Assembly: GCF_000024405.1 (NCBI RefSeq)
Contig: NC_013517.1
Span: 2,294,001 to 2,358,000 of the forward strand
Reading direction: 5' to 3'
DNA: 64,000 nucleotides
Source: Sebaldella termitidis ATCC 33386
GTDB taxonomy: Bacteria > Fusobacteriota > Fusobacteriia > Fusobacteriales > Leptotrichiaceae
Part shown: positions 1 through 64,000 of the stretch, one piece after another
Position numbering within the stretch: the first letter of the stretch is position 1
How the letters are laid out: each line of letters opens with the position of its first letter
Program-made: the position numbers and the translations under genes
The notes under the pieces: model-generated
What the model saw: the letters and a program-made list of their open reading frames with translations, nothing else
Told to the model about the DNA's origin: nothing
Database searches by the model: none

Positions 1-1086
1 AGTGAAAAAATAAAAGTTGATCAGATAGCAATAGGCTCTTGTACGAATTCATCATATTCAGATTTTATGAAACTTGCAAAAATACTGGAGGGAAAAAAGG
101 TACATCCTGATGTGAGTCTTGTTTTATCTCCGGGATCAAGCAATATAATGAATATGATATCTGAAAACGGAGCATTAGCTACTTTGATAGCTGCCGGAGC
201 AAGAGTGCTGGAGGCATCATGCGGTCCGTGTATAGGTATGGGGCAGGCACCAAAATCCGAAGGAATCTCGTTAAGAACTTTTAACAGAAACTTTAAAGGA
301 AGATGCGGAACTATGAATGCCGAGGTTTATCTTGTAAGTACGGAAACAGCAGCAGTGTCATCGATAACTGGGTATTTTACTGATCCAAGAACTTTTGGTG
401 CTGACATTAAGGTGGAGTTCCCTGAAAAATATGCATTATATGACAATTACTATATATATCCGCCCGAATCAGACGAAGACAGAAGAAAGACAGAGATAAT
501 AATGGGGCCGAATATAAAGCCGTTTCCGATAAATAAACCTCTTGAGGATGAATTTATCAGAAAAGTAATATTAAAAACAAAGGATAACATAACAACAGAT
601 GATATTTGTCCTTCTAATGCAAAGCTTCTGCCTTTTAGATCAAATATACCAAAATTATCTGAGTATTGCTTTAATACAATAATACCTGATTTTAAAGAGA
701 GAGCAGAAAATAATGACGGCGGTATTGTAGTAGGCGGAGATAACTATGGTCAGGGCTCGAGCAGGGAACATGCAGCTTTACTTCCGCTGTATTTAGGAAT
801 AAAAGCAGTAATTGCTAAATCTTTCGCCAGAATACATAAGGCTAATCTTGTAAATGCAGGAATTATACCTTTAGAATTTATTAATGCCGAGGACTATGAT
901 AAGATTGACGAATATGATGAACTGGAATTCAAGGATACAAAATCATCTTTGGAAACTGGAGTATTTAAAATACTGAACAAAACAAAAAATATAGAATTTG
1001 AAGCCGGATTTACAGGTTCCGAAAGAGAAAAGAAAATATTGGAATATGGCGGATATCTGAACTTTGCCACAAGTTCTGAATTTTAA
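1..1086 (+). CDS. Aconitate hydratase, C-terminal part (5' end outside window)
   Basis: Interconverts citrate and isocitrate through a [4Fe-4S] cluster in the cytoplasm. The reading frame is open from base 1, so the gene begins upstream; 361 residues are visible of a family that is usually about 640 (short type) or more. The three cluster cysteines are present: one in IGSCTNS (visible residue 14) and two in ASCGPC (about 74 and 77). The C-terminal swivel domain carries GQGSSREHAAL, the substrate-binding loop. It is followed after 22 bp by isocitrate dehydrogenase and then citrate synthase, so it belongs to the oxidative branch that makes 2-oxoglutarate for glutamate. The family assignment is secure; the subfamily is not, because the N-terminus is missing. 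Confidence 0.95.
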   Translation, partial: SEKIKVDQIAIGSCTNSSYSDFMKLAKILEGKKVHPDVSLVLSPGSSNIMNMISENGALATLIAAGARVLEASCGPCIGMGQAPKSEGISLRTFNRNFKGRCGTMNAEVYLVSTETAAVSSITGYFTDPRTFGADIKVEFPEKYALYDNYYIYPPESDEDRRKTEIIMGPNIKPFPINKPLEDEFIRKVILKTKDNITTDDICPSNAKLLPFRSNIPKLSEYCFNTIIPDFKERAENNDGGIVVGGDNYGQGSSREHAALLPLYLGIKAVIAKSFARIHKANLVNAGIIPLEFINAEDYDKIDEYDELEFKDTKSSLETGVFKILNKTKNIEFEAGFTGSEREKKILEYGGYLNFATSSEF

Positions 1087-1108
1087 TACATACAAAAAAG
1101 GAGGAATT

Positions 1109-2110
1109 ATGAGAAAAGTAACTCTCATTCCGGGAGATGGAATCGGTCCGGAAATATCAAAAAGTGTAACGGATATATTTGAAGCAGCCGGTGTAGAAGT
1201 AGAATTTGAAATAGAAAACGCCGGAGAAAAAGTCTATAATGAAACAGGGGAGCTTATACCCGAATCATTATATAAAAGTATAGAAAAAAATAAAGTTGCT
1301 TTGAAAGGGCCGATAACAACACCGATAGGTAAAGGATTCAGAAGTATAAACGTATATCTTAGAAAAAAATATGATTTATATTCTAATATAAGACCGATAA
1401 AAACTCTTCCGGGAATCAAAACAAGATATGAAAATATTGATCTGGTTATATTCAGGGAAAATACCGAGGGACTTTATATTGGCGAGGAAAAATTTGAAAA
1501 CGAAGAACAGACATCAGCAATAGCAATAAAGAGAATTACAAAAAAAGGAAGCTTCAGAATAATAAAAGCAGCTTTTGAATATGCAAAAGCCAATAATCTT
1601 AATAAAGTAACCGTGGTTCATAAAGCGAATATACTTAAAATAACTGACGGATTGTTTCTGGATACGGCAAGAGAAATAGCAAAAGATTATCCGGGAATAA
1701 CTGTTGAGGAAGTAATAATAGACAATATGTGCATGCAGCTGGTTATGAACCCTGAAAAATATCAGGTAATAGTAACTATGAATCTGTACGGCGATATTCT
1801 TTCAGATCTTTGTGCCGGTCTTGTAGGCGGTCTAGGGCTGGCTCCGGGCGCAAATATCGGGGAAGATATTGCTGTTTTTGAAGCAGTACACGGATCAGCA
1901 CCTGATATAGCCGGTCAGAATAAGGCTAATCCTCTGGCACTTTTATTTACATCTATAGATATGCTGAAATATCTTAAAGAAAATGAAAAAGCTGAGCAAA
2001 TAGAGAAAGCTGTTTTAAGAATTCTTGAAAAAGGGGAAGTATTAACGGCAGACTTAGGTGGCAGTGCCACAACAGAAGAACTTACAGCAGAAATAATAAA
2101 AAATCTATAG
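1109..2110 (+). CDS. Isocitrate dehydrogenase (NAD+)
   Basis: Oxidative decarboxylation of isocitrate to 2-oxoglutarate. The start is the ATG behind AAAGGAGG (1098-1105); an upstream in-frame ATG at 1064 lies inside the aconitase gene and lacks a ribosome site. The 333 residues show GDGIGPE (9-15), the substrate helix with S79, N81 and R85, RENTEG (116-121), the metal aspartates in GDILSDL (about 229 and 233), and the cofactor loop [10 protein letters not shown] (261-270). Aspartate after HGSAP is typical of NAD rather than NADP enzymes. Homoisocitrate or isopropylmalate dehydrogenase is possible by fold, but the position between aconitase and citrate synthase favours isocitrate. Confidence 0.9.
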
Positions 2111-2124
2111 TCGGGAGTGATTGA

Positions 2125-3450
2125 ATGGATGACAAATTTTTAGATTCTCTTTCAAAAATTATAAAACAAAATAATGTCATAGAGCCTGAACTATATGATA
2201 GATATGATGTAAAGCGGGGACTTAGACACAAAAACGGCACCGGAGTTCTTGTGGGACTTACGAAAATAGGTTCTGTCCATGGTTATAAAATAGAAGACAA
2301 TAAAAAAATTCCCGAGGAAGGAAGACTTTATTACAGAGATTATGAGATAAAAAAACTGGCTTCTATACTAAAAGTAGAAGACAGGTTTTCATTTGAAAAA
2401 ACAATGTTTTTGTTACTATTTGGAGAAGTACCTACTTCTGCCGAATTAAATCTTTTTATATCCAGTCTGAACGGATTTCAGAATCTTCCGGAAGAATTTA
2501 CGGAAAATTTTCTTTTGAGAAAACCTAGTATTGATCTCATGAATCAGCTGCAAAGAGCAGTTTTATGTCTTTATACGATAGACGATAATCCTGACGATAC
2601 ATCATTAAATAACCTTATAAGACAGGCACTAAGTATAATAGGAAAATTTCCGAGCATTTTGACATATAGTTATAATGCTTACAGACACAAGCATTTTAAT
2701 GACAGCCTTGTGATACATAATCCCAGACCTGATTTGAGCATAGCAGAAAATATACTGTATATGTTCAGGCACAATAATGATTTTTCACGTATAGAGTCTA
2801 CAACTCTTGATCTGCTTCTTGTTATTCATGCAGAGCACGGAGGGGGAAATAATTCTACATTTACTTCACATGTTGTTTCTTCGACGGGAACTGATACATA
2901 TTCAGCTATATCTGCTGCAATAGGATCGCTTAAGGGGCCAAAACACGGCGGTGCGAATTCCATGGTTTCAAAAATGATTAATAATATAAAAGAAAATGTA
3001 GATTATTCGGACAGAGAAAAATTAAGGGAATATCTGAGAAAAATGCTTAACAATGAGGTATTTGACAAATCAGGACTTATATACGGAATGGGTCATGCGA
3101 TATATACTCTTTCCGATCCGAGAGCAGAGCTTCTTAAGGTAAAGGCAGAAGAACTGGCACTTTCAAAGAATAAGACTGATGAATTTAATCTGTATAAAAA
3201 TATAGAGGAAATTTCAAAGGAGTTATTCAAGGAAATCAGGGGAAATGATTTTGAAATATGTGCAAATGTAGATTTTTATTCCGGTTTTGTATATAAGCTT
3301 TTAAATATACCGGAAATAATGTTTACACCATTGTTTGCCACTTCAAGAATAGCAAGCTGGAATGCTCACAGAATCGAACAGCTGGTTTTTGATAAAAAAA
3401 TTATTCGTCCTGCATATAAAGCAATAGATGCAGATGGAAATTTATTATAA
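2125..3450 (+). CDS. Citrate synthase
   Basis: Condenses acetyl-CoA and oxaloacetate to citrate. The 441-residue protein has the classical catalytic residues: His274 in GPKHGGAN, His324 in GMGHAIYT and Asp383 in ANVDFYSG, plus the HAEHGGGNNSTF signature (235-246). An N-terminal extension of about 60 residues before the core is common in clostridial members. The start ATG follows GGGAGTG by 7 nt, 14 nt after the dehydrogenase stop. It is the last gene of the operon and is followed by a hairpin. A 2-methylcitrate synthase activity cannot be excluded from sequence, but the neighbours argue for citrate. Confidence 0.93.
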   Translation: MDDKFLDSLSKIIKQNNVIEPELYDRYDVKRGLRHKNGTGVLVGLTKIGSVHGYKIEDNKKIPEEGRLYYRDYEIKKLASILKVEDRFSFEKTMFLLLFGEVPTSAELNLFISSLNGFQNLPEEFTENFLLRKPSIDLMNQLQRAVLCLYTIDDNPDDTSLNNLIRQALSIIGKFPSILTYSYNAYRHKHFNDSLVIHNPRPDLSIAENILYMFRHNNDFSRIESTTLDLLLVIHAEHGGGNNSTFTSHVVSSTGTDTYSAISAAIGSLKGPKHGGANSMVSKMINNIKENVDYSDREKLREYLRKMLNNEVFDKSGLIYGMGHAIYTLSDPRAELLKVKAEELALSKNKTDEFNLYKNIEEISKELFKEIRGNDFEICANVDFYSGFVYKLLNIPEIMFTPLFATSRIASWNAHRIEQLVFDKKIIRPAYKAIDADGNLL

Positions 3451-3508
3451 TGGTTTCGAAGAAAACTATTTGATATTTTTAAATTAAGAATAACAGAATA
3501 TAATAATG

Positions 3509-3552
3509 TATAAGGGGCGTAAGCTCCTTATATATTTATTTAAATAAATATA
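3509..3552 (+). terminator. Two adjacent dyads ending the TCA operon
   Basis: A hairpin at 3509-3532 (ATAAGGGGC, loop GTAA, GCTCCTTAT, one G-U pair) is followed directly by a perfect 22-bp A/T palindrome at 3531-3552. The first is a plausible intrinsic terminator, though its downstream tract is interrupted by A residues. Confidence 0.55.
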
Positions 3553-3699
3553 TATTGTTAGTATTGTATAAAAATATATTGGGAGTACAATTAATGAAAT
3601 AGAAAAATACTAATATTTTAGAAATAAAAGCTGAAAATATTCTTATATGAAAACAGACTGGATATATGCCGGTCTATTTTCATGTAAAAAACAAAACTC

Positions 3700-3730
3700 T
3701 TGACTTGGAGTGAACTCAAAGTGTTATAAT
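3700..3730 (+). promoter_or_regulatory. MerR-family type promoter with 19-bp spacer
   Basis: The -35 TTGACT (3700-3705) and -10 TATAAT (3725-3730, preceded by TGT as an extended -10) are 19 bp apart. The spacer holds the dyad ACTTGGAGT-GA-ACTCAAAGT (3703-3722; one mismatch between arms). A long spacer filled by a dyad is the hallmark of promoters untwisted by MerR-family activators. No MerR gene is seen nearby. It drives the histidine phosphatase gene at 3761. Confidence 0.7.
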
Positions 3731-3760
3731 TTTTACAATGTAAATAATCAGGAGGTAATA

Positions 3761-4369
3761 ATGAAAAAAGAATTATATTTGATGCGTCATGGGCAGACAT
3801 TATTTAATAAAAGAAGAAAAGTTCAGGGCTGGTGTGATGCGCCGCTGACTTCGCTGGGAATAGAACAGGCTAAAACTTCCGGAGAATATTTTAAAAAATC
3901 TAAAATCATTTTTGATAAGGCTTATAGTTCCACTTCAGAACGAGCATGCGATACACTTGAATTAGTAACAGATATTCCGTATAAAAGATTAAAAGGTCTG
4001 AAAGAGTGGAATTTTGGGACTTTTGAAGGCGAGAGTGAAGATTTGAATCCGCCTCTTCCGTATAAAGATTTTTTTGTAAATTATGGGGGAGAAGAAGAAA
4101 AAGAATTTCAAAAACGAGCGGTTGAAACATGTATTGATTTTATGGAAAATGAACAGGGAAGAATAGTTTTAGCAGTAAGTCACGGAGCCTTTTGCGGGCA
4201 ATTTAGAAAATATTGGGATCATAATTGCGAATCTAAATTAAAAATAGAAAATAATAAAGGCGGTATTGGGAATTGCTGTATTTTTAAGTATGAATACGTA
4301 GACAGAGAATTTAAATTAGTAGAAATTATAAATAATGAAATGCAGATATTGAAAATATCTGATAAATAA
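3761..4369 (+). CDS. Histidine phosphatase family protein (phosphoglycerate mutase-like)
   Basis: A 202-residue cytoplasmic protein of the branch-1 histidine phosphatase family. Visible catalytic features are LMRHGQT with the phosphorylated His10, an arginine in SSTSERACDT, glutamate in KEWNFGTFEGE and the second histidine in AVSHGAF. The start chosen has AGGAGG 6 nt upstream; an upstream in-frame ATG at 3710 would begin inside the promoter. The substrate cannot be told from sequence (phosphoglycerate, sugar phosphate and nucleotide members all look alike). The gene is transcribed alone, from the MerR-type promoter just upstream, which suggests induction by a stress or small molecule. Confidence 0.85.
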   Translation: MKKELYLMRHGQTLFNKRRKVQGWCDAPLTSLGIEQAKTSGEYFKKSKIIFDKAYSSTSERACDTLELVTDIPYKRLKGLKEWNFGTFEGESEDLNPPLPYKDFFVNYGGEEEKEFQKRAVETCIDFMENEQGRIVLAVSHGAFCGQFRKYWDHNCESKLKIENNKGGIGNCCIFKYEYVDREFKLVEIINNEMQILKISDK

Positions 4370-4776
4370 AACAGGAAAGTAAATAATTTTATGAAAAATA
4401 TATATTAAGAAATAAAGTTATATTAGTTCATTCTGTTTTCAAATAAATTTTATTTTAATATATTGGTATTTAACATAGAAAGATAGAGAATGTTTTTTTA
4501 ATTTGCTAATATATTATCGGACTTAGTGTGTTAAGAAAAATAAAAAAACATCTAGGTAAATAGAATAAGCATTTTAAAGAATGAAAAAATTAATCAGTTT
4601 GAATGATTTTACTTGTTATAAAGAAAGAATGAATTCTAAAAATTTAATAAAGAGACTGAGAGATAAAATTATGAAAAATATTATAGAGAATTTATCTCAT
4701 ACATTTATGGAGGAGGGGCAGAGAAAGTAATTTTTTGAATCGCTGTCCGAAGTATATAAATAATTTCAACTACAGC
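4370..4776. other. Gene-poor spacer with one doubtful small ORF
   Basis: No recognisable gene. A 49-codon frame at 4581-4730 (+), starting MKKLISLNDF and ending MEEGQRK, has basic, helix-like composition but no clear ribosome site. It could be the tail of a decayed gene. Confidence 0.3.
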
Positions 4777-4812
4777 AAAAAAGGACTGTACTAAAGAGAT
4801 GCAGTCCTTTTT
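4777..4812 (-). terminator. Intrinsic terminator of the YdcF/Sir2/CNNM operon
   Basis: GGACTG (4783-4788) pairs with CAGTCC (4802-4807). On the minus strand the stem is followed by a run of T, starting 5 nt after the YdcF-like stop codon. Confidence 0.75.
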
Positions 4813-4816
4813 CATT

Positions 4817-5548
4817 TTATTTCAGATCTAAAATAAGTGTTTTTATAAAAGCCAGTTCCTCTCTCATAATATTTGGAATAAAGCTGATATTCCTAGTTTT
4901 GGAACAGAGAGGATAAACAGTGAGATTATAGTGGCGGGCTATAACTCCTGCCCGGGGCATATGAAAATCACTAGTGACAAGAAGTATATTATGATATTCC
5001 ATATCTGTATCCTTTAGGGCATCAATATAGAATTTTATATTTTCATTGGTATTTGTAGATTTATCCTCAAGAAATATTCTGTTTTCATCAATTCCGTTCT
5101 CAAGAAAGTATTCTTTCATAATTACGGATTCCGGTACTTTTTCATCAATTCCCTGACCGCCTGTAAGAAATACGTTTAAATGTGGATATTCCTTCAGATA
5201 TTCTATAGCTTTATCAGATCTTCTTTTTCCTTCCGGAGAAAGATAAGTTCCATACCTCAAACCGCTTCCAAGAACCACAACAAAATCTGATTTTTGGGCA
5301 CCGGAAGGATTATCATATTTTACATTCCTATATAAAATAAATGCAAAAAATAAAATAAAGATTATATATAAAATAAAGAAAATATAAATCATATTCTTTA
5401 TGACGGAATTTTGTGTATAAACTGAAAAAAGAAGCAGAGCAGCAAATATAATTAATAAAAATGGTCCGAAATTTCTTATTCCGATAACCAGAAGAAATAT
5501 GCTGTACAATATCATTACTGCACTCAATATCTTTAATGTAAGTTTCAT
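4817..5548 (-). CDS. YdcF/SanA-like DUF218 membrane protein
   Basis: A 243-residue protein with three predicted membrane segments (about 7-24, 28-45 and 52-75) and then a DUF218 domain. The domain shows the family signatures VVVLGSGL, GKRRSDKAIEYL, VFLTGGQG, the acidic LEDKSTNTNENI, and TSDFHMPRA. DUF218 proteins (E. coli YdcF, SanA) are linked to envelope integrity, but their reaction is not settled. The active domain probably faces outside the membrane; this is inference. It is the last gene of a three-gene unit with the sirtuin and the CNNM-type protein, 20 bp after the sirtuin stop, and is closed by a terminator. Confidence 0.85.
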   Translation of the reverse strand: MKLTLKILSAVMILYSIFLLVIGIRNFGPFLLIIFAALLLFSVYTQNSVIKNMIYIFFILYIIFILFFAFILYRNVKYDNPSGAQKSDFVVVLGSGLRYGTYLSPEGKRRSDKAIEYLKEYPHLNVFLTGGQGIDEKVPESVIMKEYFLENGIDENRIFLEDKSTNTNENIKFYIDALKDTDMEYHNILLVTSDFHMPRAGVIARHYNLTVYPLCSKTRNISFIPNIMREELAFIKTLILDLK

Positions 5549-5568
5549 TTTCTCTCCTTAAGATGTAT

Positions 5569-6282
5569 TTATTTATAAATTTCAGTAAAAGTTTCCCCGA
5601 TTTTTTCTCTTATTATGATATCTGCCTGTGAATCATAGGGAGTAGAGCTTATATTGATCAAAGCAAGACAGCTTCCCGAAAAATAATTGATAAGCGAAGC
5701 AGCAGGATTAACCATAAGTGAAGTTCCGCCTACAATGAGAACATCCGCATTTTTCAGCAGCTTTACAGCTCCGTTAATCACATCATAATCAAGTTCTTCC
5801 TCATATAAAACGACATCAGGCTTTATTATGCCGCCGCAGCTGCACAGCGGAACCAGAGTCTTGATATCTAGTAAATCATCAAGAGAATAATATTTTCTGC
5901 ATTTCATACAGAAATTTCTCGATATACTGCCATGAAGCTCAAATACATTGCTGCTTCCGGCCTTTTGATGCAGAGCATCTATATTTTGTGTAATAATACC
6001 TTTTAATTTTTTATCTTTTTCCATTTTTGCAAGTATATTGTGTGCAGCGTTAGGTTTCGCCTCAGTGAAAATCAGATTTTTTTTATAAAATTCAAAGAAA
6101 ATTTCAGGATTTTTAAGAAAAAAACTATGTGACAGTATTGTCTCAGGGTTATTTTGATAAAGACCGTCAGCACTTCGGAAATCTGGGATTCCGCTTTCTG
6201 TAGAAACACCAGCACCGCCAAAAAATACAATATTATTACTATTAAGAATAATATTTTTCAGCTTTTCAATCTCACTATTCAT
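5569..6282 (-). CDS. cobB: Sir2-family NAD-dependent protein deacylase
   Basis: Removes acyl groups from lysine using NAD, producing nicotinamide and O-acyl-ADP-ribose. The 237-residue protein has GGAGVSTESGIPDF (about 22-35) for NAD, TQNIDALHQKAG (about 98-109), the catalytic His in ELHGS and a zinc site made by CMKC and CSC. It lacks an obvious YxxR desuccinylase pair at the usual site, so I do not assign acyl specificity. It overlaps the end of the upstream CNNM gene by 8 bp, indicating translational coupling. A macrodomain protein that could hydrolyse its product is encoded about 6 kb away in a different unit. Confidence 0.9.
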   Translation of the reverse strand: MNSEIEKLKNIILNSNNIVFFGGAGVSTESGIPDFRSADGLYQNNPETILSHSFFLKNPEIFFEFYKKNLIFTEAKPNAAHNILAKMEKDKKLKGIITQNIDALHQKAGSSNVFELHGSISRNFCMKCRKYYSLDDLLDIKTLVPLCSCGGIIKPDVVLYEEELDYDVINGAVKLLKNADVLIVGGTSLMVNPAASLINYFSGSCLALINISSTPYDSQADIIIREKIGETFTEIYK

Positions 6283-7597
6283 TTCTGTCTCCTTTTTTAT
6301 TCTCAGTTTTAACAGTAAGTGCTGTTTCTATAATTCTTTTCTCTTTAATTGAAGTAATATAGAATTCCAAATTTTTGTAATTAAGTGTTAATTCTTCAAA
6401 TTCTTCCGGAAAGTATCCGAGAAGAGAGATAAGAAATCCGCTTATGGTGTCTGAATCTGTAGGGAGCTCTAGTTTCAGAGTTTCATTTATTTCATTTATC
6501 GGAGTAGAGCCTTTTAGTAGATAGGTATTTTCCCCAGTTTTCAGGATATCAGGATCAAATTCGTCATATTCATCGTCAATATCACCCATTATCTCTTCAA
6601 TAAGATCTTCAATTGTTATAATACCGGAAAACCCTCCGTATTCATCTATAAGTACGGCCATATGATTCTTTTTGGCTTTTAACTCGTGAAATAATTCGTT
6701 GATATTTTTAGTCTCAGGTATAAAGTAAGCCTGATGAAGGAGTTTTTTTATGTTGATTTTATCAAAGCCTTTTTTGTAGGCCTCTATAATAAGATCTTTT
6801 ATATAAAGAATTCCTATAATATTATCAATGTCATTTTCATACACGGGTATTCTGGAATATTTTTCTTCTATAATATTTTCAAGTATGTTATTTATCGGAG
6901 TGTCTACATTAATTATAAAGGCATCGGTTCTTGGTGTCATGACTTCTTTTGCAGTTTTATCGTCAAAAGTAAAAAAACTGCTCAGCATATCTTTGTTAAT
7001 AATACTGTCATCAGTTGTAGACTCTATTATTGCTTTTATTTCTTCTTTTGACATATTATCATTAATTATACTGCTGTCAAATCTGAATATCTTCAGAACA
7101 AATGCAGTAGACCATGAAAGAATCTTAATGAAGATATAAAAGAATTTCGATACATAGGTAATAGGAACAATAGAGAACAATGCAATAGATTCGGGGTTTG
7201 TCAGGGCAATACGCTTTGGAACAAGCTCTCCGAATACCAGAGTCAGGTATGACAAAAGAATAGTTATTATAAATAAAGAAATATTATAACTATTAGGTAT
7301 GTGCAGCATAGTAAAAAGATCATTTAATCCGTCTGTCAGTCCTGTAGCAGCAAGTGCACTTGCAAAAAAACCTGCAAATGTGATTCCAATCTGTATAGCG
7401 GAAAGAAAATTGCTGGGCTCCTGTAATAGATCATACAATAGAGCAGCTTTTTTGTTGCCGTTGTCAACTAATATTTTTATTTTATTTTTGTTAGCAGAGA
7501 CAACTGCCATTTCAGCAGCTGAAAAAAAGGCGTTTATAAGTGTTAATATGAGAATTAGAATTATTTTGTATTTTAAAGTTCCGGGGTCCGGTTCCAT
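6275..7597 (-). CDS. CNNM/HlyC-CorC family membrane protein (hemolysin-type)
   Basis: A 440-residue membrane protein. An N-terminal DUF21 domain with four hydrophobic segments (roughly residues 10-150) precedes two CBS domains starting at KEVMTPRTDAFIINVD (about 215-330), and the C-terminal transporter-associated domain (about 350-430) ends it. Characterised relatives act in Mg2+ transport or Mg2+ resistance; the name hemolysin is historical. It is the first gene of the operon with the sirtuin and YdcF-like genes, and the stop overlaps the sirtuin start. The start ATG has GGAGGGA upstream. Confidence 0.9.
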   Translation of the reverse strand: MEPDPGTLKYKIILILILTLINAFFSAAEMAVVSANKNKIKILVDNGNKKAALLYDLLQEPSNFLSAIQIGITFAGFFASALAATGLTDGLNDLFTMLHIPNSYNISLFIITILLSYLTLVFGELVPKRIALTNPESIALFSIVPITYVSKFFYIFIKILSWSTAFVLKIFRFDSSIINDNMSKEEIKAIIESTTDDSIINKDMLSSFFTFDDKTAKEVMTPRTDAFIINVDTPINNILENIIEEKYSRIPVYENDIDNIIGILYIKDLIIEAYKKGFDKINIKKLLHQAYFIPETKNINELFHELKAKKNHMAVLIDEYGGFSGIITIEDLIEEIMGDIDDEYDEFDPDILKTGENTYLLKGSTPINEINETLKLELPTDSDTISGFLISLLGYFPEEFEELTLNYKNLEFYITSIKEKRIIETALTVKTENKKGDRNE

Positions 7598-7741
7598 AAA
7601 AAATCCCTCCAGTTTAGTGTAAAATATTATGTTACTATACCATATTTAAAGGATTTATTCAATGTTTTATTATTATATAGTAGAAAAATATCTTAAGATG
7701 TGGTATATTTTATAATATATAAATTTTGAGAGTGTGAAATT

Positions 7742-8146
7742 ATGATTGATACAGTATATATTATATTTTTAATTATATTTAATTTTTATAAAATTCTTAC
7801 CGGATACAGTTATCTGACATCAAAATATCTGAAAAATAAAGAAAAATTAGTGATAATGATACTCATTATAGAGATACTTTCATTTATTTATATCTTTTAC
7901 AGCAGATTAATCCCGCTGACTGCACCATCATTTATACTAATAGGAGCAGCAGGAGAAACCTATTTTCATGTAAAGAATTTTTTTATTATTTTTAGTGTAT
8001 GTTATCTGATATTTGATTTGGGCTTTTTGGCATATTTATCAGGAATCAATATAAAAATTCTTTTTAGAAAATACAGGATAGTAAGTATAGCAACAGGATT
8101 ATTATTTTTATTTAACGGAATTTTTTCTATATTTATTTTTATTTAA
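7742..8146 (+). CDS. Small four-segment integral membrane protein, unknown
   Basis: I do not recognise a family. The 134 residues are strongly hydrophobic with four likely membrane segments (about 2-22, 38-58, 78-100 and 112-133) and short basic loops such as YLKNKEK and RKYR. The ribosome site is weak (GAGAGTG). It is divergent from the CNNM operon and 28 bp upstream of the DUF523 gene, so the two may be co-transcribed. Confidence 0.6.
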   Translation: MIDTVYIIFLIIFNFYKILTGYSYLTSKYLKNKEKLVIMILIIEILSFIYIFYSRLIPLTAPSFILIGAAGETYFHVKNFFIIFSVCYLIFDLGFLAYLSGINIKILFRKYRIVSIATGLLFLFNGIFSIFIFI

Positions 8147-8173
8147 AGCAATAAGCTTAAGGGAGAATTTATT

Positions 8174-8638
8174 ATGAAATATCTGATTTCCGCCTGTCTG
8201 GCAGGAAAAAAATGTAATTATAAAGGTGAGGCCAATGTAGTTAAAAAGCTGAAGGAGCTGTATCTAAAAGGGGATGCAATATTGGTTTGTCCTGAGGTAC
8301 TGGGCGGACTGAAAACTCCGAGAGAAGCAGCGGAAGTCCTTACTTTTCAAGAGAAACTTACTGTGAAAACTGTCTCAGGCAAGGATGTAACAGAGGCATT
8401 TATTATAGGGGCAGGAAAAGCACTAAAAGTAGCAAAGGAAAATAAAATAACAACTGCTATATTAAAAGCGAGAAGTCCGTCATGCGGATGCAGTCAGATA
8501 TATGACGGGACATTTTCAAAAAAAATAGTAAATAGAGATGGTATTACAGCAGCTCTTTTGAAGCTAAACGGAATAAAAGTAATTACAGAGGAAGAAATTA
8601 TGCATAAACTAAAAAAATTATCTGATAATGAGGAGTAA
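8174..8638 (+). CDS. DUF523 family protein
   Basis: A 154-residue protein of the DUF523 family, whose function is unknown. The conserved features are SACLAGKKCNYKG at the start, VCPEVLGGLKTPREAAEV (about 39-56) and LKARSPSCGC (about 98-107), followed by IVNRDGITAALL. The conserved cysteines suggest a metal or thiol site, which is inference. The ribosome site AAGGGAG is well placed. The cupin gene begins 6 bp after its stop, so the pair is almost certainly one transcript. Confidence 0.85.
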   Translation: MKYLISACLAGKKCNYKGEANVVKKLKELYLKGDAILVCPEVLGGLKTPREAAEVLTFQEKLTVKTVSGKDVTEAFIIGAGKALKVAKENKITTAILKARSPSCGCSQIYDGTFSKKIVNRDGITAALLKLNGIKVITEEEIMHKLKKLSDNEE

Positions 8639-8643
8639 TAGAA

Positions 8644-8991
8644 ATGGTTATAAAATCTGAAAAAGCTGAAAAAATGGTTTCGGAAAAGCCAAGAGGCGGT
8701 AAGGGAATTATAATTAATAACAGATATCTGGATTCACATGAGCTGGATAATAATCTTCAGGGATTTTATGTAAATGAACTGGAGCCGTCAGGGGAAATAG
8801 GTTATCATATGCATGAAGGCGAAGAAGAGATATATTATGTGCTTGAAGGAAACGGAATTATTCTTGATAACGGAAAAGAAGTTCCCATAGAGAAGGGCGA
8901 TGTTATATATACTAAAAGCGGAGAGTCTCACGGTATGATAAATACCGGAAAAGAACCATTGAAATTTATTGGCTTCATTGTAAAAAAATAG
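8644..8991 (+). CDS. Cupin-domain protein
   Basis: A 115-residue single-domain cupin. Motif 1 is HMHEGEEEIYYVLEG with two histidines and a glutamate as likely metal ligands, and motif 2 is IEKGDVIYTKSGESHG with the last histidine. This build is shared by small isomerases, epimerases and sugar-binding regulators, so no substrate is proposed. It follows DUF523 by 6 bp and ends the transcript before the terminator at 9019. Confidence 0.85.
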   Translation: MVIKSEKAEKMVSEKPRGGKGIIINNRYLDSHELDNNLQGFYVNELEPSGEIGYHMHEGEEEIYYVLEGNGIILDNGKEVPIEKGDVIYTKSGESHGMINTGKEPLKFIGFIVKK

Positions 8992-9018
8992 TTTTTGCCG
9001 AATAAATTATATTTAAAA

Positions 9019-9050
9019 TAAAATCTGCCTTTTTTAGAGGCAGATTTTTA
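9019..9050. terminator. Bidirectional terminator between cupin and small membrane gene
   Basis: AAATCTGCC and GGCAGATTT form a 9-bp stem with T-rich flanks on both strands. It lies between the plus-strand cupin gene and the minus-strand gene ending at 9061. Confidence 0.75.
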
Positions 9051-9060
9051 TATATCTGAA

Positions 9061-9255
9061 TTATTTTTTTAAATATCTAAACATTAGTATAACGTATAAA
9101 ATCACAAACAGTACTATTAAAAACCAAAGAATACCTTCAAAAAAACCGCTGGCAAGAGTACCGATGATAATACCGAATAACAGAAGAACTATTTTTAATA
9201 ATGAATAATCCAGCAGAGTAAACTTTTTAGCTTTTTCCAGAGATTTTTCAAACAT
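9061..9255 (-). CDS. Small two-segment membrane protein
   Basis: A 64-residue protein with a basic, amphipathic N-terminus (MFEKSLEKAKKF) and two membrane segments (about 19-38 and 42-60), ending RYLKK. I start it at the ATG 6 nt after GAGGTG; the GTG three codons upstream is part of that ribosome site. Similar short proteins in Clostridia are often labelled permease of phosphate ABC transporter, but nothing in the sequence supports a transport role. It is monocistronic and convergent with the cupin gene. Confidence 0.65.
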   Translation of the reverse strand: MFEKSLEKAKKFTLLDYSLLKIVLLLFGIIIGTLASGFFEGILWFLIVLFVILYVILMFRYLKK

Positions 9256-9489
9256 AATAATCACCTCTTCCTATGTAATAATTATATCATATAATAAATA
9301 AATTGTATATGAAAATAAAAAGGAAAACAACAGTATAGCGGCAGTGTCAGAAAAAAATATTAATAATATTTTACAGAATTATGGTATAATTAATAGCAGA
9401 AGAGTATAGTACATCATAATTAAAAATGTTAATTATAAATAAAAATCAGATAATACTAAATTATTAATATACCAAGGATGGTGATATCA

Positions 9490-9669
9490 ATGTTTTCCGG
9501 GAAAATGATAGTAACAATATTAGTAGTATGGTTTATATTTACTTTTCTCTTTACTTTTTTAAAGAAAAAATCAGGAAAAGGAAGTAAATTAGAAATATGG
9601 GAAATTATTCTGGCATTAGTCGTAAGCGTTCCATTGGTTTTGATATTATTAGCCGTACACTTAATATAA
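9490..9669 (+). CDS. Small two-segment membrane protein, unknown
   Basis: A 59-residue protein with two hydrophobic segments (about 5-24 and 38-57) joined by the basic loop KKKSGKGSK. The ATG chosen follows AAGGATGGTGAT; the ATG at 9478 sits inside that site. A TATAAT with extended -10 (TGG) at 9385-9390 gives a leader of about 90 nt. A terminator follows at once, so it is transcribed alone. No function is suggested. Confidence 0.55.
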   Translation: MFSGKMIVTILVVWFIFTFLFTFLKKKSGKGSKLEIWEIILALVVSVPLVLILLAVHLI

Positions 9670-9670
9670 A

Positions 9671-9710
9671 AAAATAAGGAGTTATACCGTATTTGGGGCT
9701 CCTTATTTTT
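9671..9710. terminator. Intrinsic terminator
   Basis: AAAATAAGGAG (9671-9681) pairs with CTCCTTATTTT (9699-9709), giving an 11-bp stem with T/A tracts. It serves the small plus-strand gene and, in reverse, the acyl-CoA dehydrogenase gene. Confidence 0.8.
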
Positions 9711-9724
9711 ATTTTATAATATTA

Positions 9725-11158
9725 TTAGTAATTGAAATCTAAAATATCTTTATTTATTTCTCTGACTAAAAACTTTTCTGTATATGCATCATTGTGAATT
9801 CTTCCGAGTACAAATAATTTAGAAAGAATTTTTCCGGCGAATACTTTTTTTACCGGATTTATATCACTTAGCTTATATATATTTATGAAATTATAAATAT
9901 TTTCGGAAACAGCTTTCAGACTTTCCTTACCGTTCTCAAATACGAATCTGCTGTCGCTTATGAATCTTTCATATATAGTCATGCCTTTATTCAAAGTAAT
10001 ACCGTTATTTTTTTCCTCAATGCTTGTTTTGGAAAACTGATCAAATACCTCTGCAAAAAGCATATCATTAGGCCCTTCAAATATAGTAAAAGGTCTAATA
10101 TCAAGGACGATATTACTAATCGGATGACCTGATTCATAGCCTTTGGCACCCATTAGTTTCTGTGCAATTCTGGCAGCTTCGTAAGCATATTCTGAAGCAA
10201 CGGCTTTTACTATATTTGCTTCCATAAGTTTATCATTAACAGGTTTATCAGGTGATACAGTTTTACATACAAAATCGTAAAGAACCTTTGAAACAGCTCT
10301 TCTGCTATCTATTTCATGAAGTTCATGCATAATGAAATCAATCTTGTTTCTAATATATTTAGTTACGTTATTATGAACATTTTCAATAATTCCATGTGTC
10401 ATACCAATAAACTGAAGACGACTTCTTATAAACAAATCTTGAAATTCACGAAGATTTTTTCTGGGAACTTCAGAAAGCAGAATAAGATTTTCGGCAGGTA
10501 TTTCACCTTCTATTTCATTTACTGCATATCTTACCGCTTTTAATCCTTCGGATTTTATAGGGGTAAATTTTATATTTTTTCTGGGAACAAAAAGAAGATT
10601 TATACTTTTCTCCATTTTTTCACCTTTTTTTTCTTTAGCAGCTACCAGAAGAAAATCACTCTGTGAATTCCCCTGCCAATATTTTTTTGCTTTTATATAA
10701 ATATTGCCGTTTTCAAGAAATTCATAATAAGAAAGCATTTCTTTGGCTATAGCTGATCCTGAGCTGTCTGGTTCCGTAATAGCAAGTCCCCCGCCTTCAC
10801 CTTCAAAAATAAAGGGCAGAACTTTTTCAATAAGTTCTTTTTTGGCATACTTAGTCAAAGGCTGTATAACAAGAGCACCTTCAATTCCTGTTCTTAATGT
10901 AACAGGGACACCGTAATGTCCTGCAAGTCTAAGGACTTCCAGAAGCTCTTTCTGACTAGGGGTTCTTCCTCCGTATTCTGCCGGCAGAAACGGCGCGAGC
11001 AGACCTTGTTTTTTTATTTCCAGCCACTTATCCTCTGGCAGATACTCCATTAAATCTATTTTTTTTTGCGCATCATCACCAAAATATTTGTCAAAAAAAT
11101 TCTTTAGATTACCTAAAAATTCTTTTGTACTAAGCGATATTACATCTTTATTAATCAT
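9725..11158 (-). CDS. Acyl-CoA dehydrogenase family protein
   Basis: A 477-residue flavoprotein of the acyl-CoA dehydrogenase family. It has the N-terminal helical domain with LLAPFLPAEYGG, the middle beta domain with AITEPDSSGS (FAD and substrate contact) and YWQGNSQSDFLLVAA, and the C-terminal helical domain with AKLMGAKGYESGHP-like features and FTIFEGPNDML. The glutamate in IFEGPND lies where short-chain members have the catalytic base. About 70 residues of extra C-terminus follow. No electron-transfer flavoprotein or other beta-oxidation gene is nearby, so the substrate is open. The ribosome site AGGAGGAAG is about 10 nt from the ATG. Confidence 0.85.
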   Translation of the reverse strand: MINKDVISLSTKEFLGNLKNFFDKYFGDDAQKKIDLMEYLPEDKWLEIKKQGLLAPFLPAEYGGRTPSQKELLEVLRLAGHYGVPVTLRTGIEGALVIQPLTKYAKKELIEKVLPFIFEGEGGGLAITEPDSSGSAIAKEMLSYYEFLENGNIYIKAKKYWQGNSQSDFLLVAAKEKKGEKMEKSINLLFVPRKNIKFTPIKSEGLKAVRYAVNEIEGEIPAENLILLSEVPRKNLREFQDLFIRSRLQFIGMTHGIIENVHNNVTKYIRNKIDFIMHELHEIDSRRAVSKVLYDFVCKTVSPDKPVNDKLMEANIVKAVASEYAYEAARIAQKLMGAKGYESGHPISNIVLDIRPFTIFEGPNDMLFAEVFDQFSKTSIEEKNNGITLNKGMTIYERFISDSRFVFENGKESLKAVSENIYNFINIYKLSDINPVKKVFAGKILSKLFVLGRIHNDAYTEKFLVREINKDILDFNY

Positions 11159-11656
11159 ATATATTACACTTCCTCCTGTTTTTCTATAAATTCAGATATT
11201 TTATAAAATACTTCTAAATTTTATATTATTATATCATTCTTTAAAAAGGAAGGCAATCATTTTCAAATAATTCGATAATAAAAATAATAGTTTTTAAAAC
11301 AAAATGAAATTTACTTTTTATTACTAAATAAAGCATAATTTTTATATAACTAAAAATTTTAAAATTTATAGTACAGCAGAGTATAATGCGTACATAACTA
11401 ATTTATCAGACTAACGGGAAATTTATTTTAACAGAAAAGAAAATACTTTTTTTCAGATAGAAAAGTATATATAAGAATAAAAATAATTATAAAGCATTTT
11501 ATAGTAATAAAATAATATCTTCAAAAGTTTCTGTTATTTGCTGTATTATTTCTTTAATATTATATAATTTTACTTTTGTTTTACTGTGTTTCGCACGTGT
11601 GCGATAGAAAAATGTATATAGAGTTAAAAAAGAGAATTTCGTACTAATAAAGACAC
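11159..11656. other. Intergenic region, AT-rich
   Basis: No open frame with coding character. It should contain the acyl-CoA dehydrogenase promoter. The only clear element is the inverted repeat at 11591. Confidence 0.5.
11591..11604. promoter_or_regulatory. Inverted repeat TCGCAC-GT-GTGCGA
   Basis: Perfect 6-bp arms with a 2-bp centre, GC-rich in an AT-rich spacer. There is no T-run, so it is not a terminator. A near-identical dyad is at 53373. The site looks like an operator for a dimeric regulator not encoded nearby. Confidence 0.4.
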
Positions 11657-11693
11657 AAAAAGGCATACTGTATAAAAACGGGATATGCCTTTA
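11657..11693 (-). terminator. Terminator of the MOSC gene
   Basis: AAAGGCATA pairs with TATGCCTTT across a 16-nt loop. The minus-strand T tract follows, downstream of the MOSC stop at 11716. Confidence 0.65.
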
Positions 11694-11715
11694 AAATAAT
11701 ATTGACTGAATATAT

Positions 11716-12354
11716 TTATTTTATTTTTCCTGACAGTCTTCCAAGAACATCTCTTACTTCATCAGAAATTTCTGGTATTTTAAGTATTTTTTCCATTGTT
11801 TCAAGATCACCCGCATTATGAAAATAAATTTTGTTAATGAAGTCTATGGATATATTTTCCGGATGTTTTTCCAAAAGAGTAATTTTGCTGTCTGTATTAA
11901 TATTTCCTTCTGTAAGGACACGGGCATAATATCCGGTAAAACCAGTCTCCTGGAGCATATGAGGCATTTTTGGAATATTATTTATAAGACTAAGCTTAAA
12001 GCAAGGCTGTCTTGGCTGTGAAATCTGCAATACTGCTTCTCCAATCTGAAAAATATCGCCAATACATACAGAAATTTCAGGCATATTAAGTACAGTCAGG
12101 TTTTCTCCAAAAGCACCCAGAGGAAGTTTCTTTATTTTTTGCTCAAAATATTTATAATGTTCAAAAGGATAAAAACACACGGCTTTATCAGGACCTCCGT
12201 GTAATTCCAGATTAGCCTGTTCATCACCGGAAAAACCAAGCTTTCCCAAATAAACATCAGTATTAACAGGAGTTTTTGCGATAGCTGTTTCTACAACTTT
12301 ATTATCAAAGTTATATGTTTTCTTTTTTCCGGTATTTAAAGAAATTATTTTCAT
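11716..12354 (-). CDS. MOSC-domain protein, YiiM-like
   Basis: A 212-residue protein with an MOSC domain (about 20-160) and a C-terminal three-helix tail, the YiiM arrangement. Key stretches are ANLELHGGPDKAVCFYP, LGAFGENLTV, CIGDIFQIGEAVLQISQPR and the conserved cysteine in RQPCFKL. MOSC proteins handle molybdenum-cofactor sulfur or reduce N-hydroxylated compounds with that cofactor; E. coli YiiM reduces 6-hydroxylaminopurine. No cofactor biosynthesis gene is in the window. It is monocistronic with its own terminator. Confidence 0.85.
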   Translation of the reverse strand: MKIISLNTGKKKTYNFDNKVVETAIAKTPVNTDVYLGKLGFSGDEQANLELHGGPDKAVCFYPFEHYKYFEQKIKKLPLGAFGENLTVLNMPEISVCIGDIFQIGEAVLQISQPRQPCFKLSLINNIPKMPHMLQETGFTGYYARVLTEGNINTDSKITLLEKHPENISIDFINKIYFHNAGDLETMEKILKIPEISDEVRDVLGRLSGKIK

Positions 12355-12643
12355 AATTTGTCCTTTCAGTGTAATGTATTATGAATAAAAATAAACAATA
12401 CATTATAATAGTTTTTTCCTTGATTATAGCATTTATTTGAAGTAAAAAAAATAAAAAAATGTATATACTATTAAAAATATATATGCTAAATAATACTTCA
12501 AATAATAACTAAAATATATTATAATTCATTTATATATTGTATAGCAGTTTTGTTTATTTTGCGGAAGGCAGAAAATTAATATGTTTTTAGCACTATAGAT
12601 GAAATTGTTATAAAAAAATCATATATAAAAAGAGGTATAAAAT

Positions 12644-13186
12644 ATGAGGATAAAAAATACTGAATTAAGATGTGAAAATGGTGATATTACAAAGGTAAAA
12701 ACAGATGTAATAGTAAATGCAGCAAATAGTAGTTTACTCGGTGGAGGGGGAGTAGACGGAGCAATTCACAGAACAGGCGGTCCTTTGATTTTAGATGAAT
12801 GCAGAAAAATAGTAGACAGACAGGGAAGCTGTCCGGTAGGAGAAGCAGTTATTACAACAGGCGGAAAACTTCCGGCTAAATTTGTTATTCATACTGTAGG
12901 TCCTGTATGGAGCTACGGCAAGAATAATGAAGAAGAGAAATTGAGAAAATGTTACAGAAATTCTTTGAAAATAGCAGAGGATAAGCAGCTGGAAAGTATT
13001 GCATTTTCCAATATAAGTACAGGTACTTACGGTTTTCCAAAAGAAACAGCCGGTAGAGCTGCTCTTGACGAAGTAAAAAAATATTTTATCCAGACACCGG
13101 ATACTACAATAAGGGAAGTAGTTTTTGTATGTCTTGATGATGAAAATTTTGAGATTTATGAAGAATTATTAGAAAGTGAAAAATAG
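12644..13186 (+). CDS. Macrodomain protein (O-acetyl-ADP-ribose deacetylase-like)
   Basis: A 180-residue single macrodomain of the MacroD/YmdB type. It shows NGDITKVKTDVIVNAANSS, then LLGGGGVDGAIHR (ligand loop), CPVGEAVITTGG, HTVGPVW and the second loop SNISTGTYGFP. These residues bind ADP-ribose and deacetylate O-acetyl-ADP-ribose in characterised relatives. The M20 amidohydrolase starts 6 bp after its stop, so the two genes form one transcript. The pairing of a sirtuin (5569) and a macrodomain protein in one genome is functionally sensible, but they are not in one operon. Confidence 0.9.
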   Translation: MRIKNTELRCENGDITKVKTDVIVNAANSSLLGGGGVDGAIHRTGGPLILDECRKIVDRQGSCPVGEAVITTGGKLPAKFVIHTVGPVWSYGKNNEEEKLRKCYRNSLKIAEDKQLESIAFSNISTGTYGFPKETAGRAALDEVKKYFIQTPDTTIREVVFVCLDDENFEIYEELLESEK

Positions 13187-13191
13187 CAGAA

Positions 13192-14388
13192 ATGAAAATA
13201 AATATGAAGCGTTTAATGTCTAATCTTCATGAAATAGGCGAGATCGGCAAAACTGAAGAAGGATATAACAGAATAGAATTCAGCAGGGAATATTTTAGAG
13301 CTGCGGAAACTTTTTTAGATAAACTGAAAAAGCTTGGGCTTAAGGCATGGATAGATGAAGTGGGAAATGTGATAGGTGAAAAAGCCGGCCGATATCCTGA
13401 GCTGCCTTATATAATAATTGGTTCTCATCTGGATACAGTGAAAAACGGCGGTTTATATGACGGTAATCTTGGTGTTATGTGTGCTCTTGAATGTATGGAG
13501 CTTCTGGCAGAAAATGAAACAGTTACTGATCATACAATAAGAATAGCTGCTTTTAATGCAGAAGAGGGGCTGAGGCTGGGAGGAACCTTCGGCAGTATTG
13601 CAGTATTCGGAACGGGTAATATAGAAAAAGAGAACAATCTGGAAGAGCTTCCGGAGGTCGGACTTACTATGGAAAATATCAGAAATTCCAAGTGGGAGGA
13701 AAATAAAATAGGAGCTTATCTGGAACTCCATATAGAACAGGGAGATCAGCTTTTTAAAAAGGGAAAAACAATAGGAATAGTAAATGGTATTGTAGGGATA
13801 GAAAGATACAGAATAAAAATAAACGGAGAATCAAATCATGGCGGGACTACATCAATGGAGTCACGTAAAGATGCAGTGAAGACGGCTGGCGAACTGATTA
13901 CATATATGTACAGCCTCTGTGAAAAATATCCTCATCCTTTTGTTTTTACAATAGGGGATATTAAGATTTCTCCGGCTTGTTATAATGTCATTCCGGAATA
14001 TGCAGAGCTTTTTGTTGAAATAAGAGATATGAAAAGAGAAAATATATATTCTTTTATTGCCGATATAAAAGAATTTTCCAAAAGATATAAAGATACTGAA
14101 ACAGAATTTATTCATGTACTAGAAAAATATCCATATGTACTTGATGAAAATATAAGAAATATTATTGAAAAAGTATGTATTAAAAATAATATTTCATATA
14201 TGGAGCTATCAAGCGGAGCCGGTCACGATGCTATGTGCGTGCCTGAGGATAAGCCGGCAGTCATGATATTCGTACCAAGTGAGAATGGAATCAGTCATAA
14301 TAAAATGGAGTTTACTTCTGAGAGCGATATAGAAATGGGAACTTTAACGATGTTTGAGACATTGCTTGAGATGGATAAACAAATCTGA
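13192..14388 (+). CDS. M20 family amidohydrolase (allantoate/N-carbamoyl-amino-acid type)
   Basis: A 398-residue dimetal hydrolase of the carbamoylase branch of peptidase family M20. Metal and catalytic features include IGSHLDTVKNGGLYDG, FNAEEGLRLGGTFGS, LELHIEQGDQL and SGAGHDAMCV, and the dimerisation lid GESNHGGTTSMESRKDA. The substrate could be N-carbamoyl amino acids, allantoate or ureidoglycolate; no purine-degradation neighbour decides this. The ribosome site is weak, and translation may be coupled to the macrodomain gene 6 bp upstream. An alternative start is the ATG at 13204. Confidence 0.85.
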   Translation: MKINMKRLMSNLHEIGEIGKTEEGYNRIEFSREYFRAAETFLDKLKKLGLKAWIDEVGNVIGEKAGRYPELPYIIIGSHLDTVKNGGLYDGNLGVMCALECMELLAENETVTDHTIRIAAFNAEEGLRLGGTFGSIAVFGTGNIEKENNLEELPEVGLTMENIRNSKWEENKIGAYLELHIEQGDQLFKKGKTIGIVNGIVGIERYRIKINGESNHGGTTSMESRKDAVKTAGELITYMYSLCEKYPHPFVFTIGDIKISPACYNVIPEYAELFVEIRDMKRENIYSFIADIKEFSKRYKDTETEFIHVLEKYPYVLDENIRNIIEKVCIKNNISYMELSSGAGHDAMCVPEDKPAVMIFVPSENGISHNKMEFTSESDIEMGTLTMFETLLEMDKQI

Positions 14389-14473
14389 TAAAAAATAATC
14401 TTATAACAGAATTTTTTTAAAAAATTATTTTTTTAATAAGTAAATCCTTATTATAACGATCAGAAAATAATAT

Positions 14474-14641
14474 TTGAAAATATAAAAAAAGAGTGTATAA
14501 TTATAATGAGTTAGAGTGCATGATTCTAATTATGAAGAATTATTGTAATTTTGTCTAGCATATGTACTCACTCGTAGAGGGAGTGTAAAACAGTGTCATT
14601 TAGAAAAGTAGGGATGTTCTTTTCTAGGTGACATTTTTTTA
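14474..14641 (+). ncRNA. Putative short terminated transcript upstream of the met operon
   Basis: TTGAAA (14474-14479), a 16-bp spacer and TATAAT (14496-14501) could start an RNA near 14508. It ends at a strong terminator: TGTCA-TT-TAGAAAAG pairs with CTTTTCTA-GG-TGACA, then T7 (14594-14640). A hairpin ACTCACTC/GAGGGAGT (14566-14584) precedes it, and its 5' arm can instead pair with GAGTGCAT (14514-14521). A 12-codon frame MILIMKNYCNFV (14520-14558) lacks a good ribosome site. It may be a small RNA or another attenuator; I cannot match it to a known riboswitch. Confidence 0.45.
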
Positions 14642-14683
14642 TTATCATATATCAAATATATTGATGGAATAAAAAATATGAAT

Positions 14684-14712
14684 TTTACATATAGATAAAA
14701 ATATACTAAACT
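14684..14712 (+). promoter_or_regulatory. Candidate met operon promoter
   Basis: TTTACA, a 17-bp spacer, then TAAACT. The geometry matches the his promoter at 18651, which has the same -35 core and the same distance to its leader. The -10 is only 4 of 6. Confidence 0.45.
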
Positions 14713-14742
14713 AAGTTATAAATTATTAAAGGTGGAGTAGAG

Positions 14743-14802
14743 ATGATTAATTATAAATATATAAATGACAATATGATGATGTATATGCGGTATAGAGTTT
14801 GA
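14743..14802 (+). CDS. Met leader peptide (19 aa)
   Basis: The short frame reads M-I-N-Y-K-Y-I-N-D-N-M-M-M-Y-M-R-Y-R-V and stops at TGA. Three consecutive Met codons lie at 14773-14781 and a fourth at 14785-14787. AGGTGGAG is placed 7 nt before the ATG. The frame ends in AGAGTTTGA, the same nine bases that end the His leader, and this stop region is segment 1 of the RNA switch. A leader rich in codons for the product of the downstream operon is the defining mark of ribosome-mediated attenuation. Confidence 0.8.
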   Translation: MINYKYINDNMMMYMRYRV

Positions 14803-14911
14803 CCTTTTTATAAAATATAAAAAGCACAGACTCTTTTTGAAGTTTTTAATCTAAAAAGAGCTGTGCCCATAGATAGATGTTCCGGACACGGCTGTGTCCG
14901 GATTTTTTTTT
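14794..14911 (+). promoter_or_regulatory. Methionine attenuator (competing hairpins and terminator)
   Basis: Segment 1 AGAGTTTG (14794-14801) pairs with 2 CAGACTCT (14827-14834), 8 bp with one G-U. Segment 2 (14824-14838) also pairs with 3 (14853-14866), 14 bp with one bulge. Segment 3 AGCTGTG (14859-14865) can pair with CACGGCT (14887-14893), the 5' arm and loop of the terminator. The terminator is TCCGGACAC/GTGTCCGGA, loop GGCT, then T9 (14881-14911). Expected logic: a ribosome stalled at Met codons leaves 1:2 and the antiterminator 3:4; a ribosome reaching the stop hides 1, so 2:3 and the terminator form. Confidence 0.8.
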
Positions 14912-14966
14912 ACAAAATTTAATTATATAACAAATAATCAAATATATATAAAGGATGGTGACAATA

Positions 14967-16238
14967 ATGTCAGAATACAAATTTGAAACATTACAGCTTC
15001 ATGCTGGTCAGGAAGAGGCGGATAAGTCAACGAATTCAAGAGCAGTACCAATTTACCAAACCACATCTTATGTTTTTAACAGTGTGGAGCATGCAGCTAA
15101 TCTCTTTTCGCTGAAAGAAGAAGGAAATATATACAGCAGAATGATGAATCCTACTACGGATATTCTGGAAAAAAGAATAACGGCACTTGACGGCGGAGTC
15201 GGGGCAGTAGCAGTAAGCTCAGGAAGTGCCGCAGTAACATATGCAATTTTGAATCTGGCAGTATCCGGAGATGAAGTTATATCATCAAAGAATCTTTATG
15301 GGGGAACATATAATCTTCTGGCGAATACAATAAAGGATTTTGGAATAACTACAAAGTTTTTTGATCCCGGAAGACCGGAAGATATCGAGAAATTAATAAA
15401 TGAAAAATCAAAGGCAGTATTTATAGAAAGTATAGGAAACCCCAATGCGGATATTACAGATATAGAAAAAACTGCTGAAATAGCTCATAAATACGGACTT
15501 CCCCTGATAATAGACAATACGTTTTCTCCATATCTGTGCAAGCCTTTCCAGCATGGAGCAGATGTAATAGTGTACTCGGCAACAAAATTTCTTGGCGGAC
15601 ACGGGACAACAATAGCAGGACTGGTAGTAGATTCCGGAAAATTTGACTGGAAGAATGAAAGATTCAAAAGCTTTAACGAACCGGATCCCGGATATCACAA
15701 TCTAAAATATTCAGATTTAGGAGAAGCTGCATATATAGCAAAATTAAGAGTGAGGCTTCTCAGAGATACAGGTGCATGTCTTTCACCTTTTAATTCTTTT
15801 CTGATATTACAAGGGATAGAAACACTCTCGCTGAGAATAGACAGACACGTGGAGAATGCTGTAAAAACAGCAGAATATCTGGAAAAGCACCCTAAAGTAA
15901 AAGCTGTAAATTATCCCGGATTAAGCAGCAGCCCTTATAAAAAACTGCAGGAAAAATATCTTCCAAAGGGCGGAGGCTCTATATTTACCTTTGAACTGAC
16001 AGGTGGTCTGGAAGCAGGAAAAAAATTTATTGATTCATTAAAGCTGTTTTCTCATCTGGCAAATGTTGCAGATGCAAAATCTCTTATAATACATCCGGCA
16101 AGTACAACACACAGCCAGCTTACAGAGGAAGAACTGACAGCCTGTAATATAACTCCGGGAATAATAAGAATATCTATAGGTCTGGAGCATATTGATGATA
16201 TAATAGATGATCTGAAGCAGGCTTTGGATAAAATCTAA
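14967..16238 (+). CDS. O-acetylhomoserine sulfhydrylase (PLP-dependent)
   Basis: Makes homocysteine from O-acetylhomoserine and sulfide. The 423-residue protein belongs to the Cys/Met metabolism PLP family: YSRMMNPTTDILEKRI near the N-terminus, SSGSAAVTYAI, and the PLP lysine in VYSATKFLGGHGT. The length and the GQEEADKSTNSRAVPIYQTTSY start favour the sulfhydrylase over cystathionine synthase or lyase. The ATG at 14967 follows AAGGATGGTG; an earlier ATG lies within that site. It is the first structural gene after the Met attenuator, followed by MetF and a MetA of the acetyl type, so the three form a direct-sulfhydrylation pathway. Confidence 0.9.
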   Translation: MSEYKFETLQLHAGQEEADKSTNSRAVPIYQTTSYVFNSVEHAANLFSLKEEGNIYSRMMNPTTDILEKRITALDGGVGAVAVSSGSAAVTYAILNLAVSGDEVISSKNLYGGTYNLLANTIKDFGITTKFFDPGRPEDIEKLINEKSKAVFIESIGNPNADITDIEKTAEIAHKYGLPLIIDNTFSPYLCKPFQHGADVIVYSATKFLGGHGTTIAGLVVDSGKFDWKNERFKSFNEPDPGYHNLKYSDLGEAAYIAKLRVRLLRDTGACLSPFNSFLILQGIETLSLRIDRHVENAVKTAEYLEKHPKVKAVNYPGLSSSPYKKLQEKYLPKGGGSIFTFELTGGLEAGKKFIDSLKLFSHLANVADAKSLIIHPASTTHSQLTEEELTACNITPGIIRISIGLEHIDDIIDDLKQALDKI

Positions 16239-16255
16239 AAACAGAAAGGATAAAA

Positions 16256-17134
16256 ATGAAAATAAAGGATATATATCAAAATAAAAAAGCAGTATTCTCA
16301 TTCGAAATATTTCCTCCTAATGAAAATTTTTCAAGTGAAAAGCTGTACGGGGTAATAGACGAGCTGAGTATACAGAAGCCGGATTTTATAAGTGTTACAT
16401 ATGGTGCCGGCGGAACTACAAAGGGCGGCACCATAGAGATGGCCTCGTATATAAAAAATAAATTAAATATAGAAGCAGTAACGCATCTTACATGTGTGGG
16501 AAGCAGGAAAGACGAAATAGAAAATTTCCTGAATGAGCTGGAAAGGAATAATATAGAAAATATTCTTGCTCTGAGAGGTGATATTCCAAAGGATCAGGAT
16601 GAAAGTATATATGACAGAGGAGACTTTCTGTATGCCTCTGATCTGATAAAGGCGGTCAGGGCTACAAAGAGATTTTCTGTGGGAGGAGCCTTTTATCCTG
16701 AGGTTCATCATGAAAATAATGATCTTATAGATCTGTTTAATTTGAAGAAAAAGGTAGATTCCGGAACTGATTTTCTGGTATCACAGATATTTTTTGACAA
16801 TGAAAGCTTTCTTGATTTTCGTGATAAAGCTGAAAAAGTAGGGATAAATGTACCTTTAGCTGCCGGAATAATTCCTGTAACTAATGCGAAACAGATTAAA
16901 AGAATAACTTCTTTATGTAACTGTAAAATTCCGAAAAAGCTGGAAAGAATACTAAATGCTTATGAGGATAATAATGAAGCAATGTATCAGGCAGGAATAG
17001 CATATGCTACAGAACAGATAATAGAACTGCTTTCTGCCGGCATAAAAGGAATACATATTTATACAATGAATAAGACAAATGCAGTAAAAGAGATTCTGGA
17101 AAATATAAGCAGCATAAGAAAATATTATGAATAA
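16256..17134 (+). CDS. metF: 5,10-methylenetetrahydrofolate reductase
   Basis: Reduces methylene-THF to methyl-THF, the methyl donor for methionine synthase. The 292-residue flavoprotein barrel shows FSFEIFPPN with the catalytic glutamate, SVTYGAGGTTKGGT, HLTCVGSRKDEIE, LALRGDIPKD (flavin contact) and GIKGIHIYTMNKTNAV near the C-terminus. It lies 17 bp after the sulfhydrylase and 21 bp before metA, in one operon under the Met attenuator. No methionine synthase is in the window, so that gene must be elsewhere. Confidence 0.93.
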   Translation: MKIKDIYQNKKAVFSFEIFPPNENFSSEKLYGVIDELSIQKPDFISVTYGAGGTTKGGTIEMASYIKNKLNIEAVTHLTCVGSRKDEIENFLNELERNNIENILALRGDIPKDQDESIYDRGDFLYASDLIKAVRATKRFSVGGAFYPEVHHENNDLIDLFNLKKKVDSGTDFLVSQIFFDNESFLDFRDKAEKVGINVPLAAGIIPVTNAKQIKRITSLCNCKIPKKLERILNAYEDNNEAMYQAGIAYATEQIIELLSAGIKGIHIYTMNKTNAVKEILENISSIRKYYE

Positions 17135-17155
17135 ATAACAGAGAGGAGGATTTTT

Positions 17156-18025
17156 ATGTTGATATTAAATAAAAATATGCCTGTAATAGAGGAGCTGAAA
17201 GGAATGATCGATATAAAGACAAAGAACGGAAAGCTTAATGTTTCCAAAAAATCCAAGAAAATTCTGGTATTGAACCTGATGCCCAATAAAGTAAAAACAG
17301 AGTATCATATTCTGAGACTCCTGAACACAAAGAAACCGGATGAAGAGATAGAACCGTTTTTTTTGAAGCTTGATACACATAAATATAAAAATATAGATGT
17401 CGAATATCTTAATGAATTTTATGTATCATTAGAAGAGATAAAAAATCTGGATATTGAAGCAGCTATAATAACAGGAGCACCGCTTGAAAAAATAAAATTT
17501 GAAGAAGTCGCATACTGGGAAGAGCTTAAGGGAATATTTGAATTTATTAATAATCTGAAATCCTCTATTTTTATATGCTGGGGTTCACAGGCAGCATTAT
17601 ATTATTTTCATAATATACCAAAATATGATTATAAACGTAAAAAGTTTGGTGTATTTAAACATAACTGCGAAAACAAATCGAAGCTGTTTGACAGTCTTGA
17701 TAATGAAGATTTCAAAATACCGCATTCAAGATATACTTACATAAAAAGAGAAGATATAAAGAAAAAAAGCAGTCTTGAAATACTTCTTTCAGATGAAAAT
17801 AATGAGCCTGTTATAGTAAAGGATAAAAATAAAATATATATATCAGGACACATGGAGTATGATAAATATAATTTAAGAGATGAATATGTCAGAGATATAA
17901 ATAATAATCTGGAGATAAATATACCTGATAATTATTTTTTGGATAATAAACCGGAAAATTCACCGGCTTTTTCCTGGGAAAAATTTTCAAGGATATTTTA
18001 TTCCAACTGGCTTGAAAGCTTTTAA
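17156..18025 (+). CDS. metA: Homoserine O-acetyltransferase, MetA type
   Basis: Activates homoserine for methionine synthesis. The 289-residue protein has the MetA fold: LNLMPNKVKTEYHILRLL, the ITGAPLE loop, nucleophile Cys141 in FICWGSQAALYYFHN, and HSRYT with GHMEYD at the C-terminal half. Residue 111 is glutamate; work on Bacillus cereus and E. coli MetA showed that glutamate here gives acetyl-CoA use and glycine gives succinyl-CoA use. Acetyl specificity agrees with the O-acetylhomoserine sulfhydrylase at the head of the operon. AGAGAGGAGG lies 7 nt before the ATG. Confidence 0.9.
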   Translation: MLILNKNMPVIEELKGMIDIKTKNGKLNVSKKSKKILVLNLMPNKVKTEYHILRLLNTKKPDEEIEPFFLKLDTHKYKNIDVEYLNEFYVSLEEIKNLDIEAAIITGAPLEKIKFEEVAYWEELKGIFEFINNLKSSIFICWGSQAALYYFHNIPKYDYKRKKFGVFKHNCENKSKLFDSLDNEDFKIPHSRYTYIKREDIKKKSSLEILLSDENNEPVIVKDKNKIYISGHMEYDKYNLRDEYVRDINNNLEINIPDNYFLDNKPENSPAFSWEKFSRIFYSNWLESF

Positions 18026-18082
18026 TTATTTTATAAATCATTTAGCTGTGGTATAATTAGTGAAAAAGAGGAGTTGGAAAAT

Positions 18083-18538
18083 TTGAAGAAAATATTTTTT
18101 CTTATATTTATAGTTTTCAGTTTTTGCATTAATGCGGAAAAATTCAGCGGCTATATTGAAGTATCTGAACCGGAGTATGTATTAATTTATGAAACTAACG
18201 GTCTTTATACGTCAGATGAGGCGAACGGTATATTAGAGACAGCAGAAGACGGTAAATATAAGGTTGTTGATAATAATACGATAACATATCTTACAATTAA
18301 AAAATCAAAATTTCATGGAAAAATTTATATCTATGACAAAGAGAGCAGCAGATTATTATCTGAATCCGGATTTAAAAACGGAATAGCTGATGGAAAATGG
18401 ATAGACTATGATAAAAACGAAAAACCTAGATCAATAGATTATCTTAAAAATGATTATATTATGAAAAGAGAGATTTTCGTGAATGGGAAGCTTGTTATTA
18501 CCAAAACTTTTAAAGAGGGACTTTACAGACTGCCGTAA
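18083..18538 (+). CDS. Exported protein with MORN-like repeats
   Basis: A 151-residue protein with a signal peptide (KKIFFLIFIVFSFCINA) and a mature part whose second half (about residues 85-145) has short repeats of the form G-x-W-x-x-Y-D-K-N and F-K-N-G, as in MORN or YwqK-type proteins. The start is uncertain: TTG at 18083 sits 9 nt after AGAGGAG, and TTG at 18074 adds three residues. Its function is unknown. It lies after metA but has its own -10-like TATAAT at 18052-18057, and a terminator at 18581. Confidence 0.6.
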   Translation: MKKIFFLIFIVFSFCINAEKFSGYIEVSEPEYVLIYETNGLYTSDEANGILETAEDGKYKVVDNNTITYLTIKKSKFHGKIYIYDKESSRLLSESGFKNGIADGKWIDYDKNEKPRSIDYLKNDYIMKREIFVNGKLVITKTFKEGLYRLP

Positions 18539-18580
18539 TCTCTTATAACAGAAGCAGGATGCCTGCTAAACTAGTTTGTT

Positions 18581-18608
18581 AAAAGACATTTATATAGTGT
18601 CTTTTTTT
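18581..18608 (+). terminator. Intrinsic terminator before the his leader
   Basis: AAAAGACA (18581-18588) pairs with TGTCTTTT (18598-18605), continuing into T7. It insulates the his operon from the upstream gene. Confidence 0.75.
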
Positions 18609-18650
18609 ATTACATATATCATATATATTAAAACTATATTTTATTTCTAT

Positions 18651-18679
18651 TTTACTTATGAATATTAATGTACTATAAT
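18651..18679 (+). promoter_or_regulatory. his operon promoter
   Basis: TTTACT, a 17-bp spacer and a perfect TATAAT (18674-18679). Transcription would start near 18686, about 20 nt before the leader ATG. Confidence 0.7.
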
Positions 18680-18704
18680 AAATTATAAAATAACGGGAGT
18701 GAAA

Positions 18705-18779
18705 ATGATGACTTTAATAACTATAAATAATAATTCTATAAATAAAATAAGAAAACATCATCATATTGGCAGAGTTTGA
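18705..18779 (+). CDS. His leader peptide (24 aa)
   Basis: The frame starts with two ATG codons after a GGGAGTG ribosome site and reads MMTLITINNN, then SINKIRK-HHH-IGRV, stopping at TGA. Three consecutive His codons are at 18756-18764. It ends with AGAGTTTGA, as does the Met leader. It sits between the his promoter and the attenuator hairpins, 140 bp before hisZ, and is best explained as the sensor of charged tRNA-His. Confidence 0.85.
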   Translation: MMTLITINNNSINKIRKHHHIGRV

Positions 18780-18890
18780 ACCTGAAGTAATTATTGGGAG
18801 CAGACTCTTTTTGAACTTACAATTCAAAATAGTCTGTGCCAGTTTATGAATATATAGGAAATCTGGGCAGAAATGTCCGGATTTTTTTTT
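18771..18890 (+). promoter_or_regulatory. Histidine attenuator (competing hairpins and terminator)
   Basis: Segment 1 AGAGTTTG (18771-18778) pairs with 2 CAGACTCT (18801-18808). Segment 2 also pairs with 3: CAGACT/AGTCTG plus inner TTTTGAA/TTCAAAA (18801-18836). Segment 3 can pair with the terminator 5' arm in two blocks, CTG/CAG and CCAG/CTGG (18834-18842 with 18863-18870). The terminator is ATCTGGGCA/TGTCCGGAT, loop GAAA, running into T9 (18861-18890). Layout and segments 1 and 2 match the Met attenuator. Confidence 0.82.
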
Positions 18891-18918
18891 AAGGCAGATA
18901 ATCGGAAGGAGACAGAAA

Positions 18919-20046
18919 ATGAAAAAATTTATAAGCAGTCTGAAGGAAGAGGAAAAAATAATACTGAAGCTTAGAAAACATTATGAGCAGTATGGATATA
19001 AGAAAATAAAACTCAGTAAATTTGAAAGTTACGATTTATATAATGAAAATGCCGACTTTATAAAAATCGAAAATATTATTACATTTATGGCACCAACAGG
19101 AAAGCTGCAGACACTAAGACCGGATGTAACCTTATCCATAGTAAAAAAGTATGCCAGAGATAAAAAGAAAGAGATGGAAAAGCTGTATTATATAGAAAAT
19201 ATCTACAGACTTTCCAAAGAGGATATGGAGTATAAGGAATTAAACCAGATCGGCGTAGAGATACTCGGAGAATCTGACGGATATTCAGATTTTGAAATTA
19301 TAAATCTTGCAGCAGAAAGTATGGAACTGATAAATAAAAATTTTATTCTGGATATTTCCAATATTAATTACTTATCTGGATTATTTGAAGAAATGAATTT
19401 GGGATATACTTTGGAAGAAGAAGTGTTAATGAATATACAGCATAAAAATGTTCATGATCTGGAAAAAATTCTTACAAAAGAGAATGTAGAATCTAAATAT
19501 AAAGAAATTCTAATAAAAATTCCGGATTTATCAGGTAAATTTCATAATGTAATAACAGAAGCAGAAAAGCTGGTTTTGAACGAAAAGATGCAGAAAGCGC
19601 TTGATGAACTGAAAATGCTGGGACAGGCTTTCCCGAAAATGATAAAAAACGGAAAAATATTGCTGGATTTTTCTATAGTAAACAGCCTTGATTATTATAA
19701 CGGGCTTATATTTCACGGATATATAGAAAATAATCCCAAAATTATACTGTCCGGCGGAAATTACGATAAGCTGATTGAAAAATACGATAAGAATAAAGGT
19801 GCAACAGGTTTTGCAATTTATCTTGATGAACTTTCCGGAAAATATAAAATAGAAAAAGAATATGATTTTGATATTTTGATATTATATAAAAACGGAGATA
19901 ATGCAAAGCTTCTGAATATCGTGAAAAAATATATAGATCAGGGACTTACAATACGAACAGAAAAATACAGGGAAGACTTTAATACAAATTTTAAGTATAA
20001 AGAAAAATACATTTTTGAAGATGACAGACTTGTTGGGAAGGAGTAA
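18919..20046 (+). CDS. hisZ: ATP phosphoribosyltransferase regulatory subunit
   Basis: Class II aminoacyl-tRNA-synthetase paralogue, related to HisRS, that is required for activity of the short HisG and mediates feedback control by histidine. The 375 residues include the motif-2-like LQTLRPDVTLSIVKKYA and ISGGNYDKL-like histidine-binding stretch (LSGGNYDKLIEKYD), and lack a tRNA anticodon-binding domain. The ribosome site GGAAGGAGA is 6 nt upstream. It is the first gene of the operon, after the attenuator; the next gene, hisG, starts 3 nt after its stop, in keeping with a heteromeric complex. Confidence 0.88.
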   Translation: MKKFISSLKEEEKIILKLRKHYEQYGYKKIKLSKFESYDLYNENADFIKIENIITFMAPTGKLQTLRPDVTLSIVKKYARDKKKEMEKLYYIENIYRLSKEDMEYKELNQIGVEILGESDGYSDFEIINLAAESMELINKNFILDISNINYLSGLFEEMNLGYTLEEEVLMNIQHKNVHDLEKILTKENVESKYKEILIKIPDLSGKFHNVITEAEKLVLNEKMQKALDELKMLGQAFPKMIKNGKILLDFSIVNSLDYYNGLIFHGYIENNPKIILSGGNYDKLIEKYDKNKGATGFAIYLDELSGKYKIEKEYDFDILILYKNGDNAKLLNIVKKYIDQGLTIRTEKYREDFNTNFKYKEKYIFEDDRLVGKE

Positions 20047-20048
20047 AT

Positions 20049-20666
20049 GTGTTAAATATAGCATTGCCTAAAGGAAGGCTCGGAGATAAGACATACAGCT
20101 TATTTGAAAAAATAGGGTATAAGTGTGATGAACTGACTGAGGACAGCAGAAAACTGATTTTTGAAAATAAGGAAAAAAATATCAGATATCTGCTTGTAAA
20201 GCCGTCAGATGTAGGAATATATGTAGAGAAAGGTGCAGCAGATATAGGTGTGGTAGGAAAGGATATATTACTGGAGAATGTTTATGATATTTATGAGCTT
20301 CTGGATCTGAATCTGGGAATATGTAAAATATCAGTTGCAGCTCTTTCAGGGTATAAAGAAGATACTGAAAGAAAGCTGAGAGTAGCTACCAAGTACGTAA
20401 ATACAGCAAAAAAGTATTATTCATCTTTGAACAGAGAGACAGATATAATAAAATTAAACGGATCTATAGAGCTGGCTCCTATTCTGGGACTTTCCGACGT
20501 AATAGTGGATATAGTGGAAACCGGTAATACATTAAAAGAAAATAATCTAAAGGTAATAAATGACATAGAAGAGATAAGTGCAAGATTTATTGCCAACAAA
20601 ACGAGCTACAAATTTAAAAATGAAGAGATAAAAAATATAGAAAAAAAACTTAGGGAGGTAATATGA
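20049..20666 (+). CDS. hisG: ATP phosphoribosyltransferase, short form
   Basis: First step of histidine synthesis: ATP plus PRPP to phosphoribosyl-ATP. At 205 residues it is the short form that lacks the regulatory domain and needs HisZ. It begins with the GTG codon (an ATG two bases earlier hits a stop at once), reading LNIALPKGRLGDK, with GVVGKDILLE in the middle and VDIVETGNTLKENNL as the PRPP loop. AAGGAG overlaps the end of hisZ. It overlaps hisD by 4 bp. Confidence 0.95.
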   Translation: MLNIALPKGRLGDKTYSLFEKIGYKCDELTEDSRKLIFENKEKNIRYLLVKPSDVGIYVEKGAADIGVVGKDILLENVYDIYELLDLNLGICKISVAALSGYKEDTERKLRVATKYVNTAKKYYSSLNRETDIIKLNGSIELAPILGLSDVIVDIVETGNTLKENNLKVINDIEEISARFIANKTSYKFKNEEIKNIEKKLREVI

Positions 20667-21949
20667 TAAAGACAATAAGGTATAACAAAAATACAGCACT
20701 GGATGAGATATTTCCCAGAAGCCAGTTTGAATATGAGGATATTAACAAAAAGGTAAGAGAAATAATAGAAGATGTAAAAGCTAATGGCGATAAAGCACTT
20801 TACAAATACAGCGAGATGTTTGATGTAAAACTGGAAAGCTTAACTGTAAGCAGTGAAGAGATAGAAGAAGCATATGACAGAATCGATGAAGAATTCAAGG
20901 AAGTACTGCTTGCTGCTGCGGGTAATATAAGAAAATTTCATGAAAAACAGGTCAGAAATAATTTTTTTACAAATGGAAAAGATGGAGTTTTGCTGGGACA
21001 AATAATAAATCCTATAGAGAAAGCCGGAATTTATATCCCCGGAGGAACAGCTTCTTACCCTTCTACGGTATTAATGAATGTAATTCCTGCCAAGATTGCC
21101 GGAGTGGAAGAAATCATACTTGTAAGCCCTCCTAACAAAGAGGGGAGTATAGAAGATTCTATTCTCGCTGCTGCTAAAATAGCCGGAGCAGACAGAATTT
21201 TCAAAATCGGGGGAGCACAGTCAATAGCAGCCTTGAGCTACGGGACGGAGACTATTCCTAAAGTATATAAAATAACCGGTCCCGGAAATATATATGTCGC
21301 TATGGCAAAGAAAATGGTTTACGGCGAGGTAGATATAGATATGGTGGCAGGTCCAAGCGAAATTCTTGTAATAGCAGATGAAAATGCCGTTCCGGAAAAT
21401 GTAGCAGCTGATCTTTTATCACAGGCAGAGCATGACAGGCTTGCAGCAAGTGTATTGGTTACAACGAGTGAGGAAATAGCTGAAAAAGTAAAAAATGAAC
21501 TGGTAAAACAGCTTGAAAGGCTTCCAAGAGAAGAGACAGCAAAGGAATCTCTAAAAAATAACGGAAGAATAATAATAACGGAAACAATAGATGAGGCAGT
21601 GAAAATCAGCAATGAAATAGCACCGGAGCATTTGGAATTATGTGTAAATGATCCGTTTTCCATTCTTGGAAAAATAAAAAATGCTGGATCGATATTTCTG
21701 GGTAATAATACTCCGGAAGCACTGGGAGATTATTTTGCCGGCCCGAATCATACACTGCCGACAAGCGGAACTGCAAAATTTTCTTCGCCGCTTTCAGTGG
21801 ATGATTTTATAAAAAAATCTTCGGTAATTTATTACACTAAAGAAGCACTGGAAAAAGTAAAGGATAAGATAATATGCTTTGCGGAAAAGGAAGGACTTAA
21901 TGCACATGCAGAGTCAGTGAGAATAAGATTTGAAGGTGGTAAAAAATGA
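20663..21949 (+). CDS. hisD: Histidinol dehydrogenase
   Basis: Catalyses the last two oxidations, histidinol to histidine, with NAD and zinc. The 428 residues include PGGTASYPSTVLMNVIPAKI, GPGNIYVAMAKK, DMVAGPSEILVIADE, DLLSQAEHDRLA with zinc and catalytic residues, and GPNHTLPTSGTA with the conserved histidine. The start follows TTAGGGAGGT and overlaps hisG by 4 bp; the end overlaps hisC by 4 bp, so the three are translationally coupled. Confidence 0.96.
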   Translation: MIKTIRYNKNTALDEIFPRSQFEYEDINKKVREIIEDVKANGDKALYKYSEMFDVKLESLTVSSEEIEEAYDRIDEEFKEVLLAAAGNIRKFHEKQVRNNFFTNGKDGVLLGQIINPIEKAGIYIPGGTASYPSTVLMNVIPAKIAGVEEIILVSPPNKEGSIEDSILAAAKIAGADRIFKIGGAQSIAALSYGTETIPKVYKITGPGNIYVAMAKKMVYGEVDIDMVAGPSEILVIADENAVPENVAADLLSQAEHDRLAASVLVTTSEEIAEKVKNELVKQLERLPREETAKESLKNNGRIIITETIDEAVKISNEIAPEHLELCVNDPFSILGKIKNAGSIFLGNNTPEALGDYFAGPNHTLPTSGTAKFSSPLSVDDFIKKSSVIYYTKEALEKVKDKIICFAEKEGLNAHAESVRIRFEGGKK

Positions 21950-23013
21950 GCAGATTCTGGAATAATAAAGTAAAGGAGCTGGTTCCATACACTCCGGGAG
22001 AACAGCCGAAGGATAAAAAATATATAAAACTAAATACAAACGAGTTTCCTTATTCACCCTCGCCTATGGTAGAGGATATAATAAAAAATTATGATTTTGA
22101 AGATTTGCGGCTTTATCCTGATCCTGATGTATCAGAGCTGAAAAATGAAATTGCTTCTTTTTACGGTCTAAATACTGAGAACATATTTATAGGAAACGGT
22201 TCTGACGAGATTTTGGCTTTTGCCTTTATGACCTATTTTAACAGCGGAGATAAGATATATTATCCAAATATAACATACAGCTTTTATCCGGTGTATTCAG
22301 ATTTATTTGATCTAAAGCCTGAAACAATTCCTCTGAATAAAAATTTTGAAATAGAAACTGATGATTATAAAAATCTGGACAGTGGAATAATTCTGGCTAA
22401 TCCCAATGCACCCACAAGTATTGCACTGGGAAGAGATCAAATTGAAGAAATAATAGCTGCCAATAAAGATAATATAGTAATTATAGATGAAGCATATATA
22501 GATTTCGGCGGTGAATCTGTATTGGAATTAACAAAAAAATATGATAATCTTCTGGTAATTCAGACATTCTCAAAATCAAGAGCTCTTGCAGGGATGCGTT
22601 TAGGCTTTGCAGCAGGAAATAAAGAGCTTATAGACGGTCTGGATAAAGTGAAATTTTCTTTTAATTCCTATACAATTAACAGATTATCTATAAAAGCAGG
22701 TACTGCCGCAGTAAAAGATTCGGAATATTTTCTAAAAACTGTAGAGGCACTTATAAAAACAAGAGAGAAAACAAAAAAAGTCTTAAAAGAATACGGCTTT
22801 TTTGTACCGGATTCCAAAGCAAATTTTTTATTTGTGAGTCACAGCAGAATCTCTGGTGAGGAATTATATCTGAAATTAAAAGACAGCGGAATTCTCGTGA
22901 GATATTTCAAAAAGCCGGGAATAGATAATTTTATAAGAATAACAATAGGTACAGAAAAAGAAATGGAAATATTTGAGGAGAAAATAAAAGAAATTTTAAA
23001 ACAGAATAAATAA
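21946..23013 (+). CDS. hisC: Histidinol-phosphate aminotransferase
   Basis: PLP-dependent transamination of imidazole acetol phosphate to histidinol phosphate. The 355-residue fold-type I protein has LNTNEFPYSPSP at the substrate end, GNGSDEILAF, LANPNAPTS, the PLP aspartate in IIDEAYIDF, and the PLP lysine in QTFSKSRALAGMRLG. The conserved arginine is in FIRITIGTEKE. It starts within the end of hisD. A 64-bp gap to hisB is the largest in the early operon, but no terminator is visible in it. Confidence 0.95.
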   Translation: MSRFWNNKVKELVPYTPGEQPKDKKYIKLNTNEFPYSPSPMVEDIIKNYDFEDLRLYPDPDVSELKNEIASFYGLNTENIFIGNGSDEILAFAFMTYFNSGDKIYYPNITYSFYPVYSDLFDLKPETIPLNKNFEIETDDYKNLDSGIILANPNAPTSIALGRDQIEEIIAANKDNIVIIDEAYIDFGGESVLELTKKYDNLLVIQTFSKSRALAGMRLGFAAGNKELIDGLDKVKFSFNSYTINRLSIKAGTAAVKDSEYFLKTVEALIKTREKTKKVLKEYGFFVPDSKANFLFVSHSRISGEELYLKLKDSGILVRYFKKPGIDNFIRITIGTEKEMEIFEEKIKEILKQNK

Positions 23014-23077
23014 GCTTTGATAATATCATATTAATTATTTTGAATCTAAATCAGATGAAATATTAGGAGGAATAATC

Positions 23078-23668
23078 TTGAGAGAAACAATAATAGAAAG
23101 AAAAACCAATGAAACGGATATAAGAGTGAAGCTTAATCTGGACGGAACCGGAAAATATAAAAATGATACAAAAATAGGATTTCTTAATCATATGCTCGAT
23201 CTGTTTACGAAACACGGGAGATTTGATATGGAGGTAATCTGTAACGGAGATATTGATGTAGATTATCATCACTCAGTAGAGGATATAGGAATAGTAATCG
23301 GAAAATGCTTTGCGGATATACTCGGAGATGTGAGAGGAATAAACAGATACGGCAACTTTTATATGCCTATGGATGAAGCATTAACACTTGTTGCTGTAGA
23401 TATATGCGGACGGTCATATTTAAAGTTTGATGTTGATATTCCTACACAAAAAGTAGGAAGCTTTGATACAGAGCTGGTAAAAGAATTTTTTCTTGGATTT
23501 ACAAGAGGAATAGAAGCTACAATACATATAAAAACTTTCTACGGAGAGAATTCACATCACATAATAGAGTCTGTTTTCAAAGGATTTGCCAGAGCTATTG
23601 CGCAGGCAGTGGAAATAGATGAAAAATTTAAGGATGAAATACTGTCTACTAAAGGAGTGTTAGCATGA
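23078..23668 (+). CDS. hisB: Imidazoleglycerol-phosphate dehydratase
   Basis: Dehydrates imidazole glycerol phosphate to imidazole acetol phosphate using manganese. At 196 residues it is the monofunctional enzyme, without a fused histidinol phosphatase; that activity is supplied by the PHP protein at the operon end. Metal histidines are in GFLNHMLDLFTKHG, DVDYHHSVEDIGI and GENSHHIIESVFKGFA. It starts with TTG 6 nt after AGGAGG, reading RETIIERKTNET. It overlaps hisH by 4 bp. Confidence 0.95.
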   Translation: MRETIIERKTNETDIRVKLNLDGTGKYKNDTKIGFLNHMLDLFTKHGRFDMEVICNGDIDVDYHHSVEDIGIVIGKCFADILGDVRGINRYGNFYMPMDEALTLVAVDICGRSYLKFDVDIPTQKVGSFDTELVKEFFLGFTRGIEATIHIKTFYGENSHHIIESVFKGFARAIAQAVEIDEKFKDEILSTKGVLA

Positions 23669-24279
23669 TAGCAGTGATAGATTATGGTGTAGGCAATTTA
23701 TTTTCACTGAAATCATCACTTGACTATACAGGACTGGAAAATATATTTACAAACAGTGAAAGTGAAATAAGAAAGGCAGATGCCTTGATACTTCCGGGAG
23801 TAGGAGCATTCAGAGATGCAATAGACATTCTTAATAAGACAGGTTTGGGTACTATTGTAAAGGAAGAAGCAGAAAATGGGAAAAAGATACTGGGAATATG
23901 TCTGGGAATGCAGCTTTTATTTGATAAAAGCTATGAATACGGAGAATATAAAGGACTTGGACTTATAAACGGGGATATAGTTTCTATGAAAGATAATTTG
24001 AAAAATAAAAAATTAAAAGTACCTCATATGGGATGGAACAGTCTTGAATTTCTAAAAGAGGATAAAATTCTGAAATATATAAATGCAGGTGAATATGTAT
24101 ATTATGTGCATTCATATTATGCAGAAAACTGTAATGATTCTGTAATAGCCTGTTCAGATTATGACATAAAAATTCCGGGAATAGTAAAAAATAATAATAT
24201 TTACGGAATACAGTTTCATCCTGAAAAAAGCGGGAAAACAGGATTAAATATATTAAAAGCTTTCGGGGAGATGATATAA
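23665..24279 (+). CDS. hisH: Imidazole glycerol phosphate synthase, glutaminase subunit
   Basis: Class I glutamine amidotransferase that feeds ammonia to HisF. The 204 residues include VIDYGVGNLFSLKSSL, LPGVGAF, nucleophile cysteine in ILGICLGMQLLFD, and the His-Glu pair in GIQFHPEKSG. It overlaps hisB by 4 bp and abuts hisA with no gap. Confidence 0.95.
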   Translation: MIAVIDYGVGNLFSLKSSLDYTGLENIFTNSESEIRKADALILPGVGAFRDAIDILNKTGLGTIVKEEAENGKKILGICLGMQLLFDKSYEYGEYKGLGLINGDIVSMKDNLKNKKLKVPHMGWNSLEFLKEDKILKYINAGEYVYYVHSYYAENCNDSVIACSDYDIKIPGIVKNNNIYGIQFHPEKSGKTGLNILKAFGEMI

Positions 24280-24993
24280 ATGATAATATTTCCGGCAATA
24301 GATTTGAAAAACGGAGAAGCAGTAAGATTAACACAAGGGGACTATAATCAGGTAAAAGTATATTTTAAAAATCCTGCTGAGGTTCTTGAATTTTTTAAAA
24401 AAAATAACAGTCAATATCTTCATATAGTGGATCTTGACGGTGCCAGCAGCGGGAAAACGGAAAATTTTGAAACTATAAAAATGCTTGTAGAAAATAGTGA
24501 CTTATTTATTCAGGTAGGCGGCGGTATAAGAAATGAAGAAAGAATAAAAAAATATCTGGAGCTTGGAGTAAATAGAGTCATACTGGGAACGGCCGCAATA
24601 GAAAATCCGGAATTTCTTGTAGAAATGGTGCATAAATATAAGGATAAGGTGGCAGTTTCTGTAGATGCACACGATCAAAAAGTAGCAGTAAACGGCTGGA
24701 AAGAAGTAAAATCCATAGATTCTTTTGAATTTTGCAAAACATTATCGGACATTGGAGTAGATAATATTATATATACTGATATCTCAAAAGACGGTAAAAT
24801 GAGCGGAACTAACATAGAAATATACAGAAGATTAAGTAAAGTAATAAAGTCAAAGATAACTGCATCAGGCGGAATTACATATAAGGATGAGATAATCGAG
24901 CTTAAATCATTAAATATATACGGAGCAATAGTAGGTAAGGCTATATATGAGAATACTCTGAATCTGGAAGAGATTATAAAAACAGCCGAATAA
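24280..24993 (+). CDS. hisA: ProFAR isomerase
   Basis: Isomerises ProFAR to PRFAR by an Amadori rearrangement. The 237-residue beta-alpha barrel begins FPAIDLKNGEAVRLTQGDY with the catalytic aspartate, carries the phosphate loops VGGGIRNEE and GTAAIENPE, and has the second acid in VSVDAHDQK. It lies directly between hisH and hisF. A dual HisA/TrpF role is not suggested. Confidence 0.95.
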   Translation: MIIFPAIDLKNGEAVRLTQGDYNQVKVYFKNPAEVLEFFKKNNSQYLHIVDLDGASSGKTENFETIKMLVENSDLFIQVGGGIRNEERIKKYLELGVNRVILGTAAIENPEFLVEMVHKYKDKVAVSVDAHDQKVAVNGWKEVKSIDSFEFCKTLSDIGVDNIIYTDISKDGKMSGTNIEIYRRLSKVIKSKITASGGITYKDEIIELKSLNIYGAIVGKAIYENTLNLEEIIKTAE

Positions 24994-25012
24994 AATTCAG
25001 GAGGAAAATTTA

Positions 25013-25768
25013 ATGATAACAAAAAGAATAGTTCCCTGTCTTGATGTAAGGGACGGGAGAGTAGTAAAAGGAAAAAATTTTAAAGGTATTCAGGATGTAG
25101 ATAATCCTGTGGAGCTTGCAAAATTTTATAATGAATCTGGTGCAGATGAGCTGGTATTTTATGATATAACTGCTTCCTACGAAAAGAGGGGAATCTTTAT
25201 AGATGTACTAAAAAATGTGGCAAGAGAAGTATTTATTCCCCTTACAGTCGGAGGCGGGATAAATAGCGTGGAAGACTTTGATGCTGTATTAAAAGCCGGT
25301 GCTGACAAAGTAAGTGTAAATTCAGGGGCAATAAAAAATCCCGGACTGATAAAAGTGGCTGCTGAAAAATATGGTAACCAGTGTGTGGTTTTATCAATAG
25401 ATATAAAAAGAGTAGATGGAAAATACTGTGTTTTTTCCAATGGCGGCAGAATAAATACTGGAATAGATGCGATAGAATGGGCAGAGCTGGGTGAAAAAAA
25501 CGGTGCTGGAGAACTTGTAGTGAACAGTATTGATACAGATGGGGTAAGAAATGGTTTTGATCTGGAACTACTAAAAGATATAAGTAAAAATCTGAGTATC
25601 CCTGTAGTAGCTTCAGGCGGTGCAGGCAATATGGAACACTTCAAGGATGTTTTTATGCTTGAGGGGGTAGATGCGGGACTTGCTGCTTCTATATTTCACT
25701 TTAAAGAAATAGATATAATGGATTTGAAAAGATATTTGGAAAAAAATAATATAGTAGTAAGAATATAG
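25013..25768 (+). CDS. hisF: Imidazole glycerol phosphate synthase, cyclase subunit
   Basis: Uses ammonia from HisH to turn PRFAR into imidazole glycerol phosphate and AICAR. The 251-residue barrel has the catalytic aspartates in [16 protein letters not shown] and [12 protein letters not shown], and the phosphate loops [17 protein letters not shown] and [12 protein letters not shown] strong AGGAGG sits 7 nt before the ATG. It is 19 bp after hisA and 8 bp before hisIE. Confidence 0.96.
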
Positions 25769-25776
25769 GAGGAAAT

Positions 25777-26430
25777 ATGGTATTATATAATAACATAAAA
25801 GAATTGAAGTTTGACAGCAATGGTCTTATCCCGGCAGTAATTCAGGATTATTATACCAAAGAAGTACTGACTGTGGCATATATGAATTCTGAAAGCTTGA
25901 AAATAACAATAAATGAAGGAAAAACATGTTTTTACAGCAGAAGCAGAAATGAATTATGGAGAAAAGGCGAGACTTCCGGAAATTATCAGCATGTGGTAAG
26001 TATAAAGTCTGACTGCGATAATGATTCACTTGTAATTGAAGTAATAAAGGACGGTCCGGCGTGTCACACAGGTGCCGAATCATGTTTTAACAACTTGATT
26101 TTCAAAACCCGGGAAGAAAATTTTTCTATTCAGAAGTTATATGATCTGATAAAAGAGAGAAAGACAAATAATACTGAGAATTCTTACACATCTTATTTAT
26201 TTGAAAAAGGTCTGGATAAAATACTGAAAAAAATAGGAGAAGAGTGTACAGAAGTAATAATAGGCGCTAAAAATAAGGGAAATGAAGAATTAGTTTATGA
26301 GCTTGCAGATCTTGTATATCATTCAATGGTGCTTATGATAGAGAAAGATATTACTCTCGCTGATATAAAGGAAGAATTAAAGAAAAGACAGGTTGTAGAT
26401 AAGAAGGTAAAACAGGAAAAAATGAAATAA
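25777..26430 (+). CDS. hisIE: Bifunctional PR-AMP cyclohydrolase / PR-ATP pyrophosphatase
   Basis: Catalyses the second and third steps of histidine synthesis. The 217 residues contain the HisI domain (about 1-110) with [41 protein letters not shown] and [12 protein letters not shown] (metal cysteines), then the HisE domain (about 115-205) with [20 protein letters not shown] and [13 protein letters not shown]. The start follows AGGAGGAA. It precedes the PHP phosphatase by 10 bp. Confidence 0.95.
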
Positions 26431-26440
26431 AGGAGGCAGT

Positions 26441-27280
26441 ATGAAATTTTTATCAAATTTACACACTCATACACTTTACTGTGATGGTAATAACAGTGCT
26501 GAAGAGTATATAAAAAGGGCAATAGAACTTGGATTTATAAGTATAGGATTTTCAGGACATTCTTATATTCCGGGTACTCTTGGCGAAGACTGGGGAATGA
26601 GTGAGGAGGGAACTCTGGAATATATAAAAGAATTAAAAGGTTTAAGAGAAAAATATAAAGGTGATATTGAAGTTTATATTGGCCTGGAAACAGATTATTA
26701 TTCCGGTTATAAAAAAGATATAAAGGAAAAATTATCTTTGGATTATACTCTGGGGTCTGTCCATTTGATAAAAAATGATACTACCGGGGAATATTACAGT
26801 ATTGACAGTTCTCCGGAAATAACCGAAGAAGGTATAAAAGCTTTTGGCGGTGTAAGAAATTATATAAAAAAATACTATGAAACCCTGTTAGAAATGATTG
26901 AAGAGCAGGAACCTGATATTATAGGTCATATTGATCTGGTAAAAAAATTCAATTCTGATAACAGATATTTTGATGAAACTGAGGAATGGTACATAAGCCT
27001 GATTGATGAAGCACTGGATAAAATAAAAAGCAGTAATTCGATAATAGAAGTAAATACCGGAGCAATGTCAAGAGGATGGACAAATTTTCCATATCCGTCG
27101 AAATTTATTCTAAAGCTTATTCTGGAAAAAAATATTCCTATTACATTGAATTCTGATGTTCATTCAGTAGAAAACCTGGATTATTATTTTGATGAATCAA
27201 TGGAAGTAATAAAAGAAACAGGATTTAAGAAAATAAAAATTTTAAAAAAATCAGAATTTCAGGATATTGAAGTAAAATAA
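26441..27280 (+). CDS. hisK: Histidinol-phosphatase, PHP family
   Basis: Dephosphorylates histidinol phosphate, completing the pathway encoded by the operon. The 279-residue PHP protein has metal ligands in SNLHTHTLYCDGNNSAEEY, SGHSY, GLETDYYSG, GSVHLI, HIDLVKKFN and LNSDVHSVENLD. It is the Bacillus/Lactococcus-type enzyme (HisJ or HisK by naming tradition), not the HAD type fused to HisB. Being last in the operon, it supplies the step missing from the monofunctional HisB. GGAGG is 6 nt upstream. Confidence 0.92.
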   Translation: MKFLSNLHTHTLYCDGNNSAEEYIKRAIELGFISIGFSGHSYIPGTLGEDWGMSEEGTLEYIKELKGLREKYKGDIEVYIGLETDYYSGYKKDIKEKLSLDYTLGSVHLIKNDTTGEYYSIDSSPEITEEGIKAFGGVRNYIKKYYETLLEMIEEQEPDIIGHIDLVKKFNSDNRYFDETEEWYISLIDEALDKIKSSNSIIEVNTGAMSRGWTNFPYPSKFILKLILEKNIPITLNSDVHSVENLDYYFDESMEVIKETGFKKIKILKKSEFQDIEVK

Positions 27281-27295
27281 TATCCTGAAAAATTT
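27260..27295 (+). terminator. Possible terminator overlapping the end of the his operon
   Basis: CAGGATATT (27260-27268) pairs with AATATCCTG (27279-27287), 9 bp, and includes the histidinol-phosphatase stop. The downstream tract AAAAATTTT is weak, so some readthrough into pdxS is likely. Confidence 0.45.
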
Positions 27296-27354
27296 TGATA
27301 TAAGAGTATGTAATTTTATTATATATATTTTATGAAAAGGAGAGTAGTAAAAAA

Positions 27355-28230
27355 ATGGAAAATGAAAGATATGAACTTAACAAAAACTTGGCTCAAATGT
27401 TAAAGGGCGGTGTAATAATGGATGTTTCCAATCCTGAACAGGCAAAAATAGCAGAGGAAGCCGGAGCGGCAGCTGTAATGGCTCTGGAAAGAATTCCGGC
27501 TGATATAAGAGCAGCCGGGGGAGTTTCAAGAATGAGCGATCCTAAAATGATAAAAGGAATACAGGAGGCAGTTAGTATTCCTGTAATGGCAAAAGCAAGA
27601 ATCGGACATTTTGTAGAGGCTCAGATTCTGGAAGCTCTTGAGATAGATTATATAGATGAAAGTGAAGTTTTATCACCGGCAGATGATAAATATCATATAA
27701 ATAAAACTAAATTCAAGGTACCTTTTGTATGCGGTGCAAAGGATTTGGGCGAAGCACTCAGAAGAATTCAGGAAGGGGCTTCTATGATAAGAACAAAGGG
27801 AGAACCCGGAACAGGCGATATTGTTCAAGCAGTAAGACACATGCGTGCAATGATGAGTGAAATCAAAAAAGTACAAAATATGAATGAAGACGAATTATAT
27901 TTTGCTGCAAAAGAGCTTCAGGTGTCATATGATATTATTAATTTTGTACATAAAAATGGGAAACTCCCTGTCGTAAACTTTGCAGCCGGCGGTGTGGCGA
28001 CTCCGGCAGATGCAGCATTAATGATGCAGCTTGGTGCAGAAGGAGTGTTTGTCGGATCTGGAATTTTTAAATCTGGAAATCCCAAAAAGAGAGCACAGGC
28101 AATTATAAAAGCCGTAACAAATTATAATGATCCGAAAATTCTGGCAGAAATATCTGAAGATCTTGGTGAAGCGATGGTGGGTATTAATGAAAATGAAATT
28201 CAAATATTAATGGCTGAAAGAGGAAAGTAA
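27355..28230 (+). CDS. pdxS: Pyridoxal 5'-phosphate synthase, lyase subunit
   Basis: Builds PLP from ribose 5-phosphate, glyceraldehyde 3-phosphate and ammonia. The 291-residue barrel carries the catalytic lysines in [14 protein letters not shown] and [13 protein letters not shown], with [17 protein letters not shown] and [18 protein letters not shown]. It forms a complex with PdxT, encoded one base after its stop. PLP is the cofactor of the neighbouring HisC and sulfhydrylase enzymes. AAGGAGAG is upstream; no riboswitch is seen in the 74-bp spacer. Confidence 0.97.
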
Positions 28231-28231
28231 A

Positions 28232-28798
28232 ATGAATATTGGAATTTTGGCACTTCAGGGAGCTTTTAAAGAACATAAAGATATTTTGGATAAACTTGAA
28301 GCGGATTCTTATGAGATAAGAAAAAAATCAGATCTTAAAAAACGACCAGACGGTCTAATTATTCCCGGCGGTGAAAGTACAGTAATTGGCAAGCTCCTAA
28401 ATGATCTGGATATGATGGAAGAACTAAAAAATATGATCGAAAATGGAATTCCTGTGTTTGGTACTTGTGCCGGTCTGATATTGTTAGCCAAAAAAATTGA
28501 AAATGATAAAAGAATTCATCTTGGATGTATGAATATTGAAGTTCAAAGAAATGCCTACGGCAGACAGCTGGGAAGCTTTGTCACCGAAGAAGAATTTCAA
28601 GGGATAGGAAAAATACCTATGGTTTTTATAAGAGCACCATATATAAAATCAATAGGAAATAATGTAAAAATATTATCGGAAGTGAAAGGAAAAATAATTG
28701 CTGCAGAAGAAAAAAATATTCTTGTTACTGCATTTCATCCTGAATTGACAAAGGATACCAGAGTCCATAAATATTTTATAGAAAAAATTACAGAATAA
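28232..28798 (+). CDS. pdxT: Pyridoxal 5'-phosphate synthase, glutaminase subunit
   Basis: Class I glutaminase that supplies ammonia to PdxS. The 188 residues show [28 protein letters not shown], nucleophile cysteine in [14 protein letters not shown], and the His-Glu pair in [12 protein letters not shown]. It starts one base after pdxS, so production of the two is coupled. Confidence 0.97.
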
Positions 28799-28812
28799 AT
28801 TATTTTTCTTAT

Positions 28813-28842
28813 TTGAGTTTCATAACTACTTTATGATATAAT
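28813..28842 (+). promoter_or_regulatory. Promoter of the DUF4870-like gene
   Basis: TTGAGT, an 18-bp spacer and TATAAT (28837-28842), 41 bp before the ATG at 28883. Confidence 0.6.
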
Positions 28843-28882
28843 AATCATGAAATAATATAACAATATGACTGGAGGAATAACA

Positions 28883-29443
28883 ATGAGTGATATGAAAGAT
28901 AAGTTGGAAGATGTTAAAGATAATGTAGAGGAAAAAGCAGATAATGCTAAAATAAAATTAGATAAGACGGTAGATGACGTAAAGGAATATGCACATGAAG
29001 CAGGAGAAGATGTGAAGCAGACAGGTGAAGCTGCCAAAGAGAAATTTTCTGAAGTAAAGGAACAGGTAAAATCAGGTTTCGATCAGACAATGGCAGATGT
29101 AATGGAAGTAACAGCTGATGATAAGAATAAAGCGGTTATTATGCATATTTTGTCTATAATACTTGGGTTTTCAATGTTAGGATTTATTTCACCATTAATA
29201 TTCTATTTTGCAGTTAGCGATAACTCAGAATTTTTAAAACAAGAAGCAAAAAATGACTTAAATTTTCAATTGACACTTTTAATTGCTTATGTTATAGCAG
29301 GAATATTATGGATCGTTTTAATAGGAATCTTTTTATCATTTGTTCTAGGTATATGTGCATTAGTTTTTGAAATAATGGCATTAGTAAAAGCTAAAGATGG
29401 AGAACATTATAAATTCCCATTTTCATTAAACTTAATAAAGTAA
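28883..29443 (+). CDS. Membrane protein with amphipathic N-terminus and DUF4870-like domain
   Basis: A 186-residue protein in two parts. Residues 1-85 are highly charged and helical with regular spacing of V, A and K (for example EDVKDNVEEKADNAKIKLDK), like LEA or apolipoprotein-type amphipathic helices. Residues 90-185 are a Tic20/DUF4870-like membrane domain with three hydrophobic stretches, and contain the family-like pattern SEFLKQEAKNDLNFQLTL. The start chosen has GGAGGAAT 6 nt upstream; the ATG at 28865 precedes that site. It has its own promoter and terminator. Role unknown; a membrane-stress or membrane-remodelling function is only inference. Confidence 0.7.
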   Translation: MSDMKDKLEDVKDNVEEKADNAKIKLDKTVDDVKEYAHEAGEDVKQTGEAAKEKFSEVKEQVKSGFDQTMADVMEVTADDKNKAVIMHILSIILGFSMLGFISPLIFYFAVSDNSEFLKQEAKNDLNFQLTLLIAYVIAGILWIVLIGIFLSFVLGICALVFEIMALVKAKDGEHYKFPFSLNLIK

Positions 29444-29459
29444 TAAAAATAAAAAGAAT

Positions 29460-29492
29460 AGCAGCAGGTATTTTGTTATCTGCTGTTTTTAT
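29460..29492 (+). terminator. Intrinsic terminator
   Basis: CAGCAG (29462-29467) pairs with CTGCTG (29480-29485), followed by T5. Confidence 0.65.
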
Positions 29493-29521
29493 ATAAAAAA
29501 ATATTATTTCTGAGGGAAAAT

Positions 29522-29863
29522 ATGAATGATTATACAAAAAAAGTTATAAAAATAATAAAATCTATTCCTAGCGGTAAAACAATGTCATATGGGGACATAG
29601 CCAAAACAGCCGGAAAAAACAGAGGAGCCAGAGAGGTATCACGGATTCTGCACAGCTGCAGTGAAAAATACGGACTGCCGTGGCACAGGGTTATAAATTC
29701 TCAGGGAAAAATAAGCCTGTCAGGGGAAGCAGGACAATTTCAGCGTGAAATGCTTGAGCAGGAAGGAATTCGTTTTGATAAAAACGGGAAAATAAATGAA
29801 GTTTATATAAATAAAGGAAGAGATTCTAATGCTAATAAGGAAAGAAGAAAAAAAAGATCTTGA
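29522..29863 (+). CDS. Alkyltransferase-like DNA repair protein (ATL)
   Basis: A 113-residue protein of the MGMT C-terminal domain family. The active-site motif PCHRV is PWHRV here (LPWHRVINSQGKIS), so the methyl-accepting cysteine is replaced by tryptophan. That marks it as an alkyltransferase-like protein, which binds O6-alkylguanine and hands it to nucleotide excision repair rather than repairing it directly. The arginine-finger region is in NRGAREVSRILHSC. The last 15 residues are basic and overlap the next, frameshifted gene by 35 bp. Confidence 0.88.
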   Translation: MNDYTKKVIKIIKSIPSGKTMSYGDIAKTAGKNRGAREVSRILHSCSEKYGLPWHRVINSQGKISLSGEAGQFQREMLEQEGIRFDKNGKINEVYINKGRDSNANKERRKKRS

Positions 29864-30222
29864 TGATATTCGGCATATAAATAATACCTGCATTAACGGA
29901 GATTATGAAAGCAAGCTGATAAATAACATCAGAAAGCGAAAAAGTTTTATACTTTCACTTATAGCAGAAGATAATGGGAAAATAATCGGACATATTATGT
30001 ACAGCAGAATAAAAACAGATGATAGGAATTCAACTGCTTTAGCTCCGATGTGTGTGCTTACGGAATATCAGAAGACTGCATAGGTACAGACTGATAAAAG
30101 AAAGCCTGAAATATTTGAAAGAGATGAAAGAAAAGAGCATAATAGTTTTAGGTCATACAGCATTTTACAGCAGACTTGGATTTGAAAAAGCGGCAGAGTA
30201 TGGCAAGGAATTTTTAATATAA
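29829..30222 (+). pseudogene. GNAT acetyltransferase, broken by frameshift
   Basis: Frame one (29829-30083) reads MLIRKEEKKDLDDIRHIN through LAPMCVLTEYQKTA and then stops. A second frame, beginning LIKESLKYLKEM near 30090 and ending GFEKAAEYGKEFLI at 30222, supplies the rest of the GNAT fold. The break falls exactly in the acetyl-CoA loop: adding one G after ACTG (30077 region) and one A after GGTACA would restore QKTGIGTRLI, a normal Q-x-x-G-x-G motif. So either two single-base deletions or sequencing errors are present. Compared with intact relatives nothing else is missing. It overlaps the ATL gene and the 3' end of the CLC gene on the other strand. Confidence 0.7.
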
Positions 30223-31865
30223 AGAAGAGGAGTGACTCTTATAAACAGAGTCACTCCTTTTTTGGTTCTATTTTTTTTTGAAAATTTTACTATAGTACCC
30301 ATTTCATAGAGATAATATGCAATAACAGAAGCTTTTTCCTTATCAGTCAGAATGACTAGAAGATCCCCGTTCTTCAATATTGTATTTCCGTTTGGTATAA
30401 ATTCATTTCCGTCCCGTCTTATGCCGGCAAGAAGTGTATCAGCAGGCCACTTCAAATCTCTCACCATTTTATTTGAAAGTTTAGAATCTGCTATTACCGG
30501 TATCGTAACTGTAATTATCTTTTTTTCTTTATTAATATCCTTATTAGAAGCAAAAGACATATTATTAAACAAAACATCATAAACAGGTTCCAGATTAATA
30601 AATTCAGTTATAATATATGATACAGCCGATATAAATGTCAGAGCAAATAAATGTGAAAAATTTCCTGTCATCTCCAGAATCAAAATTATTCCGGTAATCG
30701 GTGCTCTTACTACAGCTGTAAAATAAGCAGCCATTCCCAAAATTATATAATGTGTAATATAAATATCAGAAACACCAAATAAATTTACTATAAATATTCC
30801 ATAAATTTTCCCTAATAAAGCTCCTATAACAAGCATAGGGAGAAATATACCTCCGGGAAAGCCGCTGCTGTAAGATATAAGAGTATATAAAAATTTTCCT
30901 GCAAGAAGTAAAAATAATATAAGTACCGGAGTAGGATACTGAGTTATTTTTTCTATAAGATTATGTCCGCCTCCTGTAATATCTTTAAAAAGAAAAGCTG
31001 TAAAAAAAGCTATGAGCATTAAGCCAGCCGCTTTGAAATAAGGATTCAGATCTATTTTTTTATATACTTTCTGAAATTTTATCAGATTATCACTAAAGAG
31101 TTTTCCCATAAAAGACATTATTATTCCAAATATGAGGATAAGAAAAATTTCCATCAGAGAATTAAATTCAGTAGGGGCAGTTACCTCAAAATTAAAGACT
31201 GGGTGGTATCCCAAAAAAATTCTTGTCAGAAAATCTGCTGTAATACTTGCTATTAAAGTACAAATTAATAAAAGAGGTGAAAAAAACTTATGCAATTCTT
31301 CAAGAGCAAATATAACTCCTGCAAGCGGGGCATTAAAAGCAGCAGCAAGTCCTGCACTGGCACCACAGGTAATAAAATATTTCTTTTCCATTTCAGAACG
31401 CCCTGTTACTTCATTTATCCCTTCACCTACGAGAGCACCAAGATGTATTGACGGACCTTCTCTTCCAAGGGACAGACCTACACCAATACTCAAAAGCCCG
31501 CCAAAAAACTTTAAAATAAGTTCAGGGAGCCAGCGAAAATGTATTTTCTGCATGAGCAGTGCTTTTACCTGAGGTATTCCGCTTCCTGAAATAAGAGGGA
31601 ATTTCATAACAAGAAACTGTAGAATAACTCCAATGAGTATAAATATAAAAATACCTGTACAAAAATTCCAAACAGATAGATTCTCAAAAAGCTTTTCTCT
31701 CAAAATTCCGATTTTATCAAGTCCGAGCCTGTATAAAATAACTACAGCTCCTGAAAGTGTACCTGTTAATAAACTGTAAAATATCAATAAAAGGTTATGT
31801 TTTCTTGATTTCAGCTTTTGCCAGTCTGTTAGCAGATTTAAAAGATCATTTTTCATATTTTTCAT
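30165..31865 (-). CDS. CLC-family chloride channel/antiporter with RCK_C domain
   Basis: A CLC membrane protein of 566 codons as read. Selectivity and gating motifs are intact: GSGIPQVKA, GREGPSIHLGA with the gating glutamate, and GFPGGIFLPMLVIGALLG. After the membrane domain (about 1-430) a TrkA-C/RCK_C-like domain follows (about 450-525, with GIRRDGNEFIPNG and LKNGDLLVILTDKEK). The final 40 residues come from reading through a strong terminator and the antisense of the GNAT gene. A single extra A in the A9 tract (30271-30279) would end the protein at KKK-stop, before the terminator. The natural C-terminus is therefore probably near 30270, and stop loss by slippage or error is likely. Confidence 0.85.
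   Translation of the reverse strand: MKNMKNDLLNLLTDWQKLKSRKHNLLLIFYSLLTGTLSGAVVILYRLGLDKIGILREKLFENLSVWNFCTGIFIFILIGVILQFLVMKFPLISGSGIPQVKALLMQKIHFRWLPELILKFFGGLLSIGVGLSLGREGPSIHLGALVGEGINEVTGRSEMEKKYFITCGASAGLAAAFNAPLAGVIFALEELHKFFSPLLLICTLIASITADFLTRIFLGYHPVFNFEVTAPTEFNSLMEIFLILIFGIIMSFMGKLFSDNLIKFQKVYKKIDLNPYFKAAGLMLIAFFTAFLFKDITGGGHNLIEKITQYPTPVLILFLLLAGKFLYTLISYSSGFPGGIFLPMLVIGALLGKIYGIFIVNLFGVSDIYITHYIILGMAAYFTAVVRAPITGIILILEMTGNFSHLFALTFISAVSYIITEFINLEPVYDVLFNNMSFASNKDINKEKKIITVTIPVIADSKLSNKMVRDLKWPADTLLAGIRRDGNEFIPNGNTILKNGDLLVILTDKEKASVIAYYLYEMGTIVKFSKKNRTKKGVTLFIRVTPLLYIKNSLPYSAAFSNPSLL
30225..30263. terminator. Strong terminator inside the CLC open frame
   Basis: AGGAGTGACTCT (30228-30239) and AGAGTCACTCCT (30247-30258) form a perfect 12-bp stem with T6 on the plus strand and A/T flanks on the other. 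It ends the ATL/GNAT transcript and probably also the CLC transcript, yet the CLC reading frame passes through it. Confidence 0.85.
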
Positions 31866-31937
31866 TCCTTTTGTTATATATATTTATAATAATAACAGAT
31901 AATTTATTTCATATCAAATAAAAAAAATAATAACGTC

Positions 31938-31967
31938 TTGCTTTCTACAATTAGAATATACTATAAT
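31938..31967 (+). promoter_or_regulatory. ribF promoter
   Basis: TTGCTT, an 18-bp spacer and TATAAT (31962-31967), 28 bp before the ribF ATG. No FMN riboswitch is present. Confidence 0.6.
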
Positions 31968-31994
31968 ATAAGGAGTTTGATGGAGGATAATAAA

Positions 31995-32939
31995 ATGAAA
32001 ATAATTGATAAAAACAATATTTCAGAGCTGAAAAAACAAAAAAATATCATAATACTCGGAAATTTTGACGGGATACATCTTGGTCACCAGGAACTAATAA
32101 AAAGAGGAATTGAATGTTCTGAAGATACGGAATATAAGACTGTACTCTATACTTTCAAAACACATACCAATCAAAATATAAAACTTTTGACTAATAATGA
32201 AGAGAAGATTTTATTACTCAAAAAATTTAATCTGGATTATGTCTATTTTGAAGAATTTGATGAGGTAAAAAATTTATCACCTGAAGAGTTTATTCAGAAA
32301 ATAATAATAGACAGACTTCATTCAGATAAAGTTATATGTGGATTTGACTTTACATTTTCAAAAAATAAGTCAGGTAATACAGATTTATTAAAAAAACTTG
32401 GACAGGAAAAAAACGTAAAAGTCGTAGTCATAGACTCTGTGAAAGATGAAAGCGGAGAGGTAATAAGCAGCACCCGTGTAAGAAAATATATAGAAGACGG
32501 TAATCTTTCAGAAGCGACAAAACTTCTGGGACATTATCCGATTATAGCGGGAGAAGTAGTACACGGAAAAAAGATGGCTCGTCAGATGGGATTTCCAACA
32601 GCTAATCTTATATTTGAAAATAAAGTTTACCCGCCATTTGGAGTGTATGGTGTGTATGTAAAAATAGAAGGCGACAATAACATTTATAACGGAGTAATGA
32701 ATCTTGGGAAAAACCCTACATTAAAACCCGGAGAACTGAGTGTAGAAGTACATATTCTTAATTTTGACAAATTTATTTATGGAGAAAAAATTATAATTTA
32801 TGTTCTTGAAAAAATCAGTGATGAGATAAAATTCAACGGAATAGACCAACTGGTCGAAAAGATAGGCAATGATGTAAAATACTGGAAAAAGAAAGTGAAA
32901 GATGAGTATGGCAATACAGATAAAACTCGAAAATTTTGA
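31995..32939 (+). CDS. ribF: Bifunctional riboflavin kinase / FAD synthetase
   Basis: Phosphorylates riboflavin to FMN and adenylates it to FAD. The 314 residues contain the nucleotidyltransferase domain (about 1-165) with LGNFDGIHLGHQELI and ISSTRVRKYIEDG, and the kinase domain (about 170-310) with RQMGFPTANLIF, YGVYVK and NGVMNLGKNPTL. I start it at the ATG 8 nt after GGAGG; an ATG at 31980 overlaps that site. Its 3' end overlaps scpA by 38 bp. The overlap region contains one of the GACC-N4-GGTC palindromes (32844). Confidence 0.93.
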   Translation: MKIIDKNNISELKKQKNIIILGNFDGIHLGHQELIKRGIECSEDTEYKTVLYTFKTHTNQNIKLLTNNEEKILLLKKFNLDYVYFEEFDEVKNLSPEEFIQKIIIDRLHSDKVICGFDFTFSKNKSGNTDLLKKLGQEKNVKVVVIDSVKDESGEVISSTRVRKYIEDGNLSEATKLLGHYPIIAGEVVHGKKMARQMGFPTANLIFENKVYPPFGVYGVYVKIEGDNNIYNGVMNLGKNPTLKPGELSVEVHILNFDKFIYGEKIIIYVLEKISDEIKFNGIDQLVEKIGNDVKYWKKKVKDEYGNTDKTRKF

Positions 32940-33600
32940 AGGTCCTCTTGATCTTTTAATACATTTAGTCGAAAAAAATAAAATGGATATTACAAAAATA
33001 GATATATTTCAGATTATAGAAGATTATTTAATGTATATAAAGGAAGCACAGGAGCTGAATCTTAAAGTAAAAGTTGAATTTCTTGTAATGGCTACCGAAT
33101 TAATAGAAATTAAAGCCTATTCCATATTAAATAAAGGAAAGAAAGAGGAAAGGGAAGAAGATCTGGAAAAACGAATTATAGAATATAAATTATTTAAAGA
33201 AATTTCAGAAAAAATGGCAGAATATGAAAATGAATATAATATTGCCTATAAAAGATCCGGGCTGCAAAGTGTTGTTCCATCTGAGATAGAATACGATCTG
33301 TCAGCTTTGAGCATAAATAATTTGTTTTCTCATTTCAAAAATCTCCTGAAAGAAGAAGTAAAAATTACTATAAAAGTAGAGCTTGAAGAAGAATATACAA
33401 TTGAAGAAGCTTATAAAGAGGTCTACGAGATGATAAATACTAAAGAAAGGGTTAATTTTAATATGTTACTAAAGAATAAATACACACGTTTGCGTATAGT
33501 ATCACTATTTTTATGTATACTGGATCTCTTTAAAGACGGAGTAATTGATATACAGTTTGAAGAAAATGAATTTTATGTTATGAGGTTGAATTATGTTTAA
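32902..33600 (+). CDS. scpA: Segregation and condensation protein A
   Basis: Kleisin subunit that closes the SMC ring with ScpB for chromosome compaction. The 232 residues begin with the family signature KLENFEGPLDLLIHLVEKNK and IDIFQIIEDYL, have a charged middle, and end with the winged-helix domain (about 160-230). It starts inside the end of ribF and overlaps murJ by 8 bp. Neither scpB nor smc is in the window. Confidence 0.93.
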   Translation: MSMAIQIKLENFEGPLDLLIHLVEKNKMDITKIDIFQIIEDYLMYIKEAQELNLKVKVEFLVMATELIEIKAYSILNKGKKEEREEDLEKRIIEYKLFKEISEKMAEYENEYNIAYKRSGLQSVVPSEIEYDLSALSINNLFSHFKNLLKEEVKITIKVELEEEYTIEEAYKEVYEMINTKERVNFNMLLKNKYTRLRIVSLFLCILDLFKDGVIDIQFEENEFYVMRLNYV

Positions 33601-35077
33601 GTCCAGTTTGTTAGTTATGATTATAAATATGCTGAGCAGGATCCTGGGTCTGGTTAGGGAAATACTTATAGGAAGTTTTTTTGGAGCAACAGGAATGACA
33701 GATGCATATTTCGGAGCATTCAAAATATCCAATTTTTTTACACAGCTTTTAGGAGAGGGGGCATTAGGCTCGGTATTTATTCCTTTATATAATGAAAAAA
33801 GGGAGCTCGAAGGGAAAGACAAAGCCGATGACCTTATATTCTCAGTTTTAAATCTGGTATTTGCCTTTTCCACCACAGTATCAATATTTATGATATTTTT
33901 TTCGGAATATATGCTGAAAATATTTGTAGGCTTTAAAGATGAAGCTCGGTTCAATGTAGCGAATAATTTATTAAAGATAATGGCTTTTTACTTTTTATTT
34001 ATATCATTATCCGGAATAGTATCAGCAGTTTTAAATAATTTTAAAAAATTTGTAATTTCTACATCAACAGCACTTGTTTTTAACCTTACAATTATATGCG
34101 GAGTATTATTGTTCGGGAAAAAATACGGGATTTATGGTTTAGGAGTTTCAGTTCTTTTATCCGGGCTGTTTCAATTATTAATGCAGCTGCCGCAGTTTTT
34201 TATGATAGTAAAAAGATATAAACTTATTTTCGATATAAAGGATAAGTATATTAGAGAAATGTTTCTACTGATGATTCCCACTCTTATAGGAATTTTTGGA
34301 TATCAGATTAATGAAATGATAGATACACGGTTTGCGGCGGCATTAACAGCAGGAACAGTCAGTGCTTTGAATTATTCAAGCAGATTATATTTACTGCCTA
34401 TAGGGGTATTTGCAATATCATTATCGGTCGTAATATTTCCAAATTTATCACAAGCTGCTGTTAAGAAGCAGATGAATGTAGTAAAGAGTCAAATCGAACG
34501 TGGACTGAATATGCTGGCATTTTTCGTCATTCCATCACAGATAGTACTAATATTTTATTCAAAAGAAATAGTATCGCTAATATATAAAAGGGGAGCTTTC
34601 AGTGAAGATATGATAGTGGTGACATCTCAGGCTCTGACATTCTATTCAGTAGGATTACTGTTTTTTTCAACAATACATCTGCTTACAAGGAGTCATTATG
34701 TATTTAAGGACAGAAAAAGACCGGTTATATCGTCATTTGTAGGAATAGGGATAAATATAGCTTTGGATTTTCTTCTTTACAAACAATATAAACACATGGG
34801 GCTGACATTTGCTACTTCAACAGCTGCAATGGTGAATTATCTTATACTTTTACTCTCACTGAATAAAAACTATATAAAATTAGACTTTCTGAAATATATT
34901 AAATTTATAGTTATTACATTGATCATATCGGGAATAGCATATATAGTTTCATCATTTATACCGGAAATAGGAGACTTTAGGATATCTATAGTTATAAAAT
35001 TAATAATATTCGCAGTGGTTTATCTATTACTGTGGTCTCCAAAAATAATAAAACAAAAAATAAACATGTTTGGATAA
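33593..35077 (+). CDS. murJ: Lipid II flippase MurJ (MviN family)
   Basis: Polytopic membrane protein of 494 residues with about 14 hydrophobic segments that moves lipid-linked peptidoglycan precursor across the inner membrane. Family features are the N-terminal ISRLGLVREILIGSFFG-like stretch (MLSRILGLVREILIG), GATGMTDAYFGAFKI, and the arginine/acidic residues in LLGEGALGSVFIPLYNE. It overlaps scpA by 8 bp and ends the ribF-scpA-murJ unit before a terminator. Confidence 0.92.
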   Translation: MFKSSLLVMIINMLSRILGLVREILIGSFFGATGMTDAYFGAFKISNFFTQLLGEGALGSVFIPLYNEKRELEGKDKADDLIFSVLNLVFAFSTTVSIFMIFFSEYMLKIFVGFKDEARFNVANNLLKIMAFYFLFISLSGIVSAVLNNFKKFVISTSTALVFNLTIICGVLLFGKKYGIYGLGVSVLLSGLFQLLMQLPQFFMIVKRYKLIFDIKDKYIREMFLLMIPTLIGIFGYQINEMIDTRFAAALTAGTVSALNYSSRLYLLPIGVFAISLSVVIFPNLSQAAVKKQMNVVKSQIERGLNMLAFFVIPSQIVLIFYSKEIVSLIYKRGAFSEDMIVVTSQALTFYSVGLLFFSTIHLLTRSHYVFKDRKRPVISSFVGIGINIALDFLLYKQYKHMGLTFATSTAAMVNYLILLLSLNKNYIKLDFLKYIKFIVITLIISGIAYIVSSFIPEIGDFRISIVIKLIIFAVVYLLLWSPKIIKQKINMFG

Positions 35078-35088
35078 ACTAAATCATT

Positions 35089-35125
35089 AAAATACTTCTG
35101 ATTAAATATCAGGGGTATTTTTTTT
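35089..35125 (+). terminator. Terminator of ribF-scpA-murJ
   Basis: AAATAC-TT-CTGAT pairs with ATCAG-GG-GTATTT, loop TAAAT, then T8. Confidence 0.75.
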
Positions 35126-36003
35126 ATAAAATTAGTGTATAAACAATAATAGGCTAATAGAATAGGGCATTTAAATAATTTTTGTCATATTATCACGAAA
35201 CAAGACATTGCTATTTTGCAACACCTCTTGATAAAAAGCAATGGGATCACGAGAGTATAAAAACGTTAAACTAATTTTAGGTTTATCATAAAACTATAAA
35301 ATGGTTTAAAAAATATGATGTAGAAATGTGGAAAAGTTTTAGTTGGTTTATTTTTTCTGAACATTGATTTTAGGGGTTCTAATTTTTAGTACAGCGTGGA
35401 AATGTTAAAAAACAGGACTTTTAAACTCCCAGATGTGGAAAACTTTTTTTATTTTTAGGTAGGGGGAGTGGTTTAAGTAGTTGTGATTGCTTTTTCTGAT
35501 GTTATTTAGGATAATATTTTGGTTCCAAAGAAATTATTTAACTTAAAAATAACTGATTTAATAAATCAGCTGCAATGGAAAGCTATATTATAATTACGAA
35601 ACTTTATCTGTCATATGTAAGATTTGTTTAAATAATAGAATCTCATATGACTTTTCTATGAAAATTTTTATTATTGATCCTGCAGCAGTAAGATTAAATT
35701 AAAAAAAATATACTGAAACAGAAATAAATAGTTTTATTAGTTTTTAAAAATTTATAGCTTTGAAGACTTCTGAAAATTTATGTGATACATTTTAGATAAA
35801 AATATAAGTATAGCAATTCATGATTTATTTTTTTATTTTGAATATGTAAAAGAGTAGTTTGAAATGATGATACCGGATTACTGGTATGAAGCATCTGAAT
35901 AGCAGAAGAAATTTGTCAGTTATATTAAATATTATTTTAACTTTTTATATTATTTTATATTTTTTACAAAAAAAATAAGACCGATTGGTCTAAAATGAAG
36001 TAT
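35126..36003. other. Long gene-less region, probably decayed coding DNA
   Basis: About 880 bp without an intact gene. Short frames have coding-like composition, for example one near 35290-35368 (+) reading HKTIKWFKKYDVEMWKSF before a stop, but stops interrupt every frame. A small dyad CTGATTT-AAT-AAATCAG is at 35553. A TetR-type palindrome lies at 35978. I recognise no family in the fragments. Confidence 0.45.
35978..35991. promoter_or_regulatory. TetR-type palindrome AGACC-GATT-GGTCT
   Basis: Perfect 5-bp arms with a 4-bp centre, resembling TetR/AcrR operators. No TetR gene or plus-strand gene is adjacent. A related site is at 54668. Confidence 0.45.
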
Positions 36004-36034
36004 AAAAAAAGACTGCTAAGTGCAGTCGCTTTTT
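36004..36034 (-). terminator. Terminator of the 140-aa gene
   Basis: GACTGC (36011-36016) pairs with GCAGTC (36022-36027). The minus-strand T7 lies at 36010-36004. Confidence 0.7.
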
Positions 36035-36455
36035 ATAATAGGCTTAATCCTTTTTCTAATCCATCTAATAATGCAGTTTTTAATATGTCTATAATTTCTG
36101 TATCATCACTTGGCTTAATAACTGTTAATACATTTTTAGCATATTTATCATTTTTCGTTACATTTGTAGAAATAATAATCTGAACCTGATCCAGATACAA
36201 AAGATTTGATTCTACAGTAATATCAGAATAATTTTCATATATGTGAATAGCATTTTCTATTGCATTCTCTTCAGCTTTAATTGGTTCCACATCGCTGAAT
36301 CCAATTCCTTCCACAGCTCTTCCAGCTTTATCAATAAGCTTTACCTTTGTGTAAAATACCGGAATAGTATAGTCATGCTTTAAAACTGAAAATTCCACAT
36401 TAAAGTCATGTTTTTTTAGATTATTTAATATTTCTTCTGAGTATGTTCCTGTCAT
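36033..36455 (-). CDS. Hypothetical cytoplasmic protein, 140 aa
   Basis: I do not recognise this family. The soluble 140-residue protein has a beta-rich middle (FYTKVKLIDKAGRAVEGIG) followed by a helix beginning IKAEENAIENAI, an arrangement reminiscent of small alpha/beta nucleic-acid-binding folds, and a second beta part (LYLDQVQIIISTNV) ending with the acidic helix TEIIDILKTALLDGLEK. A strong GGAGGAG ribosome site supports it as a real gene. It is monocistronic with its own terminator. Confidence 0.65.
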   Translation of the reverse strand: MTGTYSEEILNNLKKHDFNVEFSVLKHDYTIPVFYTKVKLIDKAGRAVEGIGFSDVEPIKAEENAIENAIHIYENYSDITVESNLLYLDQVQIIISTNVTKNDKYAKNVLTVIKPSDDTEIIDILKTALLDGLEKGLSLL

Positions 36456-36587
36456 TTTTTCTCCTCCTAGTTTAATTATAGTGTTATTATAACTTTAAAT
36501 TTAGAAAAAATCAAACTTTTATTCTTAGTTTAAAATTTGTTTTCCATTAGTATGCTTGTGGTGTATGTTAAATATAAGAGTATTATC

Positions 36588-37466
36588 TTAAAAACCTCTT
36601 TTTAATAAATCAATAAAATTATTCAGCATTGATGAGATATATTTATCTTTATGTATGATTATATGAAAATTTCTGCTTATTTCTGTATCTGTTACATTAA
36701 AAGCAAGAAGTTTTTCTTCAAGTATCTCATTTTCTATTGCCAGAGTGGATATTATGGTTATTCCCAAGCCAATTTCCACCATCTTTTTTATTGCTTCGTT
36801 ATTTCCTATGACCATTTTATTTTCAGTCTTTATTTTCAATCTTTCAATATATTCATCTACAGTCTTTCTGGTTCCTGAGCCTTCTTCCCTTAAGATCATA
36901 TTCTCATGCTTAAAGTCTTCTATAGCAAATTTTTCTTTATTTTTGAATTTTTCTATGTTTGGTGTAACTACTTTTAAATAATCCTTTTGCATTTCTATTG
37001 AAATTATTTCATTATTATTAGGCATAATTCCATCTATTATTCCTATATCGATATCGTTCTCAAGAACTTTTTTTATTATCTTAGTAGTATTATCAATCTG
37101 AATATTGAAATTTACATTATTATAGATAGTAGAAAAGTTTTTACAAAGATAGGGTAATAGATAAATTCCGCTTATGGTACTTCCTCCGACTTTGATTAGT
37201 ATATTTTTCTTTTTACTCTGCATATGTTCATTCATATCATCCCACATATTTAAAATTCTTCTTGTATATTCTTTAAAGAGCATGCCTTCTTCTGTTAAAT
37301 ATAACTTTTTGTAAATCCGCTCAAACAAAATAACTCCCAAGTCTTCTTCGAGCTCTTTAATTATCTGGCTGACAGCACTCTGACTTATATACATTTTTTT
37401 TGAGGTTTTTGTCATATTCAGTGTCTCAGACACCGAATAAAAGATTTTCAGTTTCCTGTAATTCAC
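36588..37466 (-). CDS. LysR-family transcriptional regulator
   Basis: A 292-residue LysR-type regulator. The winged helix covers about residues 1-60 with MTKTSKKMYISQSAVSQII as recognition region, and the rest is a periplasmic-binding-like effector domain with DIDIGIIDG and GIGITIISTLA. I start it at GTG (reading NYRKLKIFYSV) after AAGGAAAGG; an ATG 18 codons upstream would add a tail unusual for LysR proteins. It most resembles CysB/CysL-like regulators in length, but the target is unknown. MscL is encoded upstream on the same strand with a 125-bp gap. Confidence 0.85.
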   Translation of the reverse strand: MNYRKLKIFYSVSETLNMTKTSKKMYISQSAVSQIIKELEEDLGVILFERIYKKLYLTEEGMLFKEYTRRILNMWDDMNEHMQSKKKNILIKVGGSTISGIYLLPYLCKNFSTIYNNVNFNIQIDNTTKIIKKVLENDIDIGIIDGIMPNNNEIISIEMQKDYLKVVTPNIEKFKNKEKFAIEDFKHENMILREEGSGTRKTVDEYIERLKIKTENKMVIGNNEAIKKMVEIGLGITIISTLAIENEILEEKLLAFNVTDTEISRNFHIIIHKDKYISSMLNNFIDLLKRGF

Positions 37467-37590
37467 TTTATTTCCTTTCCTTAAAGCCACCGGTGCTTTG
37501 TCTGACTCAGTATTATTCATGTCAGTAAAAACACTAGTGCCTCATCTGAAAAATGCTTAGATAAGGTACTAAATTTAATAATAATATTTT

Positions 37591-37980
37591 CTATTTTTTT
37601 AGAATATCTCTGATTTCCCTCAAAAGCTCCTGATCAAGAGTTGGTTTTTCTTCAGCTTCCAAAGCTTCTTCTTTTTTTCTAAACTTATTAATAGATTTTA
37701 CCATCAGGAACAAAACAAATCCTATCAATAAAAAATTTATTACATTTTGAATAAATAGACCGTATGATATAGCAAGCTCCGGATTTACACCGTCTGATTG
37801 CTTTAAGACCAGTTTGAGCTCCTGAAAATTTATTTTGCCGAGAATCAGACCCAAAACAGGCATGATTATGCTATCTACCAGTGAAGTGACTATTTTACCA
37901 AAAGCACCGCCTATAATAACCCCTACAGCTAGATCGATTACATTGCCTTTTGAGATAAATTCCTTGAATTCTTTAAACAT
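37591..37980 (-). CDS. mscL: Large-conductance mechanosensitive channel
   Basis: Membrane pore that opens on osmotic downshock. The 129 residues show the amphipathic N-terminus [22 protein letters not shown]1 with [18 protein letters not shown], the periplasmic loop, TM2 (about 73-95) and the charged C-terminal bundle [20 protein letters not shown]. The length is typical. It is monocistronic, with GGAGG before the ATG. Confidence 0.96.
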
Positions 37981-38276
37981 TTTACCTCCTTAAGATGGAT
38001 AAATTTCAAAAATAAAAACAACATTTATAAGATAATAAAATATTATTAGAACAATTATTCTTAATAATTATATCATATTTTCAATAGAATGAAAAATCAT
38101 TTTTATTATATTTGATACGATAATATAAATATTTTTATGTTTATTTTCTATATTATTCAGTTAGAAGTGTTTTAGCTAAAAATACCTGAGACAGGGGAAA
38201 GCAAAATTTTATTTATTGAAATATCTCCCGCTATAATATATAATGATATAGAAATATAAAATGGAGGAAAATAAAG

Positions 38277-40067
38277 ATGCAAAATCTCAAAAGGAACTTT
38301 TCAATAATTGCTCACATTGACCATGGTAAATCTACAATTGCTGACAGACTGCTGGAAATGACCGGAACAGTTACAGAAAGAGAAATGAAGGAACAGTTAT
38401 TGGATAGTATGGATTTGGAAAGAGAAAAGGGAATTACAATAAAAGCCCAGGCTGTTACTTTAAATTATACAGCTGCTGACGGCAATAAATATGAACTGAA
38501 TTTAATAGATACACCGGGACACGTAGACTTTATATATGAAGTATCGAGATCACTTGCAGCATGTGACGGAGCTCTTTTAGTCGTAGATGCCGCTCAGGGA
38601 ATAGAAGCACAGACACTAGCCAATGTATATCTGGCTTTGGAGCACGATCTTGAAATACTTCCTGTTATTAATAAGATAGATCTGCCTTCAGCTGATCCGG
38701 AAAAAGTAAAGCTGGAAATAGAAGATATTATCGGTCTGCCTACTGACAATGCTGTTCTGGTTTCAGGAAAAACAGGTCTTGGTATTGATGAACTTCTGGA
38801 AGCAATAGTAAAATACATACCTGAGCCTAAAGGAGGCATGTCTTCTCCGCTGAAAGCACTTATATTCGATTCTCATTATGATGATTTCAGAGGAGTTATT
38901 ACCTATGTCAGAGTCATTGACGGTGTAATAAAAAAAGGGGACAAAATAAAAATTATGTCTACCAATAAAGAATTTGAAGTTTTGGAAACAGGTATATTTT
39001 CTCCTAAAATGACAGAAAAAAACGAGCTTTCCGTAGGAAGTGTCGGCTACATAATTACCGGAGTAAAATCTATAAAAGATACTCAGGTAGGGGATACTAT
39101 AACTCATGTTAAGAATCCTGCCGAAAAACCACTGGAGGGATACAGACCGGCTCAAAGTATGGTTTTCGCGGGAATCTATCCTATATCTACTGATGATTAT
39201 GAAGATTTGCGTGAGGCACTGGAAAAATTACAGCTGAATGATGCATCACTTACATATGTTCCCGAAACTTCCATTGCTTTGGGATTTGGTTTCAGATGCG
39301 GTTTTCTGGGATTACTTCATATGGAAATCATAGTCGAAAGACTAAGACGTGAATTTGATATTGATCTTATTTCTACAGCACCGTCTGTAGAATATCACGT
39401 AACTACAGAAACAGGAGAGCATTTGATAATAGACAATCCGGCAGAATTTCCAGCCGGGAAAAAAAGTATCGAAGAACCGTATATAAAAGGGACTATAATT
39501 GTTCCAAGAGATTATGTAGGAAATGTTATGGAATTATGCCAGGAAAAAAGAGGAACTTATATTGACATGTCTTATCTTGATGAAACAAGAACCATGCTAA
39601 GATATGATCTTCCTTTGGCAGACGTAGTAATAGACTTTTATGATAAGTTGAAATCAAGAACAAGAGGTTATGCCTCATTTGAATATGAAATGATCGGATA
39701 TAAGGAATCTGATCTGGTTAAAGTAGATATACTTGTAAGCGGCAATGTTGTGGATGCTTTTTCTTTTATTGCACATAAAGATCATGCCTTCAACCGTGGA
39801 AGAAGTATAGTGGAGAGACTTAAAGAAGTAATTCCACGACAGCAGTTCGAAATACCGCTTCAGGCCGCTCTTGGAAGCAAAATAATAGCAAGAGAAACTA
39901 TAAGAGCATTAAGAAAAAATGTCCTTGCAAAATGTTACGGAGGAGATATTTCACGTAAGAAAAAACTCCTTGAAAAGCAAAAAGAAGGAAAGAAACGTAT
40001 GAAAGCTATAGGAAATGTAGAAATTCCACAGGAAGCTTTTTTATCAGTACTAAAATTAAACAAATAA
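38277..40067 (+). CDS. lepA: Elongation factor 4
   Basis: Ribosome-binding GTPase that acts on stalled or back-translocating ribosomes. The 596 residues include the G motifs [28 protein letters not shown] and [16 protein letters not shown]-like domains II, III and V, and the LepA C-terminal domain with [20 protein letters not shown]. The length is normal. TATAAT is at about 38235, and AGGAGG-like GGAGGAAA is 6 nt upstream. A terminator follows. Confidence 0.97.
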
Positions 40068-40075
40068 AATATATT

Positions 40076-40118
40076 GCCTGTTCTGGAAAAATATTATCAT
40101 TGTCAGAACAGGCTTTTT
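40076..40118 (+). terminator. Terminator of lepA
   Basis: GCCTGTTCTG (40076-40085) pairs with CAGAACAGGC (40104-40113), then T5. Confidence 0.85.
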
Positions 40119-40146
40119 CAAAACCATATATTAACGGAGGAATTTT

Positions 40147-40959
40147 ATGGACATATTTTTTCTTATAATTGTCTTGATAATTTTATTTATTTTGATTGGT
40201 ATCTTTGTTAAAAGAAGATCCGTCAAAATACAGTATATAAAAATGAAGCTCAGTAAATCCGAAAGAAAGGGTATCATAGAATCAGTATTTCATAAGAACT
40301 TCCTGTTCTATGAGCATTTAAATAATACCTTTAAAGAAAAGCTTATTACAGATTCTTATATTTTATCAGAGCTTATTGATATAGACAGTATAGGAATTAA
40401 AATTACTGATGAAATAAAATATACTATTTTTGGACTGGCCGGTCTATTGATCTTAGGAGATGAAAATCCTAATTATTTTCCTAATCTCACTTCTGTAGTT
40501 GTATATCCGAAGATGTATATTTCTGATCAAAAAGGACAAAACAAAAGTGTAAATTTAGGAGAATCATGGAATTTTGGGGTAGTGGTATTATCATGGTGCG
40601 ATGTAGTAAATGGAGCTCAAAATTTTTCTGACGGACACAATGGAGCTCTTCATGAATTCGCTCATCAGCTTGATCAGCAATCAGGACAGGCTGACGGAAT
40701 TCCGGCAAATTTAAATACTGATTACTATACATGGAAAAACACTTTTGATAAAGAATATAATAATCTTATTAAAGAAATGGAAAATGCCGAATATGACAGC
40801 ATAGATTTTTATGGAACTACAAATAAAGCAGAATTCTTTGCTGTATCTACCGAAACTTTTTTTGAAAAGCCGGCTCTTATGAAAGCAGAGCACCCAGAAC
40901 TATATAATCTTTTAGTACGATATTACAAAATTGATCCGGAAAAAATATTTTTTAGATGA
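40147..40959 (+). CDS. MtfA/YeeI-like zinc metallopeptidase
   Basis: A 270-residue protein of peptidase family M90. It has an N-terminal membrane anchor (about 3-21, then KRR) and the zinc motif HEFAHQLDQQ, with a downstream glutamate in FFAVSTETFFE as the third ligand. E. coli MtfA binds the regulator Mlc and controls ptsG; membrane-anchored relatives such as this one may have other targets. AACGGAGG is upstream, and the gene sits alone after the lepA terminator. Confidence 0.88.
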   Translation: MDIFFLIIVLIILFILIGIFVKRRSVKIQYIKMKLSKSERKGIIESVFHKNFLFYEHLNNTFKEKLITDSYILSELIDIDSIGIKITDEIKYTIFGLAGLLILGDENPNYFPNLTSVVVYPKMYISDQKGQNKSVNLGESWNFGVVVLSWCDVVNGAQNFSDGHNGALHEFAHQLDQQSGQADGIPANLNTDYYTWKNTFDKEYNNLIKEMENAEYDSIDFYGTTNKAEFFAVSTETFFEKPALMKAEHPELYNLLVRYYKIDPEKIFFR

Positions 40960-41359
40960 CATAACATCTAAAATAAACCTGAATATTTAGTTGCCGGCAG
41001 GACAGAAAATAAAATAAATGCCGGCCAGCAGACAATCATACAGCAAATGATAAAAATAAGCTGTAAAATCTAAGTCTACTTATGAATAACTTTATTTACT
41101 CATAGTAGAACTTGAAAATTTATATTTAAATTATAAATATTTACCCTTTTTTGAAAAATCAATTCCTGAAATTTCAACATAAAAATATAGATAATATTTT
41201 TAAAATAAAAATGCTGATTTTACTGAAAGAAAACAGCATTTTTTTATTTTTGAAAAAATTTTGCTTCATTAATTTGCTAAAATAATGTAAACTTCTATTA
41301 TATGGATTTTTATTCAAAAACATATCTGTGAAATTTTTTATTAAAAGGAGAGAATTAAA
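40960..41359. other. Spacer upstream of parA with several small dyads
   Basis: No gene. The GC-rich word TGCCGGC occurs twice (40992 and 41019), and ACAGC/GCTGT forms a small inverted repeat around 41041-41065. A terminator lies at 41207-41246. The dyads could be operator or centromere-like sites for the following ParA/ParB pair, but that is speculation. Confidence 0.4.
41207..41246. terminator. Terminator upstream of parA
   Basis: AAAAATGCTG pairs with CAGCATTTTT across a 17-nt loop, with T-rich flanks on both sides. Confidence 0.7.
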
Positions 41360-42088
41360 ATGAAGAAGATATCTATAATAAATAATAAGGGAGGAGTTGG
41401 GAAAACAACTACAGCTTTTAATCTGGCACATTTTTTTTCAAAAGCAGGATACAAAACTTTAGCTATAGATCTTGATCCTCAGCAAAATATGGTAAGAAAT
41501 TTTGGAATGGACGAAAAAAAAACAACCATTGGAGATTATTTGCTCGGAAGAACCGACGATTATGAACCAATTGTTATTAACGATAATTTACACCTGATTC
41601 CTGCCGGGAATGCCGAAAATGACATGCAGCTTTTGACTTCTGAGTCTCCGCTATATTTTGAAATTCTAAATGAATTTTTATCGCAATTAGATGAATTATA
41701 TGAAATTGCTGTTATTGACACAGCTCCGGCTTTTAATCCGTATACTACAAGTGCAATATATGCTTCCAACGTTTATTCCATTTTAATTCCCGGACAAAAT
41801 GAAATAAATGGTCTTAATACTACAATTAATTTTAGTAAGAAGCTCAAGAAAGAAGTCAGCGGAATTATTTTGACCAGAATGGAAAAAACAGCTTTGTCAG
41901 AAAAAGTTAAAACTGATCTGGAAGAGGCTTACGGAGAACTTTTGTTAAATTCTATTGTCAGAAAAAATGTTATGTTATCGGAAAGTATTCTTGAACATAA
42001 ATCAATATTTGATTACGCACCAAATTCAAATGGCGCAAATGATTATATCAGCTTAGGAAGAGAGATTTTGAAAAAAGAGGGAATTTAA
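41360..42088 (+). CDS. parA: ParA/Soj-like partition ATPase
   Basis: Walker-type ATPase of 242 residues. The deviant Walker A is NNKGGVGKTTTAFNL (about 7-21), followed by DLDPQQNMVRNFG, and Walker B is AVIDTAPAFNP. There is no N-terminal DNA-binding extension, so it is the small ParA type. The next gene, one base after its stop, encodes a DNA-binding ParB-like partner. Chromosomal Soj normally lies near the origin with gidA/gidB and rsmG; none of these is here, so a plasmid- or element-type partition module is more likely. Confidence 0.88.
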   Translation: MKKISIINNKGGVGKTTTAFNLAHFFSKAGYKTLAIDLDPQQNMVRNFGMDEKKTTIGDYLLGRTDDYEPIVINDNLHLIPAGNAENDMQLLTSESPLYFEILNEFLSQLDELYEIAVIDTAPAFNPYTTSAIYASNVYSILIPGQNEINGLNTTINFSKKLKKEVSGIILTRMEKTALSEKVKTDLEEAYGELLLNSIVRKNVMLSESILEHKSIFDYAPNSNGANDYISLGREILKKEGI

Positions 42089-42089
42089 A

Positions 42090-42758
42090 ATGAGTAAACT
42101 AAAAAAACTAAACTTAAACATTAGAAGTTCAAATCCGACTGATAACACTCTCATGGAAATAAAAAGTCTGCGGGATATTAATTATTCCGAACTTGGAGTA
42201 GTAAGTCAGGAAGATATTGACAAATTAATTCGTATTGAAAATGATGTGAAATTTCATGAAGAAAAAACAAAAGAACATCTTTTCAAATTTTCAAAAGCAA
42301 TATTTGAAGCAAATGAGGTATTTGCCAATAATAAATCCGGATCATTCGGAAAGTGGACAGAGTTATTGGGCATAAGCCGTGATACAGCCAATACTGCTGT
42401 GAGAAGATATCAATTTTATCTGGAAATGCAGGGGACTCTTCGTGAACCTGAAAGAATTCTTGAGCTTCCAGTTAGAATCATAAAAGAATTTACAGGTATA
42501 AAAAAAGAGAGTTTCGATGAAGCAGAGGTATTAGAAGTACTAGAAGCAGAAAATCCTACTGAAATTTTGAAGAGAATAAAAGAAACAAAGGAAGAAGAAA
42601 AGTTATCTGATAAGTCTAATTTAAGAGAATTTCTCTTAAAAGAAAAAGAAAGAAAACAAAATCTTATCGATAAATTAGCAGAAGAAATAAAGGAAATAGA
42701 AGAAAACTTAAAACAAATTGATGATGAATTATATCGTCAGACGCGTCTGACAGTATAA
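42090..42758 (+). CDS. ParB-like DNA-binding partner with DUF3102-like helix-turn-helix
   Basis: A 222-residue protein. The middle (about 60-115) has SGSFGKWTELLGISRDTANT, AVRRYQFYLEM, which fits a helix-turn-helix like that of DUF3102 proteins, and the C-terminal 60 residues form a charged coiled coil (KEKERKQNLIDKLAEEIKEI). The canonical ParB N-terminal CTPase box GERR/ENLQR is not seen, so it is not a standard Spo0J. It is coupled to parA with a 1-bp gap. Its last codons contain a perfect 16-bp palindrome, a candidate partition site or autoregulatory operator. Confidence 0.7.
   Translation: MSKLKKLNLNIRSSNPTDNTLMEIKSLRDINYSELGVVSQEDIDKLIRIENDVKFHEEKTKEHLFKFSKAIFEANEVFANNKSGSFGKWTELLGISRDTANTAVRRYQFYLEMQGTLREPERILELPVRIIKEFTGIKKESFDEAEVLEVLEAENPTEILKRIKETKEEEKLSDKSNLREFLLKEKERKQNLIDKLAEEIKEIEENLKQIDDELYRQTRLTV
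42736..42751. promoter_or_regulatory. Perfect palindrome GTCAGACG-CGTCTGAC at the 3' end of the parB-like gene
   Basis: Sixteen bases read identically on both strands and lie within the last seven codons. They have no T-run and are unusually GC-rich here. A TATAAT follows at 42754-42759, overlapping the stop, so the palindrome could also be an operator for the downstream genes. Confidence 0.5.
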
Positions 42759-42803
42759 TCAAAAATTTAGTTTGTATTTTTACTTTCAAGGAGGTTTTTT
42801 GGA

Positions 42804-43322
42804 ATGAAAAAAAGAAAGATTCAGACTCCTAAAGATCTACATATTAGCTATATGTGTGAGTATATAGATGATTATCACGATATTTGCAAATATGCTAAGG
42901 ATTTAATACATTCAGGATATAAATCAAAGTCTTTAATAAAGTTATCAGATATAGGCGGAAATAAAGATATCAAAAATTTTGATAAAAATTATAGTGAATT
43001 TATAAATGAATTTCATCTGTCAGAAATCACATATGAAAATGCAGGATTAACATTCCTGGAAATTTTGTCAAAAGAATTCATGGAGGACAAAATATCAATA
43101 GATGAATATATGGAAAATTTTTATTATTTATATTATATTTCAAATTCAGGATTACAGAGTAAAGATTTTGAAACCAACAAAATCATTAGAATGATTAATG
43201 AGGTATATAAAGATTATAATATAGCAGTCATTAGAAAAAATGATCTTAGCTCAAGAGAATATAACGAAGCTGTAAATATTGCCCATAGCAAGTTAAATGA
43301 ATTATTGAAAAACTTTTTTTAA
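42804..43322 (+). CDS. Hypothetical protein in the par locus, 172 aa
   Basis: I do not recognise it. The soluble, mostly helical protein starts MKKRKIQTPKDLHIS and is rich in tyrosine and acidic residues (YMCEYIDDYHDICKYAKD). AAGGAGGTTT gives a strong ribosome site. It follows the parB-like gene by 45 bp, with the palindrome and a TATAAT in between, and precedes another unknown gene by 28 bp. It is probably part of the same accessory module. Confidence 0.6.
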   Translation: MKKRKIQTPKDLHISYMCEYIDDYHDICKYAKDLIHSGYKSKSLIKLSDIGGNKDIKNFDKNYSEFINEFHLSEITYENAGLTFLEILSKEFMEDKISIDEYMENFYYLYYISNSGLQSKDFETNKIIRMINEVYKDYNIAVIRKNDLSSREYNEAVNIAHSKLNELLKNFF

Positions 43323-43350
43323 TATAAAATATAAACGGCAGGTGATTAAA

Positions 43351-43734
43351 ATGATACCGATTCTGGATCAAATATATCCTGATTTTATAGGAACAGCAAA
43401 TGGAAAAACCATCACACTTGATACTTATGGAAGAAGTGTAAAAATAATTTTGGGTTCTGAAGTTTTTACTCCGGAGGAAATAAAATATCTCTCAGATACT
43501 CTGGAGTATAATGATCTTGTAAAAATAATTATTTTTAATTCATCAGTTAAAGAGCAAATTTCTAATAATGTTATTTATGTTGACAGTAAGAATGATATTT
43601 TAGATAGTAAACTGGCATGTATTGTCGATAGACATAATATAGTACAATATGTCGGCAATAAAATTTCTGACATTGAAAGGGACTGTATGGTAATCCTTTC
43701 AGGGTTAGGCTGTACACTAAGTAAACATTGGTAG
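43351..43734 (+). CDS. Hypothetical protein in the par locus, 127 aa
   Basis: I do not recognise it. The 127 residues are alpha/beta in pattern (DQIYPDFIGTANGKTITLDTY-type beta start, NVIYVDSKNDILDSKLACIV), with no signal peptide or membrane segment. The ATG at 43351 follows GGCAGGTG; a GTG three codons upstream lies in that site. A long-loop terminator closes the transcript. Confidence 0.55.
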   Translation: MIPILDQIYPDFIGTANGKTITLDTYGRSVKIILGSEVFTPEEIKYLSDTLEYNDLVKIIIFNSSVKEQISNNVIYVDSKNDILDSKLACIVDRHNIVQYVGNKISDIERDCMVILSGLGCTLSKHW

Positions 43735-43749
43735 ATAAATTAATATAAA

Positions 43750-43815
43750 TTGCCCGGATAATTTTTTCAGAATTATGTAGCTTTTTCTGAGTTAAAATTA
43801 AACCGGGCTTTTATT
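43750..43815 (+). terminator. Terminator of the par locus
   Basis: GCCCGG (43752-43757) pairs with CCGGGC (43803-43808) around a long loop that holds an inner TTTCAGAA/TTTCTGA stem. TTTTATTAT follows. Confidence 0.6.
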
Positions 43816-44575
43816 ATAGAGATTATTTAAAAAAATGATTAGGTTTAATAATATAAATTATAGTTAGAGCATTTCTACAGAACATTTCATAAAAGCAGTG
43901 AACAGTATTTAGAATTTTTATATATTGTTGTTTAAATTATTGGAAGATACAGGAATTAAGCTGTAATATTAATTTTATTTATGCGGTGTATATCGTATAA
44001 AAAAGAAATTTTTTATTATACATGGACATTATAGCATCAAAGTCAAAAATGATTTGAAACTAAAATTATAAACTGAAAGTATTATCTGAGAGTTTTTTTT
44101 CTAAAAAAATGTTGTATTAATTGAAAATATATTCTGAAAAGTGATTCAGACTACAGTAGAGAAAAAATTAGAAAAAATGAAAATTAATTTCATAAAATTA
44201 CTTACTTCAAAGAGCTTTTCACATATATCATAATATAATGTGATTTTTTTATCTGAGAGATCATATTTACTGTTAATCTCATTTTATGCACTTTATAAAA
44301 TAAAAACACTTATTATAGTGTAAGATTTTTTTACCATTCTCTTCATTTGAAAAATCTTTTCTCCCTGATAAATAAAATATATTTTTTGTAAAATTATCAC
44401 TCATTAAAACACGACAAATCATTTAATGAAATATAAAATATATTTTCAATATTTTTTTATCTAAAAAATGTTTATAAAATACTTTGTTTTCTACAATAAT
44501 CGCAGATTATGTGCTATAATATATTAGGAGGTAAACTCCCAGATCTCAAACATATAGAAATTTTAAGGAGACAAA
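43816..44575. other. AT-rich region without genes
   Basis: About 760 bp with stops in every frame and no recognisable feature except a likely rsmB promoter at its end (TGTGCTATAAT, extended -10, 44510-44520). It flanks the par locus and could be residue of an integrated or lost element. Confidence 0.4.
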
Positions 44576-45889
44576 GTGAATAATATAAAATTAGATTTAA
44601 CAAATTTATTGGATGAAATAATTGCAGGAGGAAAATACAGCAATCTTCAGCTTAACTATTACTTTTCAACTAAAGGTTATAATAAAAAAGAAAAATCGTT
44701 CATAACAAATATAATACATACGACATTAAAAAATCTTATTTTTATAGATTATTTAATAGAGAAAAACGCTTCAAACATAAAAAAGAGAAAAATAAAACAA
44801 TTACTCAGAATCTCTGTTGCACAATTTTTATTAAATAAAGAGAGCGATTATTCAGGAATAGTTTTTGAAGCTGTAGAAACTGCAAAAATTATAAATAAAC
44901 ATCAAACTGGTTTTGTAAATGTAATATTACGAAATATTTTTCAAAAATACGACCAGCTGGTCTCAGAAATTCCGCCGACAAAAAAATATTCTGTGGAACT
45001 TTCTTATCCGCAATGGATTATTAACAAAATAGCTTCTGATTACCCAGAAAATTATGTAAGAATACTACAATCTTATAAGACAAAAAGCTATTTATCTTTC
45101 AGAATTAACCCAAGAAAATTTTCAAGAGAAGATTTCATTAAGCTGGCCGGAAAGCATGAAAGTAAAATATTATTTGAAATAGAAAATGTATTTTATATGT
45201 CTAACTCTGCTTTACTTGATACAAAAGAATTTAAAGAAAACTGTTTTTCTGTGCAGGATGCATCTTCATATCTTGCAGTCAAGGCTCTGGACGTACAGGA
45301 TGATGACATTGTTCTGGATGCCTGCAGTGCTCCGGGCGGAAAAATGTCTGCAATTCTTCAGGAATACAACCCTGATTTAGTAGTAGCTTCAGATATACAT
45401 GAACATAAAATAGGAATGCTGAAAGAAATAAAGAAAAAAAATAATTTCACTAATTTAAAAATTGTATTGAATGATGCCAGAGAAATAGGAGAGTTAAACG
45501 AGAAATTTGACAAAATTTTACTGGATGTTCCTTGCAGCGGTCTAGGTGTGTTACGAAAAAAGCCTGAAAAAATCTATACACTGGAAAACAGTGATATTAA
45601 AAAATTAAAAAAAATACAGAAAGCAATTTTTGACAGTGCATATCATTCACTAAAAGAAAATGGGGTAATTATCTACAGTACATGTACCTTTACCCGTGAA
45701 GAGAATACCAACAACATAAAATACTTTACAGAAAAATATCCTGATTTGGTTATTGAAAATGTTATTTTCCCTGATAATGTATTTATTTCTAAAGATGAGT
45801 TCGGTGGCAGCTTTATTGATTACAGAAATAAATATCTGGACGGCTTCTACATAGCAAAATTTAGAAAGAAGGGGAAAAATGATATTTGA
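44576..45889 (+). CDS. rsmB: 16S rRNA (cytosine-967-C5)-methyltransferase
   Basis: Methylates C967 of 16S rRNA. The 437 residues contain a NusB-like N-terminal RNA-binding domain (about 1-140) and a SAM-dependent domain with VLDACSAPGGKM (motif I), the catalytic cysteine pair region VPCSGLGVLRKKPE (motif IV) and STCTFTREEN (motif VI). It starts with GTG 5 nt after AAGGAGA. It overlaps the CCA/Nudix gene by 11 bp. The coding sequence contains the perfect palindrome GACCAGCTGGTC (44951). Confidence 0.93.
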   Translation: MNNIKLDLTNLLDEIIAGGKYSNLQLNYYFSTKGYNKKEKSFITNIIHTTLKNLIFIDYLIEKNASNIKKRKIKQLLRISVAQFLLNKESDYSGIVFEAVETAKIINKHQTGFVNVILRNIFQKYDQLVSEIPPTKKYSVELSYPQWIINKIASDYPENYVRILQSYKTKSYLSFRINPRKFSREDFIKLAGKHESKILFEIENVFYMSNSALLDTKEFKENCFSVQDASSYLAVKALDVQDDDIVLDACSAPGGKMSAILQEYNPDLVVASDIHEHKIGMLKEIKKKNNFTNLKIVLNDAREIGELNEKFDKILLDVPCSGLGVLRKKPEKIYTLENSDIKKLKKIQKAIFDSAYHSLKENGVIIYSTCTFTREENTNNIKYFTEKYPDLVIENVIFPDNVFISKDEFGGSFIDYRNKYLDGFYIAKFRKKGKNDI

Positions 45890-47630
45890 ACTTAATAATG
45901 ATGTCGAATTTATTTTGGATATTCTGAACAAAAACGGTGAAGGTTATATAGTGGGCGGTTCAGTAAGGGATATACTTCTTGGAGTTTCGCCTAAAGACTA
46001 TGATTTTACTACAAATATCGCTTATTCGACGTTAAAAGAGCTTTTTAAAGATTATAATCCCAAAGAAATAGGTAAACATTTTGGTATACTGATGATAAAA
46101 ATAAATGGTATTCATTATGAAATAGCAAAATTTAGAAAAGATATCGGAATACTTAACGGCAGACATCCTGAAAGTGTAAAATTTGTTGATGAAATTGCCG
46201 AAGATCTCAAAAGAAGAGATTTTACAATAAATGCTATGGCCTACAGCCGTAAAAACGGACTTATTGATTTATATAACGGAAGCAGTGATATAAAAAATAA
46301 ACTGATACGCTTTGTTGGAGATCCCGGCCTCAGAATAAAAGAGGACGCATTACGAATATTACGTGCTGTAAGATTTGTTTCTGCTTTAGGATTTGATTTG
46401 GAAACAGAGACAAAAAAAGCTATACTTAAAAATAAATTGCAGCTGAAAAAAATTTCAAAAGAGCGTATAAGAGAGGAATTTTCAAAAATCCTGCTTTCAG
46501 ATTATGTGGATAAAGGACTGCTGCTGATGAAAGAACTGGGAATTCTGGAAATAATAATACCCGAAATTGAAATGCTCTATGAATTTAATCAGAATAATCC
46601 TCATCACCATAAGGATGTTTTTGCCCATACCGTGTCAGTAGTAAAAAATACGCAAAAAGATCTTCTTACACGCATCACAGCTCTTTTTCACGACATAGGC
46701 AAGCCTAATACGCACTCAATTGATAAAAACGGAATTTCACACTATTACGGGCATGAGAATAACAGTGCAGAGATTGCTTCGGCTGCTCTTAGAAGATTGA
46801 AATTTCCGAATGACTTTATTAGAGATGTGGACGTCTTAATTCGAAATCATATGATAATTTTTGAAAAACCGGGAGCTAAAGCAATAAAAAAATTTATTTG
46901 CAAAGTAGGAATTGAAAATTTAGATAAAATATTTGATCATTTTTATGCTGATATGAGCTCAAAAAAACCGCCTGTTGATTATTCCTTGATAGATTCTTTA
47001 AAATCTAAAGTAGATGAAATCATTGATAAAAACGAAAATATTGAAAAGCAGGACTTAGAGATCAATGGTAATGATATGCTGGCATTAAAAATTCAGCAAA
47101 AGCAGATCAGTAAAATTAAAAATGAAATTTATGAAAAAGTTTTGGACGGAAATCTTGAAAATAATAAAAAAGATATTGTAAATTACATTATGAATACAAA
47201 AGGAATAAATGAAGAACTTCAGGAAACAAAATCTTCAGGGGCTATTGTCTATAAAGTTGAGGGAAATGAAATCAAGTATCTTCTGATTATGCTTATAAGA
47301 GGTAACTGGGGATTTCCTAAAGGGCACTTTGAAGGTGAAGAAACAGAGAAAGAGACTGCAGTGCGTGAAATTTTTGAGGAAACAGGTCTAAATGTAAAAT
47401 TTCATGATGATTTCCGAGAAACTATACAATATTTTCCCGCACCATTTATATTTAAAACAGTAATATATTTTCTTGCAGAAGCAGTTACAGATAATGTAAA
47501 AATTCAGACAGACGAGGTAGCAGAATACAGATGGGCCACTTATGATGAAGCTGCTAAATTAATAACCTACAGACTTCAAAAGAAAATTTTGAAAAAAGCA
47601 AATGATATGTTATCAAATGAATTAAAATAA
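45879..47630 (+). CDS. CCA-adding tRNA nucleotidyltransferase fused to a Nudix hydrolase
   Basis: A 583-residue fusion. Residues 1-200 are the class II nucleotidyltransferase head and neck with VGGSVRDILLGVSPKDYDFTT-type metal site, KRRDFTINAMAY and EDALRILRAVRF. An HD domain follows (LTRITALFHDIGKPNTHSID, about 265-285). Residues about 445-583 form a Nudix domain with the full box GHFEGEETEKETAVREIFEE, then TGL, of the diadenosine-tetraphosphatase type. The first part adds or repairs the 3' CCA of tRNA; the second would cleave Ap4A-like nucleotides. The linkage of the two is unusual. Translation is coupled to rsmB by the overlap. Confidence 0.9.
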   Translation: MIFELNNDVEFILDILNKNGEGYIVGGSVRDILLGVSPKDYDFTTNIAYSTLKELFKDYNPKEIGKHFGILMIKINGIHYEIAKFRKDIGILNGRHPESVKFVDEIAEDLKRRDFTINAMAYSRKNGLIDLYNGSSDIKNKLIRFVGDPGLRIKEDALRILRAVRFVSALGFDLETETKKAILKNKLQLKKISKERIREEFSKILLSDYVDKGLLLMKELGILEIIIPEIEMLYEFNQNNPHHHKDVFAHTVSVVKNTQKDLLTRITALFHDIGKPNTHSIDKNGISHYYGHENNSAEIASAALRRLKFPNDFIRDVDVLIRNHMIIFEKPGAKAIKKFICKVGIENLDKIFDHFYADMSSKKPPVDYSLIDSLKSKVDEIIDKNENIEKQDLEINGNDMLALKIQQKQISKIKNEIYEKVLDGNLENNKKDIVNYIMNTKGINEELQETKSSGAIVYKVEGNEIKYLLIMLIRGNWGFPKGHFEGEETEKETAVREIFEETGLNVKFHDDFRETIQYFPAPFIFKTVIYFLAEAVTDNVKIQTDEVAEYRWATYDEAAKLITYRLQKKILKKANDMLSNELK

Positions 47631-47665
47631 ATAGAAAATTCTAAATTGCAAAGGAGGCTGAAAAT

Positions 47666-47917
47666 ATGGGAGTTGGTGATTTTTCATTAGATCATATGCC
47701 CTATGAGGCACCTATTTTGGGCTATGGAATATTGGTGTTAATATTTGTTTTTCTTACTGTAAATTATTTATCATTCAAACTTATAGGTTTTATGCTGCGG
47801 ATTGATACAAGAACAGGAAATGATCCTTCAAAGATCGTTTATCTGCTTTCATTTATAGTATCATCTGTACTTACATTCCTGATTATATATCCTATACTGA
47901 AAAAAACTGTACTATAA
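47666..47917 (+). CDS. Small two-segment membrane protein
   Basis: An 83-residue protein with two hydrophobic segments (about 18-38 and 58-76) separated by the loop RIDTRTGNDPSK. AAAGGAGG lies 10 nt before the ATG. It lies between the CCA/Nudix gene and nfo with short gaps (35 and 15 bp), so it is probably part of the same transcript. No family is recognised. Confidence 0.6.
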   Translation: MGVGDFSLDHMPYEAPILGYGILVLIFVFLTVNYLSFKLIGFMLRIDTRTGNDPSKIVYLLSFIVSSVLTFLIIYPILKKTVL

Positions 47918-47932
47918 AATACGGAGGTAAAA

Positions 47933-48778
47933 ATGAAATACATCGGCGCTCATGTCAGTGCATCGGGAGGAGTCTCACAGGCACCAATAAATGCTAAAAA
48001 TATAAATGCCAAAGCTTTCGGACTTTTTGTCAAAAACCAGAAAAGGTGGGAGGCAAAGCCGCTGGAAAGCTCAGAAATCGAAAAATTTAAAAATGAAATA
48101 AATGAATTTGGATATAATGCAGAGCATATCCTTCCACATGCCGGATATCTTATTAATCTCGGAAATCCGGAAATCGAAAAAAGAGAAAAATCTTATAATT
48201 CCATGATTGATGAAGCCGGCAGATGCGAGCAGCTCGGTCTGACTTTGATTAATGTACATCCGGGAAGTCATTTGAAAGCTATTACCGAAGAAGAATGCAT
48301 AGAACTCATTGCTGATTCTATCAATAATGTACATGCTGCTACTGATTTTATAAACATTGTTTTGGAAAATACTGCCGGAATGGGAAGCAACATGGGTTAT
48401 AAATTTGAACATCTGAGAGATATAATATCGCTTGTAAAAGATCAAAGCAGAGTAGGAGTATGTATCGATACCTGTCATGCTTTTGCAGCCGGATATGATT
48501 TAAGAACTGAAAAAGCATATAAGAATACTATGGATGCTTTTGAGAGTATAGTAGGCTTTAAGTATCTGAAAGGAATTCATCTGAATGATTCCATGTATGA
48601 TCTTGGGCTGAAAAAGGACAGGCATGAAAGTCTTTTGAAGGGAAAACTTGGCGAGGAGTGTTTTCGTCTTATTATGAATGATAAAAGACTTGATGACATA
48701 CCTATAATACTGGAAACTATAGACGACACAATATGGAAAAAAGAGCTAGAATTCTTATACTCTTTAAGTAAAAATTAA
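47933..48778 (+). CDS. nfo: Endonuclease IV (AP endonuclease)
   Basis: Cleaves DNA at abasic sites using three zinc ions. The 281-residue barrel has GAHVSASGGVSQAP, NVHPGSH, VLENTAGMG, CIDTCHAFAAGYDL, HLNDSM, KKDRHESL and ILETIDD, which hold the metal ligands. The length is typical. ACGGAGGT is upstream, and the helicase gene begins 17 bp downstream. Confidence 0.96.
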   Translation: MKYIGAHVSASGGVSQAPINAKNINAKAFGLFVKNQKRWEAKPLESSEIEKFKNEINEFGYNAEHILPHAGYLINLGNPEIEKREKSYNSMIDEAGRCEQLGLTLINVHPGSHLKAITEEECIELIADSINNVHAATDFINIVLENTAGMGSNMGYKFEHLRDIISLVKDQSRVGVCIDTCHAFAAGYDLRTEKAYKNTMDAFESIVGFKYLKGIHLNDSMYDLGLKKDRHESLLKGKLGEECFRLIMNDKRLDDIPIILETIDDTIWKKELEFLYSLSKN

Positions 48779-48795
48779 TTTATGGAGAATACAAA

Positions 48796-51777
48796 ATGTC
48801 TGTATTAGCAAAAAAAGGAGAAAAAACTGGAATCACAGTACCTTATGATCAATATTCCAGTATGCTAAAGTACGAAATTCTAGCATTTTTCTCCCAAGTT
48901 CTTGATGAAAAAATTTCTTTGAATGATTATGATAATGCTGTAAATATGACTGAATCAGTTTTAAATACAAAGTTTGAACTGCCTTTGCAGTTTAACCGGA
49001 GTAATTGTAATAATAGCAATTTTCTTATTGTTAATCAAAAAACAAAATTTAAAAACTTTTTTACATATTTGAAGGAGGAGCTGAACAGCTGTGATTCTTT
49101 TTGTTTTATCGTGAGTTTTATAAAATTTTCAGGTATACAGCTTCTTATAAATACACTTGACGAATTAAAAAATAGAGGAATAAAAGGGAAAATAGTCACT
49201 TCGGTATATTTGAACATAACAGATCCAAAAGCTCTGAGAAAGCTTGCAGAATATGATAATTTGGAAATAAAGATTTATAACAATACACGGGAGAGTTTTC
49301 ATACAAAAGCTTATTTATTTCACAGAAAAGAATACAGCTCATGTATTATAGGCTCTTCAAATCTAAGTCAGTCTGCTTTATATTCCGGTGAGGAATGGAA
49401 TGTACGACTGGTAAAAGATAACTATCTGGAAATTTTTGATCAGTCGTATGAGCAGTTTGAAAAAATATGGGATAGTAATGAAGCAATAGAATTGAATTCA
49501 AAATTTATTGATATGTATGAAAATTTCAGAAACAAAAGCGGAAATATTGAAACATTCGATTTTAAAAAAGAAGAAACTGAAAAAGAAATATTTATGCCTA
49601 ATAAAATGCAGTCAGAGCTTCTTGAGAAATTAAAACTCACAAGAGAATTCGGAAATAAAAAAGGATTGATTGTAGCTGCTACGGGGACTGGTAAAACTTA
49701 TCTCGCTGCTATGGATATTCTAAAAATGAATCCCAAGTCATTTTTATTTATAGCACACAGGGAAGAGCTTATAAATAATGCTTTTAATGTTTTCTCGAAA
49801 ATTCTTCCTTATGATAAAAATGAATATGGCTTTCTTACAGGCAGTGAAAAAAATTATAATAAAAGATTTATGTTTTCTACAATTCAATCTTTGTATAAAA
49901 ATACGGAATATTTTTCAAAAGATGCTTTCGATTACATTATTATAGATGAGTTTCATCATTCAAAAGCTTCCACTTATGAAGCTGTAATCAATTATTTTAA
50001 TCCTTTTTTTATGTTAGGGCTTACTGCAACACCTGAAAGAATGGACGGGAAAGATATTTTGGAACTGTGTGATTATAATCTGATTGGAGAGATGGGTCTT
50101 CGTGAAGCTCTTGAATATGACTTACTCTCTCCTTTTCATTATTTTGGAGTAATTGACGATACTGTGGATTATGAGCAGATCCCTTTTAGTAACGGAAAAT
50201 ATGATGATAAAATACTTGGTGAAAAATTAAGCATACCAAAAAGGGTAGACTTTATTCATAATAAAATAGAGAAAATAGGTTTTGACGGAGACAGGGTAAA
50301 ATCTATTGCTTTTTGTGCGAATATAAAACACGCAGAGTTCATGAAAGAGCAGTTCAGACTGAAAGGTTATACGACAGAATCAATCACTGCGAAAGACAGT
50401 CAGCTGAAAAGAAAAGAAGTAATAAATGCTTTTCAAACAGGGGAAATCGAAATTTTGTGTGTTGTGGATATTTTTAACGAGGGTATTGATATACCTGATG
50501 TTAATCTTTTATTATTTCTAAGGCCTACTATGTCATCTACAATATTTATACAGCAGCTGGGACGCGGTCTCAGAAAAGTTAAGAATAAAGATTTTGTAAC
50601 TATTTTGGATTTTATAGGGAATCATAAAAAGGACTACATAATTACTCAGGCTTTTTCAGAGAATACTCTTAATGAAAAAGACAGACTCCTGAATGAAGTC
50701 AGAAATCAATTTTCTGATATTCCCGGAGCATCTTATATTGAGCTTGACAGAATATGCCAGGATAGAATAATATCTAAGATAGAGAATTATAATAGTTTGA
50801 GCAGAGACAATATTGTTTCTGAATATCTGGATTTTAAAAATGAAATTGGAAGAGAAATAGACATTATTGATTTTAAAGATAATACAGAATTATTCCTAAG
50901 ACTGAAAAATAAGTTCGGCTCTTTTGTTAAAACACAAAAATTAATCGAAAAACTGGATTATTATTTTAGTGATGAAGAGGAGAAAATCTTTGAAATTTTA
51001 GAAAAAAATCTTAGTATAAATTATCCTTATGAAACACTTATTATCTGGCTTTTGCACAGTCTTGACAGAGTTTCTGTCAGTGATGTCATAGAAAAATTTG
51101 AATCTGTATTTTTTGTCAAAATAAATGAAAGAATACAGTATAATCTTATTATAAGAGCAATGAAAGAGCTAAGTGAAAATGATTTATTTATTTTTAATCC
51201 GGAAACTAACATAATTTCTTTAAAAAATATTGATTTTACTGCATTTTATAAAAAACGACTGATTGGTCTAATTGAGCTTTTTATTTTGAAATTTAAAAAA
51301 GAAATTGATATAAATGAATTCAATAATAACATCCTAGTAAAATACAAAGAGTATTCCAGAGTAGAACTGCAGATACTGCTTGATTCTAATGCACAAAAAG
51401 GATCATGGCGTGCCGGTTACTCAGTGTCTAGAGAACATGTATGTCTGTTTATTACACTAAATAAATCTCTTGTACAGAAGGAAGAGCTGAAGTATGATAA
51501 TTATTTTCACAGACAGGACATTGTTCAGTGGATAAGTCAGAGCAAAACAAGGCATGATTCTAAAATAGGACAGATGTATGTAAAACATAAAGAGATGAAT
51601 ATGAAAGTTCATATTTTTATACGAAAGGAACCTGTTTTGGAAAACGGGACAGCGGCACCTTTTACATATCTGGGAGAGTCTGAATATTTCAGCAGTCATG
51701 GTGACAAGCCTATGTATATGTTATGGAAGCTTCATTATCCCGTTCCAAACGAGCTGTTTATTGATTTTACAGTTTGA
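48796..51777 (+). CDS. PLD-nuclease / SF2 helicase / DUF3427 protein
   Basis: A 993-residue multidomain protein. An N-terminal phospholipase-D-like domain (about 70-230) has the HxK motif FHTKAYLFHRKEYSS, then CIIGSSNLSQSAL; the usual aspartate of HKD is not at its place. The helicase core follows: VAATGTGKTYLA (Walker A), IIIDEFHHSK (DEFH box), LGLTATPERMDG, and in the second lobe FNEGIDIPDV and QQLGRGLRK. The C-terminal third is DUF3427 (SRAGYSVSREHV-like stretch, about 860-990). This architecture occurs in defence- and repair-associated proteins of bacteria. It sits in a repair context after nfo, without restriction or toxin genes nearby. An internal near-palindrome is at 51257. Confidence 0.88.
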   Translation: MSVLAKKGEKTGITVPYDQYSSMLKYEILAFFSQVLDEKISLNDYDNAVNMTESVLNTKFELPLQFNRSNCNNSNFLIVNQKTKFKNFFTYLKEELNSCDSFCFIVSFIKFSGIQLLINTLDELKNRGIKGKIVTSVYLNITDPKALRKLAEYDNLEIKIYNNTRESFHTKAYLFHRKEYSSCIIGSSNLSQSALYSGEEWNVRLVKDNYLEIFDQSYEQFEKIWDSNEAIELNSKFIDMYENFRNKSGNIETFDFKKEETEKEIFMPNKMQSELLEKLKLTREFGNKKGLIVAATGTGKTYLAAMDILKMNPKSFLFIAHREELINNAFNVFSKILPYDKNEYGFLTGSEKNYNKRFMFSTIQSLYKNTEYFSKDAFDYIIIDEFHHSKASTYEAVINYFNPFFMLGLTATPERMDGKDILELCDYNLIGEMGLREALEYDLLSPFHYFGVIDDTVDYEQIPFSNGKYDDKILGEKLSIPKRVDFIHNKIEKIGFDGDRVKSIAFCANIKHAEFMKEQFRLKGYTTESITAKDSQLKRKEVINAFQTGEIEILCVVDIFNEGIDIPDVNLLLFLRPTMSSTIFIQQLGRGLRKVKNKDFVTILDFIGNHKKDYIITQAFSENTLNEKDRLLNEVRNQFSDIPGASYIELDRICQDRIISKIENYNSLSRDNIVSEYLDFKNEIGREIDIIDFKDNTELFLRLKNKFGSFVKTQKLIEKLDYYFSDEEEKIFEILEKNLSINYPYETLIIWLLHSLDRVSVSDVIEKFESVFFVKINERIQYNLIIRAMKELSENDLFIFNPETNIISLKNIDFTAFYKKRLIGLIELFILKFKKEIDINEFNNNILVKYKEYSRVELQILLDSNAQKGSWRAGYSVSREHVCLFITLNKSLVQKEELKYDNYFHRQDIVQWISQSKTRHDSKIGQMYVKHKEMNMKVHIFIRKEPVLENGTAAPFTYLGESEYFSSHGDKPMYMLWKLHYPVPNELFIDFTV

Positions 51778-51810
51778 TAAAGTATTTTTAAGAATTAAAG
51801 GAGTCAACAA

Positions 51811-52470
51811 ATGTTAAACACTATTGTCAATTCAGTAGGAATTATTGCCTTTGCCTGTTCGGGAGTTTTCAAGGGTTTAAAGTATAATTTTGATATTTTT
51901 GGTATCACTGTTTTAGGAATCATTACCGCCTGCGGAGGCGGAATCATCAGAGATATTTTACTCAACAGAATGCCTGTAGCTATTGCCAAACCACATGATG
52001 TATATCTTGCAATTTTTACTTCGTTTATAATATATTTTACTGTAAAAATTCAGGAAAAGCGTCTAAATATGAAAACTATAGATAATTCAAAAATATTTAT
52101 GAGACTGGTAAAGCTTTCAGATGCACTTGGTCTGGCATTATTTACTATTATTGGTGCCAGTATTGCTGTCAAAAGCGGTCTTGGAATACTTAGTGTCGCC
52201 GTTATGGCGACTATTACAGGGGTCGGAGGCGGAATTATCAGAGACCTTCTTGTAAATGAAATCCCGTTTGTCCTGAAAGAAGATATTTATGCTACATTAT
52301 CTTTTGCAGGGGGCATTATATATTATATCTGTATTGTTAAAATGGGAATTGCCTATAATACAGTTGTCCCATTTTTATTTATAATTTTACTTTTTGTAAG
52401 ACTTGTGGCTATAAAATATAAATTAAGTCTTCATTTTTCAAATTCAAAGAACGGAGAGAATAAAGAATGA
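51811..52470 (+). CDS. TRIC-type cation channel family protein (UPF0126)
   Basis: A 219-residue membrane protein with seven hydrophobic segments and two similar halves, each with the glycine signature GGGIIRD (about 47-53 and 136-142). Bacterial members are homologous to trimeric intracellular cation channels, with potassium transport shown for some; others remain uncharacterised (YicG/YadS). AAGGAG is 8 nt upstream. It overlaps ppx by 4 bp. Confidence 0.9.
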   Translation: MLNTIVNSVGIIAFACSGVFKGLKYNFDIFGITVLGIITACGGGIIRDILLNRMPVAIAKPHDVYLAIFTSFIIYFTVKIQEKRLNMKTIDNSKIFMRLVKLSDALGLALFTIIGASIAVKSGLGILSVAVMATITGVGGGIIRDLLVNEIPFVLKEDIYATLSFAGGIIYYICIVKMGIAYNTVVPFLFIILLFVRLVAIKYKLSLHFSNSKNGENKE

Positions 52471-53360
52471 TTGCATCTATTATAGATATCGGTACTAATT
52501 CTTGCAGATTAATGATTGCAGACAGTAAAAACAATACTGTAAATCCACTTATTAAAAAAGTCGAATTTACCAGACTCGGAGAAGGGGTAAATAAGACAAA
52601 AATGCTGGCTACAGAAGCTGTTAACCGGACATTAAAGGTCTTAAAAGAATATAAAAAAATCAGTGATTCCTATAATTCTGAAAAAATATTAGCCTTTGCT
52701 ACAAGTGCAGTTAGAGATTCTTCAAACAGAGAAGAATTTTTGGAACTTGTAAAAAGAGAATGCGGGATTATAATAAACTGTATCAGCGGAATTGAAGAAG
52801 GAAAGGCTGCTTTTGTGGGCGGAACCAGCTTTCTTGATTCTCATTATTCAAAAGTTCTTCTTGTTGATATCGGCGGCGGCAGTACTGAATTTTCATACGG
52901 AGCTCCTAAAAAAATTCCCAAACATGTAAAAAGCTTTGATTTGGGAGCTGTAAGATTCAAAGAAATGCTTGAAGAGGGGACTACTTATCAGGAATTAGAA
53001 AATCATATTAATAATGAACTGTCTAAAATTGATTTTATTACCAGTGATTTTGAGCTGCTTGGAGTAGCTGCATCAATTACAGGTCAGATTGCCCTGTATT
53101 ATGATGAGCCCTATGATCCAGCAAAATCTCATAATAAAAAACTTACTCTTGATATGATAAGAGATAATTTTCACAAACTAAGTAAAATGTCTGTGGAAGA
53201 GATCATGAAGCTTCCTTCTATAAATGCCAAAAGAGCTGATGTAATAACTTCCGGAACTTTTTTACTTTTAAAAATACTGGAATATTTTAATAAGGAGTAT
53301 ATACTTACTTCTGAAATTGATCTTCTGGAGGGACATTTCATATTGAATATCTTAAATTAG
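52467..53360 (+). CDS. Exopolyphosphatase / guanosine pentaphosphatase family
   Basis: A 297-residue protein of the actin-like Ppx/GppA phosphatase family, with DIGTNSCRLMIAD at the N-terminus, FATSAVRDSSNREEF, the glutamate in SGIEEGKAAFVG and the phosphate loop LVDIGGGSTEFSYG. It has only the two core domains; the C-terminal HD-like domain of longer Ppx proteins is absent. It degrades polyphosphate or pppGpp, which cannot be decided here. It is coupled to the TRIC gene by a 4-bp overlap. Confidence 0.9.
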   Translation: MIASIIDIGTNSCRLMIADSKNNTVNPLIKKVEFTRLGEGVNKTKMLATEAVNRTLKVLKEYKKISDSYNSEKILAFATSAVRDSSNREEFLELVKRECGIIINCISGIEEGKAAFVGGTSFLDSHYSKVLLVDIGGGSTEFSYGAPKKIPKHVKSFDLGAVRFKEMLEEGTTYQELENHINNELSKIDFITSDFELLGVAASITGQIALYYDEPYDPAKSHNKKLTLDMIRDNFHKLSKMSVEEIMKLPSINAKRADVITSGTFLLLKILEYFNKEYILTSEIDLLEGHFILNILN

Positions 53361-53372
53361 AACTTAATCAAA

Positions 53373-53387
53373 TTCGCACTGTGCGAA
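53373..53387. promoter_or_regulatory. Inverted repeat TTCGCAC-T-GTGCGAA
   Basis: Perfect 7-bp arms with a 1-bp centre between ppx and the nuclease-like gene; no T-run. It matches the dyad at 11591, where the arms are separated by 2 bp. Confidence 0.4.
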
Positions 53388-53477
53388 TAAAGAAATTTAA
53401 AAAAACAAACTTGTTAAATATTTATAAATAATATATAATTAAAGTAATTGTTTATAATAAAAAATAATCGAGGTGTT

Positions 53478-53849
53478 ATGCAGGAAAAAATACGTTACAC
53501 CAAAACTGGAAAAAAGGTTGGTGTTTTTGAATTTGAAGGAAGATTACACGAGAAGATTTTGCTGACAAAAGAACAATATGCCGAGCATATTCAAAAAAAA
53601 CATCCGGAAATAACTTTGGAGATAATAGAAAATACACTAAAAAATCCGGATATTGTTACTAAAAAATCAAGATCAAAGAAAGAGCATTTTTATCAGAAAA
53701 AAATAGATAATATCAATTTCTTTGTTGTAGTGTCTTTTTATAAAAATATCAAAAAAATAAGATTTATTCTTACGGCATATTCTGTTAACAATAATGAGTA
53801 TTTAAAGGACAAAAATATATATTATGTTTACAAAAGAAAATTAGACTGA
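53478..53849 (+). CDS. PBECR-like (Barnase/EndoU/ColicinE5-RelE fold) nuclease domain protein
   Basis: A 123-residue basic protein. The pattern KILLTKEQYAEHIQKKHPEI, then an alpha/beta core with PDIVTKKSRSKKEHFYQK, and FFVVVSFYKNIKKIRFIL with a C-terminal LTAYSVNN, fits the PBECR group of small RNase-like domains found in phage and toxin proteins. The conserved His in the first helix and the basic residues are candidate catalytic residues. The ATG follows CGAGGTG; upstream codons to a TTG at 53448 are less likely. The stop overlaps the start region of rpiB. No antitoxin-like partner is adjacent. The family call is by pattern and moderate. Confidence 0.55.
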   Translation: MQEKIRYTKTGKKVGVFEFEGRLHEKILLTKEQYAEHIQKKHPEITLEIIENTLKNPDIVTKKSRSKKEHFYQKKIDNINFFVVVSFYKNIKKIRFILTAYSVNNNEYLKDKNIYYVYKRKLD

Positions 53850-53860
53850 TGGAGGTAGAA

Positions 53861-54292
53861 ATGAAAATAGCAATTGGTAATGACCATGCAGGTGTTGATC
53901 TTAAAGAAAAAGTAGCAGATTTTTTAAAAGGTAAAGGATACGAGGTCGAAAATGTGGGAACAGATACTAAAGAATCTGTAGATTATCCTGATATTGCAAG
54001 AAAAGTAGCTAAACTTGTCAATGATAAAGAGTGTGAATTTGGTATAGTTATATGCGGTACCGGTATAGGAATATCAATTGCTGCCAATAAAGTACCAGGG
54101 ATAAGATGTGCATTGTGCCATAATTCGTTTACTGCGAAATTAAGCAGACTTCATAATAATTCTAATGTTTTATCTTTAGGTGCGAGAGTAATCGGAGATG
54201 AGCTGGCACTCGATATTGTAGATGCGTATCTGACTACAGACTTTGAAGGCGGAAGACATGCCAGAAGAGTAGATAAGATAGAAGAATGCTAA
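53861..54292 (+). CDS. rpiB: Ribose-5-phosphate isomerase B
   Basis: Interconverts ribose 5-phosphate and ribulose 5-phosphate. The 143 residues show GNDHAGVDLKEKV, DYPDIARKVA, the catalytic cysteine in VICGTGIGISIAANKVPG, and RCALCHNSFTAKLSRLHNN with R/H phosphate contacts. The ATG follows GGAGG by 5 nt; an ATG four codons earlier overlaps that site. An allose- or galactose-6-phosphate isomerase is the alternative, but the sequence is closer to RpiB. Confidence 0.93.
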   Translation: MKIAIGNDHAGVDLKEKVADFLKGKGYEVENVGTDTKESVDYPDIARKVAKLVNDKECEFGIVICGTGIGISIAANKVPGIRCALCHNSFTAKLSRLHNNSNVLSLGARVIGDELALDIVDAYLTTDFEGGRHARRVDKIEEC

Positions 54293-54314
54293 AATTTTGA
54301 AAAAGGAGAAAATA

Positions 54315-54662
54315 ATGTCTACTATATTTAAAAAAATTATAGATAAAGAAATACCGGCAAATATCGTATATGAAGATAATGATTTCGTTGCTTTCAGAGA
54401 TATTAACCCTCAGGCAAAGGTACACATTCTTGTTATTCCGAAGAAAGAAATAGTTAATCTTAATGAAGCTTCAGATGAAGATGCTCTTATGCTCGGAAAG
54501 CTTCAGATATTAATCGCCAAAATTGCCAAAGATGAAGGAATAGCTGACGATGGTTACAGAGTTATACTAAATGTGAATAAAGACGGTGGCCAGGAGGTTT
54601 TTCACATTCATTATCATATACTTGGCGGTGAAAAAATCGGAGTTTTAAATTCAAATAAATGA
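54315..54662 (+). CDS. HIT-family nucleotide hydrolase (HinT-like)
   Basis: A 115-residue HIT protein with the histidine triad HIHYHILGG at the C-terminus, preceded by VNKDGGQEVF, and the N-terminal TIFKKIIDKEIPANIVYEDN. HinT-like proteins hydrolyse adenosine phosphoramidates. The ATG follows AAGGAG by 7 nt. It is the last gene before the TetR-like palindrome at 54668. Confidence 0.93.
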   Translation: MSTIFKKIIDKEIPANIVYEDNDFVAFRDINPQAKVHILVIPKKEIVNLNEASDEDALMLGKLQILIAKIAKDEGIADDGYRVILNVNKDGGQEVFHIHYHILGGEKIGVLNSNK

Positions 54663-54667
54663 TTTTT

Positions 54668-54683
54668 ACGACCAGTCGGTCTA
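54668..54683. promoter_or_regulatory. TetR-type palindrome (T)ACGACC-AGTC-GGTCTA
   Basis: GACC-N4-GGTC within a near-dyad, 6 bp after the HIT stop and 19 bp before the methyltransferase GTG. On the minus strand it reads AGACCGACTGGTCGT, close to AGACCGATTGGTCTA at 35978. Confidence 0.45.
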
Positions 54684-54701
54684 AATTAGCAAGGAGTAAA
54701 A

Positions 54702-55472
54702 GTGAAAACTACAATAGCAAGTCCTGACAATAAATTCTATAAGATATTAAGAAAACTGGACAAGAAAAAATACAGAGATAAAAATAATATTTTCAAAGCT
54801 GAAGGTGAGAAATTTCTCAAGGAAAAGATAAATTTCACAAAAATAATAATAAAAGAATCGAAATATGAATATCTTGAAAATAAGTATAAAATTACACAAT
54901 TTAATAATCTGACAATTTTAAAAGATGATCTTTTTGATGAAATTTCAGAACAGGAAAACAGTCAGGGTGTTATTGTTTTATATTCTAAACTGCTTACTTC
55001 AATTGAGGAAATAGACGGAGATGTTGTTATTCTGGATGATGTACAGGATCCCGGAAATATCGGAACTATCATTCGTACTATGGAAGCTTCAGGTTTCAAA
55101 AATCTGATACTTACCAAAGGAAGTGTCGATGTATATAACCCTAAGACAGTCAGGGCAACTATGGGCGGTATATTTAAATCAAATATTATATATGAAACAC
55201 CGGAAAGAATAACAGAATTCCTAAAGGATAATAATTATCAGGTTATTTCTACATTACTTGATAAGAATTCTATTGATTACCGTGATGTGGAGTTAAAAGA
55301 AAAAAATGCCTACATATTTGGAAATGAAGGACACGGTATTTCTGATATTTTTATAGAAAGTACTGATATAAAGGCTATTATTCCTATTTATGGTGATGTA
55401 GATTCCCTAAACGTAAGTGTTGCATCTGGAATATTTTTATATAAAATGAGAGAAAAAATAGAAAATAAATAA
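54702..55472 (+). CDS. SpoU/TrmH-family RNA 2'-O-methyltransferase
   Basis: A 256-residue SPOUT protein. An N-terminal substrate-binding domain (about 1-90, SPDNKFYKILRKLDKKKYRD) precedes the knotted SAM domain with DPGNIGTIIRTMEASGF, FGNEGHGISD and LNVSVASGIFLYKM. It is probably a 23S rRNA methyltransferase of the RlmB/TsnR group; the target base cannot be read from sequence. It starts with GTG after AAGGAG. Confidence 0.9.
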   Translation: MKTTIASPDNKFYKILRKLDKKKYRDKNNIFKAEGEKFLKEKINFTKIIIKESKYEYLENKYKITQFNNLTILKDDLFDEISEQENSQGVIVLYSKLLTSIEEIDGDVVILDDVQDPGNIGTIIRTMEASGFKNLILTKGSVDVYNPKTVRATMGGIFKSNIIYETPERITEFLKDNNYQVISTLLDKNSIDYRDVELKEKNAYIFGNEGHGISDIFIESTDIKAIIPIYGDVDSLNVSVASGIFLYKMREKIENK

Positions 55473-55529
55473 AGCACAAAACATTTAATCACAGCTTTGG
55501 CTCTGCTACGGAAATTTATGGAGGAAAAT

Positions 55530-56114
55530 ATGGCAAGACGTATAGATAATCAATTTTTAGAAAATTTTAAAAGAAATACTGGTCTTATGACCGTTTTTAC
55601 AGAAAAGAAAGATAAACTTGATACTTTTATAAAAATTATGTGTGATGAATTTGAAACATCTGTTTTAAAAAGCGGAACATTTTGTGTTAATTTTGTAAAT
55701 AACTTTGGGGTTAACAATTCTGAGAATTCCAGAAAAATTCATTTAAGTAACTTATTGTTTTTAGAAAAAAGAATAGTTAATTTAAAGGAAGAATTTCTGA
55801 ATGTAAAAAATTCCGGAATGGTAAAAGACAAAGATTCCATTTCTATACTAAATAAAATCCTGGAGGATCTGGAGCTTTTGGAAAAATTCACTGAAGATAA
55901 AGCAAAAGAAACAGAAATAATAATTGAAATTGAAAAAAATAATGTAGTTATCAGCAATATAATTGAAGATAAATATGAAAAATTTTCCGAGAAAATCGTC
56001 GAACTGGAAACTGAAAATAAGAGACTGATGTATAAGCAGAAGGAATATTTCTATATTATTCTTATTTTACTTTTTTTCATTGGTGTTCTTGCAATAATAG
56101 GATTTTTTATATAA
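55530..56114 (+). CDS. Coiled-coil protein with C-terminal membrane anchor
   Basis: A 194-residue protein of unknown family. Residues 1-165 are soluble and largely helical, with coiled-coil heptads in about 65-165 (KIVELETENKRLMYKQKEY), and residues 170-192 form a single hydrophobic tail (FYIILILLFFIGVLAIIGFF) as the only membrane segment. The topology is that of a tail-anchored cytoplasmic protein. The ATG follows GGAGG by 6 nt; an ATG 11 codons earlier overlaps the site. Confidence 0.6.
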   Translation: MARRIDNQFLENFKRNTGLMTVFTEKKDKLDTFIKIMCDEFETSVLKSGTFCVNFVNNFGVNNSENSRKIHLSNLLFLEKRIVNLKEEFLNVKNSGMVKDKDSISILNKILEDLELLEKFTEDKAKETEIIIEIEKNNVVISNIIEDKYEKFSEKIVELETENKRLMYKQKEYFYIILILLFFIGVLAIIGFFI

Positions 56115-56137
56115 TAATTTTATAAAAGGAGATACAT

Positions 56138-56275
56138 ATGAAAAAATGTTTTTTTATTATCTTATTATTATTATTAACAGCTTCATGTGCACAGTCGAAG
56201 TTAGACTGCCGTGGAAAAGATCCCAGATGTACAGATGAGACAGGATTTGATCTGATTGATATAGATTTTTTTTGA
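56138..56275 (+). CDS. Small lipoprotein, 45 aa
   Basis: Short gene with an AAAGGAGA ribosome site. MKKCFFIILLLLLTA is a signal peptide with a lipobox-like TASC (Cys17); the mature 29 residues are acidic and contain three cysteines (C17, C24, C31) and end LIDIDFF. It is followed at once by a terminator. Small lipoproteins of this kind are common beside secretion or toxin loci, but no function can be inferred. Confidence 0.55.
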   Translation: MKKCFFIILLLLLTASCAQSKLDCRGKDPRCTDETGFDLIDIDFF

Positions 56276-56280
56276 TATGG

Positions 56281-56323
56281 AAACGTGTCTTATAGAAAAG
56301 AAAAGACACGTTTTGTATTTATA
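56281..56323 (+). terminator. Terminator of the small lipoprotein gene
   Basis: AAACGTGTCTT pairs with AAGACACGTTT, 11 bp, followed by a T-rich tract. Confidence 0.75.
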
Positions 56324-56432
56324 ACTAATATAGGTAGAGAATTAGTTATTATATTTTACTTTTTAGTTACGTCCGATAATATATGTTATGTATATTTTTC
56401 GAAAAAATAAATACTGTTTATAAAATTGTAAT

Positions 56433-56464
56433 AAAAAATGACCTTTTAATTTAGGTCATTTTAT
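56433..56464. repeat. TGACC/GGTCA inverted repeat, copy 1
   Basis: AAAAAATGACC and GGTCATTTT flank a short loop; the stem has A/T tracts on both sides, as in a bidirectional terminator. It ends just before the stop of the DKNYY gene at 56465. First of nine related copies in 7.3 kb. Confidence 0.7.
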
Positions 56465-56980
56465 TTATTTTTTCTTTACTACTTCTCCATCTTTATAATA
56501 ACTATTTTTATCTTCAGCATTATAATTTATTCCTTCTAAAGTTTGATTTCCATAATAACTTATGAATGTATTTAAATCAGCTTCCTTTATTTTAATTCTA
56601 CCACTATAAACATTATTTTTATCTCTACTATATGGAAAATCCATAGTTTTAAAAGTTTGCAAATCAGCTTCTTTAATTTTAGCTTTCATATAATAAACAT
56701 TTCTTTTATCTTTCCCATACATAGTTTCTATAACCTCAAAAGTTTGCGGATCAACTTTTTCTACATAATAATCTGGAACAAAATACACACGTTTTTTATC
56801 TTTTGCATACCCACCACCTAAACATGTAAAAGTTGAACTATCAACATCTTTTTCTAATACAATTATATTATAATGATCCTTAAACATGTCTTCATTAGTT
56901 TTACATTTAAAAACTTCTATTTTTTGATCACAACTACTAAATAATATACTTAACAATACAAATAATATTACTTTCTTCAT
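56465..56980 (-). CDS. DKNYY-repeat lipoprotein, 171 aa
   Basis: A lipoprotein (signal peptide KKVILFVLLSILFSSC, lipid cysteine about residue 17) with repeats of about 27 residues of the form DxxTFxxxxxxYGKDKxxVYY: GGGYAKDKKRVYF, ETMYGKDKRNVYYM, FPYSRDKNNVYSG and NAEDKNSYYKDG. The DKNYY family has no established function; arrays of paralogues are typical of Fusobacteria. It shares promoter, ribosome site and terminator type with the next DKNYY gene, so the two arose by duplication of a whole transcription unit. Confidence 0.8.
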   Translation of the reverse strand: MKKVILFVLLSILFSSCDQKIEVFKCKTNEDMFKDHYNIIVLEKDVDSSTFTCLGGGYAKDKKRVYFVPDYYVEKVDPQTFEVIETMYGKDKRNVYYMKAKIKEADLQTFKTMDFPYSRDKNNVYSGRIKIKEADLNTFISYYGNQTLEGINYNAEDKNSYYKDGEVVKKK

Positions 56981-57010
56981 TTAATAACTCCTTTTTATTT
57001 TTGTTCTTAT

Positions 57011-57040
57011 ATTTTAACCATAATGTATACTTTTTGTCAA
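57011..57040 (-). promoter_or_regulatory. DKNYY gene promoter, copy 1
   Basis: On the minus strand TTGACA (57040-57035), an 18-bp spacer and TAAAAT (57016-57011). The surrounding 50 bp nearly match the promoter at 57688. Confidence 0.65.
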
Positions 57041-57054
57041 ATTCTACTCCATAT

Positions 57055-57110
57055 AAAAAATGACCACAAAATTTTCGTTTTAAGATCGTTCTTTTTTATA
57101 TTTGAATTTC
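57055..57110. repeat. TGACC/GGTCA inverted repeat, copy 2
   Basis: AAAAAATGACC...TTTTAAGATCGTTCTTTTTT, between two DKNYY units. The arms are diverged (one mismatch), and the T-rich flank and the adjoining TATATTTGAATTTCTTA match other copies. Confidence 0.65.
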
Positions 57111-57118
57111 TTATATAC

Positions 57119-57658
57119 CTATTTCTTTTTTACCATTTTACCAACTTGATAATAATTGTTTTTATCTTCTGCATCAAATGTAAAATTATTTTCTATTATT
57201 TTAAAACTTTTTACATCTGCTTCTTTTAATATTATATCCTTACAATAAACTGTATCTTTGTCTTTTGAATAATGACTATCTAATATTTCAAAGCTAGATA
57301 TATCAATATTTTCTATTTTTTTATATTTATTAAAATTTTCTTGATAATAAATGCCATTTTTATCCATTATATAAAATGGAAAACTAAAATTTTTAAACGT
57401 ATTTGAATCTATTTCATCTATTTTTTCACCCATGTAATAAACATAATTTTTATCTTTCCCATAATATATGTCTATTTCCTCAAAACTATTATAATCTGCA
57501 TCTTTTACTTCTATTTCCCTATAATAAATTTTGTAATTTTTTTGTTCATATGCTTTAATAAGCATTGACTTTTTTATTTTAGGTTCTATCTTAAGATAAG
57601 CAATAAAAATTACACCAAATAATATACTTAAAAATATTAATAACTTTAATTTTTTCAT
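57119..57658 (-). CDS. DKNYY-repeat protein, 179 aa
   Basis: Paralogue of the gene at 56465, but with an uncleaved-looking membrane anchor (KLLIFLSILFGVIFIAYL, about 5-22) instead of a lipobox. Repeats are IDIYYGKDKNYVYYMG, FPFYIMDKNGIYYQ, DSHYSKDKDTVYCKD and FDAEDKNNYYQVG. The protein is probably exposed outside the membrane. Promoter, AAGGAG ribosome site and downstream repeat are shared with its neighbour. Function unknown. Confidence 0.8.
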   Translation of the reverse strand: MKKLKLLIFLSILFGVIFIAYLKIEPKIKKSMLIKAYEQKNYKIYYREIEVKDADYNSFEEIDIYYGKDKNYVYYMGEKIDEIDSNTFKNFSFPFYIMDKNGIYYQENFNKYKKIENIDISSFEILDSHYSKDKDTVYCKDIILKEADVKSFKIIENNFTFDAEDKNNYYQVGKMVKKK

Positions 57659-57687
57659 TAATAACTCCTTTTTATTTTTGTTCTTAT

Positions 57688-57717
57688 ATTTTAACTATAA
57701 TGTATACTTTTTGTCAA
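57688..57717 (-). promoter_or_regulatory. DKNYY gene promoter, copy 2
   Basis: TTGACA (57717-57712), an 18-bp spacer and TAAAAT (57693-57688) on the minus strand, with a conserved leader to the ATG. Confidence 0.65.
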
Positions 57718-57733
57718 ATTTATATCTTCCTGT

Positions 57734-57779
57734 AAAAAATGACCTCCATACTTTGATTTTAAGGTCGTTCTTTTTTTAT
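57734..57779. repeat. TGACC/GGTCA inverted repeat, copy 3
   Basis: AAAAAATGACCT...TTTTAAGGTCGTTCTTTTTTT. It lies 11 bp after the stop of the gene remnant at 57790 on the minus strand, so it is that remnant's terminator. Confidence 0.65.
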
Positions 57780-57789
57780 TTTTGAATTC

Positions 57790-57928
57790 TTACATGCTCG
57801 TTTCTTTTTCTGCTGCTACAGAACAAAATTCTTTATAATTCTCTTCTATTATATTCCAATATAGAAAAAAAGAACCATTACCCCTTTCTTCACAAAACTA
57901 CCTTGAATTATCACCTTGTTCTTTTCTT
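57790..57928 (-). pseudogene. Decayed 3' end of a duplicated gene, copy A
   Basis: Read on the minus strand: RKEQGDNSR, an in-frame stop (TAG, probably from TGG), then FCEERGNGSFFLYWNIIEEN and YKEFCSVAAEKETSM before TAA. The fragment matches copy B at 59206. No family is recognised. It holds a 7-bp hairpin ATGAGGC/GCCTCAT just upstream. Confidence 0.55.
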
Positions 57929-57971
57929 ATGAGGCATAACGCCTCATGAAGGAGTTCATGTCTTTTTCTTT

Positions 57972-58484
57972 TTAATATCCCATACCTTCTATATCTCTCA
58001 AAGATTGTTTTGACTCAGCATAACCATTTTCAAAAGCCTTTTTATAATATTCTTTAGCTTGTATATAATCTCCTTTTTTCTCATTTATAACTCCCAAGTT
58101 ATGAAGAACAACTCCTAATTCATGTAATGTTTCAATTTTATTATTTTCTTCTATTAATTTGTAATATTGCTCTGCTAAATCATATTTTTTTAATTCTATA
58201 TACAAATTGCCTAAATTAAAATATGCTTCTCGATTATTGTTATCTATTGCCATTTTCCAATATTTTTCTGCTAATTCATATTTCTCTTGTTTTGCATATA
58301 GTGAACCTAAGTAATTCATTGCTGTATTATTTTTATTTTTCTCAACTGCTTTTAAAAAATATTCTTCTGCTTTTTTAAAATCTCCTTTTTCATAATATTG
58401 TTCTCCTTTTTCTCCAGTGGACATCTTTGAACAAGATATTAATAGACACCAAAATATTAAAATAATCAAATAAATTTTTTTCAT
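57972..58484 (-). CDS. TPR/Sel1-repeat lipoprotein
   Basis: A 170-residue lipoprotein: signal peptide KKIYLIILIFWCLLIS with lipobox LISC (Cys18), then about four tetratricopeptide repeats such as KGDFKKAEEYFLKAVEKNKN, and NREAYFNLGNLYIELKKYDL, ending with the Sel1-like KEYYKKAFENGYAESKQSL. It is probably a surface scaffold for protein contacts. AGGAGG is upstream. Genes of this build often accompany immunity-type clusters, but that is only context. Confidence 0.75.
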   Translation of the reverse strand: MKKIYLIILIFWCLLISCSKMSTGEKGEQYYEKGDFKKAEEYFLKAVEKNKNNTAMNYLGSLYAKQEKYELAEKYWKMAIDNNNREAYFNLGNLYIELKKYDLAEQYYKLIEENNKIETLHELGVVLHNLGVINEKKGDYIQAKEYYKKAFENGYAESKQSLRDIEGMGY

Positions 58485-58514
58485 ATATTCCTCCTAAATT
58501 TTTTATTATATTTC

Positions 58515-58580
58515 TATCATGCTTGTTTCTCATTCTGTAGCTACAGAATAAAATTTTACATAATCTGTCTTAATTTCTCT
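58515..58580 (-). pseudogene. Decayed 3' end of a duplicated gene, copy C
   Basis: Minus-strand ENREIKTDYVKFYSVATE, then a stop, then ETSM. It aligns with the ENYKEFCSVAAEKETSM tail of copy A, with the premature stop in the same segment. Confidence 0.45.
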
Positions 58581-58651
58581 GTTTTCTTATTGTTTCATTA
58601 AAACAACTCTTTACTATAAAATTTTATATTTTCCTTATTACAACACAGCAT

Positions 58652-58680
58652 AATAAAAAGAGCTATTAAGCTCTTTTCTA
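58652..58680 (-). terminator. Terminator of the 102-aa gene
   Basis: AAAAGAGCT (58656-58664) pairs with AGCTCTTTT (58669-58677), loop ATTA. Confidence 0.75.
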
Positions 58681-58702
58681 TTTAGATCAAATGTATAAGC
58701 TT

Positions 58703-59011
58703 TTATTTCTCTATACATTTATATACTTCATCTTGATATAACTTAATCCGCTTAGTATTCTTTGGATTGTAAAAATCATATATTGTATATACTGTTCCTG
58801 TTGAAACTTTTATTGCTAGAACATCTAATATATTGCCGTTCTCATCAAAAATTGTTGTCTCATAGACATTATTCCCTTTATATTCCGGTTCTAAATAACT
58901 ATGATATTCTTCTATTATTGTAGCACTTTCAATAAGCTTTTTAACCTTCAGTTCACATTTTGAATAACTTATGATATTAATTAATACTAATAATAAAAAT
59001 ACTTTTTTCAT
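58703..59011 (-). CDS. Small exported protein, 102 aa
   Basis: A 102-residue protein with a signal peptide (KKVFLLLVLINIISYSKC). The cysteine at residue 19 could be a lipid site, although the preceding residues do not make a good lipobox. The mature part is charged (VKKLIESATIIEEYHSYLEP) and ends with a single distal cysteine (VYKCIEK). The ATG follows AAGGAG by 8 nt; an ATG 11 codons upstream is less likely. Family not recognised. Confidence 0.6.
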   Translation of the reverse strand: MKKVFLLLVLINIISYSKCELKVKKLIESATIIEEYHSYLEPEYKGNNVYETTIFDENGNILDVLAIKVSTGTVYTIYDFYNPKNTKRIKLYQDEVYKCIEK

Positions 59012-59151
59012 GTTTAAATCTCCTTTTTTATTAAATAAAACCAAATATTAATTTTATTCTTTCTTACTATAATAAGAATATCATAATTCACATAAAAGTA
59101 CAATGATATTCTTTAATAAGATATCTTTTTCCTTATTTAGTCAAATTTATC

Positions 59152-59199
59152 TTTAATGGCCCCCATATTTCAATTTTAAGGTCATTCTTTTTTTATATT
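59152..59199. repeat. TGACC/GGTCA inverted repeat, copy 4
   Basis: The left arm is diverged (AATGGCCCCC) while the right arm TTTTAAGGTCATTCTTTTTTT is conserved. It follows the stop of remnant copy B on the minus strand. Confidence 0.55.
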
Positions 59200-59205
59200 T
59201 GAATC

Positions 59206-59342
59206 TTACATGTCAGTTTCTTTTTCTGCTTCTACAGGATGAAATTCTTCGTAATTCTCTTCTATTATACTCTTATTTGAATTGAAAAAAAAGAGCCTTC
59301 ATGTTCTTTTTTCATATTATCACCATGTTCTCTTTTTTTACC
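59206..59342 (-). pseudogene. Decayed 3' end of a duplicated gene, copy B
   Basis: Minus-strand REHGDNMKKEHEGSFF, a frame shift in a T8 run, then NSNKSIIEENYEEFHPVEAE and KETDM before TAA. It aligns residue by residue with copy A (EQGDN, G-SFF, IIEENYKEF, AEKET-M). Confidence 0.55.
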
Positions 59343-59345
59343 TGT

Positions 59346-59981
59346 TTATTCAAACATATTTAACATTTCCTCAAATTTCTTTTGTGATTCTGTAATTAAT
59401 TTTTCTTTTTCTGAAAATGTTTTATCAAATTTTTCTTTTTCTGATTCATCATAATGAAATGCATTATCCTGAAAAAATTTTCCATGAATTCCTTTTAGAG
59501 CATTCTCCTGTAATTCTAAAACTTGTAATGCTTTCATATAAGTACCTTCTGGCGTACATATATTATAATTCTTACCACTTTTAAACCCATATTTACTGTA
59601 ATAATCTGGATATCCATAAATTATAATTGCTTTATAGGATAAATCCCTAGCTTTTTTTATAGAATATTCTATTAACTTTCTGCCTATTCCTTTATTTTGA
59701 AATTCTGGCAGAATACTTACCGGTCCAAATGTTATTACTTCATGCTTTTGGTTAAATTCATCTTCAATATAAGAAAGCGTATAAATTATGCTTCCTACTA
59801 TCTTATCTTGATGAACAGCAACTAAATCTAAATGTTTTATGAAATTTTTACTTTTTCTCAGATTGTGTACTATAAAATGTTCATCAGCTCCGGGGACATA
59901 TAAATTCCAAAAAGCTTCTCTTGTTAGTTCTTCTACTTCCCTATAATCTTTTTCTGTCTCATTTTTAATTTGAATTTCCAT
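59346..59981 (-). CDS. GNAT N-acetyltransferase
   Basis: A 211-residue GNAT protein. The acetyl-CoA motif is VSILPEFQNKGIGRKLIEYS (Q-x-x-G-x-G), preceded by IVGSIIYTLSYIED, and followed by AIIIYGYPDYYSKYGFKSG, which is typical of the YhbS/predicted acetyltransferase group. The substrate is unknown. The C-terminal 40 residues are charged and helical. It is monocistronic in the accessory array. Confidence 0.88.
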   Translation of the reverse strand: MEIQIKNETEKDYREVEELTREAFWNLYVPGADEHFIVHNLRKSKNFIKHLDLVAVHQDKIVGSIIYTLSYIEDEFNQKHEVITFGPVSILPEFQNKGIGRKLIEYSIKKARDLSYKAIIIYGYPDYYSKYGFKSGKNYNICTPEGTYMKALQVLELQENALKGIHGKFFQDNAFHYDESEKEKFDKTFSEKEKLITESQKKFEEMLNMFE

Positions 59982-60051
59982 ATTATTTCCTTTCTAATAA
60001 CGTATAATCGATAATATTTCTCTTCTATATTTATATACTTTTGCTAGTGAT

Positions 60052-60098
60052 AAAAAACAACCTTCATATTTTGATTTTAAGGTTGTTCTTTTTTTTAT
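60052..60098. repeat. TGACC/GGTCA-type inverted repeat, copy 5
   Basis: AAAAAACAACCTT...TTTTAAGGTTGTTCTTTTTTTT. Both arms changed together (GACC to AACC, GGTC to GGTT), so the pairing is kept by compensatory change. A short stretch after it (60099-60135) is related in bases to the remnants A to C. Confidence 0.65.
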
Positions 60099-60166
60099 TT
60101 ATCTTGTTACTCCAGAATAAAATTTCTACATTTGTCTAAATACCAATGCTCTCAATATACAATCAG

Positions 60167-60532
60167 CTATACCCAAAAAGCCCAATTTACACCAAATCTA
60201 TCTTCAAACCTTACAGTACATGGACTGTAATCTGTAAATTGTATTGGATTAATTGTAATACTTTCAAATTCCATTTTTGAATAAGCACTTTTTAACTCAT
60301 CTTCATTTTCAAACTGGAGGCATAACTGATATCCTCCGGACTTAGAAATGCCGTCATTATTACCAAAATCATTAAGCATAAGCAGCTCACCATGAATTAT
60401 CATTTCTGCATGAATAATAAGACCTGAATCAGAGTCTTCAATGAGTGTTTTAACTTCTGCATACAGTGCATCCTTATACAGCTCTATCGCCTCTTTACAA
60501 TTTCCATTAAAATATATGTGCGTTATCAGCAT
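60167..60532 (-). CDS. VOC-family protein, PhnB-like
   Basis: A 121-residue protein of the vicinal-oxygen-chelate superfamily, PhnB/YjdN-type: YFNGNCKEAIELYKDAL, then VKTLIEDS, HAEMIIHGELLMLND and the C-terminal VRFEDRFGVNWAFWV. Its biochemical role is undefined; some relatives bind metal without known catalysis. GGAGATTG precedes the ATG. Confidence 0.85.
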   Translation of the reverse strand: MLITHIYFNGNCKEAIELYKDALYAEVKTLIEDSDSGLIIHAEMIIHGELLMLNDFGNNDGISKSGGYQLCLQFENEDELKSAYSKMEFESITINPIQFTDYSPCTVRFEDRFGVNWAFWV

Positions 60533-60742
60533 TCCAATCTCCTCTGAATTTAATATTGCTCTACTAAGCTAACTATTATTATAAGCACTTTAGCCGCGAA
60601 GTAAGATTTTAGCTGTTAGTCGAACACTTCCAATAACTTAATTATAGCATACAATATAAAGACAGCCCTATCTTTTTATTCTTGAATTTATAGTTTCCGG
60701 GCTTTTTAATATTAATTTTTTTAAAAAAATATATATTATATT

Positions 60743-61459
60743 TTAATTCTTCTGTTTCTTTTTTAATACTTTTTCTTGATAATAATAATTATTGTCATCT
60801 TCTGCCTCATAGTAAAAACCATCTTTATCTAATGTTTCGTTATATGCTTTAAATGTATGCGGATTAGATCCGGGTAATTTATATTTTAAGTAATATACGC
60901 TATTTTTATCTCTAGAATACAAACCATTTACAATTTCAAAAGTCTTTGCATCTGCATTTATTAATTTTTCATCTATAAAATAAACATTATTATCATCTTT
61001 TCCATAAATACCATCCAGTACTTCAAAAGTTTTTACCTCTAAATCCTCCAGCTTAGTACCAGATGAATATACATTATTCTTATCTTTAGCAAAAAATGTG
61101 CTCATTGGGATAAAACTTTCTATATCAGCACCAAGTACTTTTTGTCTTCCGGAATAAACATTATTTTTGTCTTTTCCATACCCATACGCCATATATTCAA
61201 AAGTTTTTATGTCAGCATCTTCTATAATATTATCCATATAATATACATAGTTTTTATCTTTACTGTACATATTAACCAAAACTTCAAATGTTTCAGGGTC
61301 TGCTCCTTTTATTTCATGAGAACCATTCTCTACATAGTATATTTTTTCATTTATAATTTCGTAGATTACATACTCTTCACTAAATTTTTGAGAAGAACAC
61401 GCTAACGACGAACTTCCTAACATTGTAAGTCCAAATATGCAGTATATTAATTTCTTCAT
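60743..61459 (-). CDS. DKNYY-repeat lipoprotein, 238 aa
   Basis: The largest DKNYY paralogue here. The signal peptide KKLIYCIFGLTMLGSSSLAC ends in a lipobox-like SLAC (Cys21). Six tandem repeats of about 27-29 residues follow, with cores VNMYSKDKNYVYYMD, AYGYGKDKNNVYSG, TFFAKDKNNVYSSG, DGIYGKDDNNVYFID, NGLYSRDKNSVYYLK and a degenerate last unit ending YEAEDDNNYYYQE. Spacers carry ADxKTFE. The upstream region resembles the other DKNYY promoters (TTGACG and TTTAAT on the minus strand, 61491-61520). Confidence 0.82.
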   Translation of the reverse strand: MKKLIYCIFGLTMLGSSSLACSSQKFSEEYVIYEIINEKIYYVENGSHEIKGADPETFEVLVNMYSKDKNYVYYMDNIIEDADIKTFEYMAYGYGKDKNNVYSGRQKVLGADIESFIPMSTFFAKDKNNVYSSGTKLEDLEVKTFEVLDGIYGKDDNNVYFIDEKLINADAKTFEIVNGLYSRDKNSVYYLKYKLPGSNPHTFKAYNETLDKDGFYYEAEDDNNYYYQEKVLKKKQKN

Positions 61460-61532
61460 TTAATAACTCCTTTTTTGTTTTTATTCTTACATTAAATCAT
61501 ATATTATACTACTTCGTCAAATTTCTATCTAA

Positions 61533-61580
61533 TAAAAAAATACTCCTTATATTTTTATTTTAAGATCATTTTCTTTTACA
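61533..61580. repeat. TGACC/GGTCA inverted repeat, copy 6
   Basis: AAAAAAATACTCCTT...TTTTAAGATCATTTTCTTTT. The most diverged copy; the flanks and position between units identify it. Confidence 0.5.
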
Positions 61581-61669
61581 CTTGAGTATTCTTATCCTTT
61601 TTGTTATAATGTTTTATATTAAATTCAGCTGCTACTCTTAACTCAAATATTTTCTCTGGAGGCTTACAT

Positions 61670-62014
61670 ATGAAATATATTTATTTTTTTATCTTTCTGT
61701 TTTCATTTTCAGATTATGTGTATTCTAAACCTATTGCAGGTTATAATACGTCTAAATTAACTCCGTTGCCTCCATTAATAGATAAAAACAATCCTGTGGT
61801 TAAATTTTGTGAAACAAACGGAGGAACTTTTATTCCTGAAAAGCTTGATAAATGTTTACTTCCAAATAATATTAAATTTTATGCTTGGACTTATTGGGAA
61901 AATGGTATAGATAAATGGACTGAGGAAGATTTTCAATTTTATAAAGATAATTACTACAAACATTATCTCGAAACTTATGGAAAAATTTATGAACGTGACA
62001 AAATAGATTACTAA
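61670..62014 (+). CDS. Exported hypothetical protein, 114 aa
   Basis: A 114-residue protein with a signal peptide (KYIYFFIFLFSFSDYVYS) and a mature domain with two cysteines (KFCETNGGTFIPEKLDKCLL), which probably form a disulfide, and aromatic-rich repeats such as FYAWTYWENGIDKWTEEDF. GGAGG is 7 nt upstream. It is on the opposite strand to the DKNYY genes. Family not recognised. Confidence 0.6.
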   Translation: MKYIYFFIFLFSFSDYVYSKPIAGYNTSKLTPLPPLIDKNNPVVKFCETNGGTFIPEKLDKCLLPNNIKFYAWTYWENGIDKWTEEDFQFYKDNYYKHYLETYGKIYERDKIDY

Positions 62015-62058
62015 TAAAAAATGACCACGAAATTTCGATTTTAAGGTTATTTTTTATT
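62015..62058. repeat. TGACC/GGTCA inverted repeat, copy 7
   Basis: AAAAAATGACCACGAAATTTCGATTTTAAGGTTATTTTTT. It overlaps the end of the 114-aa gene and acts as its terminator. Confidence 0.6.
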
Positions 62059-62185
62059 TTTCTATATACTATTCTTCTGATGTTTAGTAATCTGTTCCTC
62101 TGGTTTAAGCATCTTACCTGTACTTTTTCTGATAGTTTTGCTATAATTTCCTTACTATATGTGTGAATTGAAAGGAATGATTAAT

Positions 62186-62650
62186 ATGAAATTTATACTT
62201 CCTATTATTGTTGTAAAAGATATTCAAAAATCAAAGAAATTTTATGAAGAGGTTCTTAGACAAAACATCACTTTAGATTTAGGTTCTAACATAACTTTTA
62301 GTGATAAATTTGCTATTCAAGCTGATTATGCTGATTTAGTCGATGCAGATAATTTCCATATTTCTTTTAATTCTAATGATCATGAGCTTTATTTTGAAGA
62401 AAATGACTTTGACGAGCTTCTAAAACATTTGGAAAAATTTTCTGATATTCATTTTATTCATAAAACGAAAACATATCCTTGGCTTCAAAGAGTTATACGT
62501 TTTTATGATCCGGATTTTCATATTATTGAAATTGGAGAAAGTATGGATACTATTTTTAAAAATCTCTATAATCTTGGAATGACTATTGATGAAATATCTG
62601 AAAAAACTTGTCATCCTATTGAATATATAAAAAAATCTTTAGATTTATAA
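62186..62650 (+). CDS. Glyoxalase/bleomycin-resistance (VOC) family protein
   Basis: A 154-residue VOC protein with ILPIIVVKDIQKSKKFYEEV at the start and FYDPDFHIIEIGESM as the second metal-ligand half. The C-terminal 30 residues (NLGMTIDEISEKTCHPIEYI) are an extension typical of a VOC subgroup of small Firmicutes proteins. The ATG at 62186 follows AAAGGA; an ATG nine codons earlier is less well placed. Substrate unknown. Confidence 0.85.
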   Translation: MKFILPIIVVKDIQKSKKFYEEVLRQNITLDLGSNITFSDKFAIQADYADLVDADNFHISFNSNDHELYFEENDFDELLKHLEKFSDIHFIHKTKTYPWLQRVIRFYDPDFHIIEIGESMDTIFKNLYNLGMTIDEISEKTCHPIEYIKKSLDL

Positions 62651-62655
62651 AGCTA

Positions 62656-62695
62656 TAAAAATGACCCAAAATTTTCATTTAAGGTCATTTTTTAT
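62656..62695. repeat. TGACC/GGTCA inverted repeat, copy 8
   Basis: AAAATGACCC...TTTAAGGTCATTTTTT, directly downstream of the VOC gene on the plus strand. Confidence 0.65.
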
Positions 62696-62765
62696 AATTT
62701 TCTGCTAATTCTATATTGTATAAAATTTCCTCCCTGCAGCTTCTGTTATAACTGCATATTAACTT

Positions 62766-63026
62766 TTATATTTCTGTTTCCAGCTCTAAACATCCATGAT
62801 ACACCTCTGAATAGGAGATTTTTAACCTGACCATTTCCTTTTGAAATTCCCTGATATTAATACCTGTATTTATCAATGAATTCCGTAAAATTATTTTTTC
62901 ATCTTCAGAATTTATATTAGAAGCTATTAAATTGCTGTACTCTTTTAAATAGAATAATCCTTCTTTTGCTCTATCCGCCGGAAGATGCTTTTTTATTAAT
63001 TCCTTCACTTCTGCTTCTTTTTCCAT
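62766..63026 (-). CDS. Small helical protein, 86 aa, unknown
   Basis: Fully helical, charged protein (KEAEVKELIKKHLPADRAKE) with no signal peptide. AAGGTGATATT precedes the ATG. I recognise no family. Confidence 0.5.
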   Translation of the reverse strand: MEKEAEVKELIKKHLPADRAKEGLFYLKEYSNLIASNINSEDEKIILRNSLINTGINIREFQKEMVRLKISYSEVYHGCLELETEI

Positions 63027-63155
63027 AAAATATCACCTTTCTTCTATTTACCTTTTGTGCCATTATAACATCTCTGATTTATTTCTTCAATAAATCCTAT
63101 TATATTTAACTAATTTTTTCTGCTCCTGCAAAATAAATTTTTATATTATTTTACA

Positions 63156-63186
63156 TAAAAAGAACCTGATTATTAGACAGGTTCTA
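63156..63186 (-). terminator. Terminator of the 120-aa gene
   Basis: AGAACCTG (63161-63168) pairs with CAGGTTCT (63178-63185), with T5 on the minus strand. Confidence 0.75.
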
Positions 63187-63199
63187 TAAAATTATCATA

Positions 63200-63562
63200 T
63201 TATATCATATATTTTTTTCTAATTTTGTCTTTATTATCGATAAAATCAGTTATTTTTATTTCTGTGATTTCTAGTTTTTCATTTATAGTTTTATAAATGA
63301 CTTTTTCAAGTTTTATCCCTTTTTTCTTATACCAATTTTCTCCGAAAATAATACGTAATTTTAAAATTTTAAAATATTCCTCTACATTAAATTTATCTGC
63401 TTTCTTTTTCTTTTTTTGAAATTTTGAAAGTTTTCCATTAATATCTGAATATATTTTTCTAATTTCCTCAAAATTTCCATCATAAAAAATTGGTTCCAGA
63501 TCATCAAATTTCGAATTTTCAAATATTTTCAATAAATTCAATAATATTTTTTTAGATACCAT
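63200..63562 (-). CDS. Basic helical protein, 120 aa, unknown
   Basis: A 120-residue lysine-rich cytoplasmic protein (LSKFQKKKKKADKFNVEEYF) with a beta-containing C-terminal part (LEKVIYKTINEKLEITEIKI). GGAGGTG is upstream of the ATG. It could be an immunity or nucleic-acid-binding protein; nothing decides this. A short segment related to remnant copy A lies beyond its terminator (63117-63150). Confidence 0.5.
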   Translation of the reverse strand: MVSKKILLNLLKIFENSKFDDLEPIFYDGNFEEIRKIYSDINGKLSKFQKKKKKADKFNVEEYFKILKLRIIFGENWYKKKGIKLEKVIYKTINEKLEITEIKITDFIDNKDKIRKKYMI

Positions 63563-63692
63563 CGCACCTCCTAAAATACAAACTTTTAATTTGGATTATT
63601 TACTGGACAGGTCTGAAATGAATATAGAATTGCTATGTCATGATATGTTATAAATGAACTCTAATATAACATATATTTTTTTATTAGTCAAA

Positions 63693-63740
63693 TAAAAATG
63701 ACCTCGAAATTTCTATTCTAAGGCTATTTTTTTATATTTA
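63693..63740. repeat. TGACC/GGTCA inverted repeat, copy 9
   Basis: AAAAATGACCTCGAAATTTCTATTCTAAGGCTATTTTTTT, downstream of the DKNYY gene at the window end. Confidence 0.6.
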
Positions 63741-63765
63741 GATTCCCATAACCAGCTTTTACAGA

Positions 63766-64000
63766 TTATTTCTTATTTACTATATTTCCGCGGTAATAAT
63801 AGTAATTTTTATCTTCTGCATCATAAATTATTCTATTAATTTCTTTATTGCTTTCATGAGTTATAAAAGTCTGAACATCTATATTATTTAGTCTGGATAA
63901 ATAATAAATTACGGTTTTTCTTTCCTTTATTTGTCCCCGGGGAATATAAATACCATTTTTATCTTTAGAATACAAACCGTTCAATAGCTCAAAACTATTT
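63766..64000 (-). CDS. DKNYY-repeat protein, C-terminal part (5' end outside window)
   Basis: The frame is open to the last base of the window on the minus strand, so the start lies beyond it. The visible 77 residues begin NSFELLNGLYSKDKNGIYIP, a normal DKNYY unit, followed by RLNNIDVQTFITHES and YDAEDKNYYYYRGNIVNKK. It is a fourth member of the array and is followed by copy 9 of the repeat. Confidence 0.75.
   Translation of the reverse strand, partial: NSFELLNGLYSKDKNGIYIPRGQIKERKTVIYYLSRLNNIDVQTFITHESNKEINRIIYDAEDKNYYYYRGNIVNKK

Follow-up and report, generated by a model that had tools for sequence, protein, structure and literature searches.

A candidate methionine attenuator in Sebaldella termitidis and its Fusobacteriota relatives with exchangeable sensing codons

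Main finding

The metY-metF-metA operon of Sebaldella termitidis ATCC 33386 is preceded by an element that is very probably a ribosome-dependent transcription attenuator reading the supply of charged methionyl-tRNA, and a member of a modular family. This reading is strongly supported by the anatomy of the element, its conservation, covariation, and the match of sensing codons to genes; leader translation, ribosome stalling, and a switch in vivo are what these features predict. Bacterial methionine regulation is usually ascribed to MetJ, SAM riboswitches, or Met T-boxes. The element lies in a window of 64,000 nucleotides (contig NC_013517.1, positions 2,294,001 to 2,358,000) of a 4.49-Mb genome of the Leptotrichiaceae (G000), a family represented here by 33 genomes. 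The host is a termite-gut-type bacterium. Positions are counted from the first letter of the window, and the features placed in it are on the plus strand.

The leader ORF and the operon

As found by direct reading of the sequence, the leader ORF is MINYKYINDNMMMYMRYRV followed by a stop codon, 19 codons in all (14743-14802), with the ATG at 14743 and the TGA at 14800-14802. A Shine-Dalgarno sequence, AGGTGGAG (14730-14737), is kept in G025 and G026, two other genomes of the genus. The putative sensing codons, Met-Met-Met-Tyr-Met, are codons 11-15 (14773-14787), where Met codons 11-13 occupy 14773-14781 and Met codon 15 occupies 14785-14787; the sequence, its conservation, and an ORF count point to them. 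The window has 543 ORFs with lengths of 10-40 codons, and this is the sole one with at least four Met in five codons after the start. Thus, a ribosome site, a leader ORF, and an in-frame run of Met codons occur together at 14730-14802, just as a sequence-only reading of the window had described them. A putative promoter, TTTACA-17-TAAACT (14684-14712; consensus scan, 9/12), aligns with TTTACA..TATACT of the met leader in G024, a further genome of the genus, and the his leader described below is preceded by TTTACT..TATAAT.

The interval from the amidohydrolase gene to the met leader contains another conserved stretch (14474-14640), mostly retained in G025 and G026, with a GTCA..TGAC hairpin and T7 at its end. 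It has a promoter-like TTGAAA-16-TATAAT (11/12), apart from the putative leader promoter. This stretch is possibly a small RNA.

The sequence-only reading assigned the controlled genes to the formation of homocysteine, methyl-THF, and acetylhomoserine. Profile matches agree: metY, O-acetylhomoserine sulfhydrylase (14955-16238, start at 14955 or 14970; TIGR01326, 654 bits, above the cut-off); metF, methylenetetrahydrofolate reductase (16256-17134; TIGR00676, 320 bits, above the cut-off); and metA of the homoserine O-acetyltransferase type (17156-18025), for which NF047918 is the best family at 272 bits, under its cut-off. The downstream genes therefore serve the sensed amino acid, and those of the relatives do so too.

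Alternative pairings and the proposed mechanism

Mutually exclusive pairings run from the leader end to an intrinsic terminator. Segment 1 (14794-14801) overlaps the last leader codons and the stop codon, and would lie under a ribosome at the stop. Segment 2 (14824-14838) is the partner of 1 or of 3, and segment 3 (14853-14866) is the partner of 2 or of 4. Segment 4 (14881-14889; folding and terminator search) is the 5′ arm of the terminator, and segment 5 (14894-14911; sequence, folding, and terminator search) contains the 3′ arm and T9. The 1:2 pairing joins AGAGTTTG (14794-14801) with CAGACTCT (14827-14834) in 8 bp including one G-U, and a further 9-bp helix lies inside it. The 2:3 pairing, GCACAG plus CTCTTTTT with AAAAAGAG plus CTGTGC, has 14 bp and one bulge. 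The 3:4 pairing is AGCTGTG (14859-14865) with CACGGCT (14887-14893), 7 bp. The terminator 4:5 has 9 bp (14881-14889/14894-14902) and is followed by T9 (14903-14911). The 1:2, 2:3, 3:4, and terminator pairings, with their lengths, had been listed in the sequence-only reading, and every one was found where it had been placed. The region folds better than 200/200 dinucleotide shuffles (z -3.4), and a terminator search of the region gave the 4:5 terminator as its sole match, while the shuffles gave 0.0. The pairing order is of his parity with five segments, not of trp parity. This is a small correction to the trp/his-type logic proposed before.

With ample charged Met-tRNA, the ribosome would reach the stop codon and cover segment 1. 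Segments 2 and 3 would then pair, the terminator would form, and transcription would end near 14911. With scarce charged Met-tRNA, the ribosome would wait at codons 11-13, so that its leading edge does not reach segment 1. The edge of a ribosome lies about 12 nt past the first base of the A site. Codons 11-13 finish 12 nt 5′ of segment 1, while the stop codon overlaps it, so a ribosome at codons 11-13 should leave segment 1 free. The 1:2 pairing would then form and leave 3 free for 4, the terminator would be pre-empted, and metY-metF-metA would be transcribed. That stalling at the Met codons frees segment 1 had been predicted from this stretch alone; conservation, compensatory changes, a His-codon sister, and the codon-gene match, all described below, argue for it.

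The switch was examined by equilibrium folding of transcripts truncated directly 3′ of segment 4 and the loop, comparing a ribosome edge at the codon run with one at the stop. Ribosomes at the codon run favoured 3:4 in 23 of 29 attenuators. The mean gain was +4.3 bp of 3:4 vs +0.4 in shuffles (Wilcoxon p 9e-6, for 29 cases that are not independent). Two members, tyrT086 and met083A, were omitted as the wrong terminator had been picked. At the met locus, 3:4 amounted to 9.8 bp in the stalled state, which folds as 1:2 plus 3:4, vs 5.2 bp in the at-stop state, which folds as 2:3; for this locus alone, 17% of shuffles gave a difference as high. In an earlier simulation, with transcripts that stopped short of the terminator loop, the effect had the same direction but was smaller, and 3% of shuffles were as high at the met locus. 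The switch was absent from equilibrium folding in 6/29 members, including the met leader of G024, metN087, and metG092. This may reflect equilibrium folding itself or wrong boundaries.

When the leader was folded with no ribosome on it, the Met-type members mostly retained 3:4 (mean of 10.5 expected 3:4 pairs), while the majority of the His/Pro/Tyr-type members did not (mean 4.8), a contrast that was noticed after the fact and serves as a lead only. It raises the tentative and rather doubtful idea that two conditions would turn Met members ON, namely stalling at Met codons during elongation and a shortage of fMet-tRNA that blocks initiation. If true, such an untranslated-ON design would suit methionine, the sole amino acid required for initiation as well as for elongation. 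Shared ancestry may be another reason for the pattern, given that the His sister in the window, folded with no ribosome, is like the Met members. Against the attenuator reading itself, internal initiation at the leader Met codons is conceivable, AUG being a start codon as well.

Conservation in the genus and a His-codon sister

The metY gene is present in four genomes of the genus (G000, G024, G025, and G026); at the search threshold, the remaining 29 family genomes gave none. In all four, leader and attenuator are retained. They are in the same place in G025 and G026. In G024, metY comes after metE, and a leader MIKYKYFNNNMMMYMRV with its attenuator precedes metE-metY-metF. The MMMYM run is invariant among the four leaders, while the amino acids around it vary (N3K, I7L/F, D9N); the peptide is not conserved outside the codon run and segment 1.

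A his operon lies 4 kb 3′ of the met operon, within the window. It has a leader with His codons, MMTLITINNNSINKIRKHHHIGRV (18705-18779; conserved in G024, G025, and G026), and an attenuator (18771-18890) found by covariance model R1. The core that it has in common with the met element runs AGAGTTTGA, GCAGACTCTTTTTGAA, AGTCTGTGCC, and terminator; in the his attenuator the core elements read AGAGTTTGA, CAGACTCTTTTTGA, CTGTGCC, and terminator. A search of the 33 family genomes with the letters of segments 1 and 2 as an exact pattern matched the met and his leaders only, and the reversed control matched nothing. Pattern scanning of genome contigs gave only Sebaldella/Fusobacteriales loci, Vibrio ruber, and a Lachnospiraceae repeat, the last two of which were judged to be chance. 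Matches with other spacers, such as one at 3766961 of G000 (L183), were rejected as unrelated stretches with no leader.

Where the met and his paralogues differ within 3:4 or the inner 1:2 helix, pairing is preserved. On the alignment, 97.9% of the cells of these two helices are paired, vs 32-56% with the partner slid. Fourteen cells are changed on both sides. Related genomes had been named as the test of the methionine reading; the Met codons are retained in 4/4 genomes of the genus, G000 included, and the covariation exceeds that of 500 shuffles, of which none was as high. The pair count of the terminator is weak (76.6% on alignment A3) because MAFFT shifts the met terminators by one column.

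Relatives across the Fusobacteriota

Covariance models R1 and R2, built from the met and his elements, were searched in 98 Fusobacteriota genomes. A covariance search for relatives of the leader at met genes had been suggested in the sequence-only reading, and it found them in the genus and across the phylum: further Met and Met/Cys leaders with attenuators occur in G000, G025, and other genera. One Met/Cys leader of G000, MKVHYIIDKNNLMMCMC (C1:3447710-3447828; L030, reverse complement 1600-1800), precedes cysK and the gene of a metQ-type lipoprotein, a locus reported as cysK-metQNI, and is also found in G025. Another, MENKINIINYNMCMCSRRV (C1:538372-538494; L031, reverse complement 1440-1630), is followed by a sulfite-reductase-like gene, an arylsulfotransferase-like gene, and a sulfonate-type ABC transporter. 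In genus g23 of another family, the leaders MNTPYVTVNKPNMMMYMCMRV and MSCFEITIKSAVMMCMCMRV precede metA. In genus g25 of that family, MVNSRIGQLNMLMMMLW precedes metY or homoserine dehydrogenase (hom), and leaders of the form M(R/K)N..FRQLNMMMMLWKGL precede metN (metNIQ) and the methionyl-tRNA synthetase gene metG. Between the metY and the metN/metG leaders of g25, the 2:3 pairing shows compensatory changes (AACAGACTCGT/ACGAGTTTGTT vs GGCAGACTCAT/ATGAGTCTGCC). At two loci of this genus (L196 and L197), an MMMM leader and attenuator were seen 5′ of methionyl-tRNA synthetase. A survey of metY loci added genus g13, whose leader MFNKAMKTTMMNMMPLGVGTKN has the five-segment plan in unrelated sequence, with 3:4 being ATCTCCC:GGGAGAT.

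Very Met/Cys-rich short ORFs, beginning LGCMCMMDMCMEMHM and MMMCRMCMCMMMC, also lie 5′ of metY in G083 and G085 (L099, 1265-1384; L100, 1042-1164). The five-segment plan has no clear fit there, and both were omitted from the counts. In G086, YYYYY leaders were seen before tyrS and an amino-acid carrier gene, and an FWYFYYF leader before DAHP synthase (L190, L191, and L188). R1 matches in G060 and G068 were set aside as chance; they lie within or after unrelated genes and have no leader.

Sensing codons follow the downstream gene

At least three Met/Cys in the last 12 codons of the leader were found in 14/14 attenuators at Met or sulfur genes and in 0/14 others. The g13 cases, having been found through their Met codons, were left out of this count. 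The count gives p = 2.5e-8, in which independence is overstated since the cases share ancestry. The non-Met attenuators have His before his genes or an amino-acid transporter, Pro before putP, Tyr before tyrS, and FWYFYYF before DAHP synthase; the Trp case is weaker. In summary, codon identity follows the function of the downstream gene in 28/28 cases examined, with the Trp and one Tyr case weaker. As read from sequence comparison, the family is one structural core with exchangeable codon runs, namely Met, Met plus Cys, and His, and more distantly Pro, Tyr, Trp, and aromatic. By varying the codon run while the RNA core stays, the family amounts to a natural codon-swap experiment.

The same match bears on the idea that a protein or small RNA antiterminates at the hairpins, or that termination is partial and constitutive, while the leader peptide is either idle or active in trans. 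Alternative hairpins and terminators do serve many factors, and another leader peptide, peTrpL, acts in trans (PMC7298713). Neither the agreement between codons and genes nor the lack of peptide conservation outside the codon run and segment 1 fits this idea, which I regard as improbable.

SAM riboswitches and T-boxes

In other genera, nine loci have SAM-I directly 5′ of metY, and none of the nine yielded a Met leader. This use of SAM-I in related genera would favour a metabolite-binding riboswitch (for SAM, Met, or homocysteine), with the hairpin pair as expression platform and the short ORF incidental. So would the filing of the related trpB motif of Rfam as a strong riboswitch candidate (PMC11109978). 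However, the SAM riboswitch model RF00162 has no match at the met locus, and the met element has no Rfam match even at E<=1. The strictly retained parts are the sensing codons and the pairing segments only; the shared core carries His codons at his genes, and the codon run shifts with the gene. A riboswitch is slightly less probable still than factor binding. Least probable of all, to the point of being barely credible, is a Met T-box, in which uncharged tRNA would bind the leader RNA directly. The family is T-box-like in being amino-acid specific and in preceding biosynthesis, transport, and synthetase genes. Nevertheless, the T-box model RF00230 has no match at the met locus or elsewhere in the window, the single T-box of G000 is elsewhere, and in-frame codon runs with a Shine-Dalgarno sequence and a stop codon are unexplained in a T-box.

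In G000, the one SAM-I precedes metK and the one T-box precedes an asparagine-synthase-like gene (genes named by eye from the protein). I infer that, in this host, metK is the gene left under SAM sensing, while synthesis and uptake follow Met-tRNA. In the attenuator reading, Fusobacteriota have predicted leader-translation control at genes where sister genera have the SAM riboswitch, down to methionyl-tRNA synthetase. The sensed signal should therefore be charged tRNA, not SAM.

Comparison with known systems

The his operon attenuator hisL resembles the met element in having sensing codons near the end of the leader ORF, successive alternative hairpins, and an intrinsic terminator. In hisL of E. 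coli and Salmonella, stalling favours B:C and D:E type pairings. Segment A of hisL has no clear counterpart in the met leader, and the met element has five segments, so that antitermination should be favoured when the leader is untranslated. SAM-I (S box) also controls metY in other Fusobacteriales. However, its aptamer senses SAM, and it is absent from the met locus.

Methionine leader peptides are known from earlier predictions. For metBA of C. jejuni, a leader peptide MetL was predicted and ribosome-stall attenuation proposed (PMC3847290). Ribo-seq showed initiation at MetL and a second Met-rich ORF, CJsORF19 (MMYQMR) (PMC11955535). Like the met element, MetL is a short ORF with Met codons before Met genes; unlike it, MetL has three Met codons, belongs to a different phylum, and is limited to C. 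jejuni, C. coli, and C. doylei. Its published descriptions, compared by text only, contain neither alternative pairings nor covariation. For metNIQ of S. lividans, a Met/Cys leader metL with the cluster CMCRRMC was proposed (PMC8079986). It shares a Met/Cys codon cluster in a leader before a Met transporter but is leaderless and has no typical terminator (PMC8079986). No Met attenuator emerged from a comparative study of Actinobacteria (PMC1262725), and no earlier description of one in Fusobacteriota was found in the open-access literature of PMC. The sequence-only reading had supposed that the element may be undescribed and had known of no such attenuator. Since MetL and metL were predicted earlier, although with no such anatomy described, this goes too far; the element also belongs to a phylum-wide family instead of standing alone. 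What is new, as judged from genome comparison, is a structured, covarying, phylum-wide Met attenuator in a family with exchangeable sensing codons.

The 'trpB motif' (RF04312) was proposed in 2024 as a riboswitch candidate at amino-acid transporter and trp genes of Firmicutes and Fusobacteria, and its authors did not exclude an attenuator (PMC11109978). It resembles the present family in having a hairpin (2:3 here) followed by a terminator, with an antiterminator in the right shoulder of P1; unlike the family, its published model has no leader ORF and no segment 1. RF04312 did not match the met element, and its score for the his element, 30.9 bits, is below the cut-off of 59. Sub-threshold matches in 47/96 Fusobacteriales genomes coincide with leaders; the best in the order was 52.4 bits, with the cut-off unreached. 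All 30 look-alikes inspected (L153-L182) have a leader ORF preceded by a Shine-Dalgarno sequence, 24 of them with His runs. His, Pro, Trp, and aromatic codons were seen in look-alike leaders before matching genes. These results suggest that the Fusobacteriota look-alikes, as distinct from proven RF04312 members, are leader-peptide attenuators. Thus, the Met attenuator family offers an explanation for Fusobacteriota elements that resemble the orphan trpB motif.

What the first reader, a model, noticed from the sequence alone, without database searches (positions are those of the whole stretch)
18651..18918. Histidine-codon leader peptide and attenuator ahead of the complete his operon
A strong promoter is followed by a 24-codon leader ending K-HHH-IGRV-stop, then by mutually exclusive hairpins and a terminator with T9, 28 bp before hisZ. 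His attenuation by leader peptide is established for enterobacteria; low-GC Gram-positives generally use T-boxes. Here it occurs in what appears to be a fusobacterial genome with a HisZ/short-HisG operon.
Basis: partly seen in the sequence, partly recalled or inferred. Interest (0 to 1): 0.8.

Follow-up and report, generated by a model that had tools for sequence, protein, structure and literature searches.

The report
Codon-swappable leader-peptide attenuators in Fusobacteriota
The histidine genes of this Sebaldella-like bacterium are preceded by a tiny peptide gene with three histidine codons that probably acts as a starvation switch, and it belongs to a widespread, previously unconnected set of look-alike switches in which the codons are swapped to sense other amino acids, probably including an RNA motif that others had listed as an unexplained riboswitch candidate.

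Summary
Confirmed. The leader ORF (18705-18779, MMTLITINNNSINKIRKHHHIGRV-stop), promoter, alternative hairpins and terminator are all present. The leader is conserved in 4 of 4 genomes of the genus. Ribosome-mediated attenuation of the his operon is the best explanation. His leaders also precede hisZ in 12 genomes of another fusobacterial family, and each predicted pairing co-varies across genera. Computation cannot prove the switch: static folding does not separate the states even for E. coli hisL.

The larger result is that this is one member of a family. The same genome carries paralogous leaders with Met codons (14743-14802, before metY-metF-metA) and Cys/Met codons. A covariance model built without the codons finds the scaffold across Fusobacteriota, and codon identity matches the gene: His-hisZ, Pro-putP, Thr-thrS/asd, Tyr-tyrS, Trp-trpS (85 of 86; shuffled windows 36 of 4300). 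The codons pair with segment 3, and that pairing co-evolves (0 of 20000 permutations). The orphan 'trpB motif' (Rfam RF04312, published as a riboswitch candidate) has the same anatomy: 14 of 14 above-cut-off hits in one family lie just behind a two-Trp leader peptide.

Kind: known mechanism, new variant (one scaffold with interchangeable regulatory codons).

The parts
18651..18679 (+). sigma-70-like promoter TTTACT-17-TATAAT
18695..18699 (+). Shine-Dalgarno GGGAG, 5 nt before the leader ATG
18705..18779 (+). his leader peptide ORF MMTLITINNNSINKIRKHHHIGRV-stop
   Evidence: conserved in 4 of 4 genus genomes
18756..18764 (+). regulatory His codons CATCATCAT; with the following ATTGGCA forms segment 0, which can pair with segment 3
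18772..18778 (+). segment 1 GAGUUUG (end of leader ORF), pairs with segment 2
18800..18807 (+). segment 2 GCAGACUC, pairs with segment 1 or segment 3
18831..18849 (+). segment 3 AGUCUGUGCCAGUUUAUGA, pairs with 2, 4 or 0
18859..18884 (+). intrinsic terminator (segment 4 AAAUCUGGGCA / GAAA / segment 5 UGUCCGGAUUU)
18882..18890 (+). T9 tract of the terminator
18919..27280 (+). regulated operon hisZ-hisG-hisD-hisC-hisB-hisH-hisA-hisF-hisIE-hisK
14743..14802 (+). paralogous Met-codon leader peptide MINYKYINDNMMMYMRYRV-stop
   Evidence: conserved in 4 of 4 genus genomes
14795..14867 (+). segments 1-3 of the Met attenuator: GAGTTTG 14795-14801, CAGACTC 14827-14833, CTGTGCC 14861-14867
14881..14911 (+). 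terminator of the Met attenuator
14955..18025 (+). metY-metF-metA, downstream of the Met leader
   Evidence: metY and metF above NCBIfam cut-off, metA below

Best explanation
It is a ribosome-mediated transcription attenuator, one of a family built on a shared RNA scaffold. The leader peptide is translated as the RNA emerges. When His-tRNA is scarce the ribosome stalls at the first His codons. It covers segment 0 but leaves segment 1 free. Segments 1:2 pair, segment 3 pairs with 4 (antiterminator), and hisZ onward is transcribed. When His is plentiful the ribosome runs to the stop codon and covers segments 0 and 1. Segments 2:3 pair, so 4:5 forms the terminator. With no translation the His codons themselves pair with segment 3 around a 1:2 hairpin, which also leaves 4:5 to terminate. 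In relatives like scaffolds carry Met, Cys/Met, Pro, Thr, Thr/Ile, Tyr, Trp or mixed aromatic codons, mostly before genes for the matching amino acid. Shown by computation: the anatomy, its conservation, the codon-to-gene match and the co-evolution of the pairings. Inferred: translation, stalling, kinetics and regulation in the cell.
For: His leader in 4 of 4 genus genomes and 12 of 12 assessable genomes of six other genera. Co-evolution over 7 genera, all 5040 genus permutations: pairings 0:3 p=143/5040, 1:2 86, 2:3 13, 3:4 2, 4:5 1; six unpredicted pairings are null (1016 to 5038). Helix 1:2: 91.1% paired with compensatory changes, 0 of 500 shuffles on cells paired and score; family-wide 93.6%, 76 both-side cells, 0 of 500. 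Stall versus stop folding: probability of segment 4 paired upstream 0.67 versus 0.38, higher in 16 of 16, two near ties. Family: model R2 holds no codons, yet its hits carry leaders matched to the gene in 85 of 86; shuffled windows 36 of 4300. Leaving out two transporter classes whose substrate was not assigned independently: 47 of 48; leaving out also the 12 training loci: 35 of 36. Codon segment to segment 3: own -16.7 versus permuted -12.8 kcal/mol, 0 of 20000. Genus paralogues share invariant GAGTTTGA, CAGACTC and CTGTGCC with His, Met and Cys/Met codons.
Against: No expression data. Equilibrium folding of RNA ending at segment 3 favours 2:3 over 1:2 even in the stalled state in 14 of 16. 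E. coli hisL treated the same way also fails to separate stall from stop (0.69 versus 0.68), so this test cannot decide either way. Pairing 3:4 is weak in genus g14 (-5.6 and -4.6 kcal/mol); 0:3 is modest in L001-L003. R2 finds none of the 13 genus leader loci in place. R1 finds the other lineages only weakly (best E 0.012; 14 of 24 hits in place). Homology of the two scaffolds is therefore likely but not proved. Fifteen other his operons of the window's family, 3 of genus g18 and 2 of other families lack the leader.
Confidence: 0.9

Rival explanations
1. A metabolite-binding riboswitch (the reading proposed in print for the similar trpB motif): the hairpin 2:3 and terminator form an aptamer and expression platform, and the upstream ORF is incidental.
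For: RF04312 hits the his leader at 30.9 bits, E 0.02, below gathering 59. PMC11109978 lists the trpB motif as a strong riboswitch candidate (passages).
Against: Codons match the gene in 85 of 86 scaffold hits and in 14 of 14 above-cut-off RF04312 hits. The conserved core is the alternative pairings, not an aptamer-like core. The same paper says it cannot rule out a classic attenuator.
Confidence: 0.04
2. A divergent T-box responding to uncharged tRNA-His.
For: T-boxes occur in this genome before an AsnB-like gene.
Against: No T-box match at the locus at gathering or up to E 10. The anatomy is an ORF with His codons; I saw no T-box sequence or specifier loop by eye.
Confidence: 0.02
3. Plain constitutive 5' UTR: sORF and hairpins present but regulation, if any, is by a repressor such as HisR at the promoter.
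For: HisR is common in Firmicutes (PMC9413887 passages). Many relatives lack the leader entirely.
Against: Co-evolution of every predicted pairing over seven genera and codon-gene matching would not be expected. HisR was not searched for here.
Confidence: 0.04

Closest known systems
Escherichia coli his attenuator (hisL)
   Same: His-codon leader peptide, alternative hairpins, intrinsic terminator before the his operon; segments 1-5 play the part of B-F (region names recalled). E. coli hisL fetched as control.
   Different: No RF00514 match. Here the untranslated fold keeps 1:2 and hides segment 3 with the His codons. In the E. coli fold His codons 1-2 also pair just after D, but C:D forms as well. 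The first gene is hisZ with a short hisG. The scaffold is shared with other amino-acid leaders.
Predicted His attenuators of Firmicutes (Ashniev 2022, PMC9413887; Naville and Gautheret 2010, PMC2965389)
   Same: Leader peptides with His codons before his operons or hisZ, outside Proteobacteria (passages).
   Different: Their alignments were not available here, so homology was not tested. No Fusobacteria are mentioned by the term finds. No shared scaffold with other amino acids is stated in the passages seen.
trpB motif, Rfam RF04312 (Narunsky 2024, PMC11109978)
   Same: Hairpin plus terminator with the antiterminator in the right shoulder of P1, matching segments 2-5. Many of its hits in Fusobacteriota coincide with these leaders, for example L240, L249, L253, L284, L302 and L322.
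   Different: Published as a riboswitch candidate with unknown ligand and no leader ORF described in the passages seen. No Fusobacteriota hit passes its cut-off (0 of 98 genomes).
T-box riboswitches (RF00230)
   Same: One scaffold, a short codon-based specificity element, used for synthetases, transporters and biosynthesis of many amino acids (recalled).
Enterococcus sRNA 2410, RF02863
   Same: Sub-threshold matches (54.2 and 44.3 bits against 61) over aromatic-codon leaders before shikimate dehydrogenase-like genes.
   Different: Filed as an sRNA; below gathering here.

Membership tests
Ribosome-mediated transcription attenuator (his type) | Short leader ORF with SD and tandem codons for the operon's amino acid | tested here: met
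Ribosome-mediated transcription attenuator (his type) | Intrinsic terminator between leader and first gene | tested here: met
   (-16.2 kcal/mol, T9); the simple scan did not list it
Ribosome-mediated transcription attenuator (his type) | Mutually exclusive antiterminator placed so that a ribosome at the regulatory codons and one at the stop codon favour different folds | tested here: met
   pairings co-evolve and masks shift the fold; the static model is limited
Ribosome-mediated transcription attenuator (his type) | Read-through rises on starvation for the amino acid and needs leader translation | not testable with these tools
   needs reporter or Term-seq data
Rfam His_leader RF00514 | Score above gathering | tested here: not met
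   no match in the window nor up to E 10 at the locus
T-box RF00230 | Score above gathering, or any match at the his locus | tested here: not met
   sub-cut-off T-box elsewhere in the genome
trpB motif RF04312 | Score above gathering (59 bits) | tested here: not met
   30.9 bits for the window's his leader; 0 of 98 Fusobacteriota genomes above cut-off
trpB motif RF04312 as leader-peptide attenuator | Codon-matched leader ORF directly upstream of above-cut-off members | tested here: met
   14 of 14 in one family of 29 genomes
Scaffold family R1 (genus paralogues) | Shared scaffold with different regulatory codons in one genome | tested here: met
Scaffold family R2 (family-f4 type) | Window's his leader found by R2 | tested here: not met
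   0 in-place hits on 13 genus loci; reverse search weakly positive

The most novel reading that the evidence does not exclude
A single ancestral attenuator RNA has been copied many times within Fusobacteriota and Firmicutes. Its amino-acid specificity is reset by swapping a few leader codons while segment 3 co-evolves to match. It thus plays the part T-boxes play elsewhere, and the 'trpB motif' riboswitch candidate and 'Enterococcus sRNA 2410' are members of it.
Probability: 0.65. Interest if true: 0.88.

Novelty: new variant of a known kind. Interest (0 to 1): 0.8.

Why it matters
Classical leader-peptide attenuators are taught as separate inventions, one per operon (recalled). Here like scaffolds serve His, Met, Cys/Met, Pro, Thr, Thr/Ile, Tyr, Trp and mixed aromatic genes, including three aminoacyl-tRNA synthetase genes, so specificity looks reprogrammable by codon swapping.

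It gives a testable answer to an orphan riboswitch candidate with more than 900 reported members: look for translation, not a ligand. It predicts the substrate of uncharacterised transporters from their leader codons (34 binding-protein loci with His leaders). It also raises an odd case: a Met-codon leader, where starvation should hit initiation as well as elongation. Two searches for Met-codon leaders found none in print.

Tried and rejected
Rejected readings: T-box, Rfam His_leader, chance sORF, metabolite riboswitch.

Tried with little gain: equilibrium folding as proof of the switch; E. coli hisL as positive control showed that the method does not separate stall from stop. Clostridia hisZ loci gave no convincing His leader: 0 of 78 named non-genus loci, and 3 of 30 loci of another sample with weak chance sORFs. 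R2 on the genus leaders found nothing in place. One search read minus-strand loci in the wrong direction; redid this.

Rows dropped before counts: of the 80 extra R2 hits fetched, 17 had no leader or no gene and were left out (L296, L303, L318, L320, L325, L327, L330, L331, L334, L336-L343). Of 83 listed hits with E up to 0.005 (my count), 81 have a leader. One search left out 5 aromatic and 1 single-Trp locus. Of the 93 loci, 2 ended at a contig edge and 5 (Fe-ADH, EIIC) have no obvious amino acid; the one miss is L322 with a single Trp. The amino acid of the binding-protein and SNF transporter classes was assigned from their leaders. Of 34 RF04312 hits, 30 were given as loci.

Papers: seen as passages or search listings only, none read whole. 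'Not found in print' rests on the searches. A paper on the F. nucleatum RNA landscape was not held.

Full report
OBSERVATION. A TTTACT-17-TATAAT site lies at 18651-18679. The 24-codon leader (18705-18779, SD GGGAG 5 nt before its ATG) ends K-HHH-IGRV-stop. A terminator with T9 ends 28 nt before hisZ. The 38-nt terminator folds at -16.2 kcal/mol, z -5.06, none of 200 shuffles as good; the region 18760-18892 has z -4.95, none of 200. The simple terminator scan did not list it. No Rfam family reaches its gathering score anywhere in the window. At the locus the best of 15 sub-gathering matches is a weak RF04312 'trpB motif' match (30.9 bits, E 0.02, gathering 59). The leader is the only SD-preceded ATG sORF with a His run on either strand of the 64 kb.

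ORGANISM AND RELATIVES. The genome is 4.49 Mb in 3 contigs. All 4 genus genomes keep the leader; the most distant (HisZ 59% identical) reads MKTVNNSIKQNKTNKYHHHTGRV-stop with the same downstream architecture. A phylum search found HisD in 37 of 98 genomes. A His leader precedes hisZ in 16: the 4 genus genomes plus 12 of family f4 in six genera. It is absent in 20: 15 other members of the window's family, 3 of genus g18, and G033 and G034, whose hisZ is not beside hisD. One (G095) ends at a contig edge. Among 80 named HisZ loci, mostly Clostridia, only the two genus genomes have it.

HOW IT WORKS. Five segments follow the His codons (segment 0): 1 at the end of the ORF, 2, 3, and the terminator arms 4 and 5. 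Predicted pairings are 1:2 with 3:4 (read-through), 2:3 with 4:5 (termination), and 0:3 enclosing 1:2 with 4:5 (no translation). The test compared each sequence's own segments with those of other genera over all 5040 genus permutations. It gave 0:3 143/5040, 1:2 86/5040, 2:3 13/5040, 3:4 2/5040 and 4:5 1/5040; six unpredicted pairings ranged from 1016 to 5038 of 5040. Segment borders were chosen by me after seeing the sequences. Helix 1:2 shows compensatory change, 91.1% of cells paired, 0 of 500 shuffles, 26-45% when slid. With a ribosome mask at the first His codon the 5' terminator arm is paired upstream with probability 0.67 on average, against 0.38 with the ribosome at the stop; it is higher in 16 of 16, two of them near ties. 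This is supportive, not proof. E. coli K-12 hisL treated the same way gives 0.69 and 0.68. With RNA ending at segment 3 the stalled state favours 2:3 in 14 of 16, and E. coli behaves likewise. The classical case depends on order of synthesis (recalled), which static folding does not capture.

PARALOGUES IN THE SAME GENOME. A scan of the window for SD-preceded sORFs followed by a terminator and a gene returned only the his leader and one other: MINYKYINDNMMMYMRYRV-stop at 14743-14802, before metY-metF-metA (metY and metF above NCBIfam cut-off, metA below). Its RNA shares the his scaffold. It is conserved in 4 of 4 genus genomes; in one it precedes a metE-like gene. A third copy, MENKINIINYNMCMCSRRV-stop, precedes a sulfite/nitrite reductase-family gene. 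Aligned, the nine his, met and cys copies share invariant GAGTTTGA, CAGACTC and CTGTGCC. A covariance model of them (R1) found further copies in the genus. Two with MMCMC leaders lie upstream of cysK (E 2.2e-6 and 5e-6). Two with MCHHR leaders lie upstream of an ABC binding protein (E 0.04 and 3.0, accepted because the leader is conserved in both). CysK is above its NCBIfam cut-off. The other low-scoring R1 hits examined have no such leader.

PHYLUM-WIDE FAMILY. A second model, R2, was built from segments 1-3 of the 12 family-f4 his leaders, without the codons. In 98 genomes it found many further sites, including in genomes with no his operon. Reading what lies before each gave leaders for the downstream gene: HHHH before a family-3 ABC binding protein, PIPPR or NPTVPR before putP, TTTT before thrS, TITTTIII before asd, YYYYY before tyrS, WIHWW before trpS, WW or WWW before an SNF-family symporter. 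Genes were named by NCBIfam or Pfam for representatives and assigned to the rest by BLASTP against these. Leaders carry at least two cognate residues in their last 14 in 85 of 86 loci; shuffled upstream windows do so in 36 of 4300. Leaving out the binding-protein and SNF classes, whose substrate I assigned from the leader, it is 47 of 48; leaving out also the 12 training loci, 35 of 36. Seventeen of the 80 extra hits fetched were dropped beforehand for lack of a leader or gene; all but two of them have E above 0.005. Helix 1:2 across the family is 93.6% paired with 76 both-side changes, 0 of 500 shuffles (the alignment was fitted to the model). The stretch holding the regulatory codons pairs with segment 3 better within its own sequence (-16.74) than when partners are permuted (-12.79, sd 0.34, 0 of 20000), and the matched amino-acid classes are the best of 120 class assignments. 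No Rfam family covers the leaders in 20 loci scanned at gathering score.

THE ORPHAN trpB MOTIF. Narunsky and colleagues list the trpB motif as a strong riboswitch candidate in Firmicutes and Fusobacteria, most often before an uncharacterised amino-acid ABC transporter, and say a classic attenuator cannot be ruled out (PMC11109978, passages). Its Rfam model matches 38 of 98 Fusobacteriota genomes at E up to 1e-3, none above cut-off, and many of the matches overlap the leaders described here (by eye). In 398 genomes of another phylum group it matched 2 at E up to 1e-4, one above cut-off. In the 29 genomes of that one's family, 14 hits pass the cut-off. All 14 lie 15-21 nt behind the stop of an SD-preceded leader with at least two Trp in its last ten residues (13 distinct peptides; shuffles 2 of 7000). 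The gene behind is TrpX-like in 21 of 29 loci tested, and trpB itself in L377. Of 16 sub-cut-off loci, 10 have two Trp, 2 have one Trp with YY (one checked: before a TrpP-family gene), 2 have FYFSYYR-type leaders (one checked: shikimate dehydrogenase), 1 has none and 1 is cut by a contig edge. The codon stretch again pairs best with its own segment 3 (0 of 20000). I conclude that this motif, at least in this family, is the downstream half of leader-peptide attenuators.

LIMITS. No wet data. R2 does not find the genus leaders. R1 finds the other lineages only weakly, though 14 of 24 hits fall in place. A common ancestor of the genus scaffold, the f4 scaffold and the Firmicutes motif is therefore likely, not proved. 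Region names B-F and the identity of f4 as Fusobacteriaceae are recalled; the family is unnamed, and its tie to Enterococcus rests only on the RF02863 matches.

PLACE AMONG KNOWN THINGS. It works like the E. coli his attenuator and is filed as ribosome-mediated attenuation. It is not a member of RF00514, RF00230 or, by cut-off, RF04312. New here are the phylum, the shared scaffold with exchangeable codons, the use of Met-codon leaders (none found in print), and an explanation for the trpB motif. Leader control of cysS is already proposed in print (PMC8632094, passages). An older survey counted no T-boxes in its two Fusobacteria/Thermotogae genomes (PMC2494555, passages).

Noticed in passing
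window 14743-14911: Met-codon leader peptide and attenuator before metY-metF-metA, paralogous to the his leader; no SAM riboswitch or T-box reaches gathering in the window.
   Followed up: yes
L031 (G000:C1:427326-427559): Sub-cut-off T-box (76 bits) before an asparagine synthetase-like gene in the same genome, so T-boxes and leader peptides coexist.
   Followed up: partly
L224 and L221, about 1400-1650: Conserved leader ending MCHHR before an amino-acid ABC binding protein in two genus genomes; which codon is sensed is unclear.
   Followed up: partly
L286 200-704: Thr/Ile leader attenuator followed by a tandem glycine riboswitch before asd: two stacked controls.
   Followed up: no
L295, L299, L324, L326 (Fe-ADH) and L313 (PTS EIIC): Mixed aromatic leaders (FWF-YYF) before genes with no evident link to aromatic amino acids.
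   Followed up: partly
L350: Aromatic leader NSFWYFYYF before DAHP synthase.
   Followed up: partly
L394 and L400: Rfam 'Enterococcus sRNA 2410' (RF02863, below cut-off) overlaps aromatic leaders before shikimate dehydrogenase-like genes; it may be a terminated leader rather than an sRNA gene.
   Followed up: partly
L201 1350-1464: Rfam 'Bacillus sRNA ncr1015' matches over the Cys/Met leader region below cut-off (39 against 60 bits), on the strand opposite to the leader; possibly only the hairpins.
   Followed up: no
L238 (G094): A complete His leader stands before a shortened hisZ reading frame in a genome with no HisD hit, perhaps a decaying operon.
   Followed up: no
L296 and L303: The two R2 hits with E below 0.005 that have no recognisable leader ORF of the expected kind.
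   Followed up: no

Follow-up and report, generated by a model that had tools for sequence, protein, structure and literature searches.

The chromosome of Sebaldella termitidis hosts a local family of short repeats, about 45-50 nt each and composed of an A-tract, a hairpin and a T-tract, that resemble bidirectional terminators. We analyzed a stretch of 64,000 nucleotides (hereafter the window; coordinates refer to it unless stated otherwise) and found nine copies, c1 to c9, at the positions given in a preliminary description of the same sequence. The number nine holds for the window, but the family has ten members, as c10 lies 319 bp beyond the window end, in inverted orientation (window-equivalent 64319-64363).

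The nine copies of the window all read on the + strand. c1 (56431..56467) has a 10-bp hairpin with an 8-nt loop and ends the DKNYY gene u1 (-). c2 (57053..57097) ends the DKNYY gene u2 (-) and has, to its left, the u1 promoter region (GTCAA, which is TTGAC on the - strand). c3 (57732..57776) and c4 (59149..59193) do not adjoin their upstream gene; a further hairpin and a tail common to both, D10, lie in between, by eye. This tail lies on the - strand, at 57795..57856 to the right of c3, where it has a near-palindromic TTCTG..CAGAA core and can be read as a C-terminal remnant of 21 amino acids, and at 59209..59272 to the right of c4. A third copy of the tail (58497..58581, -) runs from the T-tract on, without the hairpin, and adjoins the start of the TPR gene. 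A GNAT acetyltransferase gene (59346..59981, -) lies to the left of c5 (60050..60094), which bears two compensatory stem changes. c6 (61533..61577) lies between the divergent genes 61459<- and ->61670, c7 (62014..62058) begins at the stop codon of the + gene 61670-62014, and c8 (62655..62695) is placed between the convergent genes 62159-62650 (+) and 62766-63026 (-), the latter a small gene with no Pfam match. c9 (63691..63735) ends the DKNYY gene u9 (-; L035:1766-2176). The repeats had been said always to lie just after a gene, which is not the case for c6 and applies only loosely to c3 and c4. Nor do they come one per DKNYY gene, all through duplication, the alternative named in the preliminary description: the genes on either side of c4, c5, c7 and c8 are not DKNYY genes, and one DKNYY gene of the cluster (60743-61459) lacks a copy at its 3' end.

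In the consensus quoted earlier, AAAAAATGACC is exact in four of the nine copies (c1, c2, c3 and c7), and the complete right arm TTTTAAGGTCATTCTTTTTT occurs in c4 only. The paired change reported for c5 is borne out (CAACC/GGTTG). On the nine copies alone covariation is not striking, being reached by 40 of 500 shuffles; when c10 and a copy from a second Sebaldella species (G025) are added, three of the seven stem pairs are changed on both sides, and 94.8% of the 77 cells of the 7-pair stem are paired over the 11 sequences. Both A-tract and T-tract are present, by eye, in 9 of 10 copies, the exception being c4, which has lost its A-tract, and the decayed stem of c6 barely folds (-0.4/-2.7 kcal/mol). 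A strict terminator scan, restricted to loops of 3-8 nt, detected c1 as its sole copy and found 4 sites where 4.4 were expected. No known RNA family reached its gathering score between 50000 and 64000 of the window. On both strands, a GC-containing stem-loop is followed by a U-tract, as in bidirectional Rho-independent terminators. Anatomy and some covariation support the predicted terminator function, and RNA from either strand would fold the TGACC/GGTCA hairpin, followed by the U-tract, and be released.

To what extent the copies form a family was measured in several ways. Leave-one-out models, run on 102 kb (the window plus 38 kb rightward), recovered 7 of 9 copies at E < 1e-4; c1 (E 0.059) and c6 (E 0.033) were marginal, yet ranked ahead of the top non-member. 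As a reference set we took 45 other hairpins of this genome with an A-tract and a T-tract, drawn from 23 stretches, among which are L133, picked for its weak hits, and two window stretches overlapping by 4 kb. Of the 55 pairs formed by 11 copies (c1 to c10 and that of G025), 42 score above the 99th percentile of unrelated pairs and 22 above the highest score of any such pair. Moreover, when hairpins were compared within each of 25 stretches of 20 kb, 24 matches had a score >= 22, and 20 of these come from the cluster stretch (directed query-to-hit matches; L133 and the two overlapping window stretches included). A model search of the whole genome (4.49 Mb), proposed in the preliminary description, returned 11 hits of at least 45 bits, corresponding to the 10 copies with c10 counted on both strands. 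All of them fall within 2350431-2358364 of the genome, one 8-kb cluster, and the best match elsewhere reaches 30.8 bits (150 of 5256 first-look candidates scored).

Neither flank is shared in 43 of 54 copy pairs, and similarity mostly stops at the edge of the element; for c5, c7, c8 and c10 it is limited to about 50-60 nt, and for c5 to the element only. Hairpins aligned between the two Sebaldella species retain alignable flanks (13 of 16 aligned, coding and intergenic mixed), so age by itself would not be expected to erase flank similarity. c2, c3 and c6 have about 155-198 nt in common, a segment that takes in a DKNYY gene start, and duplication of this gene start does account for their shared left flanks. 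The promoter/5' region of u1 (56981..57043, -) is identical to that of u2 (57658-57720) at 62 of 63 positions, whereas the c2 and c3 elements agree at only 37 of 45. Some joints are mosaic, as the partners of c3 and c4 on the left are not those on the right: the left flank of c3 is common with c2 and c6 and that of c4 with c9, and on the right c3 and c4 resemble each other, the G025 copy and, weakly, c2. A -35-like TTGAC occurs within 30 nt on one side of 5 of 10 copies, compared to 0.013 expected per interval searched; these five copies belong to two flank-related groups.

D10 could be what is left of a gene since lost, but this was discarded, as its 22-aa reading has no convincing match outside its own locus in 33 genomes of the bacterial family (best 0.27). 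The differences between two D10 copies, counted by hand, fall 4/4/2 by codon position and do not favor third positions, hence D10 may be a plain 3' UTR. Scored with R1, the hairpins at five loci of paralogues of a 549-aa gene reach 20-22 bits or are absent among the matches listed; given these low scores, c10 was probably not carried in by this gene family.

The repeat cluster coincides with a locus that is variable between the two Sebaldella species. G025, the one informative relative, keeps the order left flank, GNAT, 62766 gene, DKNYY u9, VOC140 and right flank, with a contig break inside its GNAT, which is thus spread over two contigs; the genes in between differ. In comparison with this single relative, the cassettes that lie between shared conserved genes differ, as they do in minimal mobile elements. 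One exchanged block has both ends at repeat positions, c1 on the left and c4 on the right, although the counterpart of c1 in G025 is barely recognizable (14.7 bits, aligned with gaps). Of the eight block ends in total, two coincide with repeat positions, one being that of the weak member c1; the other six are gene ends outside repeats, where G025 has no copy. By hand count, copies occur at 6 of 8 borders between kept and variable segments and at 4 of 7 inner borders, with no clear excess. The preliminary description had suggested that the repeats promote the shuffling of accessory genes: the variable locus, the block bounded by repeats (with its weak left end) and the mosaic flanks speak for it, the six block ends outside repeats against it. 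Breakpoints lie between genes anyway, as do terminators.

We weighed several explanations of the cluster. Bidirectional terminators of this bacterial family are AT-rich and could look alike through convergence, the cluster being a selected subset. Terminators of like design in other genera do match up to 43.8 bits, mostly scattered, so convergence inflates the repeat family, and the best matches of c1 and c6 among other terminators of the genome (38 and 34) are at or above their means to the family (31.5 and 33.4). We nonetheless regard this explanation as improbable, since leave-one-out recovery and the pair test count against it for c2-c5 and c7-c10, parts of the loops are shared as well as the stems, and c10 (60.7 bits) and the G025 copy (63.2 bits) were recovered though both were outside the training set. 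A small mobile element of MITE or REP type, inserting after genes and acting as a terminator by chance, would agree with the inverted c10 and with similarity confined to the element in c5, c7, c8 and c10. REP and MITE families are dispersed, whereas none of the matches scored (150 of 5256 candidates) exceeds 31 bits outside the 8-kb cluster; dispersed repeats of REP, MITE or DUS type were rejected on this basis, and the earlier proposal of a mobile repeat is not supported. Y1 transposase genes occur only at two distant sites, 362894 and 3323769, with no link seen, and no target-site duplication was visible by eye at c5, the single site inspected, which leaves this reading very improbable. We give even less credit to an integron-like cassette array with the repeats as sites of a site-specific recombinase, despite the small unrelated genes mostly edged by one inverted repeat and the variable content. 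Genes lie in both orientations relative to the repeat, and in its own genome, the one searched, no integron integrase exceeded the cut-off (13 matches fell below it, and weaker matches occur in all 14 controls too). GTTRRRY is the core motif expected of integron sites, and none like it was seen by eye at the repeats. A tRNA-linked island was discarded, as no tRNA lies in the four stretches scanned (L034, L035, L125 and L126). So were a prophage remnant and a defence island: among 10 cluster proteins searched in each database, PHROGs gave matches to just two, the TPR protein and the acetyltransferase, and PADLOC to the TPR protein alone, a weak one.

A more serious competitor, which we still hold to be unlikely, is old tandem duplication of units of a gene (mostly DKNYY) and its terminator, with flanks later erased, terminators kept by selection and no recombination at the repeats. 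It is favored by the sequence common to c2, c3 and c6, by the four DKNYY genes within the cluster and by block ends that are mostly gene ends. It does not predict the non-DKNYY genes on both sides of c4, c5, c7 and c8, the many pairs with neither flank in common when hairpins aligned between species retain theirs, or the different left and right partners of c3 and c4. Neighboring copies are also not more alike: a Mantel test gave no correlation of similarity with spacing in the cluster (r -0.002). We lean, with some reserve, towards ordinary local bidirectional Rho-independent terminators, spread within one accessory-gene hotspot by short-range duplication and recombination and acting as joints. 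The family would have arisen and spread solely inside this hotspot, where gene-sized units would be duplicated, replaced and lost. Flank mosaicism and the one exchange bounded by repeat positions suggest that the intergenic joint, a terminator often with the promoter of the next gene, was carried along or used as short crossover homology. Copies still needed as terminators would retain their stem, and unneeded ones, perhaps c6 and c4, would decay. Recombination of RecA type or by short homology, perhaps following DNA uptake, may suffice.

The repeats have counterparts among known systems. As likely bidirectional Rho-independent terminators they have the A-tract, stem, loop and T-tract, mostly follow gene ends and are predicted to be usable by both strands, but unlike ordinary terminators they share sequence with their neighbors beyond the level among 45 others of the genome. 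Like REP and MITE stem-loops they are short, repeated intergenic palindromes, but confined to one locus. Arbiol 2010 and Comeau 2014 reportedly deal with the PeSL elements (promoter early stem-loops) of T4-like phages. According to PMC4503421, PeSLs are, similarly, stem-loop terminators beside a promoter and repeated in a gene-shuffling region; here, unlike there, the cluster lies at one 8-kb locus of a bacterial chromosome among host genes rather than phage genes, and a -35-like motif is near only half of the copies. Neither system would need a dedicated recombinase. According to PMC3898611, Neisseria minimal mobile elements are defined by flanking conserved genes, between which whole-gene cassettes differ among genomes, as here, and in Neisseria these are incorporated solely by homologous recombination; in Sebaldella the terminators are repeated inside the locus, which may permit exchange of sub-blocks. 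The same source describes nearly 2000 genome-wide copies of the Neisseria uptake sequence (DUS), which, as proposed for this family, form terminators as inverted repeats and are linked to DNA exchange, against ten copies in a single place here. Literature searches on Sebaldella genomes or terminators, DKNYY, and terminators with shuffling gave no title on this locus among the matches listed.

Gene gain and loss hotspots that have neither integrase nor phage are common and poorly explained. The idea at stake is that insulated gene ends allow the exchange of single genes; a locus in which the terminators provide the shared homology, and two of them bound a swap between sister species, would make it testable. 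It is possible, and we suggest it tentatively, that the locus is a self-built chromosomal cassette array and a counterpart of PeSLs, in which a homologous terminator joint, with or without promoter, lies between most genes and general recombination swaps single genes without an integrase. If so, each swap would leave the newcomer insulated from its neighbors. A second, smaller local terminator family, with three copies in 6 kb, lies about 960 kb away and was found by following weak hits; were the array reading true, hotspots would have formed in this way more than once.

The nine copies of the repeat that the preliminary description had placed between window positions 56433 and 63740 (c1 to c9) were all present where it put them. 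An alignment over 45 columns shows a common layout: an A-tract, which c4 has lost, a stem (TGACC..GGTCA in most cases) enclosing a loop, and a T-tract. The loop mostly measures 16-18 nt and includes AAATTT/ATTTTAAG, which is conserved in part. The consensus first quoted was too strict: AAAAAATGACC is exact in four of the nine copies, and the entire right arm in one. We built a covariance model from the nine copies (R1) and searched the whole genome of S. termitidis (4,486,650 bases in three contigs; chromosome of 4,418,842 bases, of which the window spans 2294001-2358000), scoring the best 150 of 5,256 first-look candidates. The 11 matches of at least 45 bits were the nine copies and a tenth (c10), matched on both strands, while the top match outside the cluster reached 30.8 bits. 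Since c10 (2358319-2358364, window-equivalent 64319-64363) matched best on the minus strand (60.7 bits), it is an inverted copy. When c3 and its tail were used as a DNA query, every match of at least 41 bits lay inside the cluster (best 40 of 180 candidates scored). No Rfam family matched.

Leave-one-out profiles run over 102 kb recovered seven of the nine copies at E < 1e-4, with c1 (E 0.059) and c6 (E 0.033) marginal. As testing the repeat core against shuffled sequence is lenient, we added a control set of 45 other A-tract/T-tract hairpins from 23 stretches of the same genome. Compared with unrelated pairs, 42 of the 55 pairs formed by 11 copies (c10 and one copy from a second Sebaldella species, G025, included) scored above the 99th percentile and 22 above the maximum. 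For the two marginal members, an unrelated terminator scored higher than the mean to the family (38 versus 31.5 for c1; 34 versus 33.4 for c6). Across 25 stretches of 20 kb, 20 of the 24 within-stretch hairpin matches scoring at least 22 fell in the cluster stretch, which also had the highest number of hairpins (18, against 3-13 elsewhere); the stretch ranking second, with two, had been chosen for weak hits. Against a purely local family, the general design recurs in the bacterial family: R1 had matches with E ≤ 0.01 in 17 of 33 genomes, own genus included, and outside the genus these reached 43.8 bits and were mostly scattered (best 150 candidates per genome scored). Single terminators drift into or out of similarity, as seen beyond the right end of the window, after the gene at 8181-8498 of stretch L035, where the terminator at 8503-8547 (window-equivalent 70503-70547) scores 26.7 bits with R1 and its G025 counterpart (L126, 7884-7928) 40.3 bits. 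A second, smaller local terminator family has three hairpins in 6 kb, at 10345, 12869 and 16238 of C1:1380001-1400000 of S. termitidis; they have in common about AAAACGACCTTATAT..AAGGTCGTTTT, and the last adjoins a shortened paralogue of a 549-aa gene.

The copies presumably terminate transcription. In the 11 sequences, 94.8% of 77 stem cells are paired (matched by 8 of 500 shuffles), three of seven stem pairs are altered in both arms (51 of 500), and 2 of 500 shuffles equalled the covariation score, or 40 of 500 for the nine copies alone; kinship among the copies inflates the pairing and covariation scores. Predicted energies range from -16.5 kcal/mol (c10) to -0.4 (c6, plus strand). By ORF lists, the claim that copies always lie just after a gene holds directly for c1, c2, c5, c9 and c10 (after minus-strand genes), c7 (after a plus-strand gene) and c8 (between convergent genes), and indirectly for c3 and c4, where a hairpin and a shared tail intervene after minus-strand genes. 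It fails for c6: the two genes beside this copy diverge, it follows neither, and its stem is lost. The gene upstream of c4, the copy without an A-tract, has its own separate hairpin (by eye). The decay of these two copies fits selection for termination only at gene ends. The neighbouring genes encode DKNYY, TPR, GNAT acetyltransferase and glyoxalase-like proteins, and several have no Pfam match. DKNYY is a large family in S. termitidis, with 65 matching stretches for one protein query.

The locus is variable between the two species. The counterpart of the left flank (window 50007-56276 and 56353-56415) is found on contig C57 of G025 and that of the right flank on C53. As each of the two contigs ends within the GNAT gene, we infer their join. 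Near these breaks, TCTGTAAAT / ATTTACAGA letters read by eye (positions 1-60 of stretch L125 on C57, and the high end of stretch L126 on C53) suggest an insertion sequence in the G025 GNAT gene. Both species keep the order left flank, GNAT, gene at 62766, DKNYY gene ended by c9, 140-aa glyoxalase-like gene, right flank. Only S. termitidis has the DKNYY genes ended by c1 and c2, the TPR gene and the gene at 58703 (all between c1 and c4), the genes from 60167 to 62650 (between c5 and c8), the gene at 63200 and, at this locus, the 549-aa gene, whose G025 paralogues lie elsewhere. Only G025 has a plus-strand 107-aa reading frame with no Pfam match and further DKNYY sequence. Its one strong repeat copy (63.2 bits with R1) adjoins GNAT.

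One exchange ends at two repeat positions: similarity between the species continues, gapped, through c1 to 56480; it resumes at 59155, within the left arm of c4, and runs on into GNAT. Of these two ends, the left is the weaker: c1 is a marginal member and its G025 counterpart scores 14.7 bits. The remaining six block ends all fall where genes end; by BLAST they are 59982 and 62764 (each 68 nt from a copy, c5 and c8 respectively), 63766 (30 nt from c9), 64196 (64210 by local aligner; about 110-120 nt from c10), and 63054 and 66608, with no copy nearby. The local aligner extends two ends, gapped and weakly, into c5 (60069) and c9 (63706), which we excluded from the count. As G025 has no repeat copy at these six ends, they give no support for recombination at repeats. 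Between the left flank and the 140-aa gene we counted 15 gene borders by hand; 10 of them hold a copy, and copies are not clearly commoner at kept/variable borders (six of eight) than at inner ones (four of seven).

The flanks of the copies are mosaic. c2 and c3 have 198 nt in common (84%; promoter 62/63, element 37/45, coding start 36/44), c6 has about 155 nt in common with each of them, chiefly to the left of the element, where the promoter and the start of a DKNYY gene lie, and c3 and c4 have 138 nt, mostly on the right. The left flank of c3 is common with c2 and c6 and that of c4 with c9, while the right flanks of both are common with each other, with G025 and weakly with c2. c5, c7, c8 and c10 have almost only the element in common with others (61 nt for c7-c10). 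Among the 54 core-similar pairs of 55, 43 had neither flank in common, four the left only, six the right only and one both (c2-c3), at p < 0.01, with about one chance positive expected in 108 tests. If flanks had been duplicated together with the copies at a similar age, they should, with some reservation, remain visible. Of 16 hairpins in DNA syntenic between the species, 13 could be aligned and three could not; identity in the aligned flanks was 33/45 to 43/45 (two flanks aligned over 34 and 11 positions only), with coding and intergenic hairpins pooled. Similarity did not fall with distance along the cluster (Mantel r -0.002, p 0.50; r 0.10, p 0.30 without c1). Five of ten copies (c2, c3, c4, c6, c9) have a TTGAC facing away from the element no more than 30 nt to their left, against an expectation of 0.013 per window, and no copy has one at that distance to its right; given the flanks in common, these represent about two events rather than five.

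On balance, we lean towards a family of terminators that is local to an accessory-gene hotspot and has spread there through duplication and exchange over short distances; the joint would be the terminator, often together with the promoter of the next gene. The repeats would then promote junctions rather than merely mark them, through a recombination pathway that may act at the locus. No integron integrase passed the cut-off, Y1 transposases lie only far from the locus, no tRNA was found in the stretches scanned, and phage and defence matches are few. The closest concepts, as far as the portions consulted describe them, are the PeSLs of T4-like phages (PMC4503421) and the minimal mobile elements of Neisseria (PMC3898611).

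The tail shared by c3 and c4 (D10) lies to their right, is about 60-85 nt long and can be read as a C-terminal remnant; a search of 33 genomes yielded no corresponding intact gene. It recurs without hairpin at 58497-58581, and in a weaker version near 63111, with no further full copy among the genome matches listed (best 40 of 180 candidates scored). At 58497 similarity begins approximately at the T-tract, and the TPR gene has its ribosome-binding region next to it, as though a junction had fallen in a since-lost repeat. A palindromic core of D10, TTCTGTAGCTACAGAA, lies at 58530-58545, with variants near 57805, 59221 and 63115.
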